A stretch of 64,000 bases of DNA from Quadrisphaera sp. (GTDB taxonomy: Bacteria; Actinomycetota; Actinomycetes; Actinomycetales; Quadrisphaeraceae), in assembly GCA_029257185.1 (NCBI GenBank), contig JARICT010000036.1, positions 1 through 64,000 of the forward strand, written 5' to 3'. The notes under the pieces are model-generated. The model did not search any database. It had not been told where the DNA came from and saw nothing but the letters and a program-made list of their open reading frames with translations. This document shows, piece by piece, positions 1-64,000 of the stretch (within the stretch, counting starts at the first letter, position 1; each line of letters opens with the position of its first letter). Made by a program: the position numbers and the translations under genes.

Positions 1-441
1 CACGGCATCGGCAGCAGCGCCGACCAGTCCGCCCGGGTGGCGGAGCTGCTCGAGCTCGTGGGCCTGCCGCGCTCCGCCGCCGACGTCCTGCCCCGGCAGA
101 TCTCCGGCGGCCAGCGCCAGCGCGTCGCGATCGCCCGCGCGCTGGCCCTGGGCCCGGACATCGTCGTCGCCGACGAGCCCACCTCGGCCCTCGACGTCTC
201 GGTGCGGGCCCAGGTGCTGAACCTGCTCGCCGACCTGCGCGAGCGCCTGGGCCTCGGCATGGTGTTCATCTCCCACGACATCAACACCGTGCGTCACGTC
301 TCGGACAGGATCGCCGTCATGAACCACGGCCTCGTCGTCGAGACGGGCCCCACCGAGCAGCTCTTCTCCTCCCCCCGCGACCCCTACACGCGCACCCTCC
401 TCGGTGCCGTGCCCTCCCTCCTGAAGGAAGACTCCCCGTGA
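1..441 (+). CDS. Peptide/nickel-type ABC transporter ATPase, C-terminal part
   Basis: The frame is open from the first base, so the N-terminus with Walker A lies outside the window. Visible are the ABC signature [15 protein letters not shown] (about residues 34-48 of the fragment), Walker B with DEPTSALD, the SHD switch histidine, and the tail [14 protein letters not shown], which is typical of OppF/DppF-type ATPases that energise uptake of oligopeptides, dipeptides or nickel. The stop overlaps the next start in GTGA, so the two genes are translationally coupled. Together with the aldolase downstream this looks like the end of a nutrient uptake and catabolism operon; the substrate cannot be read from this fragment. 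Confidence 0.93.
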
Positions 442-1382
442 ACGACCGCCCGACCTTCCACGGCGTCATCCCCCCGCTGGTCACCCCCTTCACCGAGGAC
501 GGCGAGGTGGACGTCGCCACGCTCGAGCAGGTCGTCGAGCACCTCGTCGCCAGCGGCGTCCACGGCGTCTTCCCGCTCGGGTCCACCGGCGAGGTCGCCT
601 ACCTCACCGACGCCCAGCGACGCCTGGTCACCTCCACCGTCGCGAAGGCCACCGCCGGCCGGGTGCCCGTGCTCGTGGGCTGCATCGACCTCACCGCGTC
701 CCGCGTGGTCGAGCAGGCGCGCCAGGCCCGCGACGCCGGCGCCGACGGCATCGTCGCCACCACGCCGATCTACGCCATCAACGACTCCGAGGAGATCGCC
801 GGGCACTTCCGTGCCATCCACGCCGCGGTGGACCTGCCGCTCGTCGCCTACGACGTGCCGGTGCGCTCGCACGCCCGCCCGCCCCTGGAGGTGCTCCTGC
901 AGCTGGGCCAGGAGGGGGTGCTGGTGGGGGTGAAGGACTCCTCCGGCGACGACATCGGGTTCCGGCGCCTCGTGCGCGGCAACCGCCTGGCCGGCAACCC
1001 GCTGGCGCTGCTCACCGGCCACGAGATCCTCTGCGACGCGATGCTCCTCGTCGGCGCCGACGGGATCGTCCCCGGGCTCGGCAACGTGGACGCCGCCGGG
1101 TACGTGCGGCTCTACGACGCGGCGGTCGCCGGCGACTGGGACCGCGCGGTCGCCGAGCAGCAGCGCCTGGTGAACCTCTTCGACATCGTGTTCGCCGCGA
1201 CCAGCCGCTCCGCCGACGCTCGCGGTGTCGGTGCCTTCAAGGCCGCCATGGTGGCCCTGGACCTCCTGCCGTCCGCACGGATGGCGACGGGGGTCGAGCC
1301 GCTGGCGGCGGCCGACGACGAGCTGATCCGCACGGTGGTCCGCGACTGGCAGGCCGCCGGCTCGCAGGAGCCGTCGGCCTGA
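438..1382 (+). CDS. DapA/NanA-family aldolase or synthase
   Basis: A 314-residue TIM-barrel protein of the dihydrodipicolinate synthase / N-acetylneuraminate lyase superfamily. The Schiff-base lysine is in GVKDSSGD (Lys166) and the active-site tyrosine in AYDVP (Tyr138). The carboxylate-binding motif reads GSTGE (residues 48-52) where true DapA usually has GTTGE. Coupling to a peptide-type ABC ATPase suggests a catabolic aldolase for an imported compound (sialic-acid-like, keto-deoxy sugar acid or hydroxyproline-derived) rather than lysine biosynthesis. That role is inferred from context; membership of the family is secure. The GTG start is fixed by the 4-bp overlap with the upstream stop. 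Confidence 0.9.
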
Positions 1383-1436
1383 AGCCCGGTCCCGGTCGGG
1401 ACGCGACCGCGTCGGACCCGGGGGCGACCCCGCCTC

Positions 1437-3263
1437 TCAGGCCTTGGAGGAGAGGGAGGCCTGGTCGATGGCCCAGGCCGCGTTGACCAGGCCGACGTGG
1501 CTGAACGCCTGGGGGAAGTTGCCGAGCAGCTCCCCGGTGGCCGAGTCGACCTCCTCGGCCAGCAGGCCGACGTCGGTGACGTAGCCCGCGGCGCGCTCGA
1601 AGACCTCGGTGGCCTCCTCGACCCTCCCTGCCAGCGCGAGGGCCTGCGCGAGCCAGAAGGTGCACAGCAGGAAGGTGCCCTCCTGGCCCTCGAGCCCGTC
1701 CACGCCCGAGCCGGCCCGGTATCGGTGGACCAGACCTCGCGGGTCGGTGAGCTGGTCGCGCACCGCGTCGATCGAGGAGAGCACCCGCAGGTCGTCGGCG
1801 GGCAGGAACCCCAGGACAGGCAGCAGGAGCGCGGTGGCGTCGAGGTCCGGGGCGTCGAAGGACTGGGTGAACGCCCCGGCGTCGGCGTCCCACCCTCGGC
1901 TCTCGACCTCGGCGCGGATCTCCTGCGCGGTCGACCGCCAGCCGTCGACGCGGTCCTGCGCGCCCAGCAGGTCCGCCAGCCCGATCGCCCGGTCCAGGGC
2001 CACCCAGCACATGACCTTCGAGTGCACGAAGTGCCGCGGCTCCCCACGGATCTCCCAGATGCCGTTGTCGGGGTCCTGCCAGCGCGCCGCAGCCGCGTCG
2101 GCGAGCGCGACGAGGAAGTCGCGGGTGAAGGCGCTGGGGGTCCCCAGCTGGTCGCGGAGCTGGGAGGCGGCGTCCAGGAGCTCGCCGTAGACGTCGAGCT
2201 GCGGCTGGTCCCACGCGCCGTTGCCCACCCGCACCGGGGTGCTCCCCCGCCACCCGTCGAGGTGGCTCAGGGTGCGCTCGGAGAGGTCGCGCTCGCCGCC
2301 GATCCCGAACATGATCTGCAGCGGACGGTCGAGCACCGAGCCCGCCGAGGCGCTGGCCATGAACGTGAAGAACTCGTGGGCCTCGTCCGGGCAGGCGGCG
2401 ACCCACAGCGCCCGCAGCGTCATGCTCGAGTCACGGACCCAGGCGTAGCGGTAGTCCCAGTTCCGCTCGCCGCCGACCTGCTCGGGCAGGGACGTGGTGG
2501 CCGCGGCGATGATCGCCCCGGTGGGCTGGTAGCTCAGCGCCTGCAGGACCCGCCCCGAGTGGTGGACGAGGTCGGACCACGGGCCCTGGTAGGCCTGGTG
2601 CATCCCGGACCACTCGCGCCACGAGGACACGGTCTGCTCGAGCGCTGCGGCGATCGCCGCTCCCGAGCGCGTCGCCGGCTCGGGAGCACCGAGCACGGAG
2701 TGCTCCAGGGCGAAGCAGACGCGCTCGCCGGCCTCGACGTCGAAGCGGGCGTGGCACGCGCCCGGCTCCACGTCGAGGTCGACGGTGGCCGAGACGGTGA
2801 GCCTGGCCGCCCCGCCGGTGGCCACGACCCCGCCGTCGACCCGCGTCATGGCCGGGGTGACCAGCCCGTACTCCGGGCGGGGCCGCAGCGACGCGGTGAC
2901 GCTCACGCGACCGCTGGTGCACGTCACGGTGCGCGCCAGGACGTGGGGGGCGTGCTCGCCGAGCGTGTGGGGTCCCGAGGCGTCGCCGAAGACCAGGGCG
3001 TCGCGCAGCTCCAGGGTGCCGGTCGGGGTGTGGAAGGTGGTGAGCAGCACCATGCTGGCACCGACGTACCGGCGCTCGGCGGAGAAGTTACCGTCCGGTC
3101 GGACCGACCAGTGCCCGGCGTCGTCGTCGAGCAGGCGCGCGAAGGTCGCGGGACTGTCGAAGCGGGGCAGGCACAGCCAGTCGACGGAACCCTCCGTGGT
3201 GACCAGGGCGGCGCCGTGACGGTCCGAGAGCAGGGCGTGGTCGCCGATCGGGAGCGACGTCAT
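1437..3263 (-). CDS. Glycoside hydrolase family 15 (glucoamylase/trehalase-like)
   Basis: A 608-residue cytosolic enzyme. The N-terminal beta-domain carries the family motif VDWLCLPRFDSPATF (residues 27-41). The (alpha/alpha)6 barrel carries ERNWDYRYAWVRDSS, the general-acid region GIWEIRG followed by HSKVMCWVALDRA, and the second catalytic glutamate in EGTFLLCTFWLA. Length and motifs match bacterial GH15 proteins acting on alpha-glucans or trehalose. No signal peptide is seen, so it likely acts on intracellular storage sugar. The ATG at 3263 has no ribosome binding site. On its strand TAAGGT lies 6 nt before the ATG, so the mRNA is probably leaderless. It is divergent from the gene at 3286 with only 22 bp between start codons. 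Confidence 0.93.
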   Translation of the reverse strand: MTSLPIGDHALLSDRHGAALVTTEGSVDWLCLPRFDSPATFARLLDDDAGHWSVRPDGNFSAERRYVGASMVLLTTFHTPTGTLELRDALVFGDASGPHTLGEHAPHVLARTVTCTSGRVSVTASLRPRPEYGLVTPAMTRVDGGVVATGGAARLTVSATVDLDVEPGACHARFDVEAGERVCFALEHSVLGAPEPATRSGAAIAAALEQTVSSWREWSGMHQAYQGPWSDLVHHSGRVLQALSYQPTGAIIAAATTSLPEQVGGERNWDYRYAWVRDSSMTLRALWVAACPDEAHEFFTFMASASAGSVLDRPLQIMFGIGGERDLSERTLSHLDGWRGSTPVRVGNGAWDQPQLDVYGELLDAASQLRDQLGTPSAFTRDFLVALADAAAARWQDPDNGIWEIRGEPRHFVHSKVMCWVALDRAIGLADLLGAQDRVDGWRSTAQEIRAEVESRGWDADAGAFTQSFDAPDLDATALLLPVLGFLPADDLRVLSSIDAVRDQLTDPRGLVHRYRAGSGVDGLEGQEGTFLLCTFWLAQALALAGRVEEATEVFERAAGYVTDVGLLAEEVDSATGELLGNFPQAFSHVGLVNAAWAIDQASLSSKA

Positions 3264-3269
3264 GTGCGC

Positions 3270-3279
3270 ACCTTAGGCT
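3270..3279. promoter_or_regulatory. Overlapping divergent -10 boxes for two leaderless genes
   Basis: The ten bases ACCTTAGGCT hold TAGGCT (3274-3279) on the plus strand, 6 nt before the ATG at 3286, and TAAGGT (3275-3270) on the minus strand, 6 nt before the ATG at 3263. The hexamers share the base pairs at 3274-3275. Neither gene has a Shine-Dalgarno sequence. Both mRNAs would start at or next to their start codons. Confidence 0.6.
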
Positions 3280-3285
3280 GGTCGG

Positions 3286-3669
3286 ATGAAGACGATCGCG
3301 CGGTGGCTGCTGGGTCTGGCGATGATGTTCGCGGGGACGAGCCACCTGCTCTGGGCCAGGGAGCCGTTCCAGGCGCAGGTGCCCGACTGGACCTCGGTCA
3401 GCGGGCTGGACAAGGACTCGGTGGTGGTCGCGTCCGGCGCGGTCGAGATCATGCTGGGCGCCGCGCTGGTCGTCCTGCCGAAGGAGCGTCGCCGGGTCGG
3501 GGGGATCCTGGCGCTGTTCTTCACGGCGATCTTCCCCGGCAACGTCGAGCAGTACCTCAAGAAGCGCACCATGCCCGGGCTGGACACGGACCGGAAGCGC
3601 CTGGTCCGCCTGTTCTTCCAGCCCCTGCTGGTGGCCTGGGCGCTGTGGTCGACCTCGCCGGAGCGCTGA
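3286..3669 (+). CDS. Small DoxX-like membrane protein
   Basis: A 127-residue protein with hydrophobic segments near residues 5-20, 45-65, 70-87 and 105-123 and an N-terminal GLAMMFAGTSHLLWAREPF pattern seen in DoxX-like membrane proteins. In such proteins the motif NVEQYLKKRTMPGLDTDR sits between the last helices, as here. Function unknown; relatives are quinone-linked or redox-associated membrane subunits. The start is set by a leaderless promoter (TAGGCT, 6 nt spacer, ATG). It ends 10 bp before the convergent DUF5996 gene. Confidence 0.75.
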   Translation: MKTIARWLLGLAMMFAGTSHLLWAREPFQAQVPDWTSVSGLDKDSVVVASGAVEIMLGAALVVLPKERRRVGGILALFFTAIFPGNVEQYLKKRTMPGLDTDRKRLVRLFFQPLLVAWALWSTSPER

Positions 3670-3679
3670 CGCCGGCCGG

Positions 3680-4615
3680 TCAGGCCTTGTGGTCCCACCG
3701 GGTCGGGTCGTCCTCGAGGGCGGCCCTGTCCCAGCTGCCGAGCTCGGCGGCGGCCTCGTAGGTGGTCTGCAGGAACTCCAGCAGCGCCTGGTCGGGGTCG
3801 CGCGCGGTGCGCACCGCCTCGTACGGCAGCAGGAACTGGCCGAGCTCCTCGCTGAAGAAGGCGTCGGCGGGGCCGACGGGGTGCTCGGCGAAACCGTCCG
3901 GCCCCGGGTACGCGTAGGAGTAGAACGCGCCCTCGTCGCCGCCCCCGGCCCAGAAGCCGCAGCTGCTCAGCTCGTGGGAGTAGCCCTCCTCCATCACCCA
4001 GTCCCCGCAGTTCGGGGCTCCCCCGGGGTGCGTCGGCGCGGTGCGCCCGGAGAACCGGGTGCAGGCGAGGTCCAAGGACCCCCAGAAGAAGTGGACGGGG
4101 CTGACCTTGCCGAGGAAGTGGGAGCGGAACTGCTGGATCACGCGGTCGGCCTGGACCAGCTGGCGCCAGAACAGGTGGGCTGCCTCGGGGTCGTAGGTGG
4201 AGTGCTGGTGGTCCTGCGCGAACGGGATCGCCGGGTCGACCTCGTTGGGGGTCGCCTGGATCTGCGTCTCGAGGCCCAGGTCGCCCAGCGCGCTCATGAG
4301 CTCGGCGTAGAACGTCGCGACCGGCTTGCTCTCCAGGGCGACCGTGCGCACCGCCCCGTCGTCGGTGCGCACGCGCAGCCGGTGGTCGATGAGGTCGAGC
4401 TCGATGTCGAAGACCCGCGTGCCGTAGGGGATCGTCGACGTCGTCAGCCCTCGGGGGCTGACGTAGAGGGTCACCTGCCACCAGTGGTTGACCAGCGGCG
4501 CGTGCGCCAGCCGGATCTTCCCGACGATCTGGGTCCACATGTGCAGGGTCTCGCGGGTGGCGGTCCAGTCGTCCACCCGCAGGCTCGGCCACGCGTGCTG
4601 TGTCGGTGCGGTCAT
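3680..4615 (-). CDS. DUF5996 family protein
   Basis: A 311-residue protein matching DUF5996 along its length: WPSLRVDDWTATRETLHMWTQ at the start, WWQVTLYVSPRGLTTSTIPYG, then HFFWGSLDLACTRFSGR and AFYSYAYPGPDGF in the second half. The biochemical function of the family is unknown. The start is the ATG at 4615, preceded at 7 nt by GGGGAG; the open frame continues upstream but only as read-through of the neighbouring gene in another frame. It lies 25 bp downstream of the NmrA-like gene, so these two and the monooxygenase upstream likely form one transcript. Confidence 0.88.
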   Translation of the reverse strand: MTAPTQHAWPSLRVDDWTATRETLHMWTQIVGKIRLAHAPLVNHWWQVTLYVSPRGLTTSTIPYGTRVFDIELDLIDHRLRVRTDDGAVRTVALESKPVATFYAELMSALGDLGLETQIQATPNEVDPAIPFAQDHQHSTYDPEAAHLFWRQLVQADRVIQQFRSHFLGKVSPVHFFWGSLDLACTRFSGRTAPTHPGGAPNCGDWVMEEGYSHELSSCGFWAGGGDEGAFYSYAYPGPDGFAEHPVGPADAFFSEELGQFLLPYEAVRTARDPDQALLEFLQTTYEAAAELGSWDRAALEDDPTRWDHKA

Positions 4616-4640
4616 GACGTCTCTCCCCTGGTCGGTGCGG

Positions 4641-5498
4641 TCACGACGAGGCTCCCACGGCCTGGTCGGCCCACTGGCCGAAGGTCGTCCAGCCCACCTC
4701 GGGGTGGCGCGAGTGCAGGGCGGGGCTGTCGACGCGGTAGCCCTGCTCGCGCAGGAACGTCCACATCGCGTGCATGTCGCGGCTCGCGACCGACCCGAGC
4801 GGCACCTCCTCGTGGCGCACGCTGCGGCCGAGCGCCGAACCCAGCGCGCTGGCCATCCGCGCCGCCGACGGCTCGTCGCTCGCCAGCTCCACGCGCTGAC
4901 CGGTGAACGACTCGGGCGCGGCCAGCACAGCGGCCGCGAACCGTCCCAGGTCCGCGCGGGCGAGCTGCTGCAGCGGACGGTCCGCGGGCAGCGGGAGCTC
5001 CAGGACCCCGTCGCGGACCTGGTCCTCGCCGCCGAGGGCGTTGTCGAAGAAGGAGGTGGGGCCCAGGACCGTGAACGGCACGTCCCCGGCCTCGATCTCC
5101 CGCTCGACGACCGCCTTGCTCTCGAAGTGCGGCACCCCGCTGTCCTGCATCGCGCCGGCGACGGAGCTGAACACCAGGTGCGGCGCCTCCGCGTCGTGCG
5201 CGGCACCCAGGATCGCCCGGCTCTGCTCCACCTCGGTGCCCGGCCCCCGCTCGAACGGCGTGGTGAGGGCGAAGACGCCGCTGGCCCCGCGCATCGCCGC
5301 GGCGAGGGAGTCGCGGTCGGTCAGGGAGCCGGGGACCACCTCGACCCCGCGGGCGGCGAGCCGGCGGGCCGAGGAGGAGGCCGGGTCACGGACGAGGCCC
5401 CGCACGGGGACCTCCCGGGCCAGCAGGGCGTCGACGACCGCGCCGCCCTGCCCGCCCGTCGCCCCGAGCACCAGCGCCGGCCGTGGGTCGTTCGTCAG
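4641..5498 (-). CDS. NmrA-like NAD(P)-binding Rossmann protein
   Basis: An atypical short-chain dehydrogenase of the NmrA/HSCARG group. The dinucleotide-binding loop GATGGQGG is at the extreme N-terminus, followed by VPVRGLVRDP and later FSSVAGAM and FTVLGPTSFFDN. These proteins bind NADP(H) as redox sensors or reduce small substrates. A GTG at 5471 would begin inside the first beta-strand. A CTG at 5498 is better placed: it adds TNDPRPALV, restoring the strand, and follows AGGAGG at 6 nt. I therefore propose a CTG start; if only standard starts are allowed the gene is 4641-5471. It belongs to the operon with the DUF5996 and LLM genes. Confidence 0.85.
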   Translation of the reverse strand: MTNDPRPALVLGATGGQGGAVVDALLAREVPVRGLVRDPASSSARRLAARGVEVVPGSLTDRDSLAAAMRGASGVFALTTPFERGPGTEVEQSRAILGAAHDAEAPHLVFSSVAGAMQDSGVPHFESKAVVEREIEAGDVPFTVLGPTSFFDNALGGEDQVRDGVLELPLPADRPLQQLARADLGRFAAAVLAAPESFTGQRVELASDEPSAARMASALGSALGRSVRHEEVPLGSVASRDMHAMWTFLREQGYRVDSPALHSRHPEVGWTTFGQWADQAVGASS

Positions 5499-5553
5499 GG
5501 GTTCCCTCCTTCGGTCAGAGATGCGGTGATCGTCGGTGCCGTCGGCGCGCCCG

Positions 5554-6639
5554 TCACGCCGCGGCGTCGCGCGCGGCGAGCCGGCTGGCGTGGGTCGGCG
5601 GGTCGGTGGGCACGTGGGCGGGACGGCGGGAGTCCATCTCGGCGCGCAGCGCCGGCGCGACGTGCTCGCCCAGCATGTCGATCTGCTCCAGCACCGTCTT
5701 CAGCGGCAGGCCGGCGTGGTCGATGAGGAACAGCTGGCGCTGGTAGTGGCCGAACAGCTCCGTGAACGTGAGGGTCTTGTCCACCACCTCCGCGGGAGAG
5801 CCGACGGTCAGCGGGGTCTGCGCGGCGAACTCCTCCAGGGACGGCCCGCCTCCGTAGACCGGTGCCCGGTCGAAGTAGGGCCGGAACTCCTTGACCGCGT
5901 CCTGGCTGTTCGGCCGCATGAACACGTGCCCGCCGAGGCCGACGATCGCCTGCTCGGGCGCGCCGTGCCCGTGGTGGGCGTAGCGCTCGCGGTACAGCCC
6001 GATGAGGCGCTGGTAGTGCTCGGCGGGCCAGAAGATGTTGTTGGCGAAGTACCCGTCGCCGAACCACGCGGCGATCTCGGCGACCTCCGGGGTGCGGATC
6101 GAGCCGTGCCAGACGAACGGCGGGACGCCGTCCAGCGGCCGGGGGATGGAGGTGAAGCCGCTCAGCGGGGTCCGGAACTTCCCCTCCCAGTCGACGGCGT
6201 CCTCGTCCCACAGCCGGCGCAGCAGCTGGTAGTTCTCCACCGTCAGCCCCACCGCCTCGCGCGGGTCACGACCGAACGCCTCGTAGGTGCCCAGGGTGTT
6301 GCCGCGTCCCAGCATCAGGTCCGAGCGACCGCCCGCCAGGTGGGAGAGCATCGCGTAGTCCTCGGCGATCCTCACCGGGTCGTTGGTGGTGATGTGGGCG
6401 ATGGACGTCGAGACGGTGAGCCGCTCGGTCAGCGCGGCGATGTGGGACAGCAGGGTCGTCACCGCCGAGGCCACGAACGGCGGCTCGTGGTGCTCGCCGA
6501 CGGCGAAGACGTCCAGGCCGGCGTCCTCCGCGTGGCGGGCGATGGTCACGAGACCACGGATCCGCTCGGAGTCGGTGGGGACGACGCCGGTGTGGGCGTC
6601 GGGGTGGAGGTCGCTGACGCCGAAGATGCCGATCTGCAC
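5554..6639 (-). CDS. LLM-class flavin-dependent oxidoreductase
   Basis: A 361-residue luciferase-like monooxygenase. The TIM barrel starts with MQIGIFGVSDLHPD; VFAVGEHHEPPF (about residues 45-56) and GRSDLMLGRGNT (about 101-112) are family signatures of FMN/F420-dependent monooxygenases. They act on alkanals, nitriloacetate-like or xenobiotic substrates with reduced flavin or F420; the substrate is not predictable here. The GTG start at 6639 is preceded by AGGAGCCCCACC. It leads a minus-strand operon with the NmrA-like and DUF5996 genes, and upstream lies a shortened DoxX gene controlled from a palindromic site. The set resembles redox-stress loci. Confidence 0.9.
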   Translation of the reverse strand: MQIGIFGVSDLHPDAHTGVVPTDSERIRGLVTIARHAEDAGLDVFAVGEHHEPPFVASAVTTLLSHIAALTERLTVSTSIAHITTNDPVRIAEDYAMLSHLAGGRSDLMLGRGNTLGTYEAFGRDPREAVGLTVENYQLLRRLWDEDAVDWEGKFRTPLSGFTSIPRPLDGVPPFVWHGSIRTPEVAEIAAWFGDGYFANNIFWPAEHYQRLIGLYRERYAHHGHGAPEQAIVGLGGHVFMRPNSQDAVKEFRPYFDRAPVYGGGPSLEEFAAQTPLTVGSPAEVVDKTLTFTELFGHYQRQLFLIDHAGLPLKTVLEQIDMLGEHVAPALRAEMDSRRPAHVPTDPPTHASRLAARDAAA

Positions 6640-6729
6640 GGTGGGGCTCCTGGGTCGTGGGTGAGGGGTTCGGGGGACAGGTCCGGGGACGTGCGGCGGC
6701 CGCCCGGGCGGCGAGTGGCGGCGAGGGGC

Positions 6730-7017
6730 TCAGGCGCCAGCGTCGGGGGCGGCCGGTGCGTCCGCGGCCAGCGCCGCACCGGCCGCCGGCGTCGCCAGCC
6801 CGGCCGCCAGCAGCGCGCCGCCACCGGCCTCGGAGAGCCCCGCCGCGAGCGCGTGGGGGCGCCCGGGCCGGTAGCCCGCGCCGTGGAGGAACGTCCCGGT
6901 GCCCTCGAGCCCCGCGCCGCCGAACCACGCGAAGAGCTTCTGGGCCCCGTGGGCGAACAGCGTGCCCCCCACCCACACGCGAGCGACCGTTCCTGCTGCT
7001 GCCTGCAGACCGTTCAT
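6730..7017 (-). CDS. Truncated DoxX-family membrane protein
   Basis: 95 residues matching the N-terminal two thirds of DoxX: the helix VARVWVGGTLFAHGAQKLF, a loop, then [20 protein letters not shown]. DoxX proteins normally have four helices in 130-150 residues. Here the sequence ends in DAPAAPDAGA with no final helices, and no continuation is visible in the other frames of the 90 bp before the next gene. It may be a deletion remnant or a minimal version. The ATG at 7017 is preceded by GAGAGG. It is the first gene of the minus-strand unit facing the operator at 7108-7125. Confidence 0.65.
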   Translation of the reverse strand: MNGLQAAAGTVARVWVGGTLFAHGAQKLFAWFGGAGLEGTGTFLHGAGYRPGRPHALAAGLSEAGGGALLAAGLATPAAGAALAADAPAAPDAGA

Positions 7018-7107
7018 CCTCGGTCAACCTCTCCTTCGTCCTGGTGGGGGAGCACTCTGGCCAGCGAGGGGCCGATGATCGGTGCGGAGTAGCATCACTC
7101 GTAAAAC

Positions 7108-7125
7108 TAGTTCACCGCTCAACTA
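7108..7125. promoter_or_regulatory. Palindromic operator between divergent DoxX and GNAT genes
   Basis: TAGTTCA-CCGC-TCAACTA is an 18-bp inverted repeat with one mismatch per arm. It sits in the most AT-rich stretch of the 186-bp gap between divergent genes. Its size and TAGTT/AACTA arms fit a MarR- or HxlR-type winged-helix repressor site. No such regulator gene is in the window, so this is inference. Confidence 0.5.
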
Positions 7126-7203
7126 TTCCGGACAGCGGCGCACCGCCGCCGGCCACCTCGACCCGCACCGCGCACGAGACACCCCGACCCGAGGAGCACG
7201 CTC

Positions 7204-7509
7204 ATGGACCTGGACCTGACCGACAACCCCGAGCAGCACCGCTACGAGGCGCACGACGGCGAGACCCTCGCCGGCTTCGCCTCCTACATCCTCACCGGCG
7301 AGATGATCGTCTTCTCCCACACCGAGGTCGACCCGTCCTACGAGGGCCGCGGCGTCGGCTCCTCGCTCGCCCGCACGGGCCTCGACGACGCCCGCCGGCG
7401 CGGGCTCAGCGTGATGCCGCTGTGCCCGTTCATCCACGCCTGGATCAGCAAGCACCCGGAGTACACGGACCTCGTCCACAACGCCCCGCCCAGCCGCGTC
7501 ACCGACTGA
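7204..7509 (+). CDS. GNAT-family N-acetyltransferase (YjdJ type)
   Basis: A 101-residue minimal GNAT protein. The acetyl-CoA pyrophosphate loop is EGRGVGSSLARTGL (about residues 48-61), followed by LSVMPLCPFIHAWISKHPEY, the signature of the YjdJ-type short acetyltransferases. Substrate unknown; it is likely cytosolic. The ATG is preceded by GAGGAG. Divergent from the DoxX/LLM unit and possibly controlled from the same palindromic operator. Confidence 0.85.
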   Translation: MDLDLTDNPEQHRYEAHDGETLAGFASYILTGEMIVFSHTEVDPSYEGRGVGSSLARTGLDDARRRGLSVMPLCPFIHAWISKHPEYTDLVHNAPPSRVTD

Positions 7510-7565
7510 GCCCCTCCGCCAGGCCCCGACCCGCCCTGCTCGGCCCTGCTCGCGAGACGGGTGGC

Positions 7566-8219
7566 TCAGGCGGCGAGCCGGGCGACGTGCCGCTCCAACC
7601 ACGCGTCGAACCCGCTGAGGTCGGCCACGACCTCGCGGGCCCCGGCGCCCCGCAGCTCCCCCTCGGTGGAGCCGCCCGTGAGCACCGCCAGACCCTCGAC
7701 GCCCGCGGTCGAGGCGGCGACGACGTCGCCGGGGTGGTCGCCGACGTAGCCGCTCGCCCCGATCTCCCGCAGCACCTCGCCCTTGCCGGCGCCGAACCTG
7801 CCGCCGACCACCACGTCCACCAGCGCGTCCAGGCCGGTCTCGGCCAGCGCCGCGCGCAGCACCGGCTCGAGCTTCGCGCTGACCACCGCGGTGCGCCCGC
7901 CGGCCGCCCGGACCGCGCGCAGCGCGTCCGCGGAGAAGGGCAGCGCCGTCATCGGCGGAGCGCCCGGGGCGTCGTGCCGCTGCCGGTACTCCGCGACGAC
8001 CTCCTCGCGGGCACCCGCCGGCAGCCCCGGGGCGAGGATCTCCAGGCCGTCGGACAGGGGCAGGCCGATCGTCGAGGCGGCCTGCTCCGCGCTCAGCTCC
8101 ACGCCGTGGCTGGCCAGCGCCGCGGCGAGGCAGGTGCCGATGCGCTGGCGGGAGTCGACCAGCGTCAGGTCGAGGTCGAAACCGACGAGCAGGTCCGGGC
8201 GGGGCGAGGCGGAGGTCAC
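7566..8219 (-). CDS. HAD-superfamily hydrolase (phosphatase)
   Basis: A 217-residue HAD protein. Motif I FDLDLTLVDS contains the nucleophile Asp15 and Asp17; motif II is in AVVSAK; motifs III/IV are GAGKGEVL and VGDHPGDVVAA. It has an alpha-helical C1 cap as in phosphoglycolate phosphatase-like enzymes. Substrate unknown. The GTG start has no clear ribosome binding site; TACCGT lies 8 nt upstream, so the mRNA may be leaderless. It is divergent from the helicase-associated gene at 8288. Confidence 0.87.
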   Translation of the reverse strand: MTSASPRPDLLVGFDLDLTLVDSRQRIGTCLAAALASHGVELSAEQAASTIGLPLSDGLEILAPGLPAGAREEVVAEYRQRHDAPGAPPMTALPFSADALRAVRAAGGRTAVVSAKLEPVLRAALAETGLDALVDVVVGGRFGAGKGEVLREIGASGYVGDHPGDVVAASTAGVEGLAVLTGGSTEGELRGAGAREVVADLSGFDAWLERHVARLAA

Positions 8220-8274
8220 GCCCGTGGACGGTACCGGCGCGGCCCGGGGGGCCCTGGGACCGCTCCCGCGCCAC

Positions 8275-8280
8275 TATCGT
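8275..8280 (+). promoter_or_regulatory. -10 box, leaderless start of helicase-associated gene
   Basis: TATCGT followed by 7 nt and the ATG at 8288, with no independent Shine-Dalgarno sequence of good strength. This favours ATG 8288 over GTG 8279, because the GTG would overlap the -10 element. Confidence 0.5.
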
Positions 8281-8287
8281 GGAGCGG

Positions 8288-10768
8288 ATGCCTCCACGCC
8301 CCGCTCCACCCGCACCGGGGCTCCCCCGCAGCCTGGCCGACGACCTCCGGGCGCGCAGCGACGACGACGTCGTCGCGCTGCTGCTCGCCCGTCCCGAGCT
8401 CGCCACGCCCGTGCCCCTGGACGTCACCGCCCTGGCCGCCCGCGCGTCCACGCGCGTCTCCGCGGCGCGGGCGATGGACCGGCTGCGCGTCCCCGAGCTC
8501 CAGGTCCTCGAGGTGCTCGCGGCGGTGTGGACGCAGGAGGGCGCCGTCCCGGCGGAGCGGGTCGCCAGCGCCTGCGGCTCCGAGCCGGCGGACGTCGACC
8601 CCCTGCTGGAGCGCCTCACCGCGCTCGCCCTCGTGTGGGGGCCGCGCGCCGCGATCACCCCGCTGCGCGCCGCCGTCGAGGTGCTGGGGCCGGCGCCCGC
8701 GGGCCTCGGCCCGCCGCTGGTGGACGCGCTCGGCGCACGCTCCCCCTCGCGGGTGGCGGACCTGGTCGAGGACCTGGGGCTCCCCCCTGCCGGGGACCCG
8801 GTCACGGGGCTGCGAGCGGTCGCGGAGCTGGTCGGTGACCGCGAGCGCCTGGGGTCGGTGCTCGGCGGCGCGCCCGACGGCGTCCGCCAGCTGCTGGAGC
8901 GTCTCGCCGCCGGCCCGCCGCTCGGCGCCGTGGAGACCGCCGACCGCCAGGTGCGCGCCGCCGACGCCTCGACGCCCGTGGAGTGGGCGCTGGCGCGCGG
9001 GCTGCTCGCCCCCGCCGGGGCCTCCGCCGTCGTCCTCCCGCGCGAGGTCGCCCTCGCCCTGCGCGGCGGCCGCGTGCGCGAGCGCCTCTCGCTGACGCCG
9101 CCCGGCCTCGACGTGACCGAGCGCGACCCCGCGCGCGTCGACGCCCAGGGCGCCGGCGCCGGCGCCGAGGTGGTGCGCCTGGTCCACGAGCTCCTGAGGG
9201 CCTTCGAGGCGGCGCCGCCGGCGGTGCTGCGCGCCGGTGGGCTCGGCGTGCGCGAGCTGAAGCGCCTCGCCGTGCGGCTCGACGTCACGGAGGGTCAGGC
9301 CGCGCTGCTCGTCGAGCTGTCCCGGGTCGCCGGCCTGCTCGCCGACGACGGCGAGGCCGACCCGTCGTGGGCACCCACCCCAGGGTACGACGACTGGTCG
9401 GCCGGGGACACCGGGCAGCGGTGGGCCCACCTGGCGCAGGCGTGGCTGGCGACCTCGCGGGTGAGCGCGCTCGTCGGCACGCGCGACGAGCGCGGCGGCG
9501 CGCGCACGGCCCTGTCGGACGGGCTGGACCGCACCGCGGCGCCCGACGTGCGCGCGGCCGTCCTCGGCGAGCTGTCGGCGCTGGCGCCCGGCACGTCGGC
9601 GACGCTCGCCTCCCTGACCGAGCGCGTGGAGTGGCTGCTGCCGCGGCGCGGCGCGGCGTCGGGAGGACGGCTGGTGGCCTGGGGCGCCGCCGAGGCCGAG
9701 CAGCTGGGGGTCACCGCGCTCGGGGCGTTGACCTCGGCCGGCCGCGCGCTGGTCGGCGGGAGCGGCGGCGGGAGCGGCACTGACGACGAGCGCCGCAGCG
9801 CGGCAGCGGCGGCGGTCGAGGCCGGCATCCCGCCACCGGTCACCGAGGTGCTGCTGCAGGCCGACCTCACGGCCGTGGCGCCGGGGCCGCTGGTGCCCGA
9901 CCTCGCCGAGGCCATGGCGCTCATGGCCGACGTCGACAGCCGGGGTGGGGCCACGGTCTACCGCTTCTCCCCCGCGTCCCTGCGGCGGGCGATGGACGCG
10001 GGCAGGACGGCCGACGACGTGCTGGCCTTCCTCGCCGGGCGCTCGGCCACGCCGGTGCCGCAGTCGCTGGAGTACCTCGTGGCCGACGCGGCTCGCCGCC
10101 ACGGGCGGGTGCGCGTGGGCGCGGCGGGGGCGTACCTGCGCAGCGACGACGCCGCGTCCCTGGCCGAGGTGCTGGCCGACCCCCGGGCGGGATCGCTGCG
10201 CCTGCGCTCGCTGGCACCGACCGTGGCGGTCGCGCAGGCCGACCCCGGCCAGGTGCTCATCGCGCTGCGCTCGATGGGGCTGGCGCCCGCCGTGGAGGGC
10301 GACGACGCGGAGCTGGTGCTCCACGCCCCCGAGCGTCGGCGCTCGCCGGAGCAGCCCCCGCCGCGGCCGGTGACCGGGCAGCCGCCGCGGGTCACCGAGG
10401 AGGCCGCCCGGGCGCTGGTGAGCGCCCTGCGGCGCGCCGGTTCGGGGACGGCGGTCGGGAGCGCGAGGGAGGACAGGGGCTCGAGGGAGGACGGGGGCTC
10501 GAGGGAGGACGGGGGCTCGGAGGCCACCGCGCAGGAGCCGCAGGGGCCCAGCCCGGTGGAGGCGCTCGCGGTGCTGCGCGAGGCGGCGGCGGCCCGCCGG
10601 CCGGTGCGCCTGACCGTCACCGACCACGCCGGGCGGCGGCGCACGAGCCGCGTCCAGCCGCTGCGGGTGGAGGCCGGGTCCGTCGTGGTCGTCGACGTGG
10701 CCTCCGGGGCGGTCTCGCGGGTGTCCGTCCACCGGGTCGTCGCCGTGGCACCGTCACGGCCGTCGTAG
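8288..10768 (+). CDS. Helicase-associated (XPB N-terminal-like) protein
   Basis: An 826-residue protein of the actinobacterial family annotated as helicase-associated or helicase C-terminal domain-containing, which in many actinobacteria is encoded close to the XPB/Ssl2-like helicase, as here (13762). The N-terminus (LPRSLADDLRARSDDDVVAL) and the region around residues 480-680, including ATVYRFSPASLRRAMDAGRT, match that family. No Walker motifs are present, so it is not itself a helicase; a role with the helicase in DNA repair is inferred. Near residues 724-745 is a low-complexity linker made of three 18-bp repeats (SREDGG units). Start chosen from the leaderless -10 box. Confidence 0.8.
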   Translation: MPPRPAPPAPGLPRSLADDLRARSDDDVVALLLARPELATPVPLDVTALAARASTRVSAARAMDRLRVPELQVLEVLAAVWTQEGAVPAERVASACGSEPADVDPLLERLTALALVWGPRAAITPLRAAVEVLGPAPAGLGPPLVDALGARSPSRVADLVEDLGLPPAGDPVTGLRAVAELVGDRERLGSVLGGAPDGVRQLLERLAAGPPLGAVETADRQVRAADASTPVEWALARGLLAPAGASAVVLPREVALALRGGRVRERLSLTPPGLDVTERDPARVDAQGAGAGAEVVRLVHELLRAFEAAPPAVLRAGGLGVRELKRLAVRLDVTEGQAALLVELSRVAGLLADDGEADPSWAPTPGYDDWSAGDTGQRWAHLAQAWLATSRVSALVGTRDERGGARTALSDGLDRTAAPDVRAAVLGELSALAPGTSATLASLTERVEWLLPRRGAASGGRLVAWGAAEAEQLGVTALGALTSAGRALVGGSGGGSGTDDERRSAAAAAVEAGIPPPVTEVLLQADLTAVAPGPLVPDLAEAMALMADVDSRGGATVYRFSPASLRRAMDAGRTADDVLAFLAGRSATPVPQSLEYLVADAARRHGRVRVGAAGAYLRSDDAASLAEVLADPRAGSLRLRSLAPTVAVAQADPGQVLIALRSMGLAPAVEGDDAELVLHAPERRRSPEQPPPRPVTGQPPRVTEEAARALVSALRRAGSGTAVGSAREDRGSREDGGSREDGGSEATAQEPQGPSPVEALAVLREAAAARRPVRLTVTDHAGRRRTSRVQPLRVEAGSVVVVDVASGAVSRVSVHRVVAVAPSRPS
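10464..10517 (+). repeat. Three 18-bp in-frame tandem repeats
   Basis: Three copies of CGAGGGAGGACGGGGGCT (first copy with one A for G) inside the helicase-associated gene. Each encodes six residues (SREDGG-like). The copy number is in frame and only changes linker length. Confidence 0.85.
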
Positions 10769-10823
10769 GCCACGGCGGTCGTCCGCGGGCGGAGCGACTC
10801 GGCGACGCAGCGACGCAGCGGCC

Positions 10824-13124
10824 TCAGCCGCGCACCGGCTCCGCGGCCGCCTCGGTGAGGCGCGGCGCACGGCCCAGCCACGCCACGACGTCGTCGCTCG
10901 GCATGGCCTCGGCGTGCAGGGGGCCCTGGACGGCGTCGCACCCGACGTCCCTCAGGTAGCCCTCGGTCGCCGCGTCGCACACGCCCACCGCGACCACCCG
11001 CAGCCCGATCGAGCGCGCCACGGCGACCACCGAGCGCACCGTCTCGCGCGGGCGCACGTCGCGTCCGGCGCCGCCCGTGAGCGCCCCGACCAGCTTGACC
11101 GTGTCCAGGGGCAGCACGTTGAGCGGCCCCAGCGAGGACCGCTCCACGTCGAAACCGTCCAGCGCGACCGACACGCCGACCGCGCGAAGCCCGCCGAGCA
11201 CGCGCGCGGCATGGCCGAGGTCCACGGCCACCGAGCGCTCGTCGACCTCCAGCTCCAGCCCCCCGGGCGGCGTGCGGTGGCGCCGCACGGCGGCGGCGAC
11301 CACGTCGACGAGCCCCTCGTCCATGAGGTCCGCCGCTGACAGGTTGACGCTGACGCGCAGCTCCCGTCCGCCGCGCGACCAGCGAGCACGGGCCGCCAGC
11401 GCCTCGCCCAGCACGTGGCGGGTCAGCGCCGGCATGAGGCCCGCCTGCTCCGCGGCGGGGACGAAGGCCTCCGGCCCCATCACGCCGTCCTGGCGGTGCA
11501 CGAAGCGGGCCACGGCCTCCACGGTGGTGACCTCGGCGCTGCGCAGGTCCACCTGCGGCTGCACGTGCACCACCATCGAGCCGTCGTGCAGGCTCTCGCG
11601 CAGGTCGTGGAGGAGACGCTGCTCGCCGTCGCGCCCCGCCTCGTCGCCGGCGTTCGCGAGCTCGACGCTGCCGCGGTCACGCTTGGCGCGGTACAGCGCG
11701 GAGTCGGCGCTCCTCATGAGCGTGTCCACGTCGTGGAGCCTGCCGCTGGACAGGGCGACCCCGGCGCTGGCCGAGGGCCGCAGGCGCAGCTCGCCGACGC
11801 TGACCGGCTCGCAGACCTCCCGCAGCGCGGCGCGGACCCGCTCGGCCACCTCGGGGCCCCCGCCGCCGGCCTCGAGGATCACCGCGAACTCGTCCCCGCC
11901 GAGCCGGGCCACGAGGGCGCGCTCGCCCAGCGCCTCCCGCAGCCGGTCGGCCACCGCGCGCAGCAGCACGTCGCCCGCGTCGTGACCGAGGGAGTCGTTG
12001 ACCTCCTTGAAGCGGTCGAGGTCGACCATCACGACCGCCACGTGCGCGGAGCGGCGCGAGGTCACGCGGGTCAGCACCTCGAAGAACAGGCGCCGGTTCG
12101 CCAGACCGGTGAGCTCGTCGGTGCTGGCCTGGGCGCGGGTGGTAGCCAGGGCGCTGACCTCGTTGACGGTGATGGCGATGCGGGCCAGCGCCGCGAGCAC
12201 GGTGAGGCCGGCGAGCACGAGCGACAGCCCGGTGATCCCCAGCGGCTGCTGGACCACGAGCAGCACCAGGGCGAGGGTGGCGAGGACGACCGGGATCACG
12301 AGCACGGCCGTCGTCTCGCGGCGAGAGCTCATGCGCCGCGGCGGCGGGGTCAACGAGGAGAGCGCCATCAGCACGGCTCCGGTGGGCCACGAGACGTCGA
12401 GCACGCTGCCCGCGACGTACTCGCCGGTCGCCGCGGCGTACACGTAGGCGGTGTCGCCGCCGCCGAAGGCCACCAGCCCGGCGCCGAGCAGGAGCCAGCG
12501 GGCGCCGACGCGCCAGCGCTGCACCGCCATGGCGGCCGTGGCGACGCCCAGCAGGACGAGGTCGGCGACGGGGTAGGCCAGGCTGACGACCGTCTCCAGG
12601 ACCTCCTCCCCCGAGCTGGCCCGCGCGATGGTGTCGAACGAGAGCGCCGCCGCCAGCGTGGCCGCGCCCAGCCCGGCGACCAGACCGTCCAGCCAGACGC
12701 TGGACGGGACGGACGAGAGCTCGGCGCGGACCAGCCCCACCACCGCGAGCGCCGCGGCGACGTAGAAGGCGATCCACCAGGCGTCGGCGAGCGAGGGGTA
12801 GGGCTCGGGGTCCAGGTGCTGGACGTGGAAGATGTACAGCCAGTCGCCCGCCGCGAAGATGGCGATGGCGCCCCCGAGGGTGGCCCACAGGGCCCGCTCC
12901 TGACGCACGGTGGCGGCTCGGCCGAGCGCGATGGCCGCGGCCCCGGTCATCACCAGCCCGTAGACCCAGGTGTCCCAGAGGTCGCTGGCCTCTGCGCGCG
13001 GGGCGGCGATCGTCGCGACGTCGAAGGCCACGACGCCGAGGACGACGACGAGGGTGAGGGCCCACAGGCCCGGCCCGCCGACGGCCCGGGCCGCCCGCGG
13101 GCGTGGCTGCGCGCTGTCCCTCAC
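10824..13124 (-). CDS. Membrane GGDEF protein with degenerate EAL domain
   Basis: A 766-residue protein with about nine N-terminal membrane helices (residues 20-320), a GGDEF domain (about 332-490) and an EAL-like domain (about 505-755). The cyclase site is intact: RLGGDEF at 407-413 and VDLDRFKEVND upstream. The EAL domain has lost its signature and metal ligands: EAL reads EAV, the usual DDFGTGYSS reads DGFDVERSS, and the AEGVE glutamate is absent (VAVGV). It should make but not degrade cyclic di-GMP, the EAL fold perhaps binding ligand. The GTG start has only a weak upstream G-rich stretch. Confidence 0.9.
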   Translation of the reverse strand: MRDSAQPRPRAARAVGGPGLWALTLVVVLGVVAFDVATIAAPRAEASDLWDTWVYGLVMTGAAAIALGRAATVRQERALWATLGGAIAIFAAGDWLYIFHVQHLDPEPYPSLADAWWIAFYVAAALAVVGLVRAELSSVPSSVWLDGLVAGLGAATLAAALSFDTIARASSGEEVLETVVSLAYPVADLVLLGVATAAMAVQRWRVGARWLLLGAGLVAFGGGDTAYVYAAATGEYVAGSVLDVSWPTGAVLMALSSLTPPPRRMSSRRETTAVLVIPVVLATLALVLLVVQQPLGITGLSLVLAGLTVLAALARIAITVNEVSALATTRAQASTDELTGLANRRLFFEVLTRVTSRRSAHVAVVMVDLDRFKEVNDSLGHDAGDVLLRAVADRLREALGERALVARLGGDEFAVILEAGGGGPEVAERVRAALREVCEPVSVGELRLRPSASAGVALSSGRLHDVDTLMRSADSALYRAKRDRGSVELANAGDEAGRDGEQRLLHDLRESLHDGSMVVHVQPQVDLRSAEVTTVEAVARFVHRQDGVMGPEAFVPAAEQAGLMPALTRHVLGEALAARARWSRGGRELRVSVNLSAADLMDEGLVDVVAAAVRRHRTPPGGLELEVDERSVAVDLGHAARVLGGLRAVGVSVALDGFDVERSSLGPLNVLPLDTVKLVGALTGGAGRDVRPRETVRSVVAVARSIGLRVVAVGVCDAATEGYLRDVGCDAVQGPLHAEAMPSDDVVAWLGRAPRLTEAAAEPVRG

Positions 13125-13237
13125 CCCCCGGGCATCGGCAGCGCGGCCGTCGATCTGTAGCGGGCGGGGCCCCGGCGGGATCGCCGCTACGCTGGTCAGT
13201 CGTGCTCAGCGCACGCCGACCCCCACAGGAGAGACCC

Positions 13238-13765
13238 GTGAGCCAGATCCCGCACGACCGCCCCGACGACCGGTGGGAGACGGCGGGCGCGTCGTCGTCG
13301 GCAGGCACGCAGGCGCCCTACACGGGCACCCCCCACCGCGACGCACCGTCCTCGGAGCCGCCCGCCACGGACGGCCCCTGGGCAGGCGGCCCCTACACCG
13401 GCGGCCCGCCGCCGCAGCGCTACGCGCCGGAGGAGGGGTCGCCGACGCCCACCTCGGCGGTCGTGCTGCTCATCCTCAGCGGCCTGGGCCTGCTGGCCTT
13501 CGTGTGGACCGGGCTCGGGCTGGTGTGGGCCGCGCCCGTGGTCCTGGCCGTCGTCGCGATGGCGCAGCGCGACGACGTCGCGGCCTCGCGGCGCCTGACG
13601 AAGATCGGCTGGATCGTCTACGCGGTGCTCGCGGTCCTCACGGTGGCGCTGATCGCGCTCGGGATCGGCGTGCTCGTCTGGCTGGCCAACGCCGGCACCT
13701 TCGCCGAGAGCGGCTACGACCCGGGCACCATCGCCTTCACCGCCTCCCTGCTGGCAGCGCGGTGA
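13238..13765 (+). CDS. Proline-rich two-helix membrane protein
   Basis: A 175-residue protein: a disordered Pro/Gly/Thr-rich N-terminus with GPWAGGPYTGGPPPQRYAP (about residues 48-66), then two membrane segments at about 75-105 and 125-150 separated by the basic-acidic loop AQRDDVAASRRLTKIG. This architecture matches DUF4190-like actinobacterial membrane proteins of unknown function. Start GTG 13238 is set by AGGAG eight nt upstream; the frame is open further upstream but without a start signal. The stop overlaps the XPB helicase start in GTGA, so the two are coupled. That pairing may be incidental. Confidence 0.8.
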   Translation: MSQIPHDRPDDRWETAGASSSAGTQAPYTGTPHRDAPSSEPPATDGPWAGGPYTGGPPPQRYAPEEGSPTPTSAVVLLILSGLGLLAFVWTGLGLVWAAPVVLAVVAMAQRDDVAASRRLTKIGWIVYAVLAVLTVALIALGIGVLVWLANAGTFAESGYDPGTIAFTASLLAAR

Positions 13766-15417
13766 GCGACGGCCCCCTGATCGTCCAGAGCGACAAGTCG
13801 CTCCTGCTGGAGGTCGACCACCCGTCCTCCGCGGCGGCCCGCAAGGCCATCGCCCCCTTCGCCGAGCTCGAGCGCTCCCCCGAGCACGTCCACACCTACC
13901 GGATCACCCCGCTGGGGCTGTGGAACGCGCGCGCCGCGGGGCACGACGCCGAGGCCGTCGTCGACGCCCTCCTGGAGCACTCGCGCTACCCCGTGCCGCA
14001 CGGCCTGCTCGTCGACGTGGCCGAGACGATGGACCGCTACGGGCGCCTCCAGCTGATCAAGGACCCCGCGCACGGCCTGGTGCTGCGCAGCCTGGACGCC
14101 GCCGTCCTCGAGGAGGTGGTGCGCAGCAAGAAGGTCGCGCCGCTGCTGGGCGCTCGCCTGGGCCCGGACACCGTCGTGGTGCACGCCTCCGAGCGCGGGC
14201 ACCTCAAGCAGGCGCTGCTCAAGCTCGGCTGGCCGGCCGAGGACCTCGCGGGCTACGTCGACGGCGAGGCCCACCCCATCGCGCTGGCCGAGTCGGGCTG
14301 GTCCGTGCGGCCCTACCAGCAGCAGGCCGTCGACGGGTTCTGGGACGGCGGGTCCGGCGTCGTCGTGCTGCCGTGCGGGGCCGGCAAGACCGTCGTCGGC
14401 GCCGCGGCGATGGCGCGGGCGTCGGCGACCACGCTGATCCTCGTCACCAACACCGTGGCGGCCCGGCAGTGGCGCGAGGAGCTGCTGGCCCGCACGTCGC
14501 TGACGGAGGACGAGATCGGGGAGTACTCCGGGTCGCGCAAGGAGGTCCGCCCGGTCACCATCGCCACCTACCAGGTGGTGACGACGAAGCGCAAGGGCGT
14601 CTACCCGCACCTGGAGCTCTTCGACGCGAGGGACTGGGGGCTCATCGTCTACGACGAGGTGCACCTGCTGCCCGCACCGATCTTCCGGATGACCGCCGAC
14701 CTGCAGGCCCGCCGCCGCCTGGGTCTGACCGCGACGCTGGTGCGCGAGGACGGGCGCGAGGGCGAGGTGTTCTCCCTCATCGGCCCCAAGCGCTACGACG
14801 CGCCGTGGCGGGACATCGAGGCGCAGGGCTGGATCGCGCCGGCGGACTGCGTCGAGGTCCGCGTCACGCTCCCGGACGCCGAACGGATGGCCTACGCCAC
14901 CGCCGAGCCGGAGGAGCGCTACCGGCTGTGCTCCACGTCGGAGAGCAAGTCCCGCGTCGTCGAAGGGCTCGTGGAGCAGCACACCGACCAGCAGGTGCTC
15001 GTGATCGGCCAGTACCTGGACCAGCTGGAGGACCTCGGGAACCGCCTGGACGCGCCCGTCATCACCGGTGCGACCACCGTGGCCGAGCGCCAGCGGCTGT
15101 TCGCCGCCTTCCGCGCCGGCGAGCTGGGCGTGCTCGTGGTCTCGAAGGTCGCGAACTTCTCGGTCGACCTCCCGGAGGCCTCGGTGGCGATCCAGGTCTC
15201 GGGCTCGTTCGGCTCCCGCCAGGAGGAGGCCCAGCGCCTCGGCCGGGTCCTGCGGCCCAAGGCCGACGGCAGGACGGCGCGCTTCTACACCGTGGTGGCC
15301 CGCGACACCGCCGACCAGGAGTTCGCCGCCCACCGCCAGCGCTTCCTCGCCGAGCAGGGGTACGCCTACCGGATCGTGGACGCGGGCGACCTGCCCGCAG
15401 GGATCGCCGAGACATGA
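13762..15417 (+). CDS. XPB/Ssl2-type DNA repair helicase
   Basis: A 551-residue SF2 helicase of the bacterial XPB family. Residues 1-175 form the N-terminal damage-recognition-like domain. Motifs: Walker A LPCGAGKT (203-210), DEVH in VYDEVHLLP (about 304), LTATLVRED (motif III plus the RED motif typical of XPB), and QRLGRVLRPK (motif VI). XPB helicases unwind DNA 3'-5' in repair; mycobacterial homologues are ATP-dependent helicases of still debated physiological role. The GTG start is fixed by a 4-bp overlap with the preceding gene. The helicase-associated protein lies about 3 kb upstream on the same strand. Confidence 0.95.
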   Translation: MSDGPLIVQSDKSLLLEVDHPSSAAARKAIAPFAELERSPEHVHTYRITPLGLWNARAAGHDAEAVVDALLEHSRYPVPHGLLVDVAETMDRYGRLQLIKDPAHGLVLRSLDAAVLEEVVRSKKVAPLLGARLGPDTVVVHASERGHLKQALLKLGWPAEDLAGYVDGEAHPIALAESGWSVRPYQQQAVDGFWDGGSGVVVLPCGAGKTVVGAAAMARASATTLILVTNTVAARQWREELLARTSLTEDEIGEYSGSRKEVRPVTIATYQVVTTKRKGVYPHLELFDARDWGLIVYDEVHLLPAPIFRMTADLQARRRLGLTATLVREDGREGEVFSLIGPKRYDAPWRDIEAQGWIAPADCVEVRVTLPDAERMAYATAEPEERYRLCSTSESKSRVVEGLVEQHTDQQVLVIGQYLDQLEDLGNRLDAPVITGATTVAERQRLFAAFRAGELGVLVVSKVANFSVDLPEASVAIQVSGSFGSRQEEAQRLGRVLRPKADGRTARFYTVVARDTADQEFAAHRQRFLAEQGYAYRIVDAGDLPAGIAET

Positions 15418-15422
15418 TCCTC

Positions 15423-15444
15423 GGCTCTCAGCGGGCTCCCAGCG
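15423..15444 (+). promoter_or_regulatory. Tandem 11-bp repeats upstream of HtrA-like gene
   Basis: GGCTCTCAGCG followed directly by GGCTCCCAGCG (10 of 11 identical). The 11-bp pitch, one helical turn, is what head-to-tail OmpR-family dimers recognise. The repeats end about 30 bp before the -10-like CACCCT (15475-15480), placing them just upstream of the -35 position. The same motif recurs before the response regulator at 18453. Confidence 0.55.
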
Positions 15445-15474
15445 ACGACCCACCTGCCGCCCAGCGCCATCGCG

Positions 15475-15480
15475 CACCCT
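15475..15480 (+). promoter_or_regulatory. -10-like box, leaderless HtrA start
   Basis: CACCCT (second position A, sixth T, as in nAnnnT) followed by 7 nt and ATG 15488. No Shine-Dalgarno sequence is present before this ATG. Confidence 0.4.
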
Positions 15481-15487
15481 CGAGCCC

Positions 15488-16891
15488 ATGACGACACCGG
15501 ACACGCCCGGCTCGCGCGACGCCGCCGCAGGAGAGCCACGCGGGACGGGATCCCGTCCGGGGGAGTCGCCGCACGCCCCGCCGTCCGCCGCGCCCCAGGA
15601 GGGCGCTGCCGGCGCCCCGGGCCAGGGCGGCGGCTGGGCACCGCCCCCGGGCGCGGGCTGGGTCGGCAGCCCGGCCGAGCAGGAGCCGGGGTCGAGCGGT
15701 TCGGCGCGGCCCCCCGAGAGCGCCCGCCAGCGTCGTCCCGGTCCGGGGTGGGCCGGCGTCGTCGCCGTCGCGCTCGTCGCCGCCCTGCTCGCCGCCGGGC
15801 TGGCCACCGCTGTCGGCATCGCCACGCGGCCCGAGCCTCCCGCGGCCCCGGAGACCACGGCGAGCAGCAGCGAGCCCTCGGAGGACGCCGACCCGGCGCA
15901 GTCCGTCCCCCTCACCGAGGCGGTCAACTGGAACACCCTGGCCAAGCGCGTCAAGCCCTCCGTGGCCACGATCCGCGTCGCCGGCCAGCAGGGCGGCGGC
16001 GAGGGGACCGGGGTGCTCATCGACAAGCTGGGCCACGTGCTCACCAACAACCACGTCGCCACCGCCGCGGGCCCCGACGCGCAGATCCAGGTGACGCTCG
16101 CCGACGGGCGGCTCTACGGCGCGGACATCGTCGGCACCGACCCCAGCACCGACCTCGCGGTGCTCCAGGTCCAGGACCCGCCGGACGACCTCACCCCCGC
16201 CGTCTTCGGCCGCTCCTCCGAGGTGCAGGTCGGCCAGCAGGTCATGGCCGTCGGCAACCCGCTCGGGCTCTCCGACACCGTGACCACCGGCATCATCTCC
16301 GCCCTCAACCGCCCGGTGGTCACGCCGGCCGCGGGCCAGCAGCCCCAGCAGAGCCCCTTCGGCGGGCAGGGCGGTGGCGACCCCGTCGTGACCAACGCGC
16401 TGCAGACCGACGCGGCGATCAACCCCGGCAACTCCGGCGGGCCGCTCGTGGACGCCACCGGTCGGGTCATCGGCATCAACTCCTCGATCGCCAGCCCCTC
16501 CACGGGCGCGCAGGCCGGGTCGGTGGGTCTCGGGTTCGCGATCCCCGCCGACGAGGCCAAGCGCGTGTCCACCGAGCTCGTCGCCGACGGCGTGGCCACC
16601 CACGCCCAGCTCGGCGTGAGCCTGGGCCAGGGGCCCGGCACCGCCACCACGGAGGAGGCCACCCGCCAGTCCGCCACCGTGACGGGCGTCGTCCCCGACA
16701 GCGCGGCGGCGGAGGCCGGCCTCGTGGAGGGCGACGAGGTCGTCGCGGCCGACGACGTGCCGACGCCCGGGCCGGACTCCCTCGTCGCGATCGTCCGCGA
16801 GCACGCCCCCGGCGACCAGATGACGCTGACGGTGGTCCGAGCCGGTGAGGAGCAGGACGTGAGCGTCCAGCTCGGGGTCAGGGAGCCGTGA
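15488..16891 (+). CDS. HtrA-like membrane-anchored serine protease with PDZ domain
   Basis: A 467-residue S1C protease. A disordered Pro/Gly-rich cytoplasmic tail (1-85) precedes one membrane helix (about 89-112), so the protease faces outward. Catalytic triad: His189 in LTNNHV, Asp222 in STDLAVL, Ser316 in [11 protein letters not shown]-terminal PDZ domain (about 380-465) includes [19 protein letters not shown]. It would degrade or refold damaged envelope proteins. Tandem OmpR-type repeats upstream match those before the response regulator 3 kb downstream, recalling the mycobacterial MprAB-PepD arrangement. Its stop overlaps the xylulokinase start by 4 bp. Confidence 0.95.
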
Positions 16892-18357
16892 GCCCGCCCT
16901 CAGGCGTCCACGTCGCCGGGGTCGACTCCTCGACCCAGGCCTGCAAGGTCGTCGTCCGCGACGCGGCCACCGGGGAGCTCGTGCGCGAGGGGCGCTCGCC
17001 CCACCCGGACGGCACCGAGGTCCACCCGGGCCGCTGGGAGGAGGCCCTGCGCGCCGCGATCGACGACGCCGGGGGCCTGCGCGGCGTCCAGGCGCTCTCC
17101 GTCGGCGGCCAGCAGCACGGGATGGTCGCGCTCGACGCCGGGGGCGAGGTGGTCCGGGACGCGCTGCTGTGGAACGACACGCGCAGCGCGCGCGCCGCCG
17201 CCGACCTCGTCGCCGACGTCGGCGAGGGTGACGAGGCCCTGGGCCGCCAGCGCTTCGTCGACGCCGTCGGCGTGGTGCCGCTCGCCTCCTTCACCGGCGC
17301 CAAGCTGCGGTGGCTGGCCGACCAGGAGCCCGAGCGCGCCGACGCGACGGCCGCGGTGGCGCTGCCCCACGACTGGCTGTCCTGGCGCCTCGCCGGCGCC
17401 GGCTCCGGGGCGGTCGGCCTGGACGCGCTGTGCACCGACCGGGGCGACGCCTCGGGCACCGCGTACTTCTCCGCACGCACCGGGCGGTACCGCACCGACC
17501 TCCTCGAGCTGGCGATGCGGGGCCGACGGCCGGCGCTGCCGCGGGTGGCGGGGCCGTCCGAGGTCTGCGCGCAGGTGGACCCCTCGTGGGGCGCGGCTCC
17601 CGGAGCCGTCCTCGGACCGGGCACCGGTGACAACGCCGCCGCGGCGTTCGGGCTCGGCGCCGAGCCCGGCGACGTGGTGGTCTCGCTGGGGACCTCCGGG
17701 GTGGCCTCGGCCGTCTCGGACGTGGCGCCGGCCGACCCGTCCGGCATCGTCGCCGGCTTCGCCGACGCCTCCGGGCGCCAGCTCCCGCTGGTGTGCACGC
17801 TCAACGCCGCCAGGGTGCTCAGCGCCACGGCCGAGCTGCTGGGCGTCGACCTCGACGAGCTCTCGCGCCTCGCCCTGGCCACCGCGCCCGGCGCCGGAGG
17901 CCTGGTGCTGGTGCCCTACCTCGAGGGCGAGCGCACCCCGGACCGGCCGGGCGCCACCGGTGCGCTGCACGGCATGACGCTGTCGACGATGACGCCGGGG
18001 CACCTGGCGCGCGCCGCGGTCGAGGGGTTGCTGTGCTCGATGGCCGACGGCATCGACGCCCTGGTCGCCCAGGGCACGCAGGTGAGGCGGGTCCTGCTGA
18101 TCGGCGGTGCGGCCCGCTCCCCGGCGGTACGGCGCGTGGCAGCCACCGTGCTGGGGCACGAGGTGGTGGTGCCGGCGCCGGGTGAGCACGTCGCCGACGG
18201 CGCCGCGCGCCAGGCGGCCTGGGCGCTCTCCGGAGCCGAGGAGCCACCGGTCTGGGGCGAGACGGGCTCCACCGTCGTCCCGGCCGACGCCAGCGGCGAC
18301 GGTGAGGCCGTCCGCGCCCGCTACGCGCAGGTGCGGGACCTCACCGACGGGGCCTGA
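16888..18357 (+). CDS. xylB: Xylulokinase (FGGY family)
   Basis: A 489-residue FGGY carbohydrate kinase that phosphorylates D-xylulose with ATP to feed the pentose phosphate pathway. Motifs: [13 protein letters not shown] (about 11-23), [12 protein letters not shown] (substrate loop), [37 protein letters not shown] and the C-terminal [14 protein letters not shown] adenosine-binding stretch. These are characteristic of xylulokinase rather than glycerol kinase. No xylose isomerase or transporter gene is adjacent, and the 4-bp overlap with a protease gene is unusual for a sugar kinase, so the exact substrate is slightly uncertain. Confidence 0.87.
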
Positions 18358-18410
18358 CGGCGGCAACGAGCTGCCGGTCGGTCGAGGCGATGGACAGCCA
18401 CCCTGCAGGC

Positions 18411-18432
18411 GGCTCCCAGCGGACGCCCAGCC
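18411..18432 (+). promoter_or_regulatory. Tandem 11-bp repeats before response regulator
   Basis: GGCTCCCAGCG followed directly by GACGCCCAGCC. The first copy is identical to the second copy upstream of the HtrA gene. They cover the expected -35 position of the promoter whose -10-like box is CATCCT (18441-18446), 6 nt before ATG 18453. This suggests autoregulation by the encoded OmpR-family protein. Confidence 0.5.
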
Positions 18433-18440
18433 ATCCTGGG

Positions 18441-18446
18441 CATCCT
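18441..18446 (+). promoter_or_regulatory. -10-like box, leaderless response regulator start
   Basis: CATCCT, 6-nt spacer, ATG 18453, without a Shine-Dalgarno sequence. This supports ATG 18453 as the start rather than a further upstream codon. Confidence 0.4.
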
Positions 18447-18452
18447 CGGTCC

Positions 18453-19178
18453 ATGCCCCCCACCACCGAGGCGCGACTGCTGGTCGTCGACGACGAGCCG
18501 AACATCCGTGAGCTGCTCAGCACCTCGCTGCGCTTCGCCGGGTTCGAGGTCCACACCGCGGCCGACGGCGCCGAGGCGCTGCGCCAGGCGGAGGCCACGC
18601 GCCCGGACCTCGTGGTGCTCGACGTCATGCTCCCCGACCTCGACGGCTTCGCCGTCACCCGCCGCCTGCGCGAGCGCGGCCGCGAGGTGCCCGTGCTCTT
18701 CCTCACCGCGAAGGACGACGTGGCCGACCGCGTGACCGGCCTCACGGTGGGCGGCGACGACTACGTGACGAAGCCGTTCAGCCTCGAGGAGGTGGTCGCG
18801 CGCATCCGCGCGGTGCTGCGCCGCACCGGCGCCGGCGCCGACCCGAAGGCCGGCCGGCTGGTCTTCGCCGACCTCGAGCTCGACGAGGACGCCCACGAGG
18901 TGCGGCGCGCCGGGGTGGACGTCGTGCTGTCCCCCACCGAGTTCAAGCTGCTGCGCTACCTCATGCTCAACCCCAACCGGGTGCTCTCCAAGGCCCAGAT
19001 CCTCGACCACGTGTGGAACTACGACTTCGGGGGCGAGGCGGGCATCGTGGAGAGCTACATCTCCTACCTGCGGCGCAAGGTCGACGCGATCGACGGCGCC
19101 GACGGGGCGAAGGTCACGCCGCTGATCCACACCCGTCGCGGCATCGGGTACGTGCTCCGGCTGGCCCCGACGAGCTGA
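18453..19178 (+). CDS. OmpR/PhoB-family response regulator
   Basis: A 241-residue regulator. Receiver domain: acidic pocket Asp13/Asp14, phospho-acceptor Asp57 in LVVLDVMLPD, Thr85 in FLTAKDD, Lys107 in DDYVTKPF. DNA-binding winged helix (about 140-238) with LSPTEFKLLRYLMLNPNRVL and VESYISYLRRKVD. It pairs with the histidine kinase that starts directly after its stop. Tandem repeats in its own promoter and before the HtrA gene point to envelope-stress control (inferred). Confidence 0.95.
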   Translation: MPPTTEARLLVVDDEPNIRELLSTSLRFAGFEVHTAADGAEALRQAEATRPDLVVLDVMLPDLDGFAVTRRLRERGREVPVLFLTAKDDVADRVTGLTVGGDDYVTKPFSLEEVVARIRAVLRRTGAGADPKAGRLVFADLELDEDAHEVRRAGVDVVLSPTEFKLLRYLMLNPNRVLSKAQILDHVWNYDFGGEAGIVESYISYLRRKVDAIDGADGAKVTPLIHTRRGIGYVLRLAPTS

Positions 19179-19179
19179 C

Positions 19180-20805
19180 GTGGCGGCCGTGAGGGGGCGG
19201 GCAGAGCGGCTGGCGGGCGCGCTCTCCGGTGCCACCTCTCCGCTGACGGCGCCCGCGGTCCGCGCGCGCCGGCGCCTGGACGCCTCGCTGCACGAGCTGC
19301 CGCTGAGCACCCGCCTCGTCGCCATCGTCACGTCGCTGCTGGTGGTGGCGCTGCTCCTCACCGGGGTGGTGACCGTGGCGCTCCTGCAGCGGGTCCTCAC
19401 CAGCCAGGTGGACGACGACCTGAGGCGCGTGGTCGGCAACCAGCAGGTGCTGCGGGCCGTCGTCCAGTCCGCCGGGGACCCGGCGAGCGTCCCCAACCTG
19501 CCGAGCGACTACATCGTCCAGCTGAACGACGCGGCCGGTGAGCGCGTGACGCTCAGCCCCACGCCGCCGAACCAGCCCACCACGAGCGCCCTGGAACCGG
19601 TGAGCCTGGAGCGGGCGCAGGAGCTGGGCCGCGACCCGTTCACCACCGACGCGGCTCGCAGCGACCAGCTGCGCGCCATCGCCGTGCCCGTGTCCACGAC
19701 GACGGGGTCCGCCGCCGTGATCACCGTGGCCCGCTCCCTGGCTCCCGTGGACCGGGCCGTCTCGGCGGTCGCGGCGTGGTTCCTCGTCGTGGGGGTCCTC
19801 GTGGCCGTGGCGGGCGCGCTGCTGGGTGCTGCGGCGGTGCGCCGGGCGTTCCGCCCGCTGCGCGAGGTGGAGGCGGTGGCGAGCGCCTACGGCGACGGCG
19901 ACACCTCGCCGCGCGTCGCCGACACCCCCGCCACCACGGAGGTGGGGCGCCTCGGCCGCGCCATCAACGCCATGCTGGACCGCATCGAGACGTCGCTCGC
20001 GGCCCGGGAGGCCTCCGAGGAGCGGATGCGGCGCTTCGTCGGCGACGCCAGCCACGAGCTGCGCACCCCGCTCGCCGCCGTCCGCGGCTTCGCCGAGCTC
20101 CACCGCATCGGTGCGCTGAGCACGCCCGAGGACGTGGCGAGCTCCTTCCGCCGCGTCGAGGACGAGGCCACGCGCATGGGCGGGCTCGTCGACGACCTGC
20201 TCCTGCTCGCCCGCCTCGACGAGCAGCGACCGATGCGCCGCGACCCGGTCGACCTGCTGGTCCTCGCCGCCGACGCCCGCGAGGACGCCCGCGCGCTGGC
20301 CCCGGGCCGCGCGGTGCGTCTCGTCGGCGCCGAGGACGGCGCACCGGTGCGCTCGGCGCTGGTGAGCGGTGACGAGCCCCGGCTGCGGCAGGTGCTGGAG
20401 AACCTGCTGGCCAACGCCCTGCGGCACACGCCCGCGGGCACCCCGGTGGAGATCGGCGCCGGGGTCCGCGACGGCGCGGCGGTGCTGCGGGTCGTGGACC
20501 ACGGCCCGGGCGTCGCGCCCGAGGACGCCCGCAAGGTCTTCGAGCGCTTCTACCGCGCCGACGTCTCCCGGGTGCGCACGCAGGGCGGCGGCTCCGGCCT
20601 GGGGCTCGCGATCGTCGCCGCCATCGTGGGGGCGCACGGCGGGGCCGTGCGGCTGGTGCCCACCCCGGGCGGAGGAGCCACCGCCGAGGTGGCGCTGCCC
20701 CTGGAGGGCCGGGCAGACCTCGAGGAGGACGACGACGCGGCCGTGGCCGACGGCGCGGACGACGCCGACCTGACGCCCACGGCCCCTGTGGACAACTTCC
20801 CCTGA
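19180..20805 (+). CDS. Sensor histidine kinase of the OmpR-type pair
   Basis: A 541-residue membrane kinase. Helix 1 at about 45-69, extracytoplasmic sensor domain about 70-192, helix 2 about 193-220, HAMP about 221-275, HisKA with phospho-acceptor His292 in DASHELRTPLAAVRG, and HATPase_c with N-box ENLLANALRHTP, G1 VDHGPGVAPED and G2 GGGSGLGLAIV. The acidic C-tail (EEDDDAAVADGADDADL) is unusual. It begins 1 nt after the regulator stop, so the pair is co-expressed. Signal unknown; the promoter link to HtrA suggests cell-envelope stress. Confidence 0.95.
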   Translation: MAAVRGRAERLAGALSGATSPLTAPAVRARRRLDASLHELPLSTRLVAIVTSLLVVALLLTGVVTVALLQRVLTSQVDDDLRRVVGNQQVLRAVVQSAGDPASVPNLPSDYIVQLNDAAGERVTLSPTPPNQPTTSALEPVSLERAQELGRDPFTTDAARSDQLRAIAVPVSTTTGSAAVITVARSLAPVDRAVSAVAAWFLVVGVLVAVAGALLGAAAVRRAFRPLREVEAVASAYGDGDTSPRVADTPATTEVGRLGRAINAMLDRIETSLAAREASEERMRRFVGDASHELRTPLAAVRGFAELHRIGALSTPEDVASSFRRVEDEATRMGGLVDDLLLLARLDEQRPMRRDPVDLLVLAADAREDARALAPGRAVRLVGAEDGAPVRSALVSGDEPRLRQVLENLLANALRHTPAGTPVEIGAGVRDGAAVLRVVDHGPGVAPEDARKVFERFYRADVSRVRTQGGGSGLGLAIVAAIVGAHGGAVRLVPTPGGGATAEVALPLEGRADLEEDDDAAVADGADDADLTPTAPVDNFP

Positions 20806-20822
20806 CGCCCCGCGCCCGCCCC

Positions 20823-20828
20823 TACGGT
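20823..20828 (+). promoter_or_regulatory. Candidate -10 box for WXG100 gene
   Basis: TACGGT lies about 63 bp before ATG 20892, in the short gap after the kinase gene. It would give a leader of roughly 57 nt containing GGAGAG before the ATG. Confidence 0.3.
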
Positions 20829-20891
20829 CTCCCCACGACGCCGGCCCCCCGTGGGCGCCCCGCCCCGGCCGGCGCGCGAAGGAGAGCACCC

Positions 20892-21182
20892 ATGAGCCGC
20901 TTCCAGGTCGACAGCGAGCAGGTGGCCTCGGCGTCCGCCGCCGTCCACGGGTCCGTCGGGTCCATCACCTCCGAGGTCGACCGCATGATGCGGTTGCTCC
21001 TCGACCTGCAGGGCTCCTGGCAGGGGCAGGCCGCGAGCTCGTTCCAGGGCGTGGTCTCGGACTGGCGGGGCACGCAGGAGCGCGTGAAGGCCTCCCTCGA
21101 GGAGATCAACCGCGCGCTGGCCACCGCCGGGCAGTCCTACGCCGAGACGGAGGCCGGGGCCGTGCGCATGTTCGGCCGGTGA
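20892..21182 (+). CDS. WXG100-family protein (EsxA-like)
   Basis: A 96-residue helical-hairpin protein with the central turn SWQGQAA (W-x-G at about 42-44) and C-terminal YAETE matching the Y-x-x-x-D/E type VII export signal. WXG100 proteins are secreted as dimers by ESX/type VII systems. No ESX core genes (EccC, EccD, EccB, mycosin) are in the window, so this is an orphan substrate relying on a system elsewhere. The ATG is preceded by AAGGAGAGCACCC. Confidence 0.9.
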   Translation: MSRFQVDSEQVASASAAVHGSVGSITSEVDRMMRLLLDLQGSWQGQAASSFQGVVSDWRGTQERVKASLEEINRALATAGQSYAETEAGAVRMFGR

Positions 21183-21254
21183 GCCGGGCCGCCGTCGCGG
21201 TGGCCCGGCACCGCTCGTGGCCCCGGCGTCCGGCGCACCTGACAGTCTGGCCCC

Positions 21255-22130
21255 GTGGAGCTGACCGCTGACGGCGTGACCGTGACCATCGACGTCGAGC
21301 ACGGGGCGCGGATCGCCTCGCTGCTCCTGCCGCGCGGCGAGGGTGAGGCGCTGGAGCTGGTGGGCCGCTACACCGACTCCCCCCACGGCTGGGGCGCCTT
21401 CCCCATGGCCCCCTTCGCCGGGCGGGTGCGCGACGGACGGCTCACCTGGCGGGGGCAGACCCACCAGCTGCCCGTGAACAAGGCGCCGAACGCCATCCAC
21501 GGGACCGTCGCGCGCACGCCGTGGGAGGTGGTCGAGGGCCCGGGCCAGGACGCGAGCGGCGGTGCCCAGGGCAGCGTCCAGGGCAGCGGCGAGGACGGCG
21601 GCGCCGCGGCGGTGCTTCGCTGCGACCTGGGCGAGGACTGGCCGTGGCCCGGCCACGCGGTGCTGCGCTACGAGCTGACCGGTCAGGAGCTGGCGACCAC
21701 GCTGGAGGTGCACTGCGCCGAGGGCGAGATGCCCGCGTGGTGCGGGGTGCACCCGTGGTTCCCGCGCCGCCTCGCCGGCGCTGACGTCCACCTCGGGCTG
21801 CGGGCGCGCGCCGCCCTCGTGGCCGACGACGGCCTCCCCACCGGCGCGGAGGCACCGGTGCCCGAGGGACCGCCGGAGACCGCCGACCTCGACACGGTGT
21901 TCGCCGACGTCGAGTGGCCCGTCACGCTCACCTGGCCCGGCGTCGCCCGGCTCGAGGTCTCCGCCGACACCGCCTGGGGCGTGGTGTTCACGCAGCGAGA
22001 GCCCGCGGTGTGCGTGGAGCCCCAGAGCGCCCCGCCGGACGCCACCGCCCTGGGCCTGGCCGGCGTCGCCGCTCCCGGCGCTCCCGTCGTCGTGCGCATG
22101 ACGTGGCGCTTCGAGGCGCTCCAGGGCTGA
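21255..22130 (+). CDS. Aldose 1-epimerase family protein
   Basis: A 291-residue beta-sandwich of the galactose mutarotase superfamily, interconverting anomers of free or phosphorylated aldoses. Motifs: GWGAFPMAPFAGRVRDGRL (about 45-63), NAIHGTVART with the proton-relay histidine, CGVHPWFPRRL, and the catalytic-glutamate-type CVEPQSAPPDA near the C-terminus. A 20-residue Gly/Ser/Gln-rich insertion (about 96-116) is specific to this protein. GTG 21255 lacks a ribosome binding site; CAGTCT lies 6 nt upstream, compatible with a leaderless mRNA. Confidence 0.88.
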   Translation: MELTADGVTVTIDVEHGARIASLLLPRGEGEALELVGRYTDSPHGWGAFPMAPFAGRVRDGRLTWRGQTHQLPVNKAPNAIHGTVARTPWEVVEGPGQDASGGAQGSVQGSGEDGGAAAVLRCDLGEDWPWPGHAVLRYELTGQELATTLEVHCAEGEMPAWCGVHPWFPRRLAGADVHLGLRARAALVADDGLPTGAEAPVPEGPPETADLDTVFADVEWPVTLTWPGVARLEVSADTAWGVVFTQREPAVCVEPQSAPPDATALGLAGVAAPGAPVVVRMTWRFEALQG

Positions 22131-22163
22131 GCCGCCGCCGGGCGGGGCCGGCGAGCGCCGACG

Positions 22164-22169
22164 TACCGT
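22164..22169 (+). promoter_or_regulatory. -10 box, leaderless moaA start
   Basis: TACCGT, 6-nt spacer GGTGGC, ATG 22176. No Shine-Dalgarno sequence. This is one of the clearest leaderless arrangements in the window. Confidence 0.55.
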
Positions 22170-22175
22170 GGTGGC

Positions 22176-23306
22176 ATGGGTATCGACCTGGGCATCCCGC
22201 AGGTGCGCGCCGTCGCCGGCGGCCCCCTGCCGTCGGCCCGTCCGTCCACCGACGCCCTCGTCGACGGCTACGGGCGCGTGGCCACCGACCTGCGGGTCTC
22301 CCTGACGGACCGCTGCAACCTGCGGTGCACGTACTGCATGCCCGAGGAGGGGCTGGAGTGGATGCCCCGCAGCGAGATCCTCGACGACGCCGAGCTGGTG
22401 CGCCTCATCGCCGTGGGGGTGGAGCGCGTGGGCGTCACCGAGGTGCGGTTCACCGGCGGCGAGCCGCTGCTGCGCCGAGGCCTCGAGGACCTCGTCGCCG
22501 CCACGGCCGCCCTGCGGGGGCCGTCGGGTGAGCCCGCCTCGCTCTCGATGACCACCAACGGCGTCGGGCTCGCCCGGCGCGCCCAGGCCCTCGCCGACGC
22601 GGGCCTGGACCGCGTCAACGTCTCGCTCGACACCCTGGACCCGGCACGCTTCGCCGTCATGACGCACCGCGACCGTCACGCCGACGTCCTGGCGGGGCTG
22701 CGGGCGGCGGCCGACGCGGGCCTCGGCCCGGTGAAGGTCAACGCGGTGCTGCTGCGGGGGGTCAACGACGCGGAGGCCGCCGACCTCCTGCGGTGGTCGC
22801 TGCGCGAGGGGTACGCGCTGCGGTTCATCGAGCAGATGCCGCTCGAGCCCCACGGCGCGTGGGACCGCGACGCCATGATCGACGTGGAGGACGTCCTCGC
22901 CCTGGTGCGCGGCGGGTTCGAGCGCCACGAGCTGGAGCTGGTGGCGCAGAGCAGCGGTGATCGTGGAGCCGCCCCCGCGGAGACGTGGCGGGCGGTGTGG
23001 CACGACCGCGGGGTGGTCCGCACGGGCTCGCTGGGGATCATCGGCTCGGTGACCCGCCCCTTCTGCGGTGCGTGCGACCGGACGCGTCTCACCGCGGACG
23101 GCCAGGTGCGCGACTGCCTCTTCTCGACGTCCGGGCACGACCTGCGGGAGCTGCTGCGCGGCGGGGCCAGCGACGACGAGCTGGCGGACGCCTGGCGCGG
23201 GGCGATGTGGGGCAAGCGGGCCGGTCACGGGCTCGACGACCTCGCCGGGGCCGGCTTCGGCTCCTTCGCCCGCCCGGACCGGCCCATGAGCGCGATCGGA
23301 GGATGA
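22176..23306 (+). CDS. moaA: GTP 3',8-cyclase MoaA
   Basis: A 376-residue radical SAM enzyme for the first step of molybdenum cofactor synthesis (GTP to 3',8-cyclo-GTP). The N-terminal 4Fe-4S site is CNLRCTYC (Cys47, Cys51, Cys54). The C-terminal cluster is in FCGACDRTRLTADGQVRDC (C-x2-C-x13-C). The protein ends in Gly-Gly (SAIGG), the essential C-terminal tail of MoaA. MoaD follows 3 bp later, and MoaE and a MobA-like fusion lie on the other strand at 25.6-27 kb; moaC, moeA and mogA are not in the window. Confidence 0.96.
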   Translation: MGIDLGIPQVRAVAGGPLPSARPSTDALVDGYGRVATDLRVSLTDRCNLRCTYCMPEEGLEWMPRSEILDDAELVRLIAVGVERVGVTEVRFTGGEPLLRRGLEDLVAATAALRGPSGEPASLSMTTNGVGLARRAQALADAGLDRVNVSLDTLDPARFAVMTHRDRHADVLAGLRAAADAGLGPVKVNAVLLRGVNDAEAADLLRWSLREGYALRFIEQMPLEPHGAWDRDAMIDVEDVLALVRGGFERHELELVAQSSGDRGAAPAETWRAVWHDRGVVRTGSLGIIGSVTRPFCGACDRTRLTADGQVRDCLFSTSGHDLRELLRGGASDDELADAWRGAMWGKRAGHGLDDLAGAGFGSFARPDRPMSAIGG

Positions 23307-23309
23307 GCG

Positions 23310-23645
23310 ATGAGCACGACGCCCACCGCAGCCCACGCCGCTGAGCAGGGCCAGCAGCCGCGAGGCGGTGGCCAGACCGGTGGCGCTGACGGGGGTCGCC
23401 GGGTCCGCGTGCGCTACTTCGCCGGGGCCGCGGCGGCTGCCGGGGTGGACGAGGAGGTCGTCCTGCTGCCGGTGGGCGGCGACCTCGCTGCGCTGCGTGA
23501 GCGGATGGTGGACCTGCACCCACCGCTGCAGCGGGTGCTGGCCGTGGCCACGCTCCTCGTCGACGAGGTGGCCAGCGCTGACGACGGGCTCGTCCTGCGC
23601 GACGACGCCCAGGTCGACGTGCTGCCGCCGTTCGCCGGCGGGTGA
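23310..23645 (+). CDS. moaD: Molybdopterin synthase sulfur carrier MoaD
   Basis: A 111-residue protein: a Gly/Gln-rich extension (1-28) and then a ubiquitin-like fold beginning RVRVRYFAGAAAAAGVDEE and ending PPFAGG. The terminal Gly-Gly is adenylated and thiocarboxylated to carry sulfur to MoaE. Typical MoaD is about 80 residues, so the extension is the odd part. It is translated just after moaA. Confidence 0.92.
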   Translation: MSTTPTAAHAAEQGQQPRGGGQTGGADGGRRVRVRYFAGAAAAAGVDEEVVLLPVGGDLAALRERMVDLHPPLQRVLAVATLLVDEVASADDGLVLRDDAQVDVLPPFAGG

Positions 23646-23803
23646 GCGCAGCGCGGTGAGGTCGACCCATCGGCCCCACCCGGCCCGGCGGGGCGGCGCG
23701 GGCGTCGCCGTGGTGGTGAGCGGCATCGGGGTCTCCAGGGACGAGGGGTGAGGGGTGGTCGGGACGCGTCGTCCTGCGGGGACGGCGAGAGCAGGAGCGA
23801 GCA
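23646..23803. other. Intergenic, no gene seen
   Basis: 158 bp between the moaD stop and the end of the minus-strand gene at 23804. GC-rich, with no convincing hairpin or promoter-like element. Confidence 0.4.
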
Positions 23804-24673
23804 TCAGCCGGGCGTGGCGGCGCGCCGCCTCGGGCCGCGCCCCCGCGGGGGGCCGCCGTGGCCCAGCGCCGTCAGCTCCCGGAAGGGTCCCCTGGCACCG
23901 CAGGCCCTCCTGCGGTGCTCGTCGGCAGGCTGGCACCGCAGGCCCGCCCGAGCGGCGACCGGGGCCCGGCAGCCGCGGGGCGCGCTGACGCCGATCGTGC
24001 GGGCGGGCGAGCGCTCGCCGGTGCTGGGCCAGCAGCGCGGCTGGGTGCAGCGTCGGCACCTCGTGGCGGTGGGGGCCGTCAGCCCAGGCTGAGCGGCTGC
24101 CGGCACGAGCGGCGCGAGCCCCAGCGGCGCTGGGTCGAGCGGCGCCGGCACGACCGGCGTCGGGCGGTGCGCCGCTGCAGGCTCGAGCGGGGCTGCCTGC
24201 TCGGCGAGCGGGAGCTCAGCGGCCGAGGGCGCGGAGATCGGTGGTCCGACGGCAGCGGGTCGGCGAGGCGCTACGGCGCGGACGGCTGCCGGACGCGGTG
24301 CGGCGGCGCGCGGTCCCGGTGCGGCGTCCCAGCGCGGCGAGCCGACGGGCACGACCTCGGCGACCTGCACGGACGCGAGCGCCGAGGCGAGACGACGGCG
24401 CGGAGGGAGGGTCACGGCTGACCGCTCACCCGGCGCCCGCCGGTCGGCACCGCTCCGGGCGCCGGCCCCGCCCCGTCCCTCGCGGCTGCTCGCGGCGACC
24501 AGCGTCAGCACGGCGCAGCCCCAGGCGAGGACGGCCAGGAGGGCGAGCGCCGTCGACGGGCGGCTCGACGTGACGCCGGCGAGCAGCTCGCGGGGCCCCG
24601 GGGACGCAGCGAGGTGGATCGCGCTGCGCGACAGCTCGGCCAGGGCTCCCCCCAGCACGGTGGTGATGTTCAT
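23804..24673 (-). CDS. Single-pass membrane protein, Ala/Pro-rich, C-terminus possibly frameshifted
   Basis: 289 residues from the ATG at 24673, chosen for GAGGAGCAGGAC just upstream. One membrane helix (about 47-68, ending in AWGCAVLTLVAAS) is followed by an Ala/Pro-rich extracellular linker to about residue 205. After TAPTAT the codon bias collapses and the protein reads RCRRCTQPRCW. Over the same DNA another frame keeps high third-position GC and begins HEVPTLHPAALLAQHRRAL, so a frameshift near 24060 is plausible. N-terminus, helix and linker resemble actinobacterial membrane-anchored LysM proteins, but I cannot confirm a LysM domain. Function unknown. Confidence 0.55.
   Translation of the reverse strand: MNITTVLGGALAELSRSAIHLAASPGPRELLAGVTSSRPSTALALLAVLAWGCAVLTLVAASSREGRGGAGARSGADRRAPGERSAVTLPPRRRLASALASVQVAEVVPVGSPRWDAAPGPRAAAPRPAAVRAVAPRRPAAVGPPISAPSAAELPLAEQAAPLEPAAAHRPTPVVPAPLDPAPLGLAPLVPAAAQPGLTAPTATRCRRCTQPRCWPSTGERSPARTIGVSAPRGCRAPVAARAGLRCQPADEHRRRACGARGPFRELTALGHGGPPRGRGPRRRAATPG
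23892..23945. repeat. 16-bp direct repeat in the odd C-terminal region
   Basis: CTGGCACCGCAGGCCC occurs at 23892-23907 and 23930-23945, 38 bp apart, in the part of the 23804-24673 gene where codon bias is lost. Consistent with a local duplication. Confidence 0.7.
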
Positions 24674-24716
24674 GTCCTGCTCCTCTGCGATCTGTGGCGT
24701 TGCCAGTGCGATCACA

Positions 24717-24739
24717 GTGACGGTTGTGACTCGTGTGAC
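24717..24739. promoter_or_regulatory. Three GTGAC repeats at 9-bp spacing
   Basis: GTGAC occurs at 24717, 24726 and 24735, each 9 bp apart, 44-66 bp before the ATG of the minus-strand gene at 24673. This region is its likely promoter, so the repeats are candidate activator or repressor sites. The binding protein is not identifiable. Confidence 0.4.
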
Positions 24740-24772
24740 TGGAGTCGACACGCCGGGCTGGAGGGGAGCGAG

Positions 24773-24803
24773 AAAAACCTGTCACTCCGTGCTAGGCGGA
24801 GTG
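24773..24803 (-). terminator. Rho-independent terminator after the membrane hydrolase gene
   Basis: On the minus strand CACTCCG-CCTAGCA-CGGAGTG forms a perfect 7-bp stem and is followed after 5 nt by TTTTT. It lies 44 bp downstream of the stop at 24847 and is the only hairpin in the window with a clear U-run. Confidence 0.75.
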
Positions 24804-24846
24804 CGTCACGACGTCAGTTCCGGTCCCGCGGAGCCACAGAGCCTGG

Positions 24847-25587
24847 TCAGCGCAGCGGGTCCATCACGCTCCACGCCCGGTCCGCCAAGCCGGTGCTCAG
24901 CGCGAGGAGCACCAGGGCGCTCGCGCTCAGCAGTCCCACGAGCCATGCCTCCACCGGCGCCCCGGTGCGGAAGAGCCGCAGCGAGACGCGCCGGGAGCGC
25001 CCGTCGATCCAGGTCAGGGGGACGGGGACGCCGCCCACCGTGAGCGCGTCCCCCACGATGTGGACCACCACGCCGCCCGCGACCGCCCACGGCAACCAGC
25101 CGTAGGCCAGCACGTCGCTCGCCAGCAGCCACCACGCGCCGCCGAAGGACACCGCGATGTTGCCGAGCACGGTGAGGGCGATCGACCCCGGCACCACCAC
25201 GTGCAGCGCCTGCAGCGCCAGCCCGATCGACAGCGCGAGCAGGACCAGGGCGCCGACGGGGTGCAGGGCGGCGGCCACCGCCAGCAGCGCGAACACCGTG
25301 GGCGCGAGCAGCACGTCGTGCGTGCCCTGCCGGTGCCCGCGGGCCAGGAACCCGACGACCGAGGCCGCCGTGGTGGTCACCGGCCCCCAGGTGCGCGCCA
25401 CGGTGGAGCCGGTCAGGCGGGGCATCGCCCGCCGCCAGTGCAGCCCGCCCTGGTCCAGGTCGGGCAGGAGGGCGAAGCCGCCCCACGCGGCGACCCAGGC
25501 GAGCTGGCCGGGGAGGCCGGTCACCGGGGCGAGCGGCAGGGCGGCGGCGCCCACCGCCAGGCCGGACGCGGCGTGCGTCGGGCCCAT
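24847..25587 (-). CDS. YdjM-like membrane metal-dependent hydrolase
   Basis: 246 residues from the ATG at 25587 (a GTG four codons upstream is also possible). It opens with MGPTHAASG, the metal-ligand histidine motif of the YdjM/LexA-regulated membrane hydrolase family, followed by LLPDLDQGGLHWRR, HRQGTHD and VHIVGDALTVGGV, which contain the remaining His/Asp ligands. Six to seven membrane helices. Biochemical activity in this family is essentially unknown. It lies 55 bp downstream of moaE and ends at a U-run terminator, so it probably ends the moaE transcript. Confidence 0.83.
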   Translation of the reverse strand: MGPTHAASGLAVGAAALPLAPVTGLPGQLAWVAAWGGFALLPDLDQGGLHWRRAMPRLTGSTVARTWGPVTTTAASVVGFLARGHRQGTHDVLLAPTVFALLAVAAALHPVGALVLLALSIGLALQALHVVVPGSIALTVLGNIAVSFGGAWWLLASDVLAYGWLPWAVAGGVVVHIVGDALTVGGVPVPLTWIDGRSRRVSLRLFRTGAPVEAWLVGLLSASALVLLALSTGLADRAWSVMDPLR

Positions 25588-25642
25588 CACGGCGACCACC
25601 TCGCGCTCACGCGGGGCGCCGCTGCGGCGGGCCGGCTCCCGG

Positions 25643-26128
25643 TCAGGGGCAGGCCACCCACTCGTCGCTGCCGTCGGCGAAGACCTGGTGCTTCCACACC
25701 GGCAGCCGGGCCTTCACCGTGTCGACGAGGTCGGCGGCGGCGGCGAACGCCTCTGCCCGGTGGGCCGCCGACACCGCCACCACCAGCGCGGGATCACCGA
25801 CAGCCAGGTCACCCAGGCGGTGGGAGACGGCCACGGCGTCGACCGGGTGGGCGGCGGCGACCTCCTCGGCGACGCGCACCAGCACCCGCGGGGCGCTGGG
25901 GTGGCTGACGTAGCGCAGCCCCGCGACCGACCGGCCGCCGTCGTGGTCACGGACGATGCCCGAGAAGCTCACCGTCGCCCCGGCGGCCGGGCCGTCCACC
26001 GCCGCCACGTGGGCGGCGAGGTCCAGCGGCTCGCTGGTCACCGAGGCGATCGCCACGCGCCGCCCCGGCTCGTCGAGCCGTGCGGGGACGTCGACGCCCC
26101 CGTGGGGGGTCTCGGTGCTCAGGGTCAC
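25643..26128 (-). CDS. moaE: Molybdopterin synthase catalytic subunit MoaE
   Basis: 161 residues. MoaE transfers sulfur from the MoaD thiocarboxylate to cyclic pyranopterin monophosphate. Conserved parts: VSFSGIVRDHDGG, the histidine-arginine pair in AHRAEAFAAAADLVD, and the active-site lysines in VKARLPVWKHQVFADGSDEW. The conserved YExHP near residue 75 reads YVSHP, a mild deviation. The GTG start overlaps the stop of the upstream fusion gene by 4 bp (GTGA), so the two are translated together. Confidence 0.93.
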   Translation of the reverse strand: MTLSTETPHGGVDVPARLDEPGRRVAIASVTSEPLDLAAHVAAVDGPAAGATVSFSGIVRDHDGGRSVAGLRYVSHPSAPRVLVRVAEEVAAAHPVDAVAVSHRLGDLAVGDPALVVAVSAAHRAEAFAAAADLVDTVKARLPVWKHQVFADGSDEWVACP

Positions 26129-26997
26129 CGGTCCAGGGTAGGCCGTGGCGCCCCGCCGGACCCGTCGCCGATCTCGACGAGGGTGGCTCCGGCGGCTCTC
26201 AGGTAGCGACCCGCCGCCCGCTCGCCCGCGGCGGACGCCGCCGCGGCGGCCCAGTGCGAGCGCCCCAGGAGCACGGGGTGTGCGGGTACCCCGTCCCGGG
26301 CGGCCCTGGCGAGCACGTCGGCGCCGCCGGGCCCCGGTCCGTCGGCCACGAGCGAGGTGAGGAGCGCGATCCGCGCGGCGCCCGGCGCCGGGCGCTCCAG
26401 GAGGACCACCAGCGCGGCCGCCGGGGGGTCGACCAGGCGCGCCGCCGCCTCCAGGCCGGCGCGCAGGGATGCGCTCAGGCCCTCGCGCCAGCGGTCCGCG
26501 GCGACCGCGGTGGCCGTGGGCGGCACCAGCGCACGGGCCTGGTCCGCGGCGGCTCCGAGGACCACGACCACCTGCTCGCAGCCGCCGGCCCGGAGCGCCT
26601 CGACGCGCTCGGCCAGCCACGGGGTCCCGTCGTCGGCGCGCACCAGGGCTCCGGGACCACCGGACCGGGTTCCGGCGCCCACCGCGAGCACCAGGCCCAC
26701 CACCCCGTGCGGGGCCGCCCGCGTGGGGAGCCCGGCGCGCTCGCGGGAGCTGACGCGCAGCCCGGAGGCGACGAGGCGCCGCAGGAGCTCGCGAGGAGGG
26801 GTGCGGACGGCGCCGGCCGCGACGAGCTCGTCGAGCCGGTCCTCGGGCACGTCGTAGTGGTCGTGGTCGAAGCCGCGCGGAGGCAGGCCGACGGCCGCGG
26901 CGAAGGCGTGGAGCTCCTCGTAGGAGACGTCGCTGACCAGGTGCGCCCACAGCCGGCCGTGCGCCGGCCAGCGCGCCTCGTCCACCAGCACCGCCAC
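26125..26997 (-). CDS. DUF4031 / MobA-like nucleotidyltransferase fusion
   Basis: 290 residues in two parts. Residues 1-85 (VLVDEARWPAHGRLWAHLVSD, FDHDHYDVPEDR) are DUF4031, normally a small stand-alone protein. Residues about 95-285 resemble molybdenum-cofactor nucleotidyltransferases (MobA/MocA): LVLAVGAGTRSGGPGALV, VVVVLGAAADQA, WREGLSASLRAGL, HPVLLGRSHW. Key residues are altered: the conserved lysine of GGPKALL is Gly, and the metal-binding aspartate of VDxP is Glu (LLERPAP). Transferase activity may be lost or changed. Coupling to moaE supports a molybdenum-cofactor link. GTG start; TAACCT lies 8 nt upstream, with GGAGAG in the spacer. Confidence 0.82.
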   Translation of the reverse strand: MAVLVDEARWPAHGRLWAHLVSDVSYEELHAFAAAVGLPPRGFDHDHYDVPEDRLDELVAAGAVRTPPRELLRRLVASGLRVSSRERAGLPTRAAPHGVVGLVLAVGAGTRSGGPGALVRADDGTPWLAERVEALRAGGCEQVVVVLGAAADQARALVPPTATAVAADRWREGLSASLRAGLEAAARLVDPPAAALVVLLERPAPGAARIALLTSLVADGPGPGGADVLARAARDGVPAHPVLLGRSHWAAAAASAAGERAAGRYLRAAGATLVEIGDGSGGAPRPTLDR

Positions 26998-27060
26998 GTC
27001 TCCAGGTTACGAGGTGCCCCCCGCGCGCGCCCACCTCGACCCCCGCACCACCCCACCCGC

Positions 27061-27166
27061 GATTCGCGCGCACGATGCTCACCCCAGACCCATCCGCCCC
27101 GCGATTCGCGCGCAAGATGCGCACCGCAGACCACCTCCAGCAGCGTTTCGCGCGCGACGTGCGGTG
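27061..27166. repeat. 42-bp tandem repeat, about 2.5 copies
   Basis: The core GCGATTCGCGCGCA begins at 27061 and 27103, with a diverged copy at 27145 (GCGTTTCGCGCGCG), exactly 42 bp apart each time. The first 25 bp of copies 1 and 2 differ at only two positions; the remaining 17 bp are less conserved. The core contains the palindromic CGCGCG. It resembles dispersed extragenic repeats rather than a CRISPR. Confidence 0.75.
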
Positions 27167-27265
27167 GGGGGCGGGGGCAGGGCGGGCGTGGGGGCAGGAC
27201 GACAGGGGCTCACGGCGGGCGTGGGCGGGACGAGAGCGCGGCGGGGCGAGGGGCGGCACGCCACG

Positions 27266-27295
27266 AGGGCGGCACCCCGGGTGGGGTGCCGCCCT
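27266..27295 (-). terminator. Long perfect hairpin after groEL
   Basis: AGGGCGGCACCCC-GGGT-GGGGTGCCGCCCT: a 13-bp perfect stem with a 4-nt loop, 36 bp past the groEL stop on the minus strand. No U-run follows, as is common for actinobacterial terminators. Confidence 0.7.
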
Positions 27296-27331
27296 CCTGA
27301 GCGGTGCTGGTGGTTCAGCCAGCGGCGCGGA

Positions 27332-31147
<3,816 letters not shown>

Positions 31148-31148
<1 letters not shown>

Positions 31149-32275
31149 CAGCCCTTCGACATCCCGAGCGTCTTGAGCAGCTCCTCGGCCTGCTCGGAGT
31201 CGGCCAGGGAGTCCATGTCGAACGAGGGCGACGCGATCTCGTCGAGGTCACCGACCACGCTGCTGGAGACCCCGGTCGCCACGGGGTACTGGGCCTCGGA
31301 CGCTCCCAGCGGCCCGTCGGCGATGACCTCCTGCCCGCCGTCTGGCGACGTGAGCCACGCGAGGAACTCCTGCGCCTCGTCCTGGTTGTCGCTCGCGGCC
31401 AGCACGCCGGCCCCGGAGGACAGGACGAGGTTGCCCGGGTCCTCCTCGGGGAAGTGGTAGATCTTCGAGGTCAGCGCGTCGGGGCCGCCCTCCTGGGCCG
31501 CGAGCACCCACCAGTAGTAGTGGTTGGACAGGCCCATGGCGTGCTTGCCGGCCTCGACGGTGTCGCGGACGTTGCCGTTCTTCTGCTCGTCGGCGCCGTT
31601 CGCCTTGACACCCTCGAGGAAGGTCGTGGTCTCCTCCTCGCCGATCGTGTCGAGGAGGTACTGCGTGGTGGCGACGAAGGCACCGGACGGCGCCCAGGCG
31701 AACCTGCCCGCGTACTCCGGCTCGGTGATGTCGGCCAGGCTCGCGGGCAGCTCGCTCTCGTCGATCTCCTCCGGGTTGTAGAACAGGACGCGGGCGCGGG
31801 CGGCGTAGGCGACCCAGGCCCCCTCCTCGGAGCTGAGGCCGGGGCGCACCTGGTCCAGCGTGGGCTGCTCGACGGGGGACAGCAGGCCGTCCTTGCCGAG
31901 CCTGGCGACGGGGCCGGGGTCCTCGGAGAGGAACACGTCGGCCTGGCTGGCGTCGCCCTCGGCCTCGATCTGGCCGACCGTCGCGTCGTTCTGGATCTGG
32001 AACTCCGTGCCCGTCTCCTCGGTGTAGGCCTGGGTCAGGCCCTCGACGAGCTCGGCGTGCTGGTCGGTGTAGACGGTGAGCGTCGCCGTCTCCTCGCTGG
32101 GGGCGGGCTCGCTGCTCGAGGACTCGTCGGCGGCAGTCTCGGCGGAGCCGCAGGCGGCGGTGAGGGCGACCAGGGTGGCCGAGGCGGTCACGACGGCTGA
32201 GCGGCGCCAGCGGCGGCCGCCGGCGGGGCGGGTCGCCCGGCTGCGGGCGGAAAAGGCGAGGGGCGACGAGCTCAC
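31148..32275 (-). CDS. Fe(III) ABC transporter substrate-binding lipoprotein
   Basis: A 375-residue extracellular solute-binding protein. An Arg-rich n-region, a hydrophobic stretch and the lipobox LTAAC-G (Cys about residue 42) mark a lipoprotein. The mature part starts LTVYTDQHAELVEGLTQAYT and contains SEDPGPVARLG, AARARVLFYNPEEI and NHYYWWVLAA, matching FutA/FbpA-like ferric-binding proteins with conserved tyrosines. Two DtxR/IdeR-like boxes in its promoter support regulation by iron. The GTG start is preceded by GAGAGGT. Confidence 0.92.
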
Positions 32276-32291
32276 GGGGACGACCTCTCAG

Positions 32292-32306
32292 TGGTGAATA
32301 TTACCT
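32292..32306 (-). promoter_or_regulatory. DtxR/IdeR-like box over the -10 of the iron transporter
   Basis: On the minus strand AGGTAATATTCACCA, a near-palindrome of the form AGGTnAnnnTnACC(T), overlapping the -10 hexamer TAATAT (32303-32298). A metal-loaded DtxR/IdeR-family repressor bound here would block the promoter of the binding-protein/permease genes. Confidence 0.55.
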
Positions 32307-32323
32307 ATCTCGAGAGGACGTTA

Positions 32324-32342
32324 ACAGGTAAGGGTCACCTCA
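32324..32342. promoter_or_regulatory. DtxR/IdeR-like iron box
   Basis: ACAGGTAAGGGTCACCTCA, with the inverted core AGGTAA-GGG-TCACCT. It agrees with the IdeR consensus TTAGGTTAGGCTAACCTAA at most arm positions. It overlaps the stop codon of the ATPase gene and lies over the -35 region of the binding-protein promoter. Confidence 0.65.
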
Positions 32343-33476
32343 TCCGTGCGGTTCCTCAGGAGACCGTCCGGCCGGACCGGCGTACGCGCGCACCGGCGTC
32401 TCGACGTCGACCTCGACGGCGTCACCCACGCCGAACCTGCGCCACCCGTCGACCCTCACGGCCACGTCCTGCCCGCCGTCGAGGCGCACGCGCAGCAGCG
32501 CGTCGTGACCGTAGAACTGCTGGGCGTCGACCCGGCCGGTGACGCCACGCGACGCCACGACCGCGCCGGCGGCGGACGGGGCCTCGCCGGCCCGGCGGAC
32601 CACCAGCTGCTCGGGGCGGACCAGCACGTCGCACGCCTCGTTCGGGCAGGGCCCCGGCGTGCCCGCGCCACGCGCCACCTCGAGCCGACCCAGCGCGCAC
32701 CTGACCAGCGGCACCCCGCTCGCCCGCTCCAGGACGCCGGGGAGCACCACGGCCTCGCCGAGGAAGCGCCCGAGCTCGGCGTCGACCGGGGACTCGTAGA
32801 CCTCGCGCGGGTCACCCGCAGCGACCACGCGGCCGCTGCGCATGACGACGAGGTGGTCCGCCAGCGTCATGGCCTCGGCCTGGTCGTGGGTCACCAGCAG
32901 CGCCGTCGCCCCGACCGTCCTGAGGACCTCGCGCACCTCCTCGCGCAGCTCGACGCGCAGCTGGGCGTCGAGGGCGCTGAACGGCTCGTCGAGCAGGACG
33001 AGCCGCGGCCCGGGGGCGAGGGCCCGCGCCAGGGCGACCCGCTGCTGCTGTCCGCCGGAGAGCTGGTGGGGCCGCCTCTCGCGCAGCCCGTGCAGCCCCA
33101 CGAGCGCGATCAGCTCCTCGACGCGCTCGCGCCGCCAGGCCCGCGGCCGTCCGGAGATGCCGAAGGCGATGTTGCGGGCGACGCTGAGGTGGGGGAACAG
33201 GGCTCCCTCCTGCGGCACCACGCCGACGCCGCGGTCGTAGGGCCGCACGCCCGGGCCGGGAGGACGGGCGACGGTGCGACCGTCCAGCGTGATCGTCCCG
33301 GCGTCGGGCGCCTCGAACCCGGCGATGCACCGCAGCAGGGTCGTCTTGCCCGACCCGGAGGGCCCGAGCACCGTGGCGAAAGCGCCGTCCTCGACGTCGA
33401 GGTCGACGCCGTCGAGCGCTGCGCCGCCGTGGCGCTCGGCGCGGTAGGTCTTGCGCAGCCCTCGCACGCTCAGCAC
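32340..33476 (-). CDS. ABC transporter ATPase (FbpC-like, with TOBE domain)
   Basis: 378 residues. Walker A GPSGSGKTT (about 38-46), Q-loop VVPQEGALFPHLSV, signature LSGGQQQRVALARAL, Walker B LVLLDEPFSALD, switch THDQAEAM, and a C-terminal TOBE-like regulatory domain (about 245-370). This type energises Fe(III), sulfate, molybdate or polyamine uptake; the adjacent ferric-type permease and binding protein indicate iron. It is first in the minus-strand cluster, but the other two genes have their own iron-regulated promoter. GTG 33476 has TAGCGT 6 nt upstream, a leaderless arrangement. Confidence 0.92.
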   Translation of the reverse strand: MLSVRGLRKTYRAERHGGAALDGVDLDVEDGAFATVLGPSGSGKTTLLRCIAGFEAPDAGTITLDGRTVARPPGPGVRPYDRGVGVVPQEGALFPHLSVARNIAFGISGRPRAWRRERVEELIALVGLHGLRERRPHQLSGGQQQRVALARALAPGPRLVLLDEPFSALDAQLRVELREEVREVLRTVGATALLVTHDQAEAMTLADHLVVMRSGRVVAAGDPREVYESPVDAELGRFLGEAVVLPGVLERASGVPLVRCALGRLEVARGAGTPGPCPNEACDVLVRPEQLVVRRAGEAPSAAGAVVASRGVTGRVDAQQFYGHDALLRVRLDGGQDVAVRVDGWRRFGVGDAVEVDVETPVRAYAGPAGRSPEEPHG

Positions 33477-33482
33477 GGGTCC

Positions 33483-33488
33483 ACGCTA
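33483..33488 (-). promoter_or_regulatory. -10 box, leaderless ATPase start
   Basis: TAGCGT on the minus strand, spacer GGACCC, then GTG at 33476. No Shine-Dalgarno sequence. This fixes the start codon. Confidence 0.5.
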
Positions 33489-33549
33489 GCCCCCGCGAGC
33501 GCGACCACCGCCGATCGCTCCCGACCGGCTCAGCGCGGAGCGGCCCGGC

Positions 33550-34227
33550 TCAGCCCGTGCGGTCCCTGCCGGTGATCACGGTGACGACCCCCGGCTTGGC
33601 GCTGGCCAGCCGCTCGACCGTCGGCGAGCCGCCCAGCGCCTGCGCCACGGCCCGAGCGGTGGCCTCCTGCTCGGCGTCGCGGTAGCGCACCAGGGTGACC
33701 GGGACCGCCCCGCCGGGCTGGTCGCCGGTCTCGGCGATGGCCCAGCCGGCTCCCTCGAGGTCCTCCGCGGCGGAGGCGGCCAGCCCCGAGGTCTGGGTGG
33801 AGTTCAGCACGACGACCGGCGTGGTGCTGTCCGCCCCGCCCTGCGCCCCCGCGGCGTCCTCGTCGGGCGCGGGCGACGGCGCGGACTCGCTCGCGGTGGC
33901 GCCGGGCTCCGGTGGCCCGTCGGCCTCGTCACCGCCGCTCGGGCTCGCCGCCGGCGGCGCGCTGATCTCCGGCAGCGCCGAGGCTTCCTGCGTCGGCGCA
34001 GCGGCAGGAGCGCTCGGCTCCCCCGCTCCCCCCAGCCCGGTGAAGAAGACCGCCGCGAGGGCGGCCACCCCCACCACGGCGACGACGACCAGCAGCGGCA
34101 GCAGGGCGACGAGCCGCGGGCGGGCAGCGCGGTGAGCGCCGCGTCGCGCCTGAGGCGACGTGGCGACCGAGGTGCGCTCCTGCAAGTCCGTCACGATGAG
34201 CGACTGTAGGTGCTCGGAGCGTGACAT
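33550..34227 (-). CDS. LytR C-terminal domain membrane protein
   Basis: 225 residues: cytoplasmic N-terminus, one helix (about 39-63, LVALLPLLVVVAVVGVAAL), a disordered Pro/Ser/Asp-rich linker (about 68-135), and a LytR_C domain (about 137-220, VVVLNSTQTSGLAASAAEDLEG). This stand-alone LytR_C form with an upstream DUF3263 gene recurs in actinobacteria, in some cases near groEL2, as here. The domain accompanies cell-wall polymer ligases; a wall role is inferred. ATG 34227 is supported by GACAAT 6 nt upstream. Confidence 0.87.
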   Translation of the reverse strand: MSRSEHLQSLIVTDLQERTSVATSPQARRGAHRAARPRLVALLPLLVVVAVVGVAALAAVFFTGLGGAGEPSAPAAAPTQEASALPEISAPPAASPSGGDEADGPPEPGATASESAPSPAPDEDAAGAQGGADSTTPVVVLNSTQTSGLAASAAEDLEGAGWAIAETGDQPGGAVPVTLVRYRDAEQEATARAVAQALGGSPTVERLASAKPGVVTVITGRDRTG

Positions 34228-34233
34228 TCGGGG

Positions 34234-34239
34234 ATTGTC
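34234..34239 (-). promoter_or_regulatory. -10-like box, leaderless LytR_C start
   Basis: GACAAT on the minus strand followed by CCCCGA and ATG 34227; no ribosome binding site. Confidence 0.4.
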
Positions 34240-34363
34240 GGTGGCGCGTCCGACTCCTCCCGATCGTCACGCCGGAGAGGTCACCGAGAGGGCGCCGCGG
34301 GGTGGCGGAGGAGCCGCCGAGGGGGCTGCGCCGGGTCGCCGCGTGCTCACCGTCGCCGCGTGC

Positions 34364-34621
34364 TCACCGCGGCAGGTGGGCGGTGCGCTCCTCGCGGAGC
34401 CGCCGGAGCCGCGCGACGAGGACCGGCTCGGCGGCGAGCGCCCGCGGGTCGTCGAGCAGGGCGTTCAGCAGCTGGTGGTAGCGCGCGGCCGACAGGCCCA
34501 GCTCGTCGCGCACCGCCTGCTCCTTGGCCCCCTGGTGGCGCCAGCGACGCCGCTCCAGGGCCAGCACCCCGAGCTCGCGCGCGTCCAGCGTCCCGTGCGG
34601 CTCCCGCGGCTGCTCCCCCAC
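34364..34621 (-). CDS. DUF3263 family small helix-turn-helix-like protein
   Basis: 85 residues from GTG 34621. The pattern LDARELGVLALERRRWRHQGAKEQAVRDELGLS.. continues to RYHQLLNALLDDP and RLRRLREER; it is DUF3263, a short helical, helix-turn-helix-like family restricted to actinobacteria and of unknown function. The longer open frame upstream runs through the promoter of ung and is not credible. TAGCGT lies 8 nt before the GTG. It precedes the LytR_C gene by 136 bp on the same strand. Confidence 0.78.
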   Translation of the reverse strand: MGEQPREPHGTLDARELGVLALERRRWRHQGAKEQAVRDELGLSAARYHQLLNALLDDPRALAAEPVLVARLRRLREERTAHLPR

Positions 34622-34648
34622 GCGCGTGCACGCTACGCCGCGGGCTCC

Positions 34649-34654
34649 TACCGT
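34649..34654 (+). promoter_or_regulatory. -10 box, leaderless ung start
   Basis: TACCGT, 7-nt spacer, GTG 34662. The other candidate GTG (34653) would lie inside the -10 box, so 34662 is preferred. Confidence 0.5.
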
Positions 34655-34661
34655 GGCGGGC

Positions 34662-35507
34662 GTGGACGACCAGGACAGCCGGGCCGCGGCGGCCGCCCCC
34701 GCGCAGCCCACCCTGTGGGAGGCCTCCGACGGCGCCGACGGGGGGTGGCACGACCTCGTCCACCCCACCTGGTGGCCCGCGCTGCAGCCGGTGGCCCTCG
34801 AGCTGGGCGCCGTCCTGGCGCGCGTGCGTGCGGAGGAGGACGCCGGCGCCCACGTCCTGCCCGCCCCCCAGCACCGCCTGAGGCCGCTGAGCGTCCCGCT
34901 CCCGGACGTCCGGGTCCTCCTCGTCGGGCAGGACCCCTACCCCACCCCCGACCACGCGGTCGGCTGGTCCTTCTCCGCGCCGCCCGGCACCTCCCCGCTG
35001 CCCGCGTCGCTGCGCAACGTCCTGCGCGAGCTGGCCGACGACAGGGGGGTTCGCGCCGCCTCGAGCGACCTCTCCCCGTGGGTGGGGCGCGGGGTCATGC
35101 TGCTCAACCGGGTCCTCACGGTGCGGGCGGGCGAGAGCGCCTCCCACCGTCGGCTGGGGTGGCAGGCGGTGACGGACGCGGTCGTGGACGCCCTCGCGGC
35201 CCGCGGGACCCCGCTGGTGAGCGTCCTGTGGGGCCGCGACGCCCAGGCGCTGGCTCCCCGGCTGGCGGGCACCGCCGTGGTGACCGGCGTCCACCCCAGC
35301 CCGCTCAGCGCCTCGCGAGGCTTCTTCGGCTCACGGCCCTTCGCCGCGGTCGACGCAGCGCTGGCCGCCCAGGGGGCTCCCCCCGTGGACTGGTCGCTGG
35401 AGCGAGCGAGCGCGGGCGAGCCCCGCACCACCGACGCAGGCCCCACCGACGCCGGCCCCACCGACGCTGGCCCCACCGACCCACGACCGCCCGGAGGACG
35501 ACCATGA
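34662..35507 (+). CDS. ung: Uracil-DNA glycosylase (family 1)
   Basis: 281 residues; removes uracil from DNA in base-excision repair. Catalytic water-activating Asp in GQDPYPTPDHAVGWSFS (about 88-104), uracil-binding VMLLNRVLTV, and the DNA-intercalation loop HPSPLSASRGFFGSRPF near residue 210, all characteristic of family 1. The C-terminus has an extra tail of four TDAGP-type repeats with no counterpart in E. coli Ung. Its stop overlaps the next start (ATGA). Divergent from DUF3263; both look leaderless. Confidence 0.95.
   Translation: MDDQDSRAAAAAPAQPTLWEASDGADGGWHDLVHPTWWPALQPVALELGAVLARVRAEEDAGAHVLPAPQHRLRPLSVPLPDVRVLLVGQDPYPTPDHAVGWSFSAPPGTSPLPASLRNVLRELADDRGVRAASSDLSPWVGRGVMLLNRVLTVRAGESASHRRLGWQAVTDAVVDALAARGTPLVSVLWGRDAQALAPRLAGTAVVTGVHPSPLSASRGFFGSRPFAAVDAALAAQGAPPVDWSLERASAGEPRTTDAGPTDAGPTDAGPTDPRPPGGRP
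35430..35480 (+). repeat. 15-bp in-frame tandem repeat at the 3' end of ung
   Basis: Three copies of ACCGACGCNGGCCCC plus a partial fourth, encoding TDAGP repeats in the disordered tail. Single-base differences at one position distinguish the copies. Confidence 0.85.
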
Positions 35508-36370
35508 CCCACGCACCCGGCGCCCAGCCCTGGCGCCGCTACGTCGCGGTGGGGGACTCCTTCACCGAGGGCCTGCGGGACGCCCCTCCCGGGGAGGACG
35601 GGGCGTCCGGCGACCCCGTCTACGTGGGGTGGGCGGACCGCCTGGCGCTCGCGCTCGACGGCGCCCAGCAGGCGCGGGCGGACGACGAGGAGGCGCCGCC
35701 GCTCGAGTACGCGAACCTCGCGGTCCGCGGGCGCCTCGCCCGCCAGATCGTGGAGGAGCAGGTGCCCGCAGCGATCGACACCTCGCCGGACCTCGTCAGC
35801 CTCTGCCTCGGCGGGAACGACATCCTGCGCCCCGGCGCCGACGTCCCCGGCATCGCCCGGCTCGTCGACTCGGCGGTGGCCCGCCTGCGCGGGGCCGGGG
35901 CCGACGTCCTGCTCGTGACCGGCTTCAACCCTTCGTCGGCGCCGATCCTGCGCCTGACGCGCGGCAAGGTCGCCGACTACAACCAGCGGCTGTGGGCGAC
36001 CGCGGCGCGCCACGGCGCGTACCTGCTCGACCTGTGGTCCTTCGAGCCCCTCCTGGACCCGCGGGTGTGGGCGGAGGACCGCATCCACCTCTCCAGCGCC
36101 GGTCACGCTCGCGTGGCCGCGCTGGCGCTGGCGACCCTGCAGGGCGCCGTCCCCGCCCCCGGCCGGGAGGACGCCTGGCCGGACTGGGCTCAGCCCCTGG
36201 ACCCCGAGCAGGTGCCCCGGGCCACCGCGCTGGCCGGCAACGCCGCGTGGGCGCGCGGGCACCTCGCGCCGTGGGTCGGCAGGCGGCTGACCGGCCGGTC
36301 CACCGGCGACGGCCGCAGCGCCAAGCGACCGGTGCTCGAGCCCGTCGACCGAACACGCAACGCAATCTAG
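35504..36370 (+). CDS. SGNH/GDSL hydrolase
   Basis: 288 residues of the SGNH esterase/lipase superfamily. Block I VAVGDSFTEG with the nucleophile serine (about 18), block III LCLGGNDIL, block V DRIHLSSAGHARV with the catalytic Asp/His pair. No signal peptide, so cytosolic; substrate unknown (acyl or acetyl ester of a lipid or sugar). Coupled to ung by an ATGA overlap, although a functional link to DNA repair is not evident. Confidence 0.92.
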   Translation: MTHAPGAQPWRRYVAVGDSFTEGLRDAPPGEDGASGDPVYVGWADRLALALDGAQQARADDEEAPPLEYANLAVRGRLARQIVEEQVPAAIDTSPDLVSLCLGGNDILRPGADVPGIARLVDSAVARLRGAGADVLLVTGFNPSSAPILRLTRGKVADYNQRLWATAARHGAYLLDLWSFEPLLDPRVWAEDRIHLSSAGHARVAALALATLQGAVPAPGREDAWPDWAQPLDPEQVPRATALAGNAAWARGHLAPWVGRRLTGRSTGDGRSAKRPVLEPVDRTRNAI

Positions 36371-36421
36371 ACATCACAGACAGCGACCTCTTGGCGCTCG
36401 GTCCTCTGCGACCATCACGTC

Positions 36422-38206
36422 ATGCTCCACCACGCGACGATGGCCGGTGGCGACCTCGACGAGGCCGTCACCAGCGCCCTGCCCGACGCCGCCTGGACGC
36501 CGGACGCGCCGACACCGTCGTCCCCGTCGTCCGAGACCGCTGAGGCCGAGGCCGCCGCCAGCCTGCTGGACCTGGCCCAGCGCCACGCCGACCGGGTCCG
36601 GGCGGAGGCTGACGCGCTCGCGTCCGCGATCTCCGACGCCGCCACGGCCGACGCCGCGCGCCTGCGCGACCAGACCCAGCTGGAGACCGACGCGCTCCTC
36701 GCCCGCGGCCAGGCCGAGGCCGAGCGCATGCTCGACGACGCGCGGGCGGACGCCGACCGCGCCCGCGCGGAGGCCGCCGAGCACGTCCAGCGGCTGCGGG
36801 CCAAGGCCTCGGCCGAGGTGATGCGCGAGGTGGAGGGCGCCCGCCACCAGGCCGCCGCGCTGCGCACCGAGGCCGATCGCCTCGAGGGCCTCATCGCCGC
36901 CCACGCCGACGCCCTGGACCAGCTCCGTGACGAGCGCGAGGCGGCCGGCCAGCGGTTGGCGGCGGTGCAGGACGAGGTCGACGCCGTCCTCGAGGAGGCC
37001 CGCTCGGAGGCCCGCCAGACCCTGGACGACGCCTCCGAGCAGGCCACCCTCGTGGTGCGCACGGCGGGGGAGGTCGGCGACCGGCTCACCACGCAGGCCC
37101 GGGCCGACGCCGAGGCCGCGCGGGCCGCAGCGGCGCACGAGGCCGACGACCTGCGCGAGCGCTCGGTCGCCCAGGCGGAGGCGGTGCGGAGCGCGGCCGA
37201 CGACGACGCCCGTGCCCGGCGCGAGGCCGGGGACGAGGCCCTGGCCGGGGCGCGCGCCGAGGCGGCGCGGCTGGAGGAGAGCGCCTCTGCTCGGGCCCAG
37301 GAGATCCTCGAGCGCGCCGAGATGGAGGGCCAGGCCGCCACGAGCGCCGCCTACGCCGAGGCCGAGCGGGTCTCCAGCGCCGCCGCCAGCGATGCGGCCG
37401 CCGCGCGCCGCGCCGGTTCCGCCGAGCTCACCGGCGCCCGCGAGGAGGCCGTGCGCGAGCGCGAGCTGGCCAGCGCCGCCGCCCGCCGCGTCCGGGATGA
37501 GGCACGCAGCCAGGCGGAGGCGGAGCTCTCCGCAGCGGCCGACCAGCTGGCGTGGGCGCGCACCACGGTCGACGGGCTCGTCGAGGCCGCGAGCGAGCAG
37601 GCGCAGCGCCTGGTCGCCGGCGGCCACGCCGAGGCCGCGGAGCGCGTGCGCGCGGTCCGCGGCCAGCTGTCGAGGGCCGTCGGCAGCGCCACCGCGCGGG
37701 TGCGCGGCCAGCTCGAGGACGTCCGCCGGGAGTGCGCCTCGATGCTGGACCAGGCGCGCGCCGAGGCGGCCGCGATGCAGGAGGAGGCCGAGCGCGCCGC
37801 CGCCGCGGCCGTGCAGCGCGCCGAGGACCTCGAGGCGAGGTCCCGGGCGAGCGCCCAGGCCCGTGAGGATCGGGCGTCCCGGCGACTGGAGCAGGCCGAG
37901 GAGGGCGCCCGCTCGCTGCGCGCCGCGGTGGCGACCGAGGTGGGTGAAGCCCAGCTCGCGGCGCAGGAGAGCCGGCGGGCCGCCCGCAGCGAGGCGGTGA
38001 CCCTGGTGGTGGACGCCCGCGCCGAGGCCAACCGGGTGCGGGAGTCCGCCCGCGTCGTGCTGGCGGAGGCGGAGGCCGAGACGGCCGCGATCACCGCGCG
38101 GCGCGAGAAGATCGCGGCGGAGGCCGAGCGCCTCGACGGCGTGCTGGTGACTCTGCGCCAGGCAGAGACCACAGAGCGTTCCGAGCGCCGCCTCGAGGTG
38201 CGCTGA
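36422..38206 (+). CDS. Long Ala/Glu/Arg-rich coiled-coil protein
   Basis: 594 residues, almost entirely coiled coil from about residue 40: repeated ARAEAERVRAEA-like segments, no cysteine, no membrane helix, and the C-terminus ETTERSERRLEVR. Composition and length resemble actinobacterial cytoskeletal coiled-coil proteins (FilP/Scy-like) and the stalk parts of DivIVA-type proteins, but a DivIVA head is not clear here. A structural role in polar growth or cell shape is inferred, helped by the DivIVA-like gene that follows. ATG 36422 has no ribosome binding site; GACCAT lies 6 nt upstream. Confidence 0.8.
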   Translation: MLHHATMAGGDLDEAVTSALPDAAWTPDAPTPSSPSSETAEAEAAASLLDLAQRHADRVRAEADALASAISDAATADAARLRDQTQLETDALLARGQAEAERMLDDARADADRARAEAAEHVQRLRAKASAEVMREVEGARHQAAALRTEADRLEGLIAAHADALDQLRDEREAAGQRLAAVQDEVDAVLEEARSEARQTLDDASEQATLVVRTAGEVGDRLTTQARADAEAARAAAAHEADDLRERSVAQAEAVRSAADDDARARREAGDEALAGARAEAARLEESASARAQEILERAEMEGQAATSAAYAEAERVSSAAASDAAAARRAGSAELTGAREEAVRERELASAAARRVRDEARSQAEAELSAAADQLAWARTTVDGLVEAASEQAQRLVAGGHAEAAERVRAVRGQLSRAVGSATARVRGQLEDVRRECASMLDQARAEAAAMQEEAERAAAAAVQRAEDLEARSRASAQAREDRASRRLEQAEEGARSLRAAVATEVGEAQLAAQESRRAARSEAVTLVVDARAEANRVRESARVVLAEAEAETAAITARREKIAAEAERLDGVLVTLRQAETTERSERRLEVR

Positions 38207-38217
38207 GCGGCGCTGCG

Positions 38218-38235
38218 CGGGGGCCGTTGCCCCCG
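38218..38235 (+). terminator. Hairpin after coiled-coil gene
   Basis: CGGGGGC-CGTT-GCCCCCG: a 7-bp all-GC stem, 12 bp after the stop. No U-run follows. Confidence 0.5.
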
Positions 38236-38314
38236 TCCGTCCCCCACCGACGCCGTCCGTGGTCCACACTGGTGCGCTGGCAGACGGTGCAGCGTCGACG
38301 GAGGAGGACCACGG

Positions 38315-39484
38315 ATGAGCGGCACGCCAGCCTTTCGGACGGTGCTGCGGGGGTACGAGCCGGCTCAGGTCGACCAGCGCACCGCCGAGCTCATCGCCGA
38401 GGTCCGCGGGCGCCGCGACGAGGCGGCGCGCCTCCACCAGGAGGTGGACCGGCTGCGGGCGGAGATCGCCGAGCGTCCCGCCGCGCAGAGCGAGCCCGCT
38501 CGTGAGCCGGAGGCCCCCACCCCCTCGGCCTTCCACGAGCTGGGCACCCGGGTCGGCCAGATCCTCACCCTCGCGGAGGAGGAGGCCGACGAGCTGGTCG
38601 CCAGGGCGCGTGACGAGTGCTCGGCCATGCGCGCGGAGGCCGAGGCGAGCGGGCGCGTGCGCCGCGCCGAGGCCGACCGCTACGACGCGACCGTGCGCGG
38701 CGACGCCCGCGTCGAGGCGGAGCGGACGCTCGCTGCCGCGCGCACCGAGAGCGAGGAGACGGTCGAGGCCGCCCACCGTGAGGCGTCGGCGCGCCGGGAG
38801 GAGGCCGAGGCGCTGTGGGAGGACCACCGGGCCAGGGCCGCTGCGGCCGCCGCGGAGTTCGAGGTGAGCCTCGCCACCCGGCGCGAGCGCGCCCAGGAGG
38901 ACTTCCACGCCCGCGCCTCGGCCGCCGAGCACCACCTCGAGTCCGTGGAGCGCGCCGCGGCGCAGGCCCGGGCCCGGTCCGAGCGCGAGCTCGCCGACAA
39001 CCACGAGCACGTGCACCAGCTGGTCTCCGAGGCCCACGCCGAGGCCGACCGTCTCGTCGGCGAGGCCCGCGAGCGCGCCGAGCGGTTGCGGGCGGACTCC
39101 GACCGTGAGATGGCCGCCGCCACCGCGCGGCGCACGAGCATCAACGCGCAGATCGCCAGCGTGCGCCAGATGCTGGCGACCATGTCCGGCTCGGTCCCGG
39201 TGGTCGGCTTCGAGACCACGGACGAGGACGACCACGTCGGCGCCATCGAGGCGGCCGGGCTCCGCGAGGTCGACGGCCGTCCGGCCGTGGACGCCTCGGA
39301 CGACGTGGACGCGACCGAGGACCGCGGCGCCGCCGAGGAGGACGCCGTGGAGGTGGACCTCCGTGACGCCGGCCGCGACGGGGGGACGGTCATCGCCCCT
39401 GACGGCTCGGAGGGCGCCACGCGCTCGGACGGGCCCGGTCGAGCGGCGCGCGACGCCTCCGTCGGGGCGGACGTCCCGTCCTGA
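38315..39484 (+). CDS. DivIVA-like coiled-coil protein
   Basis: 389 residues. The N-terminus FRTVLRGYEPAQVDQRTAEL is a DivIVA-type membrane-binding head (Gly-Tyr turn, QVD). A coiled coil runs from about 25 to 290 and includes LGTRVGQILTLAEEEADELV, a motif found in actinobacterial DivIVA-domain proteins. Residues 295-389 are an acidic disordered tail. Such proteins mark cell poles or septa and recruit wall synthesis. GGAGGA lies 8 nt before the ATG. It lies beside the other coiled-coil gene and a cyclic di-GMP gene. Confidence 0.82.
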   Translation: MSGTPAFRTVLRGYEPAQVDQRTAELIAEVRGRRDEAARLHQEVDRLRAEIAERPAAQSEPAREPEAPTPSAFHELGTRVGQILTLAEEEADELVARARDECSAMRAEAEASGRVRRAEADRYDATVRGDARVEAERTLAAARTESEETVEAAHREASARREEAEALWEDHRARAAAAAAEFEVSLATRRERAQEDFHARASAAEHHLESVERAAAQARARSERELADNHEHVHQLVSEAHAEADRLVGEARERAERLRADSDREMAAATARRTSINAQIASVRQMLATMSGSVPVVGFETTDEDDHVGAIEAAGLREVDGRPAVDASDDVDATEDRGAAEEDAVEVDLRDAGRDGGTVIAPDGSEGATRSDGPGRAARDASVGADVPS

Positions 39485-39564
39485 GCAAGCACCGCGATCC
39501 CCCGTCGAGGCTGGGGTGGACCACGATCCTCCAGTTCCGCGACCCACGTGCCGATGGCTCTCGC

Positions 39565-41364
39565 GTGCCGCCCTCGATGCCCCGGTCCCCGCACGGCCGA
39601 CGGCTGTCGGCGCTGGCGTCCAGCCTGACCCGGGTGCCGGCGGTCTCCACCCACCCCGCGATGACGGTGGTCAAGGGGCTGCTCCTGGCCGGCGGAGGGC
39701 TGCTGGTCCTCATCTCCACGGTGTGGCCGGCGGCCTCGGACAACCGCGCGACGATGCTGGTGCGGATCCTGGACCTCGCGTGCATCGTCGTCGCCCTCGT
39801 GTGCCACCGCTACTGGGAGCGCATGCGCCCGGTGCTCCACAACACCATCGTCGTCTTCGCCAGCCTGAGCATCGCCGTGGCCGTCCTGGGCTCCGGTGGC
39901 GGCACGACGGCCATGGCCTACGCGATGATGATGCTGCTGCCGGTCACCTACGCGTTCTTCACCCAGAGCCCGGTGGTGGCCAGCGGGCACCTCGTCCTGA
40001 CCGCGGCGATGGGCGCCGTCGCTCTGAGCATCATGACCGACATCGGCGCCGGGGAGCAGACGCTCCTGTGGGGCACCGTCACCATCCTCGCCCTCATCAT
40101 CGGGTGGCTGGTGCGCGCCGCCGACGAGGTCGAGGTCGACGCCCTGACCGGGCTGGTCAACCGTCGCGGCGCGGACCGGGTGCTGACGACCACGATCGCC
40201 ACCGGACCGGTGCTCGCCCCGGTGGTGATGCTGGTCGACATCGACCACTTCAAGGCCTACAACGACGCGGAGTCCCGCAGCGGCGGCGACCGGCTGCTCG
40301 TCCACCTGGCGCGCACCTTCGCCCCGCTGGTGCCGACGGACGCGATGCTCGCCCGCTACGGCGGCGACGAGTTCCTCGTGGTGCTGCGCGGCGCCGGCCG
40401 CGAGGAGGCTCACGCCTGCGCCGAGCGGCTGCAGGCCGCCGTCCCCGGAGACACGAGCTGCTCGATCGGCCTGGCCACCTGGGAGCCCGGCGAGTCGCGC
40501 TCGACGCTGCTCGCCCGCGCCGACGTCGCCCTGTACGCCTCCAAGCGCGCCGGGCGCGGACGCATCCAGCACCACCATGGCGCGGGCGCCGGCGCGAGGG
40601 AGGTCCGCGACGGCCTGACGCGCGCCGAGTTCGAGGTGCACTTCCAGCCCATCGTGTGCCTGGGCACCGGGCGGCTGAGCGGTGCTGAGGCGCTGGTGCG
40701 GTGGAACCACCCCGAGCGGGGCCTCCTGCCTCCCGGTGAGTTCCTCGCCGAGGCCGAGCACGACGGCACGATCGTCGCGCTCGGATTCTGGGTGCTCCAC
40801 GAGTCGTGCCGTCAGGCGGCCTCGTGGCCGTTCGTCGACGGCCACCCGCTCTCCCTCTCGGTCAACGCCTCGGGACGCGAGCTGCAGGACCCGCTGTACG
40901 CCGACCACGTGCAGGTGGCGCTGCGGGCCTCCGGTCTCGAGCCGGAGCGGCTCACCGTCGAGCTCGTGGAGAGCGAGTACGACATCGAGTCGCTCTACGT
41001 CGCGAACAACCTCCACCGCCTCGCGGCGATCGGCGTGAGGACGGCCATCGACGACTTCGGGACCGGATACTCCTCCATGGACCGGCTGCGCCGCCTCGGG
41101 GTGGACGCCCTGAAGATCGACCAGTCGTTCGTCGCCGACATCACCTCGGCGCAGGCCCGCGTGCCCCTGGTGGAGGCGGTCCTCGGCATCGCGCGCGCCC
41201 TCGACCTCGACGTCATCGCCGAAGGGGTCGAGAACGAGGTGCAGCAGCGGTGGCTGGCGGCGCACGGATGCCAGAAGGGCCAGGGCTACCACTTCGGACG
41301 GGCGAGCGCGGTCTTCCCCGCCCCCCTCGTCGAGCGCAGCACCGCGACCACCGAGGTCGCCTGA
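39565..41364 (+). CDS. Membrane GGDEF-EAL cyclic di-GMP enzyme
   Basis: 599 residues: about five membrane helices (35-185), GGDEF domain (about 188-340) with RYGGDEF at 264-270, and EAL domain (about 350-590). Unlike the protein at 10824-13124, the EAL domain retains its catalytic residues: EALVRW (375-380), IDDFGTGYSS, LKIDQSFV, IAEGVEN and QGYHFGRA. It can be expected to have phosphodiesterase activity; the cyclase site GGDEF is also intact. GTG 39565 and ATG 39577 are both possible starts and neither has a good ribosome binding site. Confidence 0.9.
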   Translation: MPPSMPRSPHGRRLSALASSLTRVPAVSTHPAMTVVKGLLLAGGGLLVLISTVWPAASDNRATMLVRILDLACIVVALVCHRYWERMRPVLHNTIVVFASLSIAVAVLGSGGGTTAMAYAMMMLLPVTYAFFTQSPVVASGHLVLTAAMGAVALSIMTDIGAGEQTLLWGTVTILALIIGWLVRAADEVEVDALTGLVNRRGADRVLTTTIATGPVLAPVVMLVDIDHFKAYNDAESRSGGDRLLVHLARTFAPLVPTDAMLARYGGDEFLVVLRGAGREEAHACAERLQAAVPGDTSCSIGLATWEPGESRSTLLARADVALYASKRAGRGRIQHHHGAGAGAREVRDGLTRAEFEVHFQPIVCLGTGRLSGAEALVRWNHPERGLLPPGEFLAEAEHDGTIVALGFWVLHESCRQAASWPFVDGHPLSLSVNASGRELQDPLYADHVQVALRASGLEPERLTVELVESEYDIESLYVANNLHRLAAIGVRTAIDDFGTGYSSMDRLRRLGVDALKIDQSFVADITSAQARVPLVEAVLGIARALDLDVIAEGVENEVQQRWLAAHGCQKGQGYHFGRASAVFPAPLVERSTATTEVA

Positions 41365-41424
41365 GGCCCGTCTCCTACCACCTCTGAGCCGAGCCCGGCC
41401 CCCTCCCCGACCATGGCGTGTCGG

Positions 41425-41441
41425 AACCCCACGATGGGGTT
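41425..41441. promoter_or_regulatory. Palindrome upstream of methyltransferase
   Basis: AACCCCA-CGA-TGGGGTT, a perfect 7-bp inverted repeat, 77 bp before ATG 41518. It could be an operator or a weak terminator of the preceding gene; there is no U-run. Confidence 0.35.
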
Positions 41442-41517
41442 GATCCTGGTCACACTCGAGGTGGGCGCCGCCCGGCGCCCGGCGAGACGACCTCCACGGG
41501 CACGGACGGACGAGGAC

Positions 41518-42573
41518 ATGGCCAGCACCACGAGCACCGGGACCACCCCTTCGGTGACCACCACCTCCCTGCGCAGCACCGGCGCCGGCGTGGTGGTCCG
41601 GGGGGTGAGCGTCGCGGACCTCAGCGACGACCACCCCGACCGCGACCTCTGGGTGGCCCACGGTGACCGGTGGGACGCTCACCTGCGCGCGCACCCGGAG
41701 CTGGCAGCGCCGGTGGTGCGCGGCGGTGAGCTCCACGTGGACAACGAGGCGTCCCGCTGGCTGTACTCCTCACCGGGGATGCGGGAGTGGCGGCGCGAGC
41801 TCGTCCCCTCGGCCCGCGCCCTGCTCCCCATGCAGCGCCCGCACGGCGCCGTGCTGCCCTCCGGTGCTGCGCTGGACACCATGGCGTTCGACGCCTTCGT
41901 CTGCTCGCTCGACGGCATCGGCATCCGCACGCGCGCCGCGGTGATGCGCGACGTCGTCACGCGGAACGAGAGCCGGGGCGCCGCCACCACCGCCGTGCGG
42001 CCCACCTGGGTCTCGCTGGCGTGCGGCGCCGCCGTCCCGGTGCTCGACGCCGCGGCTGCCGCCGCCGCCACGCCCCGGCTGCACCTGGTCGACCTCGACG
42101 AGAGCGCGCTCGCCTTCGCCCGCCGCCTGGCCGAGGAGCAGGGGCTGGTCGAGGGGCCCGACATCACCGTCTCCCGGCGGGACCTCGTCCGCACGATCGT
42201 CGCGCGCGACACCCTCGTCGACGAGATCGGTCCGGGCAGCGCCGCCGTCGTGGACGCCCTGGGGATCTTCGAGTACTTCTCGTCGTCGGCGTGCGTGAGG
42301 CTGCTGCGCAACGCCTACCGGCTGCTCGAGCCGGGCGGCGTGCTCGTGGTCGCCAACATGCTCTCCGACCGCCCGCAGCTGGCCATGAACCAGCGCGGGG
42401 TCGGCTGGCCGGCCATCCACCCGCGGTCCGTGGACGAGGTCCTCCACCTGGTGGAGCGGGCCGGCCTCCCCCTGGAGCGGACCACCGTCCACCTGCCCGA
42501 GGACGGCGTCTACGCCGTGGTCGAGGTGACCCGCCCGGCCGGCGAGGACGTCATCGACCTGCGAGGGCGCTGA
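41518..42573 (+). CDS. SAM-dependent methyltransferase-like protein
   Basis: 351 residues. A class I methyltransferase core starts near residue 160: VSLACGAAVPVLDA (motif I, glycine loop), LHLVDLDESALAFARRL (acidic residue binding the SAM ribose) and GGVLVVANMLSDRP. The N-terminal 150 residues (SRWLYSSPGMREWRRELVP) are not a domain I recognise. Substrate unknown. ATG 41518 is preceded by GACGAGGAC; an upstream in-frame start at 41413 would place the palindrome within the gene and is less likely. Confidence 0.75.
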   Translation: MASTTSTGTTPSVTTTSLRSTGAGVVVRGVSVADLSDDHPDRDLWVAHGDRWDAHLRAHPELAAPVVRGGELHVDNEASRWLYSSPGMREWRRELVPSARALLPMQRPHGAVLPSGAALDTMAFDAFVCSLDGIGIRTRAAVMRDVVTRNESRGAATTAVRPTWVSLACGAAVPVLDAAAAAAATPRLHLVDLDESALAFARRLAEEQGLVEGPDITVSRRDLVRTIVARDTLVDEIGPGSAAVVDALGIFEYFSSSACVRLLRNAYRLLEPGGVLVVANMLSDRPQLAMNQRGVGWPAIHPRSVDEVLHLVERAGLPLERTTVHLPEDGVYAVVEVTRPAGEDVIDLRGR

Positions 42574-42574
42574 G

Positions 42575-42693
42575 CCCGGACCTGAGACCGCCGCCGGCCG
42601 CCGAGCGGGGACCTGAGGTCACCGTCACCCGCCGAGCGGGGACCTACGGCGGCCGCCGCCCGCCGAGCGGGGACCTGAGGCGGGCGCTCACGG
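42575..42693. repeat. 31-bp tandem repeats, nearly four copies
   Basis: Copies of a unit beginning CCGAGCGGGGACCTGAGG start at 42601, 42632 and 42663, each 31 bp apart. A partial copy upstream keeps GGACCTGAG in register. Only the first 18 bp are well conserved. It fills most of the gap between the convergent methyltransferase and YihY genes. Confidence 0.75.
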
Positions 42694-42733
42694 CGTGTCG
42701 CGCGCACGAAGCCCCCGCTCGACGCGCGCGCCC

Positions 42734-43870
42734 TCAGTCGGAGCGGCTGGAGCCCCCGTCGGAGTCCCTGTCGTCGCCGGAGCCGGCGTGACGGCCGGTC
42801 TGAGCGCGCGCCTCGTCGATCGACCGGGTCTCGCCGCCGCTGAGGCGCAGCGCGCGGGCCTTCTCGACGTCCTCGGCCTCCTTGGCCGCCGCCTTGTCGG
42901 CCTTCGAGGTGTCCCGCGGGGGCAGCTGGATGGTCTCCTCGGCGGCGAGCCCGGCCTGCAGCTCGCGGCCGCGCTCGACCTCGGCGTCGATCTCCGCGCC
43001 GAAGAGCAGGGCGTTGTTGGTGATCCACAGCCACAGCAGGGCGATGATGACGCCCGCGAGGGAGCCGTAGGTCGCGTTGTAGCTGCCGAAGTTCGCGACG
43101 TAGAAGAAGAAGCCCAGCGACGCGAGCAGCCAGATGATGATGGCGACGAACGAGCCCATCGACATCCAGCGGAACTTCGGCTGCTTCACGTTGGGCGTGA
43201 AGTAGTAGAGGATCGCGATGACCAGCACGATGATGAGCGCCAGGACCGGCCACTTCGCGTAGGCCCACACCGTCAGCGCCGTGGAACCGAGCCCCACGAC
43301 GTCACCGATGGCCTGGGCGACGGGCCCGGAGACCACGATGATGAGCAGCGCCAGCGCCACGAGGACCAGCATGACGACGGTGATGAGGATCATCACCGGG
43401 CGCAGCTTCCAGACGGGGCGTCCCTCGTCGATCTCGTAGACCTGGTTCATGGCGCGCGAGAAGGCGTTGACGTAGCCCGAGGCCGAGAAGATGGCCGTCA
43501 GCAGACCCAGACCCAGGCCGGCCCCACCGACCTGCTTCACGATCTCGCTCACCGGGCCCTGGATGGTGTCCGCCACCGTCGCGCCGCCGAGGTTCCGCAC
43601 GATGTCGAGCACCGTGCTGATGGTCGACTCGGCCTCGCCCACCACACCCAGCAGCGAGACCAGCGCGATGAGCGCCGGGAAGATCGCCAGCACCATGAAG
43701 TACGTCAGCGCCGCCGCGAGGTCGGTGCAGTTGTCGCTCGTGAACTCGCGGAACGCCTTGCCCAGCACGTACTTCCACGACGGCTTCTTCACGTCGGTGG
43801 GGCGTTTCGGCTTCCGGTCGTCGTCCGGGTGCGGGGCCGTCGCCGCCTTGCTGCTGCTGTCGCTAGTCAC
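42734..43870 (-). CDS. YihY/BrkB-family inner-membrane protein
   Basis: 378 residues with six membrane helices between about 40 and 295. Family signatures: DLAAALTYFMVLAIFPALIA near the first helix, TAIFSASGYVNAFSRAMNQVYE, and FGSYNATYGSLAGVIIALLWLW. An acidic/basic cytoplasmic tail (about 300-378) follows. Function unknown; the family was once wrongly named ribonuclease BN. The start is GTG 43870, fixed by a leaderless promoter (TACCCT, 6 nt); the long open frame upstream belongs to another strand's coding. Confidence 0.92.
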   Translation of the reverse strand: MTSDSSSKAATAPHPDDDRKPKRPTDVKKPSWKYVLGKAFREFTSDNCTDLAAALTYFMVLAIFPALIALVSLLGVVGEAESTISTVLDIVRNLGGATVADTIQGPVSEIVKQVGGAGLGLGLLTAIFSASGYVNAFSRAMNQVYEIDEGRPVWKLRPVMILITVVMLVLVALALLIIVVSGPVAQAIGDVVGLGSTALTVWAYAKWPVLALIIVLVIAILYYFTPNVKQPKFRWMSMGSFVAIIIWLLASLGFFFYVANFGSYNATYGSLAGVIIALLWLWITNNALLFGAEIDAEVERGRELQAGLAAEETIQLPPRDTSKADKAAAKEAEDVEKARALRLSGGETRSIDEARAQTGRHAGSGDDRDSDGGSSRSD

Positions 43871-43876
43871 GCGCGC

Positions 43877-43882
43877 AGGGTA
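43877..43882 (-). promoter_or_regulatory. -10 box, leaderless YihY start
   Basis: TACCCT on the minus strand, spacer GCGCGC, then GTG 43870. No Shine-Dalgarno sequence. Confidence 0.55.
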
Positions 43883-44020
43883 CGGCGTAAGGCCGCCCGA
43901 CGACGACTCGCCGCGACCAGACCCGCCGCGCCGGTGCTCCCGAGTGGTCATCACCGCCGGGAGGGGCCACCATGGCCGTTCGGCCACGACCGCACAGACC
44001 TCGACGAACGGAGCACTCCC

Positions 44021-44569
44021 ATGGCACGCGCCACCTTCTCCCGCACGATCCACGACCTCGGCCTCGCCGCCTGGTTCGGCGGCACCCTCGCCAACGCCGT
44101 GGCGCTCAACGGCGGCGCCGCCGCCGCCTCGGACGCCAAGGACGCCGGCCGCGTCGTCAACGCCGGCTGGGACCGCTGGACCCCCGTCAACGCCGCCGCG
44201 ATCGGCGCGCACCTGCTCGGCAGCGTGCTGCAGATCAACGCCAACAAGTCCCGCCTCGCCGGCCAGAAGGGCGTGGCCTCGATGAGCGTCGTCAAGACGG
44301 TCCTCACCGCCTCGGCGCTCGGTGTGACGTACTACTCGCGCACCCAGGGCAAGATCCTCTCCGACCACGGGGCCGTGCCGCTGGCCTCGGGCACCGACCC
44401 GGCCAAGGGCGCGCCGCAGGAGGTCGCCGACGCCCAGAACAAGCTCAAGCAGCTGCAGTGGATCATCCCGGCCCTGACCGGCGGCGTCGTCGCCGTCACG
44501 TCCTTCGCCGGGGAGCAGCAGCGCCCGAGCGAGGTCAAGGACGGCGTGCTGGGCCGCTTCACCCGCTGA
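44021..44569 (+). CDS. Conserved small membrane protein
   Basis: 182 residues. It starts MARATFSRTIHDLGLAAWFGG with a helix, and has further hydrophobic segments near 60-75, 90-108 and 145-165. I do not recognise a named domain; the pattern resembles hypothetical actinobacterial membrane proteins with an N-terminal HDLGLAAWFGGTL motif. The ATG is preceded by GGAG at 7 nt. It is divergent from yihY. Confidence 0.78.
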   Translation: MARATFSRTIHDLGLAAWFGGTLANAVALNGGAAAASDAKDAGRVVNAGWDRWTPVNAAAIGAHLLGSVLQINANKSRLAGQKGVASMSVVKTVLTASALGVTYYSRTQGKILSDHGAVPLASGTDPAKGAPQEVADAQNKLKQLQWIIPALTGGVVAVTSFAGEQQRPSEVKDGVLGRFTR

Positions 44570-44626
44570 CACGCCCCGCGGTGAGGGACCTCTTGTCTCC
44601 TCGCCGCGGTCCACGGAGCACGCCCG

Positions 44627-44656
44627 GGAGCCGTACCGCCGTCGCGGTGCGGCTCC
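44627..44656 (+). terminator. Strong hairpin after small membrane protein gene
   Basis: GGAGCCGTACCGC-CGTC-GCGGTGCGGCTCC: a 13-bp stem (one G-U pair in RNA), 58 bp after the stop. No U-run; a typical GC-rich terminator of this genome type. Confidence 0.55.
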
Positions 44657-44699
44657 TGGTGCGTCCGGCTCTCCGGGGGCGGATCGCCGTTCCGCGTGC

Positions 44700-44720
44700 C
44701 AGGCTTACGCCGCAAGCCTG
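44700..44720. promoter_or_regulatory. Perfect palindrome before the glycosyltransferase operon
   Basis: CAGGCTT-ACGCCGC-AAGCCTG, 7-bp arms and 7-bp spacer, 46 bp before GTG 44766. Well placed for an operator controlling the four-gene operon; the regulator is not identifiable. Confidence 0.45.
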
Positions 44721-44765
44721 AGAGGCCGTCTCGTCGTCGAGCCGGCCGCGGACGAGGAGGAGCGC

Positions 44766-45518
44766 GTGCAGCGCAGCGAGGTCCAGCGTGTGCAGCGCCA
44801 CGAGGTAGATCGCGTGGTCGTGGTCGTCCCCGCCCACGACGAGGTCGATCTCCTCCCGGGCTGCCTGGCGGCCCTGCGCGTCGCGGCGGTCCCGGTCCCG
44901 GTGGTCGTGGACGTGGTGGTCGTGCTCGACGCGTGCACCGACGGCAGCGCCCGCCTCCTGGGACCGCAGGAGCGCCCCGTGGTGGTCGACGTCCGCAACG
45001 TCGGCGCCGCGCGGGCAGCCGGCTTCGCCGCCGCGGACGTCGGCGCGAGGACGTGGTGCGCCACCACGGACGCTGACTCCCGCGTCCACCCGCGGTGGCT
45101 GGCCGCCCAGCTGCGGTGGGCCTCACGGGGCGCCGACGTGGTCGTCGGTGCGGTCGCTGCGTCGTCGTGGGACGGGCACGCACCGGGGGTCGAGGAGCTC
45201 TTCACCAGGGAGTACGCCGCGGGGTCGTCCGCGGGCCGGCACGCCCACGTCCACGGGGCCAACCTCGGGCTGAGCGGTGACGCGTACCTGGCGCTCGGCG
45301 GCTTCTCCCCCCTGGCCGCGCACGAGGACGTCGACCTCGTGCGCCGGGCGGAGGCCGCTGGACTGGTGCTCCGGTGGGCGCTCGACGTGGGCGTCAGCAC
45401 CTCGACCCGCACGGTGGGGCGCGCGCCCGACGGGTTCGCCGACCACCTCGCCGCCCTGACGGCGCGCGTCGTGCCCGCCCCCGGCCTCGCGCAGGACCTC
45501 GCGCAGGGCGCCGCGTGA
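44766..45518 (+). CDS. Family 2 glycosyltransferase
   Basis: A 250-residue GT-A fold enzyme using a nucleotide sugar. VVVVVPAHDEVDLLPGCLAAL (about 18-38) is the nucleotide-binding strand; VVLDACTDGSA is the first acidic motif; TDADSRVHPRWL holds the DxD metal site; GGFSPLAAHEDVDLVRRAE is the acceptor-side ED motif. No membrane helices, so soluble or peripheral. The first of four genes joined by GTGA overlaps or tiny gaps. GTG start after GAGGAGGAG. Confidence 0.9.
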   Translation: MQRSEVQRVQRHEVDRVVVVVPAHDEVDLLPGCLAALRVAAVPVPVVVDVVVVLDACTDGSARLLGPQERPVVVDVRNVGAARAAGFAAADVGARTWCATTDADSRVHPRWLAAQLRWASRGADVVVGAVAASSWDGHAPGVEELFTREYAAGSSAGRHAHVHGANLGLSGDAYLALGGFSPLAAHEDVDLVRRAEAAGLVLRWALDVGVSTSTRTVGRAPDGFADHLAALTARVVPAPGLAQDLAQGAA

Positions 45519-46489
45519 CCGGGGCGCCGCGAGCGCCCGGCGCGGCCGAGGAGCTCGCGCGGCTCTCCCGCGAGGGTCTCGACCTCCCGCTGCCGGGCGG
45601 CGGCGCGACGGCGCAGCGGTGGGCCGCGCTCGCCGCCCTGGCGCGCCGCGACGTGGTGCTGGGACGTCTGGCGGAGGCCCACGCCGACGCGGTGGCGATC
45701 CTCGCCGAGCTGGACGGGCCGTCGCCGACCGCGGGGCAGGTGTGGGGGGTGTGGGCCGCGGAGCCGCCGGACCCGGTGCTGCGCGCCGACGACGCCGAGG
45801 GCGGTGACCGTCCGCACGGGGAGAGGAGCTGGACGGTGACCGGCACCAAGGCCTGGTGCTCGGGGGCCCACAGCTGCACCCACGCCCTCGTCACCGCCCG
45901 CCACGGTCAGGCGCGACCGCTCTTCGCCGTCGACCTCGGCCACCCCGGGGTCCGCCCCGTCCCCGGGACGTGGCGCGCGGTGGGCATGGCGGCCAGCGAC
46001 TCCGGGGAGGTCGCCTTCGACCGCGTCCCCGCCCTCCCGGTGGGCCCGCCCGCCGGGTACCTGGAGCGAGCCGGGTTCTGGCACGGCGCCGTCGGGGTGG
46101 CCGCGGCCTGGTACGGCGGCGCCTGCGGGGTCGCCGACGCCCTCGCGCGCCGGGTGGAGCGCGGCGGCGCCGACGGGCACGTGCGCGCCCACCTGGGCGC
46201 GGTGGTCGCCGCGCTGGCCGGTGCGCGGTCCACCCTGCACGCCGCCGCCGCCGAGATCGACGCCGATCCCGCGGCCGACGCCATGGGCACCGCGCTGGCG
46301 GCCCGCGCCGTGGTGGAGGCCGCGGCGACCACCACCCTGGAGCGCACCGGCAGGGCGCTGGGGGCCGGCCCGCTGTGCGCCGACGCGCAGCACGCCGCCC
46401 GCGTCGCCGACCTGAGCGTCTACCTGCGGCAGTCCCACGCGGAGCGGGACCTCGTGGCGCTCGCCGACCACGGCGGCGCCCGATGGTGA
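45515..46489 (+). CDS. Acyl-CoA dehydrogenase-like protein
   Basis: 324 residues, shorter than typical acyl-CoA dehydrogenases (about 380). The middle beta-domain motif TVTGTKAWCSGAHSCTHALV (about 105-125) and a C-terminal helical bundle (about 190-320, ending DLSVYLRQSHAERDL) are visible. The usual catalytic glutamate region could not be assigned and the N-terminal helical domain is short. It may oxidise an acyl or amino-sugar-linked chain, or have lost activity. GTGA overlap with the glycosyltransferase fixes the start. Confidence 0.8.
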   Translation: MTGAPRAPGAAEELARLSREGLDLPLPGGGATAQRWAALAALARRDVVLGRLAEAHADAVAILAELDGPSPTAGQVWGVWAAEPPDPVLRADDAEGGDRPHGERSWTVTGTKAWCSGAHSCTHALVTARHGQARPLFAVDLGHPGVRPVPGTWRAVGMAASDSGEVAFDRVPALPVGPPAGYLERAGFWHGAVGVAAAWYGGACGVADALARRVERGGADGHVRAHLGAVVAALAGARSTLHAAAAEIDADPAADAMGTALAARAVVEAAATTTLERTGRALGAGPLCADAQHAARVADLSVYLRQSHAERDLVALADHGGARW

Positions 46490-46504
46490 CCCCGTGGTGA
46501 CCTC

Positions 46505-47269
46505 GTGGTGACCGAGCCGCTCATCCACGGCCGCGGCACGCCGGCCGAGGCGTGGGCGGCGTGGCGACCGCCGCGGCCCGTGCTGGCGCTCGAGGGGTGC
46601 TCACGGCTGGTCGTCGTCGCCCCGCACCCCGACGACGAGGTGCTCGGGGTCGGCGGCCTCATCATGACGGCGGCCAGCACCGGCGCGGCCGTCCAGGTGG
46701 TCGCGGTCACCGACGGCGGCGCGAGCCATCCCGGCTCCCCCACGCTGAGCAGGACGGACCTCGAGCGCCTGCGCCCCGCCGAGAGCGCCGCCGCGCTCGC
46801 CCGGCTCGGCGTCACCGCGGGTGCTCTGCGGCTGGCGGTGCCCGACGGCGCCGTGGCCGATGCGCAGGAGCGGGTGACCGACGCTGTCGCGGCGCTGGTC
46901 ACCGGCGGCGCAGCGAGCAGCGCACCGCAGGGCTGCACCTGGGTGGTCACCACCTGGCGCGGCGACGGGCACCCCGACCACGAGGCGACCGGCCGCGCCT
47001 GCGCCCGCGCCTGCGAGGCGACCGGCGCCCGCCTGCTCGAGCACCCGGTGTGGACCTGGCACTGGGCGACGCCCGGCGACGCGCGGGTGCCGTGGGGCCG
47101 GGCTGCGGCGCTGCCCCTGTCCGCGGAGGTCCAGCACGCCAAGGCCGAGGCGGTGGGCTGCTTCACCACGCAGGTCCGCGCGCTGTCCGACCACCCCGCC
47201 GACGCCCCCGTGCTGGGCCCTCACGTGCTGGAGCGCCTGCTCCGCGAGGAGGAGGTGGTCTTCACGTGA
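46505..47269 (+). CDS. PIG-L family deacetylase
   Basis: 254 residues. Zn-binding APHPDDEVLGVGG (about 39-51), VTDGGASHPGSP, and HPDHEATGRA (about 158-167), the second His motif. PIG-L enzymes remove N-acetyl from GlcNAc conjugates (MshB, BshB, GPI synthesis). Within this operon it would deacetylate a glycoconjugate made by the glycosyltransferase (inferred). GTG 46505 or the adjoining GTG 46508 is the start. The stop overlaps the next start by 4 bp. Confidence 0.93.
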   Translation: MVTEPLIHGRGTPAEAWAAWRPPRPVLALEGCSRLVVVAPHPDDEVLGVGGLIMTAASTGAAVQVVAVTDGGASHPGSPTLSRTDLERLRPAESAAALARLGVTAGALRLAVPDGAVADAQERVTDAVAALVTGGAASSAPQGCTWVVTTWRGDGHPDHEATGRACARACEATGARLLEHPVWTWHWATPGDARVPWGRAAALPLSAEVQHAKAEAVGCFTTQVRALSDHPADAPVLGPHVLERLLREEEVVFT

Positions 47270-47871
47270 GCCTGCCGCCCGAGTTCTTCGACGACTTCTA
47301 CGCCGCCGGCGGCGCCGACCCGTGGGGCTTCACCTCTCGCTGGTACGAGCAGCGCAAGCGGGCCCTGACGCTCGCCGCGCTGCCTCGGACCCGCTACCGC
47401 CGGGGGCTGGAGCCGGGATGCTCGACGGGGGTGCTGTCAACAGCCCTGGCGCAGCGGTGCGAGGCGCTGGTCGCCACCGACGTCGCCGAGGCCGCGCTGG
47501 CCGAGGCCGCGCGCCGCGTGCCGGGCAACGTCGAGCTGCGTCGCTGGGGGCTGCGAGACCCGTGGCCGGACGAGACCTTCGACCTCGTGGTGCTCTCCGA
47601 GGTCGGCTACTACCTCGACGCCGACGCGCTGGAGGGCGAGGTGCCGCACGTGATCGACGCCCTGGAACCCGGCGGGACGCTCGTCCTCGCGCACTGGCGC
47701 CACGACGTGCCGGAGTACCCGCTGAGCGGCGACGTCGTCCACCGGGTCGTCTCCGCGCGGGCCGGCCTGGCGCGGGTGGGAGGCTGGCTGGACGACGACC
47801 TGCGCCTCGACGTGCTGGAGCGCGCCGACGCCCCGGTGCCCTCGGTCGCCTCGCGCGACGGCCTCGTCTGA
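47266..47871 (+). CDS. NodS-like SAM-dependent methyltransferase
   Basis: 201 residues. FFDDFYAAGGADPWGFTSRWYEQRK at the start (shown in part: DPWGFTSRWYEQRK) and motif I GLEPGCSTGVLSTALA with LVATDVAEAALAEAARRV match the nodulation-protein-S family, whose founding member N-methylates a deacetylated glucosamine of lipochitooligosaccharides. Following a PIG-L deacetylase, methylation of a freed amine is a reasonable inference. It ends 6 bp before the convergent oxidoreductase gene. Confidence 0.87.
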   Translation: MSLPPEFFDDFYAAGGADPWGFTSRWYEQRKRALTLAALPRTRYRRGLEPGCSTGVLSTALAQRCEALVATDVAEAALAEAARRVPGNVELRRWGLRDPWPDETFDLVVLSEVGYYLDADALEGEVPHVIDALEPGGTLVLAHWRHDVPEYPLSGDVVHRVVSARAGLARVGGWLDDDLRLDVLERADAPVPSVASRDGLV

Positions 47872-47877
47872 CCACCC

Positions 47878-48894
47878 CTAGAGCGTCAGCACCACCTTGC
47901 CCCGCACGTCGCCGCTGGTGAGGCGTGCGTGGGCGGCGGCCACCTCCTCCAGCGGCAGGACGTCGTCGACGGGGACGCGCAGGCGCCCGTCGTCGACGAG
48001 CCGCACCAGCCGGTCGAGGTCGCGCGTGCGCGCCTTGACCATGACGGAGGCGTGGCTCGGTCGATCCGCGGCGCTGCCGGCTTCCTGCGGAGCGGCGACC
48101 GGCGCGCCGAGGGCCCCGAGCCCGCCCATCACGTCCTTCATCAGGCCCGCACCGACCGAGGAGAGGAGCGTGGCCGGCTGGGGCCGGGTGGTGACCGCGG
48201 TCCCCCCTGGGCGCAGGAGCGAGCGCACCACCTCCGCGGTCAGCGCGCCCGGGGCGTCGAGCACCACGTCGAACCGCGCGCCGAGCGACCCGATCCGCTG
48301 CGAGCGGTCGACCACCTCGTGGGCGCCGAGGCCGCGCACGTGGTCGCTGCGCGCCGCGTCGGCGACCGCGGTCACGTGGGCGCCGGCGAGGGCGGCCAGC
48401 TGCACCCCGAACGAGCCCACGCCGCCCGCGGCCCCGACCACGAGCACCTCGGCGCCCTGGCGGGAGCCCAGCGCCGCCCGCCCGTGCAGGGCCTGCAGCG
48501 CCGTGAGCCCCGCCAGCGGCAGCCCGGCAGCGGTGCTCCACGCCGTGGTGTCCGGCGCGAGGGCGGCCGAGGCGCTGTCGACCAGCGCCAGCTCGGCCTG
48601 CGCCCCGCCGCCGTGACCGAGCAGCGCGACCACCGCGTCACCCACCTCGAACGCGGTGACGGACTCCCCCACCGCCACCACCTCGCCGGCCAGGTCGAAC
48701 CCCAGCGAGCGTGGGCCCCGGCGCAGCACGGACAGCGGCAGCTCTCCGCGGGACACGCCGACGTCCGTGCCGTTGACCGACGACGCGGCGACGGCCACGA
48801 GGATCTCCTCGCCGCGCGGGTCGCGCGGCTCCGGCACGTCGTCGACGCGCAGCGAGGCGGCGCTGCCGGAGCCGTGGGCGCGCACGGCCCTCAC
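47878..48894 (-). CDS. Zinc-type alcohol dehydrogenase-like / quinone oxidoreductase
   Basis: 338 residues, MDR superfamily. GroES-like N-terminal half with SLGFDLAGEVVAVGESV, and an NADP-binding Rossmann half with VLVVGAAGGVGSFGVQLA (about 155-172). No zinc-ligand cysteines at the catalytic site, so it is of the quinone oxidoreductase type. C-terminal ARLTSGDVRGKVVLTL is typical. The GTG start overlaps the stop of the HAD gene in GTGA. Confidence 0.92.
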   Translation of the reverse strand: MRAVRAHGSGSAASLRVDDVPEPRDPRGEEILVAVAASSVNGTDVGVSRGELPLSVLRRGPRSLGFDLAGEVVAVGESVTAFEVGDAVVALLGHGGGAQAELALVDSASAALAPDTTAWSTAAGLPLAGLTALQALHGRAALGSRQGAEVLVVGAAGGVGSFGVQLAALAGAHVTAVADAARSDHVRGLGAHEVVDRSQRIGSLGARFDVVLDAPGALTAEVVRSLLRPGGTAVTTRPQPATLLSSVGAGLMKDVMGGLGALGAPVAAPQEAGSAADRPSHASVMVKARTRDLDRLVRLVDDGRLRVPVDDVLPLEEVAAAHARLTSGDVRGKVVLTL

Positions 48895-49598
48895 GCCGAC
48901 GCGCCCCGGGGCGAGGTGCCCAGCGCGACCGCGAGGTCCTCCAGGTGGTCGAGGAGGTCGGCCGGGTGCTCGCGCACGCCGACCGCTCCGGCCTCCCGCA
49001 GCTCGGGCTCCCCGATGCCCCCGCACCGCAGCGCCACGCACGGCAGGTCGGCGTCGGTCGACGCCCCGACGTCCCACACCGAGTCGCCCACCACCACGGT
49101 GCGGGCGGGGTCCAGCCCGTAGCGCTCCAGGGCGGCCCTGAGCGGGGCCCCGGTGGGCTTGCCCGCGTCGGCGTCGTCGGAGGTGATGACCCCGGTGACC
49201 ATCTTCTCGCCCCCGAGCAGGGGCATCATCCACTCCAGGTCGCCGCGTGCGCCGCTCGTGGTGAGGACCACGGACGCTCCGCGGTCGAGGCAGGCCTGCA
49301 GCAGGTCGTGGGCGCCGGGCAGGGCGGTCACCTCCGGCTGCAGGGCGTCGAAGCGGGCGGAGTGGCCCTCCACCACGCGGTCGTCGCCACCGTCGGTGAG
49401 GCGCTCGACGAGCGAGGCGCTCGGCAGGCCGATGCACGCGTGGACCTGCGCGGCGGTCACGTCGTCGTACCCGGCGTCGCGGAAGGCCCTGCGCCACGCG
49501 ACCACGTGCAGGTAGTTGCTGTCCAGGAGGGTGCCGTCCACGTCGAAGAGCACCCCCGGTGCTCCGCCAGAGGTGCCGGTGCGCGAGTCGTCAGCCAT
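48891..49598 (-). CDS. HAD-superfamily phosphatase (phosphoglycolate phosphatase-like)
   Basis: 235 residues. Motif I FDVDGTLLDSNY (nucleophile Asp about 19), motif II VVLTTSGARGDL, lysine in DADAGKPTGAPL, motif IV VVGDSVWDVGAS. C1-type cap. Substrate unknown. AAGCAT lies 6 nt before ATG 49598 and there is no strong ribosome binding site, so leaderless transcription is plausible. It leads a two-gene unit with the oxidoreductase. Confidence 0.92.
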   Translation of the reverse strand: MADDSRTGTSGGAPGVLFDVDGTLLDSNYLHVVAWRRAFRDAGYDDVTAAQVHACIGLPSASLVERLTDGGDDRVVEGHSARFDALQPEVTALPGAHDLLQACLDRGASVVLTTSGARGDLEWMMPLLGGEKMVTGVITSDDADAGKPTGAPLRAALERYGLDPARTVVVGDSVWDVGASTDADLPCVALRCGGIGEPELREAGAVGVREHPADLLDHLEDLAVALGTSPRGASA

Positions 49599-49604
49599 GC
49601 CCCG

Positions 49605-49610
49605 ATGCTT
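49605..49610 (-). promoter_or_regulatory. -10-like box, leaderless HAD start
   Basis: AAGCAT on the minus strand, 6-nt spacer CGGGGC, ATG 49598. Confidence 0.35.
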
Positions 49611-49709
49611 CCAGCGCGCTGCCACCGGCGCGAGCCGGGGTGGTGCGCGAGCCAGCAGCGCCACCCCCGCGGTTGGCGGGCTGCGCCGTCCGCGGGTAGG
49701 ACTGGTGGC

Positions 49710-50522
49710 ATGACCGAGGCAGACACGACGGCGAGCGGCGCCGACCAGCCCACCGTCCCCCTCACCGGCGGCGGCGCGATGCCGCTGATCGGCCTGGGGA
49801 CCTGGCAGGTCCAGGGGGACGACGCGCGGCGGGCCGTGGCGCACGCGCTCGAGGTGGGCTACCGCCACGTCGACACCGCCACGAGCTACGGCAACGAGGA
49901 GCAGGTGGGGGCCGCCATCGCGGGCAGCGCGCTCTCCCGCGAGCAGGTCTTCGTCACCACCAAGCTGCCCCCGGAGCGCGCCGACGACGCCCACGAGGTC
50001 CTCGCCCAGAGCCTGGAGGCCCTCGACCTGGACCACCTGGACCTGTGGCTGGTGCACGGCCCGCCGCCCGAGGGGGCGAGCCCCGCGCTGTGGACCCGCT
50101 TCCTCGAGGCCCGCTCGGAGGGGTTGGCGGCCGCGGTGGGTGTGAGCAACTACTCCCTGGACCAGATCGACGAGCTGGTCTCCGCCACCGGCCAGGCGCC
50201 GGCGGTCAACCAGGTCAAGCTCGGCCCCGCGCTGTGGGACCCCGCGCTGGTGACCGGGCACGCCGAGCGGGGCGTGGTGCTCGAGGGGTACAGCCCCTTC
50301 AAGACCACGGACATGGACGACGCCGGCCTGGTGGCGATCGCCCGCGCCCACGAGCGGACGCCGGGGCAGGTGGTGCTGCGCTGGCACGTGCAGCACGGCG
50401 TGGTGGCCATCCCGAAGTCCGTGCACGAGGACCGGATCGCCGAGAACCTCGACGTCTTCGGCTTCGCGCTCAGCGACGAGGAGATGACGACGCTGGACGG
50501 GCTCGGCCGGCCCACGGGCTGA
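49710..50522 (+). CDS. Aldo/keto reductase (diketo-gluconate reductase-like)
   Basis: 270 residues, NADPH-dependent TIM barrel. MPLIGLGTWQVQGDDARRAV, GYRHVDTATSYGNEE (catalytic Asp and Tyr), the lysine in VTTKLPPERADD, the histidine in LWLVHGPPP, GVSNYS, and the NADPH-binding IPKSVHEDRIAENL. The family reduces a broad range of aldehydes and ketones. TAGGAC lies 7 nt upstream of the ATG, an imperfect -10 box. Confidence 0.95.
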   Translation: MTEADTTASGADQPTVPLTGGGAMPLIGLGTWQVQGDDARRAVAHALEVGYRHVDTATSYGNEEQVGAAIAGSALSREQVFVTTKLPPERADDAHEVLAQSLEALDLDHLDLWLVHGPPPEGASPALWTRFLEARSEGLAAAVGVSNYSLDQIDELVSATGQAPAVNQVKLGPALWDPALVTGHAERGVVLEGYSPFKTTDMDDAGLVAIARAHERTPGQVVLRWHVQHGVVAIPKSVHEDRIAENLDVFGFALSDEEMTTLDGLGRPTG

Positions 50523-50539
50523 TCCCGGCGCGGGGGGGG

Positions 50540-51613
50540 ATGACGCGAGAGCCAAACGACCACGAAGGGCCCCCAGGGATGCGCACCAGCGATGACGGCA
50601 GCCCACCCTCCTCCGAGCCCCCGTCGACCGAGGGGAAGCCCCAGGATCCGGTCGCCGCGCTGCCGCCCGAGGTCGCGGCGTGGATCGGGGACGTCGTGGC
50701 GGAGATCGACCCGCCGCTGACCGGCGAGACCACGGCCGTGCAGCTGCTGCGCGGGGGACGCAAGGCGCTGGCGACAGTGACTCACGGCGGCGAGCTGCTG
50801 GTCCTCAAGCGATACGTCGATGACGAGGGCGCGCTGACCACCCTGTGGCTGCAGCGGCTCACCGCCGCCGGTCTCGTCGCGCCGAGCAGGTTCCTGGTGG
50901 CCCCGGCGCGGTGGTGGTCACCGCGCCACCGCACGCAGGTCATGGACCGCGCGCGCGGGTCGGCGTGGGGTGACTGGCTGACGGGGAGCGACGCGCTGAG
51001 GCAGGAGTCGTCCATCGCGGTGGCCGACTGGCTGACCGCCCTCCAGCAGCTCCCGGTGGTGCTGGAGGACCGCACGGGTCAGCGCTCCGCCTCCCGGTTG
51101 CGGAAGGAAGCGGCGTCGCTGGCGGACGCCTTCCCCGACGAACGTCACGCGCTGGCACGGATCGCCGGCGCCGCCGCTCAGCGGCTGGAGGCCGAGGCCG
51201 GCTCCCTGGTGCCCTCTCACGGGGACCTCCACCTCGACGAGCTGTTCCTCGCCCCGGGCCAGCAGCTCGTGGTGACCGGGGTCGACCTCGACACCGCGGG
51301 GCTGCGCCGGCCGTCCTCCGACGTCGGCTTCGCCCTCGCCATGCTGCTCGTCTCCTCGCGGATGCGCCACGGCTCGTTCCGGGGTGGGGCTGTCGCGGGA
51401 CGTGCCTTCTGGAAGCGCTGGGCGCCGACCGGGCAGGACCTCGAGGCGGTCCCGGCACAGATGGCCCGCTCGCTGGTGATGAGCCTGCACCTCGAGCTGG
51501 TGGCGTACCGGACCGGACGCGACGAGCTGCTCCGGCCCTGGTTGGACATCGCCGGGGCAGCGGTGTCCTCCGGCGTGGAGGCGGCTCTCTCCGTGGCAGA
51601 GGAGGTCGGTTGA
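50540..51613 (+). CDS. APH-like phosphotransferase, paralogue 1
   Basis: 357 residues of the aminoglycoside-phosphotransferase/kinase fold. ATP lysine in LLVLKRYVDDEG, catalytic loop SHGDLHLDELF (Asp in HGD), metal site VDLDTAGLRRPSSDVGFALA. The usual metal-coordinating Asn of HGDxxxxN is Glu (HLDE), which may impair catalysis. It is clearly paralogous to the gene at 54374-55471, sharing LRRPSxDVG and MRxGSF segments. Substrate unknown. The start may be ATG 50540 or ATG 50579; neither is strongly marked. Confidence 0.82.
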   Translation: MTREPNDHEGPPGMRTSDDGSPPSSEPPSTEGKPQDPVAALPPEVAAWIGDVVAEIDPPLTGETTAVQLLRGGRKALATVTHGGELLVLKRYVDDEGALTTLWLQRLTAAGLVAPSRFLVAPARWWSPRHRTQVMDRARGSAWGDWLTGSDALRQESSIAVADWLTALQQLPVVLEDRTGQRSASRLRKEAASLADAFPDERHALARIAGAAAQRLEAEAGSLVPSHGDLHLDELFLAPGQQLVVTGVDLDTAGLRRPSSDVGFALAMLLVSSRMRHGSFRGGAVAGRAFWKRWAPTGQDLEAVPAQMARSLVMSLHLELVAYRTGRDELLRPWLDIAGAAVSSGVEAALSVAEEVG

Positions 51614-51635
51614 CGAGGGTCTGCCCGGCGCGGGC

Positions 51636-52328
51636 TCAGGCTCCGGCCGCGGGCCGGGGCAGCGAGTGCAGCCGATACCCCATCCCGCGCAGCGTCTCGA
51701 TGCGCGAGCCGCCCATCTTGCGCCGGAGGTAGCGCACGTAGACCTCCACGACGTTGGAGCCGGGGTCGAAGTCCAGCCCCCACACCTGGCTGAGCAGCTG
51801 CTCCCGGGTGAGGACCTGGTCGACGTGGCGGAAGAAGGCCTCGGCGAGGGCGAACTCGCGAGCCGTCAGCTCGACCTCCGTCGCGCCGCCGTCGAGCAGG
51901 ACCCGGCGGGTCCGCAGGTCGAGGGTCAGGTCGCCGGCGCGCAGCATCGTCGTCTCCGGCGCCCTGCCCGGCTCCCTGATCCGCAGGCGCACCCGGGCGA
52001 GGAGCTCGTCGAAGCCGAAGGGCTTGCGGATGTAGTCGTCAGCGCCGCTCTCGAGCCCCGTGACGGTCTCCGCGACGCTGTCGCGGGCGGTCAGCACGAC
52101 GACGGGCAGGTCCACCTTCTCGGCCCGGAGCAGCCGCAGCACGGTGAGGCCGTCGGTGACCGGCAGGCCGAGGTCGAGGACCATGAGGTCGAAGGCGCCG
52201 GTGCGGGCGTACTGGTACGCGGACTCCCCGTCACCGACCACGGTCACGACGAAGCCGTTGCTGCTGAGGCCGCTCTCGAGGAAGGAGGCGATGCGGGGCT
52301 CGTCCTCGGCGACGAGGATGCGGTTCAC
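51636..52328 (-). CDS. OmpR-family response regulator of the broken two-component system
   Basis: 230 residues. Receiver: Asp in LVAEDEPRI, phospho-acceptor in LMVLDLGLPVTDG (about 53), Thr in VLTARDS, Lys in YIRKPFGF. DNA-binding domain with VELTAREFALAEAFFRH and VVEVYVRYLRRKMG. Its ATG overlaps the end of the kinase reading frame by 4 bp. The cognate kinase upstream is frameshifted, so this regulator may be unphosphorylated or use another donor. Confidence 0.93.
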   Translation of the reverse strand: MNRILVAEDEPRIASFLESGLSSNGFVVTVVGDGESAYQYARTGAFDLMVLDLGLPVTDGLTVLRLLRAEKVDLPVVVLTARDSVAETVTGLESGADDYIRKPFGFDELLARVRLRIREPGRAPETTMLRAGDLTLDLRTRRVLLDGGATEVELTAREFALAEAFFRHVDQVLTREQLLSQVWGLDFDPGSNVVEVYVRYLRRKMGGSRIETLRGMGYRLHSLPRPAAGA

Positions 52329-53882
52329 CGGCTTACCCCCTCCGGGTCGTCGGTCCCCGCGGAGGTGACGGGCGCGGAGGTGACGGGCGCAGGGTCGCCG
52401 GACGCGGCGGCGCCGTGGCCCTCGTGCGGCGCGACGGGCAGGAGCAGCGTGAACGTGGACCCCTCCCCGAGGGTGCTGTCCAGCAGGACCTGCCCGCCGT
52501 GGGCGCGGGCGATCGAGGTGACGATGGGGAGGCCGAGCCCGCCCGCGCTGCCGCGCCGGTCCCGGTCAGGGCCGTGCTCGGCGCGGGCGAAGCGGTCGAA
52601 GATGCGGGTCCGGTCCTCGGGGGCGATGCCCTCGCCGGTGTCGGCGACGCTGAGACGGAGGCGCCCGGCGACCATCGCTGCGCCGATCGAGATGCCGTCG
52701 CCGGGCCGGGTGTGGCGCACCGCGTTGGCGGCGAGCTGCATCAACGCCTGGGTGAGCCGCTGGTCGTCGGCGAGCACGGTCTGCTCGACCAGGCCCGAGA
52801 CGCTCCAGCGCCGGTCGCCCAGGGCGCTGGCCTTCGCGAGGACCTCCATCACCAGGTCGGTGACGTCGACCTCGCCGGGGCTCAGGAAGTCCGGGCGCTC
52901 AGCCTTGGCCAGCAGCATGAGGTCGTCGACCATGCGGTTCATCCGCGCCAGCTCGTCCAGCACGAGCGCGACGGTCCGCGACCGTTCGCCCGGGTCGTCG
53001 CCGAGCAGCTCGACGTGCCCGCGGATCACGGTGATCGGCGTGCGCAGCTCGTGGCTGGCGTCGTCGAGGAACTGCCGCTGGTCGGCGAAGGCGCTCTGCA
53101 GCCGGTCGAGCATCTCGTTGGGCGCTCTGCAGCCGGTCGAGCATCTCGTTGAAGGTGCGGGCGAGGGCGGCGACGTCGTCCGTGCCGGTCACGGTGATCC
53201 GCTGGTCGAGGTCGGACTCGCGGATCGCCCTGGCGGTCCGCCGCAGCGCGCGGATCGGTGCCAGGACACGGCCGGCGACCTGCCAGCTGGCCAGGCCGGC
53301 CAGGGCCAGCGCCACGAAGCTGACCGCGCCGAGCACCCTGACCGTGGCGGCGACCCGGTCCTCGCCCGGCTCGGCGAACTGGGCCACCACCAGGGCGCCG
53401 GGCTCGGGATCCCCTTCGACGCGCACGGGGAAGACCGCGTACCGGACGTCGCCGGCGTCGCTGTCCACCGTCCCGGTCTCGGGCTGGCGCACCCCGGCGA
53501 CGCGCGAGGCGAACTGCGGGTCGGTGTCGAGGCGGACCAGCGGCTCGGTGCGGGCCCGGCGGTCGGGACGGCCGTCCACGAGGCTGAAGAACGTCTCGTC
53601 GGCGTCCGGCACGATGACCGCGAGGTAGCTGGCCAGCAACGTGCTGACATCGGTGTACGGCCGGCCGGTGGCTGGGTCCACAGCGCGTGCGGCGTAGTCG
53701 CGCAGCTTGTCGCCCTCGTGGGCGAGCTCCTGCTCTAGCTCGGCTCCCGCCCGCTCGCTGAGCACCCGGGCGGCGATCACCAGCTCGGCGACCAGCGCGA
53801 TCGCGACCACCAGCATCATCCAGCCGATGATCCGGCTGCGTGCGCTCAGCCCTCCCGCACCGGGAGCCAGGCTCCTCCGCAC
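52325..53882 (-). pseudogene. Sensor histidine kinase split by a 31-bp tandem duplication
   Basis: The 5' part (53882 to about 53090) encodes a first helix (about 20-42), an extracytoplasmic sensor domain, a second helix (about 178-200) and HAMP up to ARTFNEMLDRLQSA. The frame then continues in nonsense ARD..RPAAERLRRP. The 3' part, beginning again at MLDRLQSAFADQ in another frame, has HisKA DASHELRTPITVIRG and HATPase motifs MQLAANAVRHT, VADTGEGIAPED and GSAGGLGLPIV. A perfect 31-bp duplication at 53090-53151 shifts the frame by one. Removing one copy restores a kinase of about 508 residues, so the break is recent, phase-variable or a sequencing error. Confidence 0.9.
53090..53151. repeat. 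Perfect 31-bp tandem duplication causing the frameshift
   Basis: Bases 53090-53120 and 53121-53151 are identical. The unit covers codons NEMLDRLQSA at the HAMP/HisKA junction. Since 31 is not a multiple of 3, the reading frame is broken exactly here. Confidence 0.95.
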
Positions 53883-53888
53883 GTCGGC

Positions 53889-54233
53889 TCAACCGTCCGT
53901 GTCGTCGTCGTCGGCGTCGTCGGCGTCGTCGTCGGCGTCGGAAGTGCCGTCGTCGTCGTCATCGTCATCACCTGCCGGGGGCGCCGGCACCACGGGCACC
54001 TTGGTCGCCCCCGTCGGCCCGGCCGGCTGCGCCGACGGCGCGGTGGGCTGCGCCGACGGCGCGGTGGGCGTCGTGGGCGCGGACGTCGCTGGCGGCTCAG
54101 CGGCGGGATCGACGACGACCACGCCGCCCACGTCCGCCGGAGGTGAGTCCAGCACCGCGCCGCCCACGACCCACGCGAGGGCGAGGCACAGCACCGGGGC
54201 GCCCAGCAGCGCGGCCAGCCGGCGACGCGACAC
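53889..54233 (-). CDS. Small membrane-anchored Asp-rich protein
   Basis: 114 residues from GTG 54233, set by GGGGGAGGGGG upstream. Basic start and one helix (about 6-24, LLGAPVLCLALAWVVGGAV), a Pro/Thr/Ala linker with two copies of PTAPSAQ, and an acidic tail of about 30 residues, mostly Asp (GDDDDDDDGTSDADDD). The tail suits cation binding outside the membrane. It is the first gene of the unit with the kinase and regulator (6 bp to the kinase), so it could be an accessory or a signal-sensing component. No named family recognised. Confidence 0.72.
   Translation of the reverse strand: MSRRRLAALLGAPVLCLALAWVVGGAVLDSPPADVGGVVVVDPAAEPPATSAPTTPTAPSAQPTAPSAQPAGPTGATKVPVVPAPPAGDDDDDDDGTSDADDDADDADDDDTDG
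54028..54069 (-). repeat. 21-bp in-frame tandem duplication
   Basis: Two identical 21-bp units encoding PTAPSAQ repeats in the Asp-rich protein gene. In frame, so only linker length changes. Confidence 0.85.
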
Positions 54234-54277
54234 GTGATCCCCCTCCCCCGACCTGCAGCACTCGGCCGAGGGCTGGA

Positions 54278-54291
54278 TGAGAAGGCTCTCA
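54278..54291. promoter_or_regulatory. Palindrome in the divergent promoter region
   Basis: TGAGA-AGGC-TCTCA, perfect 5-bp arms, between the divergent Asp-rich protein/kinase/regulator unit and the phosphotransferase operon. A candidate site for the response regulator; also related to the CTCTCAG element before HtrA. Confidence 0.4.
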
Positions 54292-54373
54292 GGCACGACC
54301 AACGCCTGTGCCATCCGGGGCCCACATCCTGATGAGTGACCCAGCGCGCACCGACCGTAGGAGCCAGCAGGAC

Positions 54374-55471
54374 ATGACGGCACACCCCCAGCCCCGACCG
54401 GGAGCCTGGTCGCTGCTGACCCGCGGTCCGGCCTCACCGGACGTGGACGCGCTGCCCCTCGCCGGAGCGCCGACCCCCGACACCACCCGGTGGGTGCGCG
54501 CCGTCCTGGCCGACACCGTCCCGGCGATGGCCGCGGTCTCCGGTCGCCTCGTCGCGCTGCGCGAGGGGCGCAAGCGGCTGGCCGTGCTCCACCCCGACGA
54601 CGGCCCGTCGCTGGTGCTCAAGCAGTACTCCGACGATCGCGGGGCGTGGACCCAGCGGTGGATGCAGCGGCTGGCCGAGGCCGGCATGGCGCCGCCGGCC
54701 CGCCTCTCGGTGACACCGGCGCGGGGATGGTCGCCCGCGCACAAGACCCTGGTGGCCGACCTGGCGCTGGGCGCCGAGTGGTCCGGCTCGCTGCAGGCCC
54801 CGGCGGCCGAGCGCGACGCGGCGGCGGTCGCCGCCGCGGACTGGCTGGTCGAGCTGGCAGCGCTGCCGGTGACCCTGCCGGACCGCACCGGCTACCGCGC
54901 CGGCGAGGACCTGCGCCGCCACAGCGGCGAGCTCGCCGACGAGCACCCGACGCGCGCCACCCGGCTGCTGGGTGTCTCTGGGACGGCCCAGTCGCGGCTC
55001 TACGGCGACCCGCGGGCGGGCGCCGACGACCTGGTCGCCTCCCACGGTGACCTGCACCCGGCGAACCTGTTCGTGGCGAGCGGCGGGCCCCTCGCGGTGA
55101 CCGCCATCGACGTCGACACCGCGGGGCTGCGCCGGCCCTCCTACGACGTCGGCTACGCCCTGGCCCAGCTGCTGGTCGCCTCCTGGATGCGCACCGGCTC
55201 CTTCGCGGCCGGGGCGAGCGCCGGCGCGGCCTTCTGGCAGCGGTGGAGCGCCCACGACGGCCGCGACGCCGACGCGGTGCCCGCGCAGGTGGTCCGCGCG
55301 CTGGTGCAGAGCCTGCACTTCGAGCTGGTCGTCTACCGCAACGGCCGCACCGACCTGCTGGAGCCGTGGCTGGCCGTCGCCGAGACCGTCCTCGCCGACG
55401 GCGTGCCCGCCACCCTCCACGCCCTCACCACCTCCCACCCCCTCACCACCGCCGAGGAGCCCACGCCGTGA
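54374..55471 (+). CDS. APH-like phosphotransferase, paralogue 2
   Basis: 365 residues. ATP lysine in LVLKQYSDDRG, catalytic loop SHGDLHPANLF with Asp and the metal-binding Asn both present, and metal site IDVDTAGLRRPSYDVGYAL. Paralogous to 50540-51613 but with an intact active site. It starts the operon with a GH57 enzyme and an ABC exporter and overlaps the GH57 start by 4 bp, suggesting that it phosphorylates a sugar or sugar-derived compound (inferred). ATG 54374 is chosen for AGGAGCCAGCAGGAC upstream; earlier in-frame starts at 54308 and 54332 exist. Confidence 0.87.
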   Translation: MTAHPQPRPGAWSLLTRGPASPDVDALPLAGAPTPDTTRWVRAVLADTVPAMAAVSGRLVALREGRKRLAVLHPDDGPSLVLKQYSDDRGAWTQRWMQRLAEAGMAPPARLSVTPARGWSPAHKTLVADLALGAEWSGSLQAPAAERDAAAVAAADWLVELAALPVTLPDRTGYRAGEDLRRHSGELADEHPTRATRLLGVSGTAQSRLYGDPRAGADDLVASHGDLHPANLFVASGGPLAVTAIDVDTAGLRRPSYDVGYALAQLLVASWMRTGSFAAGASAGAAFWQRWSAHDGRDADAVPAQVVRALVQSLHFELVVYRNGRTDLLEPWLAVAETVLADGVPATLHALTTSHPLTTAEEPTP

Positions 55472-57537
55472 CCGCCGCCCCGATCGCCTTCGTCCACCAC
55501 GCGAACCAGTTCGTCATCACCGACGGGTACGCCGACCGCGACGGGATCTCCACGACCGCCGCCGGTTACGACGCGGTGCTCTCGCTGCACGTCGAGCTCG
55601 GCATCCCGGTGTCGCTGCACGTCTCCGGTCCGGCGCTGGAGGCCATCGCCTGGCACCGCCCCGCCCTGCTGGCCCGGCTGCGCCAGCACCTGGCCAGCGG
55701 CTTCGTCACCCTCATCGGCGGCACCTACGGCGAGAACGTCATGCCGCTGTCCTCCCCGCGGCACAACCGCCGGCAGCTGCGGGCCTTCCACGACCTCGCC
55801 GAGGACCTCCTCGAGGTGCCCCGCGAGCGCCTGAGGACCGCGTGGGTTCCCGAGCGGGTGTGGGAGACGGGGTCGTGCGCCGCCCCGCTGCGCGACGAGG
55901 CCGCCACCGGCGTGGCCTACCAGCGGGTGCTGGTGGACGACCGGCTGGCCCACCCCCTGCGCGAGGGCGCCTACCCGGGCAGCAGCCGGGAGGCCTTCGA
56001 CGCCGCCGGCCCGTACCGCTGGCACGAGGACGGCTTCCCCGGCACCGTGCGCGGGCGCCTGCACCCGGGCTCGCTGGAGCCCTACCGGATCGCCGGCGGC
56101 GACGGGCTGGTCGCCGTGCCGATCGCCTCGCACCTGCGCTACCTCATGCCCCCGCACGACCCGGACCACCTGCGGCTGCTCACCGAGCTCGCCGAGGACG
56201 CGCGGTCCGCCCCGGAGGGGTCGCTGATGGTCTTCGCCGACGACCTCGAGCGGGTCGCCGGCGTCGCCGGATGGGAGCAGGGGCTGGAGCGCTACGCGCG
56301 GTTCCTGCGCTGGCTGACCCGCAGCGACGCGCTGCGCCCGGTCGCGCTCGACGACTGGTGCGACCGCTCCGAGCCCGGCCCCGAGCTGACGGTGGAAGCC
56401 GGCACCTACTACGAGCTGGCCCACCACCACGGCTCCGGCGAGGACTACGGCCGGTGGGCCGACGACCCGCGCTGGCGCCCCTTCGCCGACCGCCTCGACC
56501 GGGTCGACGCGGCGCTCGAGAGCGCCGAGGACGACGGCGCCGCACCGGAGCTCACCGCTCTGGCCGAGCGCCTGGTGATGCTGGGCCGTCACGAGACCGC
56601 CTGGCAGGACCCCGACGCCGACGGCGACGGCGGCCGGGCCCCCGCCCCGTGGGCGAAGGCCACCGCCGCGCACGCCGCGGACGCGCTGCCCGTGCTCGCC
56701 GCCGCCCGCTGGGCCGCCGACCCGGCGCCCCGGGGCCTGCGGGTCCTGGTCACGGACGTGGACGAGGACGGCGACGACGAGGTGGTCCTCAGCAGCGACC
56801 GGCTCTTCGCCGTGCTCTCGCCGCGTCACGGGGGCCGCCTCAGCCTGCTGGTGCGCCGCGAGCACGACGCCGGCACCGACGCGCGAGCGGCAGTGGTCGT
56901 CGGCAACCCCGCCGACCACTGGAACTTCCAGACCGAGCTGCACCAGCACATGCAGGAGCCGCCGAACCACCCCGGCGCCCTGGCCGTGCTCGGCACCGAG
57001 ACGCACCGCCACGAGCTGGGCCGCGTCGAGGTCACCTCGAGCGCCGCGGTGGTCGAGCTCATCGACGTCGAGCCCGGCCCGGACCGCGGCCTGACGAAGC
57101 AGCTGCTGCTGACCGCGGACGGCACCTCGCTGACGGTGTGCGTGCGGCGCAGCGGCCTGCCGGGCGAGCTGCGCACCACCGTGGCGCTGTCCCCGGACTA
57201 CCCGCGCCTGCTGACCGGTGGACGAGAGCGGCTCGAGCCCGACCAGGGGCGGACGTGGTGGGCGGCCCGCACCCCGGTGCTGGACGCGTGGGTCGCCCAC
57301 GACCCGGCCGAGGACGCCGCCCAGCTGGTCGACACCAGCCCGCTCACCGGCCACGCGCGGGTCGGCGCCGTCGACGGCTGCGGGCGCCACCTCCACCTCG
57401 TGGTGGGCACCGGCCCCGTCGACGACACGACCGGCCCGGCGCTGATCGCGGGCGCGGACGCCCACCTGCACCCGGCCGCGGCGGGCACGCTGCCCCGGCC
57501 CGCCGGGGCGGTGCCGGCAGGAGCGGGCGCCCGATGA
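55468..57537 (+). CDS. GH57-family glycoside hydrolase
   Basis: 689 residues. The N-terminal (beta/alpha)7 barrel begins FVHHANQFVITDGY; the nucleophile is Glu129 in AWVPERVWETG, the canonical GH57 WxPE motif; the acid/base is probably in VFADDLERV (about 253). The second half (about 410-680) is a beta-rich DUF1925/1926-like part. GH57 enzymes act on alpha-glucans (amylase, 4-alpha-glucanotransferase, branching). No signal peptide, so cytosolic. Coupled by GTGA to the phosphotransferase and by ATGA to a 24-codon ORF that leads into an exporter. Confidence 0.88.
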   Translation: MTAAPIAFVHHANQFVITDGYADRDGISTTAAGYDAVLSLHVELGIPVSLHVSGPALEAIAWHRPALLARLRQHLASGFVTLIGGTYGENVMPLSSPRHNRRQLRAFHDLAEDLLEVPRERLRTAWVPERVWETGSCAAPLRDEAATGVAYQRVLVDDRLAHPLREGAYPGSSREAFDAAGPYRWHEDGFPGTVRGRLHPGSLEPYRIAGGDGLVAVPIASHLRYLMPPHDPDHLRLLTELAEDARSAPEGSLMVFADDLERVAGVAGWEQGLERYARFLRWLTRSDALRPVALDDWCDRSEPGPELTVEAGTYYELAHHHGSGEDYGRWADDPRWRPFADRLDRVDAALESAEDDGAAPELTALAERLVMLGRHETAWQDPDADGDGGRAPAPWAKATAAHAADALPVLAAARWAADPAPRGLRVLVTDVDEDGDDEVVLSSDRLFAVLSPRHGGRLSLLVRREHDAGTDARAAVVVGNPADHWNFQTELHQHMQEPPNHPGALAVLGTETHRHELGRVEVTSSAAVVELIDVEPGPDRGLTKQLLLTADGTSLTVCVRRSGLPGELRTTVALSPDYPRLLTGGRERLEPDQGRTWWAARTPVLDAWVAHDPAEDAAQLVDTSPLTGHARVGAVDGCGRHLHLVVGTGPVDDTTGPALIAGADAHLHPAAAGTLPRPAGAVPAGAGAR

Positions 57538-57608
57538 CGGCGGTGACGCCCCACGAGAAGGACGTCGCCCTGCGACACCGACGAGGACAGGAGCTGCCCC
57601 GTGCTTGA
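57534..57608 (+). CDS. 24-codon ORF bridging GH57 and exporter genes
   Basis: ATG 57534 overlaps the GH57 stop (ATGA), and its own stop overlaps the exporter start by 8 bp (GTGCTTGA). The product would be MTAVTPHEKDVALRHRRGQE plus four residues, basic. It probably carries ribosomes across the 63-bp gap, whether or not the peptide has a function. Confidence 0.4.
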   Translation: MTAVTPHEKDVALRHRRGQELPRA

Positions 57609-59373
57609 GATCGTGCGCCGCTTCGGCCCCACCCTGAAGCCCTACCGGCTCAAGATGGTGGTCGGCGGGCTGCTGGTGCTGCTCGTGGCGGCCGTCGAGC
57701 TCACGCTGCCGTGGCCGCTGAAGGTCGTGGTCGACGACGTGCTGCGCGGGCGCGCTCCCACCGGGTGGCTCGGCGACCTGCTCGGCCCGCTCGCGGACTC
57801 CCCGACGGCCGTGCTCACCGCCGCCTCCCTGGCCATGGTGGTGCTCGCCGCGCTGGCGGCGCTGGGCACCTACGTCTCCTCGCGGCTGCTGCAGAGCGTC
57901 GGCGAACGGCTCGTCGCCGACCTGCGCACCGAGATCTTCGCGCACCTGCAGCGGCTGTCGCTGGCCTTTCACGGCCGGCAGCGGGTGGGGGACCTCTCCA
58001 CCCGGCTGACCGGCGACGTGGCCGCCATCCAGGCCCTGCTGGTCGCCGTCTTCAGCATCATGCTGCCGAACGTGGCGCTGCTCGTGGGCATCGTCATCGT
58101 CTCGGTCGTCATCGAGCCGGTGTTCGCGGTGCTGCTGCTGTTCGTCGCCCCCACCCTGTACGGCGTCGTGCGCCACTACCGCGGCGCCATCAAGGCGGCC
58201 TCCCGCGACGCGCGCACCCACGAGGGCAGGGTCTCCAGCCACGTCACCGAGACCCTGACCACCATCCGCCTGCTGCAGTCCTTCGCCGCGGAGAGCCGCA
58301 GCCTGGACCGGTTCCGCGTCCACACCCGGGCGCGCCTGGACGCCGGGCTGCGCCAGGTGGACCTGCAGTCCCGGCTGCCCGCCGCCATCGAGGTGGTCGG
58401 GCAGGTCGGCCGCGCCGCCGTGATGTTCGTCGGCGCCACCCTGGTGCTGCGCGGCCAGCTCAGCCTCGGCGTGATGCTCGTGCTGATGACCTACCTCCAG
58501 CAGGTGTACGCCCCGATGAAGGCCCTGGCCCGGCTGACGTCCACGATCAGCAAGGCCCAGGCCGGCGCCGAGCGCGTGGAGGAGGTGCTGCGCTCCACCG
58601 CGGTGGTCGAGGAGGCCCCTGACGCGCTGCCGGCGCCGAGGCTCTCCGGGGACGTGGAGCTCCGGGACGTCTCCTTCGGCTACCAGCCCGGCCGACCGGT
58701 CCTGCGCGACGTCAGCGTCCGCGCCCGGCCCGGCCAGGTCGTCGCCCTCGCCGGCACCACCGGGGCCGGCAAGTCCACCGTCGCCAGTCTGATACCCCGC
58801 CTCTACGACGTCACCGCCGGCCAGGTCCTCCTGGACGGGCACGACGTCCGCGGGCTGACCCTCCAGTCGGTCCGCAGCCAGGTCGCCGTCGTCCCCCAGG
58901 AGCCCCTGATGATCGTCGGGACCGTCCTGGAGAACATCGCCTACGGCGCCCCGGGCGCCAGCCGCGAGCAGCTCCTCACGGCGGCCGAGGCCGCCTACGT
59001 CGACGAGTTCGTGGACCGCCTCCCGGACGGGTACGACACCGTCGTGGCCGAGGGCGGGTCCTCGCTGTCCGGCGGGCAGCGCCAGCGCATCGCCATCGCC
59101 CGCGCCCTCGCCGCCGACACCCCCGTCGTCGTCCTCGACGAACCGACCAGCGGGCTCGACGCGCTCAGCGAGAGCTACGTGATGCGCGGCCTGGCCCGGC
59201 TCACCGCCGGACGGACCGTCCTGGTCATCGCCCACCGCCTCAGCACCCTGCGGGACGCCGACGCGGTGTACGTCGTCGACGACGGCCGCGTCGTCGACAC
59301 CGGCACCCACGCCGAGCTCACCGCACGGCCCGGGCGCTACCGCGACATGTTCGACACGCTCGTCGCGTCCTGA
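57601..59373 (+). CDS. ABC exporter (fused permease-ATPase)
   Basis: 590 residues: six membrane helices (about 15-310) fused to an ATPase. Walker A AGTTGAGKST (about 390), Q-loop VVPQEPLMIVGTV, signature SSLSGGQRQRIAIARALA, Walker B VVVLDEPTSGLD, switch IAHRLSTL. Type IV half-transporter that dimerises and exports lipids, peptides or small molecules. Position after a kinase and GH57 suggests export of a glucan-derived or glycosylated product (inferred). GTG start after ACAGGAG. Confidence 0.93.
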   Translation: MLEIVRRFGPTLKPYRLKMVVGGLLVLLVAAVELTLPWPLKVVVDDVLRGRAPTGWLGDLLGPLADSPTAVLTAASLAMVVLAALAALGTYVSSRLLQSVGERLVADLRTEIFAHLQRLSLAFHGRQRVGDLSTRLTGDVAAIQALLVAVFSIMLPNVALLVGIVIVSVVIEPVFAVLLLFVAPTLYGVVRHYRGAIKAASRDARTHEGRVSSHVTETLTTIRLLQSFAAESRSLDRFRVHTRARLDAGLRQVDLQSRLPAAIEVVGQVGRAAVMFVGATLVLRGQLSLGVMLVLMTYLQQVYAPMKALARLTSTISKAQAGAERVEEVLRSTAVVEEAPDALPAPRLSGDVELRDVSFGYQPGRPVLRDVSVRARPGQVVALAGTTGAGKSTVASLIPRLYDVTAGQVLLDGHDVRGLTLQSVRSQVAVVPQEPLMIVGTVLENIAYGAPGASREQLLTAAEAAYVDEFVDRLPDGYDTVVAEGGSSLSGGQRQRIAIARALAADTPVVVLDEPTSGLDALSESYVMRGLARLTAGRTVLVIAHRLSTLRDADAVYVVDDGRVVDTGTHAELTARPGRYRDMFDTLVAS

Positions 59374-59395
59374 CCTCGGTCGCCATGATGGGCCG

Positions 59396-60526
59396 GTGAC
59401 CTCACGCCGCGCGCCCTCCTCCGGGCGCCGGGGCGTGGCCGCACGCGACCGGGCCACCGTGCGCCGCTGGCGACGGCGCCTCGCCGACGAGCACCTCGAG
59501 GCGCGCACCTACCGGGAGCTGGCCGGGCGCCGCGCCGGGGGGGAGGCGGAGGTGCTGAACGGGCTCGCGGCCGCGGAGTCCCGCCACATCGCCCACTGGG
59601 AGCAGCTGCTCGCCTCGCGGGGGGAGCCGCCCACCCCCGGCCGTGCCGGGGTGGGCTCGGTGCTGCTCTCCGCCCTGGCGCGGCGCTTCGGGTCGGTGTT
59701 CGTGCTCGCCCTGGCCCAGCGGGCCGAGAGCCGCTCCCCCTACGCCGACGACGCCGACGCCACCCCCGCGATGGCCGCGGACGAGCGCGTCCACGCGGAG
59801 ATCGTCAGGGGGTTGGCGGCCCGGGGCCGGGCGCGGGTCTCGGGGACGTTCCGCGCCGCCGTCTTCGGGGCGAACGACGGCCTGGTCTCCAACCTGGCCC
59901 TCGTGCTCGGGGTCTCCGCCGGCGGGGTGGGCACCACCGCGGTGCTGCTCACCGGGCTCGCCGGCCTGCTCGCCGGAGCCCTGTCGATGGGCGCGGGCGA
60001 GTACGTCTCGGTGCGCAGCCAGCGCGAGCTGCTCCAGGCCGGCGCCCCCACCAGCGCCGCGAGCGACGTGGCCGGCGCGCTGGACGTGGACGCGAACGAG
60101 CTCGCGCTGGTCTACCGGGCGCGCGGCATGAGCGCGGAGGAGGCTCAGGAACGCGCCGACGCGCACTTCACGGTGCCGAGCGGGACGCCGGCCGTGGTGG
60201 CCAGGCCCACCGAGCACGAGCTCGGGGCGGAGATGGGCGCTCTCGCGGTGGGTGGTGCGTGGACCGCCGCCGGGTCCTCCGCGGCCTTCTTCGCCGCCGG
60301 GGCGGTGGTCCCGGTGCTCCCCCTGCTGCTGGGTCTGAGCGGCACGGCGGCGCTCGCGCTGGCCTGCGTGCTGGTGGGGGCCGCCCTCATGGTCACCGGC
60401 GGCATCGTCGGCGTCCTCTCCGGCGGCCCCCCGCTGCTGCGGGCGCTGCGGCAGCTCCTCGTGGGCGGCGCAGCGGCCGCGGCCACCTGGGTGCTCGGCA
60501 CCCTCTTCGGCGCCTCGCTTGGCTGA
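59396..60526 (+). CDS. Ferritin-like / VIT1-CCC1 fusion (MbfA-like iron transporter)
   Basis: 376 residues. The N-terminal ferritin-like domain (about 20-145) has metal ligands in LADEHLEARTYRELAG, LAAAESRHIAHWEQ and ADERVHAEIVRG. A VIT1 domain follows (about 155-376) with FGANDGLVSNLALVLGV, SMGAGEYVSVRSQREL and five helices. This is the arrangement of MbfA, which oxidises Fe(II) and exports iron, limiting peroxide damage. GTG 59396 has no ribosome binding site; CATGAT lies 6 nt upstream. Confidence 0.92.
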   Translation: MTSRRAPSSGRRGVAARDRATVRRWRRRLADEHLEARTYRELAGRRAGGEAEVLNGLAAAESRHIAHWEQLLASRGEPPTPGRAGVGSVLLSALARRFGSVFVLALAQRAESRSPYADDADATPAMAADERVHAEIVRGLAARGRARVSGTFRAAVFGANDGLVSNLALVLGVSAGGVGTTAVLLTGLAGLLAGALSMGAGEYVSVRSQRELLQAGAPTSAASDVAGALDVDANELALVYRARGMSAEEAQERADAHFTVPSGTPAVVARPTEHELGAEMGALAVGGAWTAAGSSAAFFAAGAVVPVLPLLLGLSGTAALALACVLVGAALMVTGGIVGVLSGGPPLLRALRQLLVGGAAAAATWVLGTLFGASLG

Positions 60527-60609
60527 TCCGCGCCGACAGGTGCACTCTTGCAGGACATCCCGGCTGACCAGGCCTGCCTTCAGCCGCCCCACGAGCTCCA
60601 GGAGAGACG

Positions 60610-61041
60610 ATGCCCGCACCCGAGAACCAGCCCGAGACCCCCTTCGACCGGGAGCGTGGTCACGGCGACGACGGCGGAGCCTCGATGGTCCTCTCCGAGG
60701 AGCGGCTCCGCACCGCCGTGGTGCGTGAGCCCATCGAGCACCTGCGCGTGCGCCGCGAGGTGGTCACCGAGGAGATCATGGTGCCGGTCACGGTGCGGCG
60801 CGAGGTGCTGCGCCTCGAGAAGCAGGAGATCCCGAGGGGCCAGCGCGCGCCCGCGGGGGCCGGCCCCAGGGAGCCCTTCGAGATCGTGCTCCACGAGGAG
60901 CGGCCGGTGGTGACCCTCGAGACGGTCGCGGTGGAGCGCGTGCGCGTCGACGTCGTCGAGGTCAGCGGCACCGACCGCGTGGAGGGTGACCTGGCTTCCG
61001 AGCACGTGGAGGTGGAGCAGAGCGACCAGCCGCGCCGCTGA
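60610..61041 (+). CDS. DUF2382 (YsnF/AvaK-type) stress protein
   Basis: 143 residues with a single DUF2382 region: LRVRREVVTEEIMVPVTVRR and the later ETVAVERVRVDVVEV, alternating charged and aliphatic residues. The family is linked to general stress and PRC-barrel proteins, function unknown. The ATG follows AGGAGAGACG. Convergent with the GAF-ANTAR gene (15 bp apart). Confidence 0.9.
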   Translation: MPAPENQPETPFDRERGHGDDGGASMVLSEERLRTAVVREPIEHLRVRREVVTEEIMVPVTVRREVLRLEKQEIPRGQRAPAGAGPREPFEIVLHEERPVVTLETVAVERVRVDVVEVSGTDRVEGDLASEHVEVEQSDQPRR

Positions 61042-61056
61042 CCCGGGGCGCCGGGG

Positions 61057-61884
61057 TCATGCCGTCTCGACCGCAGCCTGCACGCTGCTGCGCACGACGT
61101 CCTCGGCGATCTCCCGGAGCTTGCGGTTCTGCGTCTGCGAGAGGTGCGCCAGCCGGGCGAACGCCTCGTCGGCGTCGACGCCGTGCCGGGCCATGAGGAT
61201 GCCCTTGGCCTGCTCGATCCCGGCGCGCGACGCCATGGCCTCGCGCATCTGCTCCACGGCGTCCGTGGCCTCGGAGACCACCACCGCGTTGGAGAGCGCC
61301 ACGGAGGCGTAGGCCGCGAAGATCCGTCCCAGGTCGTTGTCCGAGCTGGTGAGCGATCCGCTGGTGCAGTAGATGTTGAGGGCCCCGATGCTCTGGCCCA
61401 GCATCGGCATGCCCACCGAGAGCACCGACGTCACCCCGTGGCGGAGCGCCAGCTCGGCAAACTCGGGATAGGCGGTGCAGTCCGTCGTGTCGTGGATGAT
61501 CACGACCGTGCCGGTCCGGGCCGCGTCGAGGCAGGGGCCGAAGCCGTGCGTGTACTGACGCTCGTCCAGGGCTGCGGCGAGGGGACCGGAGAAGCCGGCG
61601 CTGCGGGGCTTCGTCCCCTCCACGAGGGTCACCGAGACCGCGCTCGCGCCCGGCACCGTGGCCGCGGTCACCTCGGCCACGTGCTCGAGGACCTGCCCCA
61701 GCGGCTGCTCGCCGAGCATGATCAGCGCCACCTGGGCCAGCCCGGCGCTCGGGCTGGTCTGCGTCGTGGCGACGTCGGGGGGCGTCATGGGGCCGTCGGT
61801 GCGGGGCGCCAGCGTGACCGGCGGCTCGCGGTCCGGCGGGGTCGGGATCGGGGTGGAGTTGGGAAGGGGTGGTTGCGGAGCCAT
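61057..61884 (-). CDS. GAF-ANTAR antitermination regulator
   Basis: 275 residues. A Pro-rich start (1-45), a GAF domain (about 50-205) with THGFGPCLDAARTGTVV and LSVGMPMLGQSIGALNIY, and an ANTAR RNA-binding domain (about 212-265) with SRAGIEQAKGILMARHGVDADE. ANTAR proteins bind paired RNA hairpins and prevent transcription termination; the GAF domain senses a ligand. ATG 61884 follows GGAGGGATCGCT. Target RNAs are not evident in the window. Confidence 0.93.
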   Translation of the reverse strand: MAPQPPLPNSTPIPTPPDREPPVTLAPRTDGPMTPPDVATTQTSPSAGLAQVALIMLGEQPLGQVLEHVAEVTAATVPGASAVSVTLVEGTKPRSAGFSGPLAAALDERQYTHGFGPCLDAARTGTVVIIHDTTDCTAYPEFAELALRHGVTSVLSVGMPMLGQSIGALNIYCTSGSLTSSDNDLGRIFAAYASVALSNAVVVSEATDAVEQMREAMASRAGIEQAKGILMARHGVDADEAFARLAHLSQTQNRKLREIAEDVVRSSVQAAVETA

Positions 61885-62196
61885 AGCGATCCCTCCGTTG
61901 CGGCGGGCCGATGGCGGTCCGCGCTGGTGGAGCGGCGCGTCCTCGACCGTCGTCGCCGACGGGCTGGAAGCTCAACCCGTCCATCGGCGCCGGAGCACCG
62001 CACCACACCTCAGCGCAGTCGATCATCTTCACCTTAGACCCGATCTTCCCCTGCCGACGATTACGGGACCGCCGGTGACGAGGTCCGGGTCGCGGTGGCC
62101 GGCAAGGGGGAGACGATCTCCCCGGGACGCCGGGTGGTCCCCCCGACGCACTGGCACCCTCGCCGAACAGCCCGAACCGTCCACGGAGGAAGAACG
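61885..62196. other. 312-bp divergent control region
   Basis: Between divergent GAF-ANTAR and Asp23 genes. It holds TAAGGT (minus strand, 62036-62031), a possible -10 for the GAF-ANTAR gene with a long leader, and a small inverted repeat GGGGAG-ACGAT-CTCCCC at 62107-62123 upstream of the Asp23 gene. No coding sequence seen. Confidence 0.4.
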
Positions 62197-62724
62197 GTGA
62201 GCACCACTACCACCAGCCCCTCGGCGAAGAGCAGCAGCCAGGGCAGCGAGGTCGCCCGCGACGACAAGAGCGGCGTGCTGGCCACCGGCTCCCCGAGCGC
62301 GCTGCAGACCTCCCAGGGCAACACCACCATCGCCGACGGGGTGGTCTCCAAGATCGCCGGCATCGCCGCGCGCGAGGTCTCCGGGGTCCACGACCTCGGC
62401 GGGGGCGCCGCCCGCACCATGGGCGCGCTGCGCGACCGCATCCCCGGCGCGTCGTCCTCGCACAGCCGCGGGGTCAGCGTCGAGGTCGGCGAGACCCAGG
62501 CCGCGGTCGACGTCGACCTCGTCGCCGAGTACGGCATGGCCATCGCGGACCTGGCGAGGTCGGTCCGCAAGAACGTCATCTCCAACGTCGAGGGGATGAC
62601 CGGGCTGGAGGTGGTGGAGGTCAACATCTCCGTCAACGACATCCACCTGCCCAGCGATGACCGCGACGAGCGCGACGACGACCGCGAGCGCGACACCCGC
62701 GACCGCGACCCGCGCGTCCGGTGA
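62197..62724 (+). CDS. Asp23/Gls24 family envelope stress protein
   Basis: 175 residues. A Ser/Thr-rich start (1-40), the Asp23 domain (about 42-150) with TTIADGVVSKIAGIAAREVSG, VSVEVGETQAAVDVDLVAEYG and VISNVEGMTGLEVVEVNISV, and a charged tail of Asp/Arg repeats. Asp23 proteins accumulate under alkaline or cell-wall stress and are held at the membrane by AmaP-type anchors. The GTG start follows GGAGGA. The first gene of an operon of five overlapping or close ORFs running off the window. Confidence 0.93.
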   Translation: MSTTTTSPSAKSSSQGSEVARDDKSGVLATGSPSALQTSQGNTTIADGVVSKIAGIAAREVSGVHDLGGGAARTMGALRDRIPGASSSHSRGVSVEVGETQAAVDVDLVAEYGMAIADLARSVRKNVISNVEGMTGLEVVEVNISVNDIHLPSDDRDERDDDRERDTRDRDPRVR

Positions 62725-63098
62725 GCACCCCGGCCCGGGCCACCGGGGCGGGGGGCCGGCGCGACGAACCGGTGACGGTCGACGCCGACACCGTCGCCGC
62801 CGCCGTGCGGGTCCTCCCGCAGGTGGCCTCCCTCGCCGCCGGCGACGCCGTGCCCGTCGCGACCTACCTCCCGGGACGCAAGGTCATCGGCGTGAGCATC
62901 CGCGACACCTCCGTGACCGTCGCGGTCGTCGGCGCGCAGGGCGTCACCGTCACCTCCATCGCCAGCGCCGTCCGCTCCGCGGTGGCCCCGGTGGTGGGAG
63001 CCCGGCGGATCGACGTCCACGTCGCCGACGTCGTCGTCCCCGGCGAGAAGCGCGACGCGGCCCCCGACGAGCCCGACGCGGCCATCGGGGCCGGTTGA
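62721..63098 (+). CDS. Asp23-operon small protein
   Basis: 125 residues; GTGA overlap with the preceding gene fixes the start. VSIRDTSVTVAVVGAQGVTV and VTSIASAVRSAVAPVVGARRIDVHVADVVV form an Asp23-like half domain. Found next to Asp23 genes in actinobacteria; function unknown. Confidence 0.8.
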   Translation: MSTPARATGAGGRRDEPVTVDADTVAAAVRVLPQVASLAAGDAVPVATYLPGRKVIGVSIRDTSVTVAVVGAQGVTVTSIASAVRSAVAPVVGARRIDVHVADVVVPGEKRDAAPDEPDAAIGAG

Positions 63099-63178
63099 GC
63101 CCGCCTCCTCCATCGCCGCCGACCGCACCCGGTGCCGGCACCGGCGTCCCCACCTCTCGACCACGCTTGGATGACCCC

Positions 63179-63241
63179 ATGCACCCCACCACGGTGGGCC
63201 TCACGCGGTACCTCGGCGGCTCCAGCCGCGGGCAGCGGTGA
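63179..63241 (+). CDS. 20-residue ORF, remnant of the small Asp23-operon membrane protein
   Basis: MHPTTVGLTRYLGGSSRGQR, stop overlapping the next start in GTGA. In related operons this position holds a 60-residue membrane protein beginning with a similar M-x-P/A-T-x-x-GL and ending in an Arg/Ser-rich tail. Here the start and tail seem joined with the membrane helices missing, pointing to an internal deletion that kept frame and coupling. The comparison is from memory of such operons. Confidence 0.45.
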   Translation: MHPTTVGLTRYLGGSSRGQR

Positions 63242-63468
63242 GGGAGTCCGGCGAGCGCGGCACCCTCACCATCGACGACCGCGTCGTGGAGAGACTGGCC
63301 AGCTGCGCCGTCTCCCTGGTGCCCGGCGCCGGTGCGGCGCCCCGCCGCTTCCTCGGGGTCGCCGTCGGGGACGCCGAGGACGACCGTGACGCGACGGTCA
63401 CCGCCCGCGTCGACGTCGACGTCGTGTCGCTGACGGTGTCCACGCCCTCCACGCCGAGGGTGAGGTGA
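63238..63468 (+). CDS. Short Asp23/Gls24-like protein
   Basis: 76 residues, GTG start. GTLTIDDRVVERLASCAVSLVPG resembles the first half of an Asp23 domain, but it ends at VSLTVSTPSTPRVR, about 40-50 residues short of a complete domain. It may be truncated. Coupled to genes on both sides by 4-bp overlaps. Confidence 0.7.
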   Translation: MRESGERGTLTIDDRVVERLASCAVSLVPGAGAAPRRFLGVAVGDAEDDRDATVTARVDVDVVSLTVSTPSTPRVR

Positions 63469-64000
63469 ACGGCACGGGCATGGTGAGCCGCGTCCTGTCC
63501 GCCCTCCTCGCGCTCGCCCTGTTCCTCGACGGCCTGCTGCTCGCGGTCGAGGCCGTCCTCACGGCGCTGCAGCGCCCGGGGTGGCTCGTCCCGCGCACCG
63601 CGTGGGCGGACGCGCTGAGCACGGCCACGTGGCAGGACGACGTGGTGCAGCTCGTCGCGATCGGCGCCGTCGTCGTGGGGCTGCTCCTGCTGGTCTCCGC
63701 GCTGCGGCGCGGCGCTCCCGGCACGCTGGCGCTGCCGACCACCACCGACGGCGTGAACGTCCGCGCCCACCGCCGCGGCGTGGAGCGCACGGTCGTGGCG
63801 GCAGCCCGCCGCACCGACGGGGTCAGCGGGGCGCACGCGAGCGCCACGCGCCGCGCGGTCACGGTGGTGGCGTCCACCTCGCGGCGCGACCCCGGCGACC
63901 TGGAGCGCGTCGTGAAGCGTGCCGTCGACGCCCGGCTGGCCGAGCTGGGGCTGGGCGGACGGCTGCGCTCACGCGTCAGCCTCGACCGGAGGGGAGCCCG
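63465..64000 (+). CDS. DUF6286 membrane protein (AmaP-like), 3' part missing
   Basis: 178 codons before the window ends, with no stop. GTG 63465 overlaps the upstream stop (GTGA). Two membrane helices at about 6-30 and 62-85 (VVQLVAIGAVVVGLLLLVSAL) frame a short extracellular loop; the cytoplasmic part begins TDGVNVRAHRRGVERTVV and continues into an Asp23-like partner domain. DUF6286/AmaP proteins anchor Asp23 at the membrane, which fits its place in the operon. Confidence 0.85.
   Translation, partial: MNGTGMVSRVLSALLALALFLDGLLLAVEAVLTALQRPGWLVPRTAWADALSTATWQDDVVQLVAIGAVVVGLLLLVSALRRGAPGTLALPTTTDGVNVRAHRRGVERTVVAAARRTDGVSGAHASATRRAVTVVASTSRRDPGDLERVVKRAVDARLAELGLGGRLRSRVSLDRRGA

Follow-up and report, generated by a model that had tools for sequence, protein, structure and literature searches.

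The window, a 64,000-nt stretch of the Quadrisphaera sp. contig JARICT010000036.1, carries four intact open reading frames on the same strand (+) between positions 44766 and 47871 (Table 1). Each has one stop codon and a third-position GC content of 0.94-0.96. The original prediction described this segment as a four-gene operon, and the reading frames as well as their Pfam families (Glycos_transf_2, Acyl-CoA_dh_M, PIG-L and NodS) are indeed present. GTGA overlaps join the GT2 gene to the ACAD-like gene (45515-45518) and the PIG-L gene to the methyltransferase (MT) gene (47266-47269). The coupling that had been proposed thus holds for two of the three junctions but not for the ACAD/PIG-L one, where a 15-bp gap separates the genes. 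The latter two lie in one frame, so that the loss of a single stop codon would join them.

Table 1 Features of the four-gene locus in the Quadrisphaera sp. window
Feature	Position	Strand	Family (E-value) or location
Palindrome CAGGCTTACGCCGCAAGCCTG	44700..44720	.	upstream of operon
GT2 glycosyltransferase, GT-A fold, 250 aa	44766..45518	+	PF00535 (5e-11), PF13632
ACAD-fold flavoprotein, 324 aa	45515..46489	+	PF02770 (3e-10), Acyl-CoA_dh_M
PIG-L family de-N-acetylase, 254 aa	46505..47269	+	PF02585 (5e-25)
NodS-family SAM-dependent methyltransferase (MT), 201 aa	47266..47871	+	PF05401 (1e-11)

The palindrome assigned to the promoter exists as a sequence, but a regulatory role for it is unsupported. 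Its core occurs only once in the 3.05-Mb Quadrisphaera assembly, a longer, 16-nt inverted repeat lies nearby (44624-44659, in the intergenic spacer that follows the upstream gene), and neither a sigma-70-like promoter nor a terminator-like site was found. Hence, it is unsupported as a shared operator, and we rejected it as a regulon operator. In the window, the operon is flanked by genes for a YihY/BrkB protein, a zinc dehydrogenase, a HAD phosphatase and an aldo/keto reductase. Genes like those for YihY, HAD and the zinc dehydrogenase also adjoin other copies of the set, which we treat as a hint, since this flank clustering relied on a home-made gene finder usable for very GC-rich loci only.

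The original prediction staked its case on the recurrence of the neighbourhood in other genomes, and the four-gene set proved to be conserved in both Actinomycetota and Pseudomonadota; hundreds of bacteria from soil and other environments keep it. We aligned 12 sequences of the ACAD-like protein and used the alignment to scan a single genome of each species, which gave at least 528 confirmed relatives. The four genes lie together on the same strand, inside 6 kb, at 61 of the best 80 named loci among these, and two gene orders dominate: GT2-ACAD-PIGL-MT, seen in Rhodococcus, Nocardia, Mycobacterium and the Quadrisphaera window, and ACAD-PIGL-MT-GT2, seen in Streptomyces, Kitasatospora and Variovorax. 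To avoid circularity, we also searched phylum-wide draws of about 300 genomes each with the MT alone (E<=1e-20). It was present in 33 of 297 Actinomycetota and 31 of 299 Pseudomonadota genomes, with more than 140 bits in 21 of the latter 31. We inspected about 20 kb around 40 of the loci found in this way (20 from each phylum). An ACAD-like gene lies within 7 kb of the MT in 38 of the 40, a deacetylase gene in 35 and a GT2 gene in 32; all partners occur together in 31. This conservation is far beyond chance. The ACAD-like protein, previously singled out as the odd partner, is therefore a core component and the most constant companion of the MT.

Annotated plasmids of Kitasatospora, Acinetobacter, Pandoraea and Comamonas carry the full set, a Cupriavidus plasmid carries it without an adjacent same-strand PIG-L gene, and close variants are found on alphaproteobacterial plasmids. 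Related sets with partly rearranged genes occur in Deinococcus and Nostoc. Within the family of the window organism, the distribution is patchy, and some slow-growing mycobacteria keep the ACAD-like gene alone, their genomes lacking a module MT. The best explanation of the data as a whole, to which we give an even chance, includes that the four genes make up one dedicated biosynthetic module, which has spread horizontally and is both common and mobile.

The deacetylase step is where the coupling between the genes can be followed most closely. The PIG-L protein (PF02585) has invariant HPDDE (41-45) and D154/H156/D158/H159 motifs, the latter of the HxDH type expected at the metal site. One ORF encodes both PIG-L and MT in six of eight relatives with the same gene order, as well as in Brevibacterium and a Streptomyces. 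In a Nesterenkonia metagenome-assembled genome, the ACAD-like, PIG-L and MT domains even share one 975-aa frame, for which a sequencing error is possible. On the other hand, PIG-L is absent from 10 of the 20 Actinomycetota loci inspected (Rubrobacter-type), and at each of these 10 a CE4 polysaccharide deacetylase gene lies next to the module; no CE4 gene was found in the PIG-L-bearing loci searched. The CE4 gene adjoins the ACAD-like gene in nine of the ten, while the tenth (L238) consists of CE4 and MT only. In the annotated genome of Rubrobacter indicoceani, the order is polysaccharide deacetylase, ACAD, MT, FAD-dependent oxidoreductase and GT. For the CE4 protein tested, the best NCBIfam match was NodB (106 bits, with a cut-off of 240). 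CE4 is non-homologous to PIG-L, and its replacement of the latter is the strongest evidence arguing that the steps are coupled. That two unrelated deacetylase folds fill one slot also argues that the step would be the de-N-acetylation of a sugar.

A deacetylase of the PIG-L family could also make the operon a branch of mycothiol, bacillithiol or another characterised pathway; the original prediction had likened the chemistry of the set to that of the first two. The protein does score best with BshB1, at 51.9 bits against a cut-off of 182.5, and it matches MshB (19.1 bits against 224.35) and Mca weakly. All these scores lie far under the curated equivalog cut-offs for MshB, Mca and BshB, and we therefore rejected membership in these groups. 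Furthermore, the Quadrisphaera genome contains five other PIG-L-type genes outside the operon, and to our knowledge neither thiol pathway includes a GT2, a NodS-type MT or an ACAD-like protein. We regard this explanation as extremely improbable.

The MT matches a methyltransferase (4isc, 9e-37) and NodS (3ofj, 2e-11) in the PDB. It passes the cut-off of the wider Pfam NodS family and reaches 54.4 bits with the NodS equivalog NF041650, whose cut-off is 300. During Nod-factor synthesis, NodS depends on prior deacetylation and N-methylates only after it (PMC5080398); this precedent is the basis for the order of deacetylation and methylation that we adopt. Given the fusions with the deacetylase and the co-conservation of the two, we propose that the MT would act as an N-methyltransferase on the freed amine of a sugar. 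Could the product then be a Nod-factor-like chitooligosaccharide signal? The NodS family of the MT and the NodB-like Rubrobacter-type deacetylase would fit, but both proteins score under the respective equivalog cut-offs, no NodA-like acyltransferase was seen in the loci read, and the hosts, which include free-living actinomycetes, mycobacteria and Acinetobacter, have no symbiosis in common. Such a signal appears very unlikely. A role in phage defence was also considered and rejected: PADLOC gave one generic methyltransferase match (mad2, 6e-17) and none for the other three genes.

The glycosyltransferase belongs to GT2 by fold, motif and family. Its AF2 model (pLDDT 93.5) matches GT-A enzymes of the PDB, such as WrtF, and D102/D104 of the DxD motif as well as E187 are invariant among 56 relatives. 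We propose that it is an N-acetylhexosaminyl transferase, with a presumed donor sugar. The same amino-sugar logic could serve a polymer or surface glycan rather than a small molecule, with the module capping or decorating an exopolysaccharide or a cell-wall polysaccharide. The CE4 replacement and the trifunctional GT2/MT/CE4 fusions recall polysaccharide tailoring; in addition, extra GT genes adjoin the module in Novosphingobium and Sphingobium, and in Deinococcus proteolyticus glf and other GT genes lie beside the MT. However, none of the loci read has a polymerase, flippase or ABC exporter gene accompanying the module, the GT2 is short (250 aa), and the operon often stands alone, so that we consider a polymer unlikely. 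In Deinococcus, the ACAD-like protein is itself part of a fusion, whose N-terminal half gave no match in searches of Pfam and the PDB and is unrelated to the extra glycosyltransferase of Novosphingobium.

The AF2 model of the ACAD-like protein (pLDDT 94.4) confidently adopts the ACAD fold with its flavin-binding middle domain (PF02770). In Foldseek searches of the PDB, the monooxygenases TdsC/DszC and MsuC ranked at the top, with the nitrososynthases DnmZ, ORF36 and KijD3 and acyl-CoA dehydrogenases close behind; profile searches agree with this ranking. Identity in these fold matches is only about 16-22%. The protein thus resembles nitrososynthases and group D flavin monooxygenases, a resemblance that is non-exclusive because true dehydrogenases score nearly equally, and the active site therefore becomes the deciding point. 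We placed it by an hhalign HMM alignment to two canonical acyl-CoA dehydrogenases of the Quadrisphaera genome. The position of the catalytic glutamate of the C-terminal (Y/G)EG(T/S) motif is taken by Gln306, and all 63 homologues with a residue at this site have glutamine. The next position is H, S, T, Q or F, never Glu, in the homologue alignment. On the other side, H56 is kept in 64 of 64 homologues and S116, within a CSGA motif that is common to this protein and DszC, in 63 of 64. With its catalytic glutamate gone, the label of acyl-CoA dehydrogenase, carried over from the original prediction, was rejected. The loss of this residue, together with the closest folds, suggests that the protein is probably a flavin monooxygenase or oxygenase, which we find more likely than a CoA dehydrogenase. 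The nitrososynthases described so far have nucleotide amino sugars as substrates, and by this analogy our best guess for the reaction would be N-oxidation. The Quadrisphaera operon contains no reductase gene; nine of the ten Rubrobacter-type loci contain a Pyr_redox_2 reductase resembling ferredoxin--NAD+ reductases, which is what a two-component flavin oxygenase would need. Only in loci of the Rubrobacter type does a reductase gene adjoin the module.

These observations also bear on a non-sugar route, in which PIG-L, MT and the ACAD-like protein would act on an amide or acyl group, for instance of a CoA or amino-acid conjugate, the GT2 would come last, and the module would not be Nod-like. 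The ACAD fold is classically directed at acyl-CoA, and members of the PIG-L family also cleave conjugates such as Mca substrates. Against it stand the loss of the ACAD catalytic glutamate and the exchange of PIG-L for CE4, whose members deacetylate polysaccharides and chitooligosaccharides. We rate this route as quite improbable.

The surroundings of the module provide a hint about the role of its product. Matches to a panel of stress-related genes (catalase, OtsA/B, PA2169-type, Ku/LigD, YihY, PRC-barrel, BON and others) were found in 9 of 20 Pseudomonadota module regions and in 0 of 20 same-genome controls (p=6e-4), with a panel that was compiled from annotated, plasmid-borne copies of the module and is thus not blind, and with several controls from one genome. 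In Actinomycetota, the phylum of the window, no enrichment was found (2 of 20 regions, 1 of 19 controls). The Comamonas module is inserted within the trehalose genes, in the order otsA-ACAD-PIGL-MT-GT2-otsB, and an Acinetobacter plasmid has otsA/otsB, catalase and DUF421 genes near the module. In Pseudomonadota, the module usually belongs to such stress islands, often among genes for withstanding desiccation and oxidative damage, so that the product is probably protective.

Overall, we favour the view that the product of the module is a modified amino-sugar glycoside or a glycan cap, for which we see about equal chances of being right or wrong. In this scheme, the GT2 would transfer an N-acetylhexosamine to a cytosolic acceptor, both donor and acceptor being conjectural. 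PIG-L, or the NodB-like CE4 in other lineages, would remove the acetyl group. The NodS-family enzyme would methylate the freed amine, with N-methylation presumed over O-methylation. The ACAD-fold flavoprotein would oxidise the product, most likely as a nitrososynthase-like flavin monooxygenase acting on nitrogen, with electrons supplied by a reductase encoded elsewhere. The sequence of glycosylation, de-N-acetylation and amine modification put forward in the original prediction is thus strengthened by the conservation, the deacetylase-MT fusions and the CE4 replacement, while the product itself is deduced. We counted against the amino-sugar scheme that PIG-L and NodS-like folds serve many substrates. 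The mycobacteria with the ACAD-like gene only, the absence of stress enrichment in Actinomycetota and of a reductase in the operon, and the patchiness within the family were counted in the same way.

More tentatively, and on balance doubtfully, the module may represent a widespread class of N-methylated, N-oxidised amino-sugar metabolites that confer general stress protection in several phyla, with an ACAD-fold enzyme turned amino-sugar oxygenase. If the proposed amino-sugar chemistry holds, one such product would be common to sequenced species by the hundred, among them Rhodococcus, mycobacteria, Streptomyces and Deinococcus, and to Acinetobacter plasmids from clinical isolates. In Pseudomonadota, it would accompany genes for trehalose, catalase and DNA repair. 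An 'acyl-CoA dehydrogenase' that recurs without characterisation would be explained, Nod-factor-type chemistry would extend outside symbiosis, and a testable candidate for a stress metabolite would be at hand.

We found no description of the four-gene set in the open-access papers searched, in line with the original prediction, whose author knew of no characterised product for it. Individual protein names are already in databases; the genes are annotated yet unexplained. The fused PIG-L-MT proteins are presumably those that NCBI names 'bifunctional PIG-L deacetylase/SAM methyltransferase'. The NCBI name 'trifunctional glycosyltransferase/class I SAM-dependent methyltransferase/polysaccharide deacetylase' covers the same enzyme types in one chain, with an MT more distant from that of the module (~110-120 bits). 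Both names are automatic and come with no assigned function. The mycothiol and bacillithiol pathways (MshA/B, BshA/B) resemble the module in that a glycosyltransferase acts first and a PIG-L enzyme then de-N-acetylates a GlcNAc conjugate; they differ from it in using GT4 rather than GT2 and in having neither a NodS-like MT nor an ACAD. The nitrososynthases and group D flavin monooxygenases (DnmZ, ORF36, KijD3, DszC/TdsC and MsuC) share the fold of the ACAD-like protein and provide its closest profiles, whereas the latter is shorter (324 aa) and has a conserved glutamine at the catalytic glutamate site. With the Nod-factor core (NodC as GT2, NodB and NodS), the module shares the order of reaction types. 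Unlike that core, it uses PIG-L in most lineages, adds an ACAD-fold flavoprotein, and comes without NodA in the loci read and without a link to symbiosis. Hence, the module resembles the NodC/NodB/NodS core in the way it works, yet it does not belong to the Nod systems.

In ten actinomycetotal loci of Rubrobacter type (L232, L234–L236, L238–L241, L244 and L245), the PIG-L gene of the module is replaced by a NodB-like deacetylase of the non-homologous CE4 family, and the same substitution is found on a Rubrobacter indicoceani plasmid. Nine of the ten loci carry an extra FAD reductase gene. A related reductase gene adjoins a GT2-ACAD pair, on the opposite strand, in a Mycobacterium MAG.

Five other Mycobacterium loci (L051, L065, L080, L089 and L098) retain only the ACAD-like gene. 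Since the module methyltransferase was not found in a search of their genomes, this gene may have a separate role or belong to a decaying pathway.

On two Comamonas plasmids, the module is inserted in a trehalose operon, with otsA on one side and otsB on the other. In clinical Acinetobacter isolates, mobilizable plasmids (e.g., L027) bear the module as well as a catalase gene and otsA/otsB.

In the window, the operon is preceded by a YihY/BrkB gene. Roseomonas (L146) and genomes of Streptomyces type likewise have YihY genes close to the module. Further downstream, an APH-type kinase gene, the weak GH57 match that follows it and the adjoining ABC-transporter-like gene possibly form another sugar locus.

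Positions of the features discussed
Sequence	Positions	Feature
Window	42734-43870	YihY/BrkB
Window	54443-57537	APH-type kinase, then weak GH57 match
Window	57601-59373	ABC-transporter-like protein
L269, R. indicoceani plasmid	6951-11602	module with CE4
L066, Mycobacterium MAG	10945-12075	reductase
L142, Comamonas plasmid	5948-10944	trehalose operon with module
L143, Comamonas plasmid	7580-12548	trehalose operon with module
L027, Acinetobacter plasmid	8231-11241	module
L147, Deinococcus	2448-4820	fusion
L153, Deinococcus	2190-4529	fusion
L268, alphaproteobacterium	4396-7476	fusion

Module-type domains also occur fused. In both Deinococcus proteins, the ACAD-like domain follows a domain of about 400 residues that has no Pfam match and whose sequence, judged by eye, recalls a glycoside hydrolase TIM barrel. 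In alphaproteobacteria (L181, L188 and L268), single proteins combine GT2, a NodS-like methyltransferase and a CE4 deacetylase.

Follow-up and report, generated by a model that had tools for sequence, protein, structure and literature searches.

A 31-bp tandem duplication splits a sensor kinase gene over two reading frames in a Quadrisphaera draft genome

In the draft genome of Quadrisphaera sp. (assembly GCA_029257185.1), the gene of a sensor kinase changes reading frame at a short repeat, which raises the question of whether this gene was broken by a recent mutation, is switched on and off reversibly, or was put together wrongly in the assembly. We analyzed the gene and its surroundings in a stretch of 64,000 nucleotides of contig JARICT010000036.1 (the window). 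Tandem Repeats Finder reported a repeat at 53090-53151 with a period of 31, 2.0 copies and a 100% match. An independent exact scan found that the run of matching bases is exactly 31 long, that no flanking bases are shared, and that no other perfect pair in the window has units of 22 bp or longer; about 2e-11 such pairs are expected per 64 kb from base composition alone, a figure that codon repetition raises. The copy number of a 31-bp unit (3n+1) alters the reading frame. Furthermore, a codon-usage decoder that was trained on the window's own genome and was blind to the repeat placed a frame switch at 53117/53119, stop-free within 60 bases, and flagged no further switch in the window.

Features of the kinase-regulator locus (window positions)
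Feature	Position	Strand	Evidence
Upstream frame, 327 aa, sensor + HAMP	52899..53882	-	ORF + Pfam search
Downstream frame, 262 aa, HisKA + HATPase_c	52325..53113	-	ORF + Pfam search
31-bp unit that is transcribed first, within the upstream frame	53121..53151	-	Repeat scans
Second 31-bp unit, identical to the first; contains the ATG (53113) of the downstream frame	53090..53120	-	Repeat scans
OmpR-type response regulator, open frame	51636..52328	-	Pfam: Response_reg + Trans_reg_C
APH gene	54308-55471	+	Pfam
APH gene	within 50045-51613	+	Pfam

The three kinase domains all scored above their Pfam cut-offs, with HAMP at residues 202-252 of the upstream frame, and HisKA at residues 12-73 and HATPase_c at residues 116-228 of the downstream frame. 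No stop was found in either half of the kinase, and the upstream frame consists of about 254 residues in the ancestral frame followed by about 73 that are out of frame. Thus, the single continuous kinase frame of OmpR-type systems is interrupted here, the frame changing at the 31-bp repeat. In the adjoining regulator gene both Response_reg and Trans_reg_C were above the Pfam cut-off. None of the listed matches to curated NCBIfam models (12 of 12 for the first kinase half, 25 of 74 for the second) reached its cut-off, the best scoring 160.8 bits against a required 334.2; the halves were scanned separately, which depresses such scores. The kinase-regulator pair is flanked by two phosphotransferase-family (Pfam APH) genes on the opposite strand. 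The kinase is immediately preceded by a 182-aa open frame on its own strand (53889-54437, minus) with an Asp-rich C-terminal end, for which no Pfam match was obtained. No second copy of the kinase locus turned up in the assembly, where the best remaining DNA match was 81% over 72 bases.

We compared the gene with 104 related loci, not all of them independent: the best 80 of at least 270 from named genomes, 3 matches at the DNA level and 21 others. Both kinase halves were present within 400 bases of each other in 66 of these, and in all 66 they shared one common frame, so that an out-of-frame junction was seen in none (0/66). The 38 loci in which an adjacent pair was not found probably have a sensor part that is too different or are too short. 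When all 104 loci were scanned for exact tandem repeats, no 31-bp unit was listed. The common frame in 66 of 66 loci indicates that the continuous kinase is most likely the ancestral form. The sequence-only reading had described a perfect 3n+1 duplication at the HAMP/HisKA junction, with a normal kinase half on either side in a different frame, and both parts of this description were borne out by the repeat scans, the Pfam searches and the relatives.

The closest relative among the best 80 of at least 270 listed was Geodermatophilus sp. DF01-2 (locus L036), with 79% protein identity in each half and a kinase encoded in a single open frame of 497 codons from stop to stop. Its DNA is about 80% identical over 2.3 kb, and the neighboring phosphotransferase-family gene matches too; both APH genes of the window match one and the same stretch of L036, beside its kinase. 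Locus L241, from a genome of the same order and another family (G118), was 70-71% identical in the halves and has a frame of 506 codons. Positions 51664-53986 of the window matched G118 at 74% and Geodermatophilus DF01-2 at 79-80% of the DNA. From the one further congeneric genome (G001, 76% complete) came only short matches and no orthologue. Likewise, the 12 other genomes of the family yielded no close orthologue: their longest DNA matches covered about 630 of 1558 bases at 69% (G010) and about 440 of 1558 bases at 72% (G003), with protein identities of 40% and 39%, respectively, to the sensor part of the window's kinase, as befits relatives that are not close orthologues. At E <= 1e-100, a DNA search returned G118 and the window's own genome among 396 genomes of the order, and two others among 394 genomes of the class. 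The locus may have been acquired horizontally or lost in relatives.

The age of the duplication was assessed from the conservation of the two halves. Against L036, pN/pS was 0.32 for the N-terminal half and 0.43 for the C-terminal half; against L241 it was 0.36 for both, and these values indicate relaxed selection in neither half. Together with the identity of the two units, this conservation argues that the duplication is either recent or not real, in line with the claim of the sequence-only reading that it marks a recent event or an error. As for its origin, the best candidate for slippage between short direct repeats was a 5-base repeat at a spacing of 33 rather than 31, and 13% of 20,000 random 31-bp stretches did as well or better (P ~0.13). 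With no matching flanking bases and no significant flanking repeat, the usual footprint of slippage is missing, which counts against an ordinary duplication. The absence of shared flanking bases is not unusual among the listed duplications of this genome, as it was seen in three of 20: the one at the kinase and two others, with units of 16 bp (in L130) and 18 bp (in L132). A DNA hairpin as the cause was also rejected, since 154 of 200 shuffled versions of the region folded as well as or better than the original (z 0.75). Elsewhere on the same contig, an apparently intergenic stretch (L157:9640-10140; contig C62, ~79.6-80.1 kb) contains a perfect tandem duplication of 41 bp, together with several copies, direct as well as inverted, of a CGACCGGGGACCTCCCACC-like motif; three of its core 12-mers occur 7, 8 and 10 times in the sampled genome, four of each there.

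We consider it about an even chance (probability ~0.5) that the locus records a recent, ordinary mutation, in which a 31-bp tandem duplication caused loss of function of the kinase or split it. Such a duplication, arising in an OmpR-family sensor kinase gene, would shift the reading frame at the end of the HAMP domain, and the main product would be a membrane-bound sensor that keeps HAMP, ends in a nonsense tail and lacks the catalytic core. The early stop would also be expected to lower translation of the regulator, whose start lies inside the kinase stop: the two share 4 bases (GTGA), with GTG as the start codon, and L036 and L241 show this arrangement too. The stop at 52899 lies about 570 bases before the regulator start, and a ribosome leaving there, that far short of it, suggests that regulator translation may fall. 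The duplication, the two frames, the continuous homologues and the overlap are seen directly in the sequences, whereas the presence of the duplication in cells, the loss of signaling and the polar effect on the regulator are inferred. The regulator had been called intact, which is true of its sequence, with an open frame and both domains, but leaves aside that its start overlaps the kinase stop, so that its translation may be reduced by the frameshift. Inactivation of the kinase had likewise been put too strongly, because translation from the in-frame ATG at 53113 could in principle yield a soluble HisKA-HATPase fragment. This ATG is the first ATG, GTG or TTG in the downstream frame, and both catalytic domains behind it are complete, as would suit a working kinase made as two proteins, one with the sensor and HAMP and the other with HisKA and HATPase. 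However, no good ribosome-binding site was seen by eye before the ATG, the upstream frame runs about 215 bases past it, and none of the 66 related loci is split at the junction; we regard a working split kinase as very improbable.

We also considered that the second unit is a single local error of assembly or consensus, in which case the kinase would be intact in the cells, with one unit only. With 178 contigs, a completeness of 90.5% and 3.4% contamination, the genome is a draft in which one such error would look the same as a true duplication; both halves look fully conserved, as in a working gene, and a run of exactly 31 bases with unshared flanks is what the joint of two overlapping pieces would probably give. 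To place the repeat among others, we searched 1.34 Mb of unmasked sequence, a non-random 44% of the genome made up of contig 62 (the window and the remainder) and the initial 20 kb each of contigs 1-60, contigs 63-79 and 20 more contigs, some of which had been picked through earlier matches; the stretches L136, L150 and L161, masked as N throughout, were excluded from the frame count and added nothing to the repeat count. This sample held 29 perfect tandem duplications with units of at least 16 bp: 19 of 18 bp, two each of 16, 21 and 30 bp, and one each of 17, 24, 31 and 41 bp. Five of the 29 have units that are not a multiple of three, and comparison of the lists showed that the 31-bp one alone coincides with a flagged frame switch. 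Four single-contig relatives used as controls (0.40 Mb) held five duplications, with units of 18, 18, 18, 19 and 114 bp. A join error at a fixed overlap should recur, whereas within this 44% sample the 31-bp unit is a single case and no length but 18 bp occurs more than twice; a systematic k-mer artefact is therefore unsupported. A single local error is another matter. Frame switches without a nearby stop numbered 19 in 1.35 Mb of this genome, whereas the controls had 2 in 0.40 Mb, both of them from G013; the draft may therefore be a little less accurate than the finished genomes, leaving room for a single error. Against an error, 5 of these 19 switches are found on the same strand within 6 kb of one other contig (C6; L121, 13777-19655), a sign of pseudogenes or poor consensus there, and the switch at the kinase is the only one flagged in the window. 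In addition, a 62-bp array would fit inside a single short read. On balance, we hold a single local error to be possible rather than probable; of the artefact that the sequence-only reading had proposed, the systematic form was not found in the 44% sample, and the isolated form may apply. Contamination as the source of contig 62 was unsupported too, as GC content and tetranucleotide profile of the window fall within the range of 59 further stretches, each 10 kb or longer, a weak test given that related high-GC genomes can look alike.

Finally, gain and loss of one unit could toggle the kinase in a subpopulation of cells. Identical adjacent units can in principle recombine or slip back, and the mechanism has a precedent in pneumococcal capsule genes, going by the titles of Waite et al. 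(2001, 2003) and an excerpt of PMC4022640. Against such a switch, there are two copies only and no longer array, the unit shares no flanking bases, the DNA folds in an ordinary way, and neither the repeat nor another unstable tract, whose retention would support a switch indirectly, is kept at the site across relatives, in which the junction was out of frame in none of 66 loci and the 31-bp unit was listed in none of 104. We therefore consider a reversible switch improbable, and slightly more so in its full form, in which gain and loss of a single non-repetitive unit would turn the kinase off in part of the population of a high-GC bacterium and lower the regulator through its overlapping start. 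Altogether, the observation behind the sequence-only reading was confirmed and its interpretation upheld in part, whereas its on/off contingency switch met with no positive evidence.

At present, the locus stands as a lone mutation or a lone error in a single draft genome. A real allele would provide a clean and recent case of a signaling system broken by a small and in principle reversible duplication, with the kinase perhaps also decoupled from its regulator. The pneumococcal capsule duplications of Waite et al. reportedly undergo precise reversion. By its domains, the locus is close to OmpR/PhoR-type sensor kinases (heavy-metal CzcS/SilS/CopS-like and PhoR-like), with which it shares HAMP, HisKA and HATPase_c as well as a partner gene with Response_reg and Trans_reg_C whose start overlaps the kinase stop. 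Among the titles and abstract openings listed as matches to a limited set of terms in one literature collection, none named a frameshifted sensor kinase of this kind. A phase-variable change reported in an excerpt of PMC13410964 lies in a single-base repeat, unlike the 31-bp unit here. The nearest parallel is provided by the pneumococcal capsule genes (type 3 locus, cap8E and tts), in which, according to the same titles and excerpt (Waite et al., 2001, 2003; PMC4022640), spontaneous duplications are tied to phase variation. Common to both is a tandem duplication inside an open reading frame that abolishes, or here would abolish, the product. However, as far as that excerpt goes, the pneumococcal cases are tied to switching in culture and hit a capsule enzyme, whereas here one allele of one genome is at hand and the target is a regulator gene; if switching were proven, this would be a regulator gene to set beside the phase-variable genes already known to work by duplication of a whole unit.
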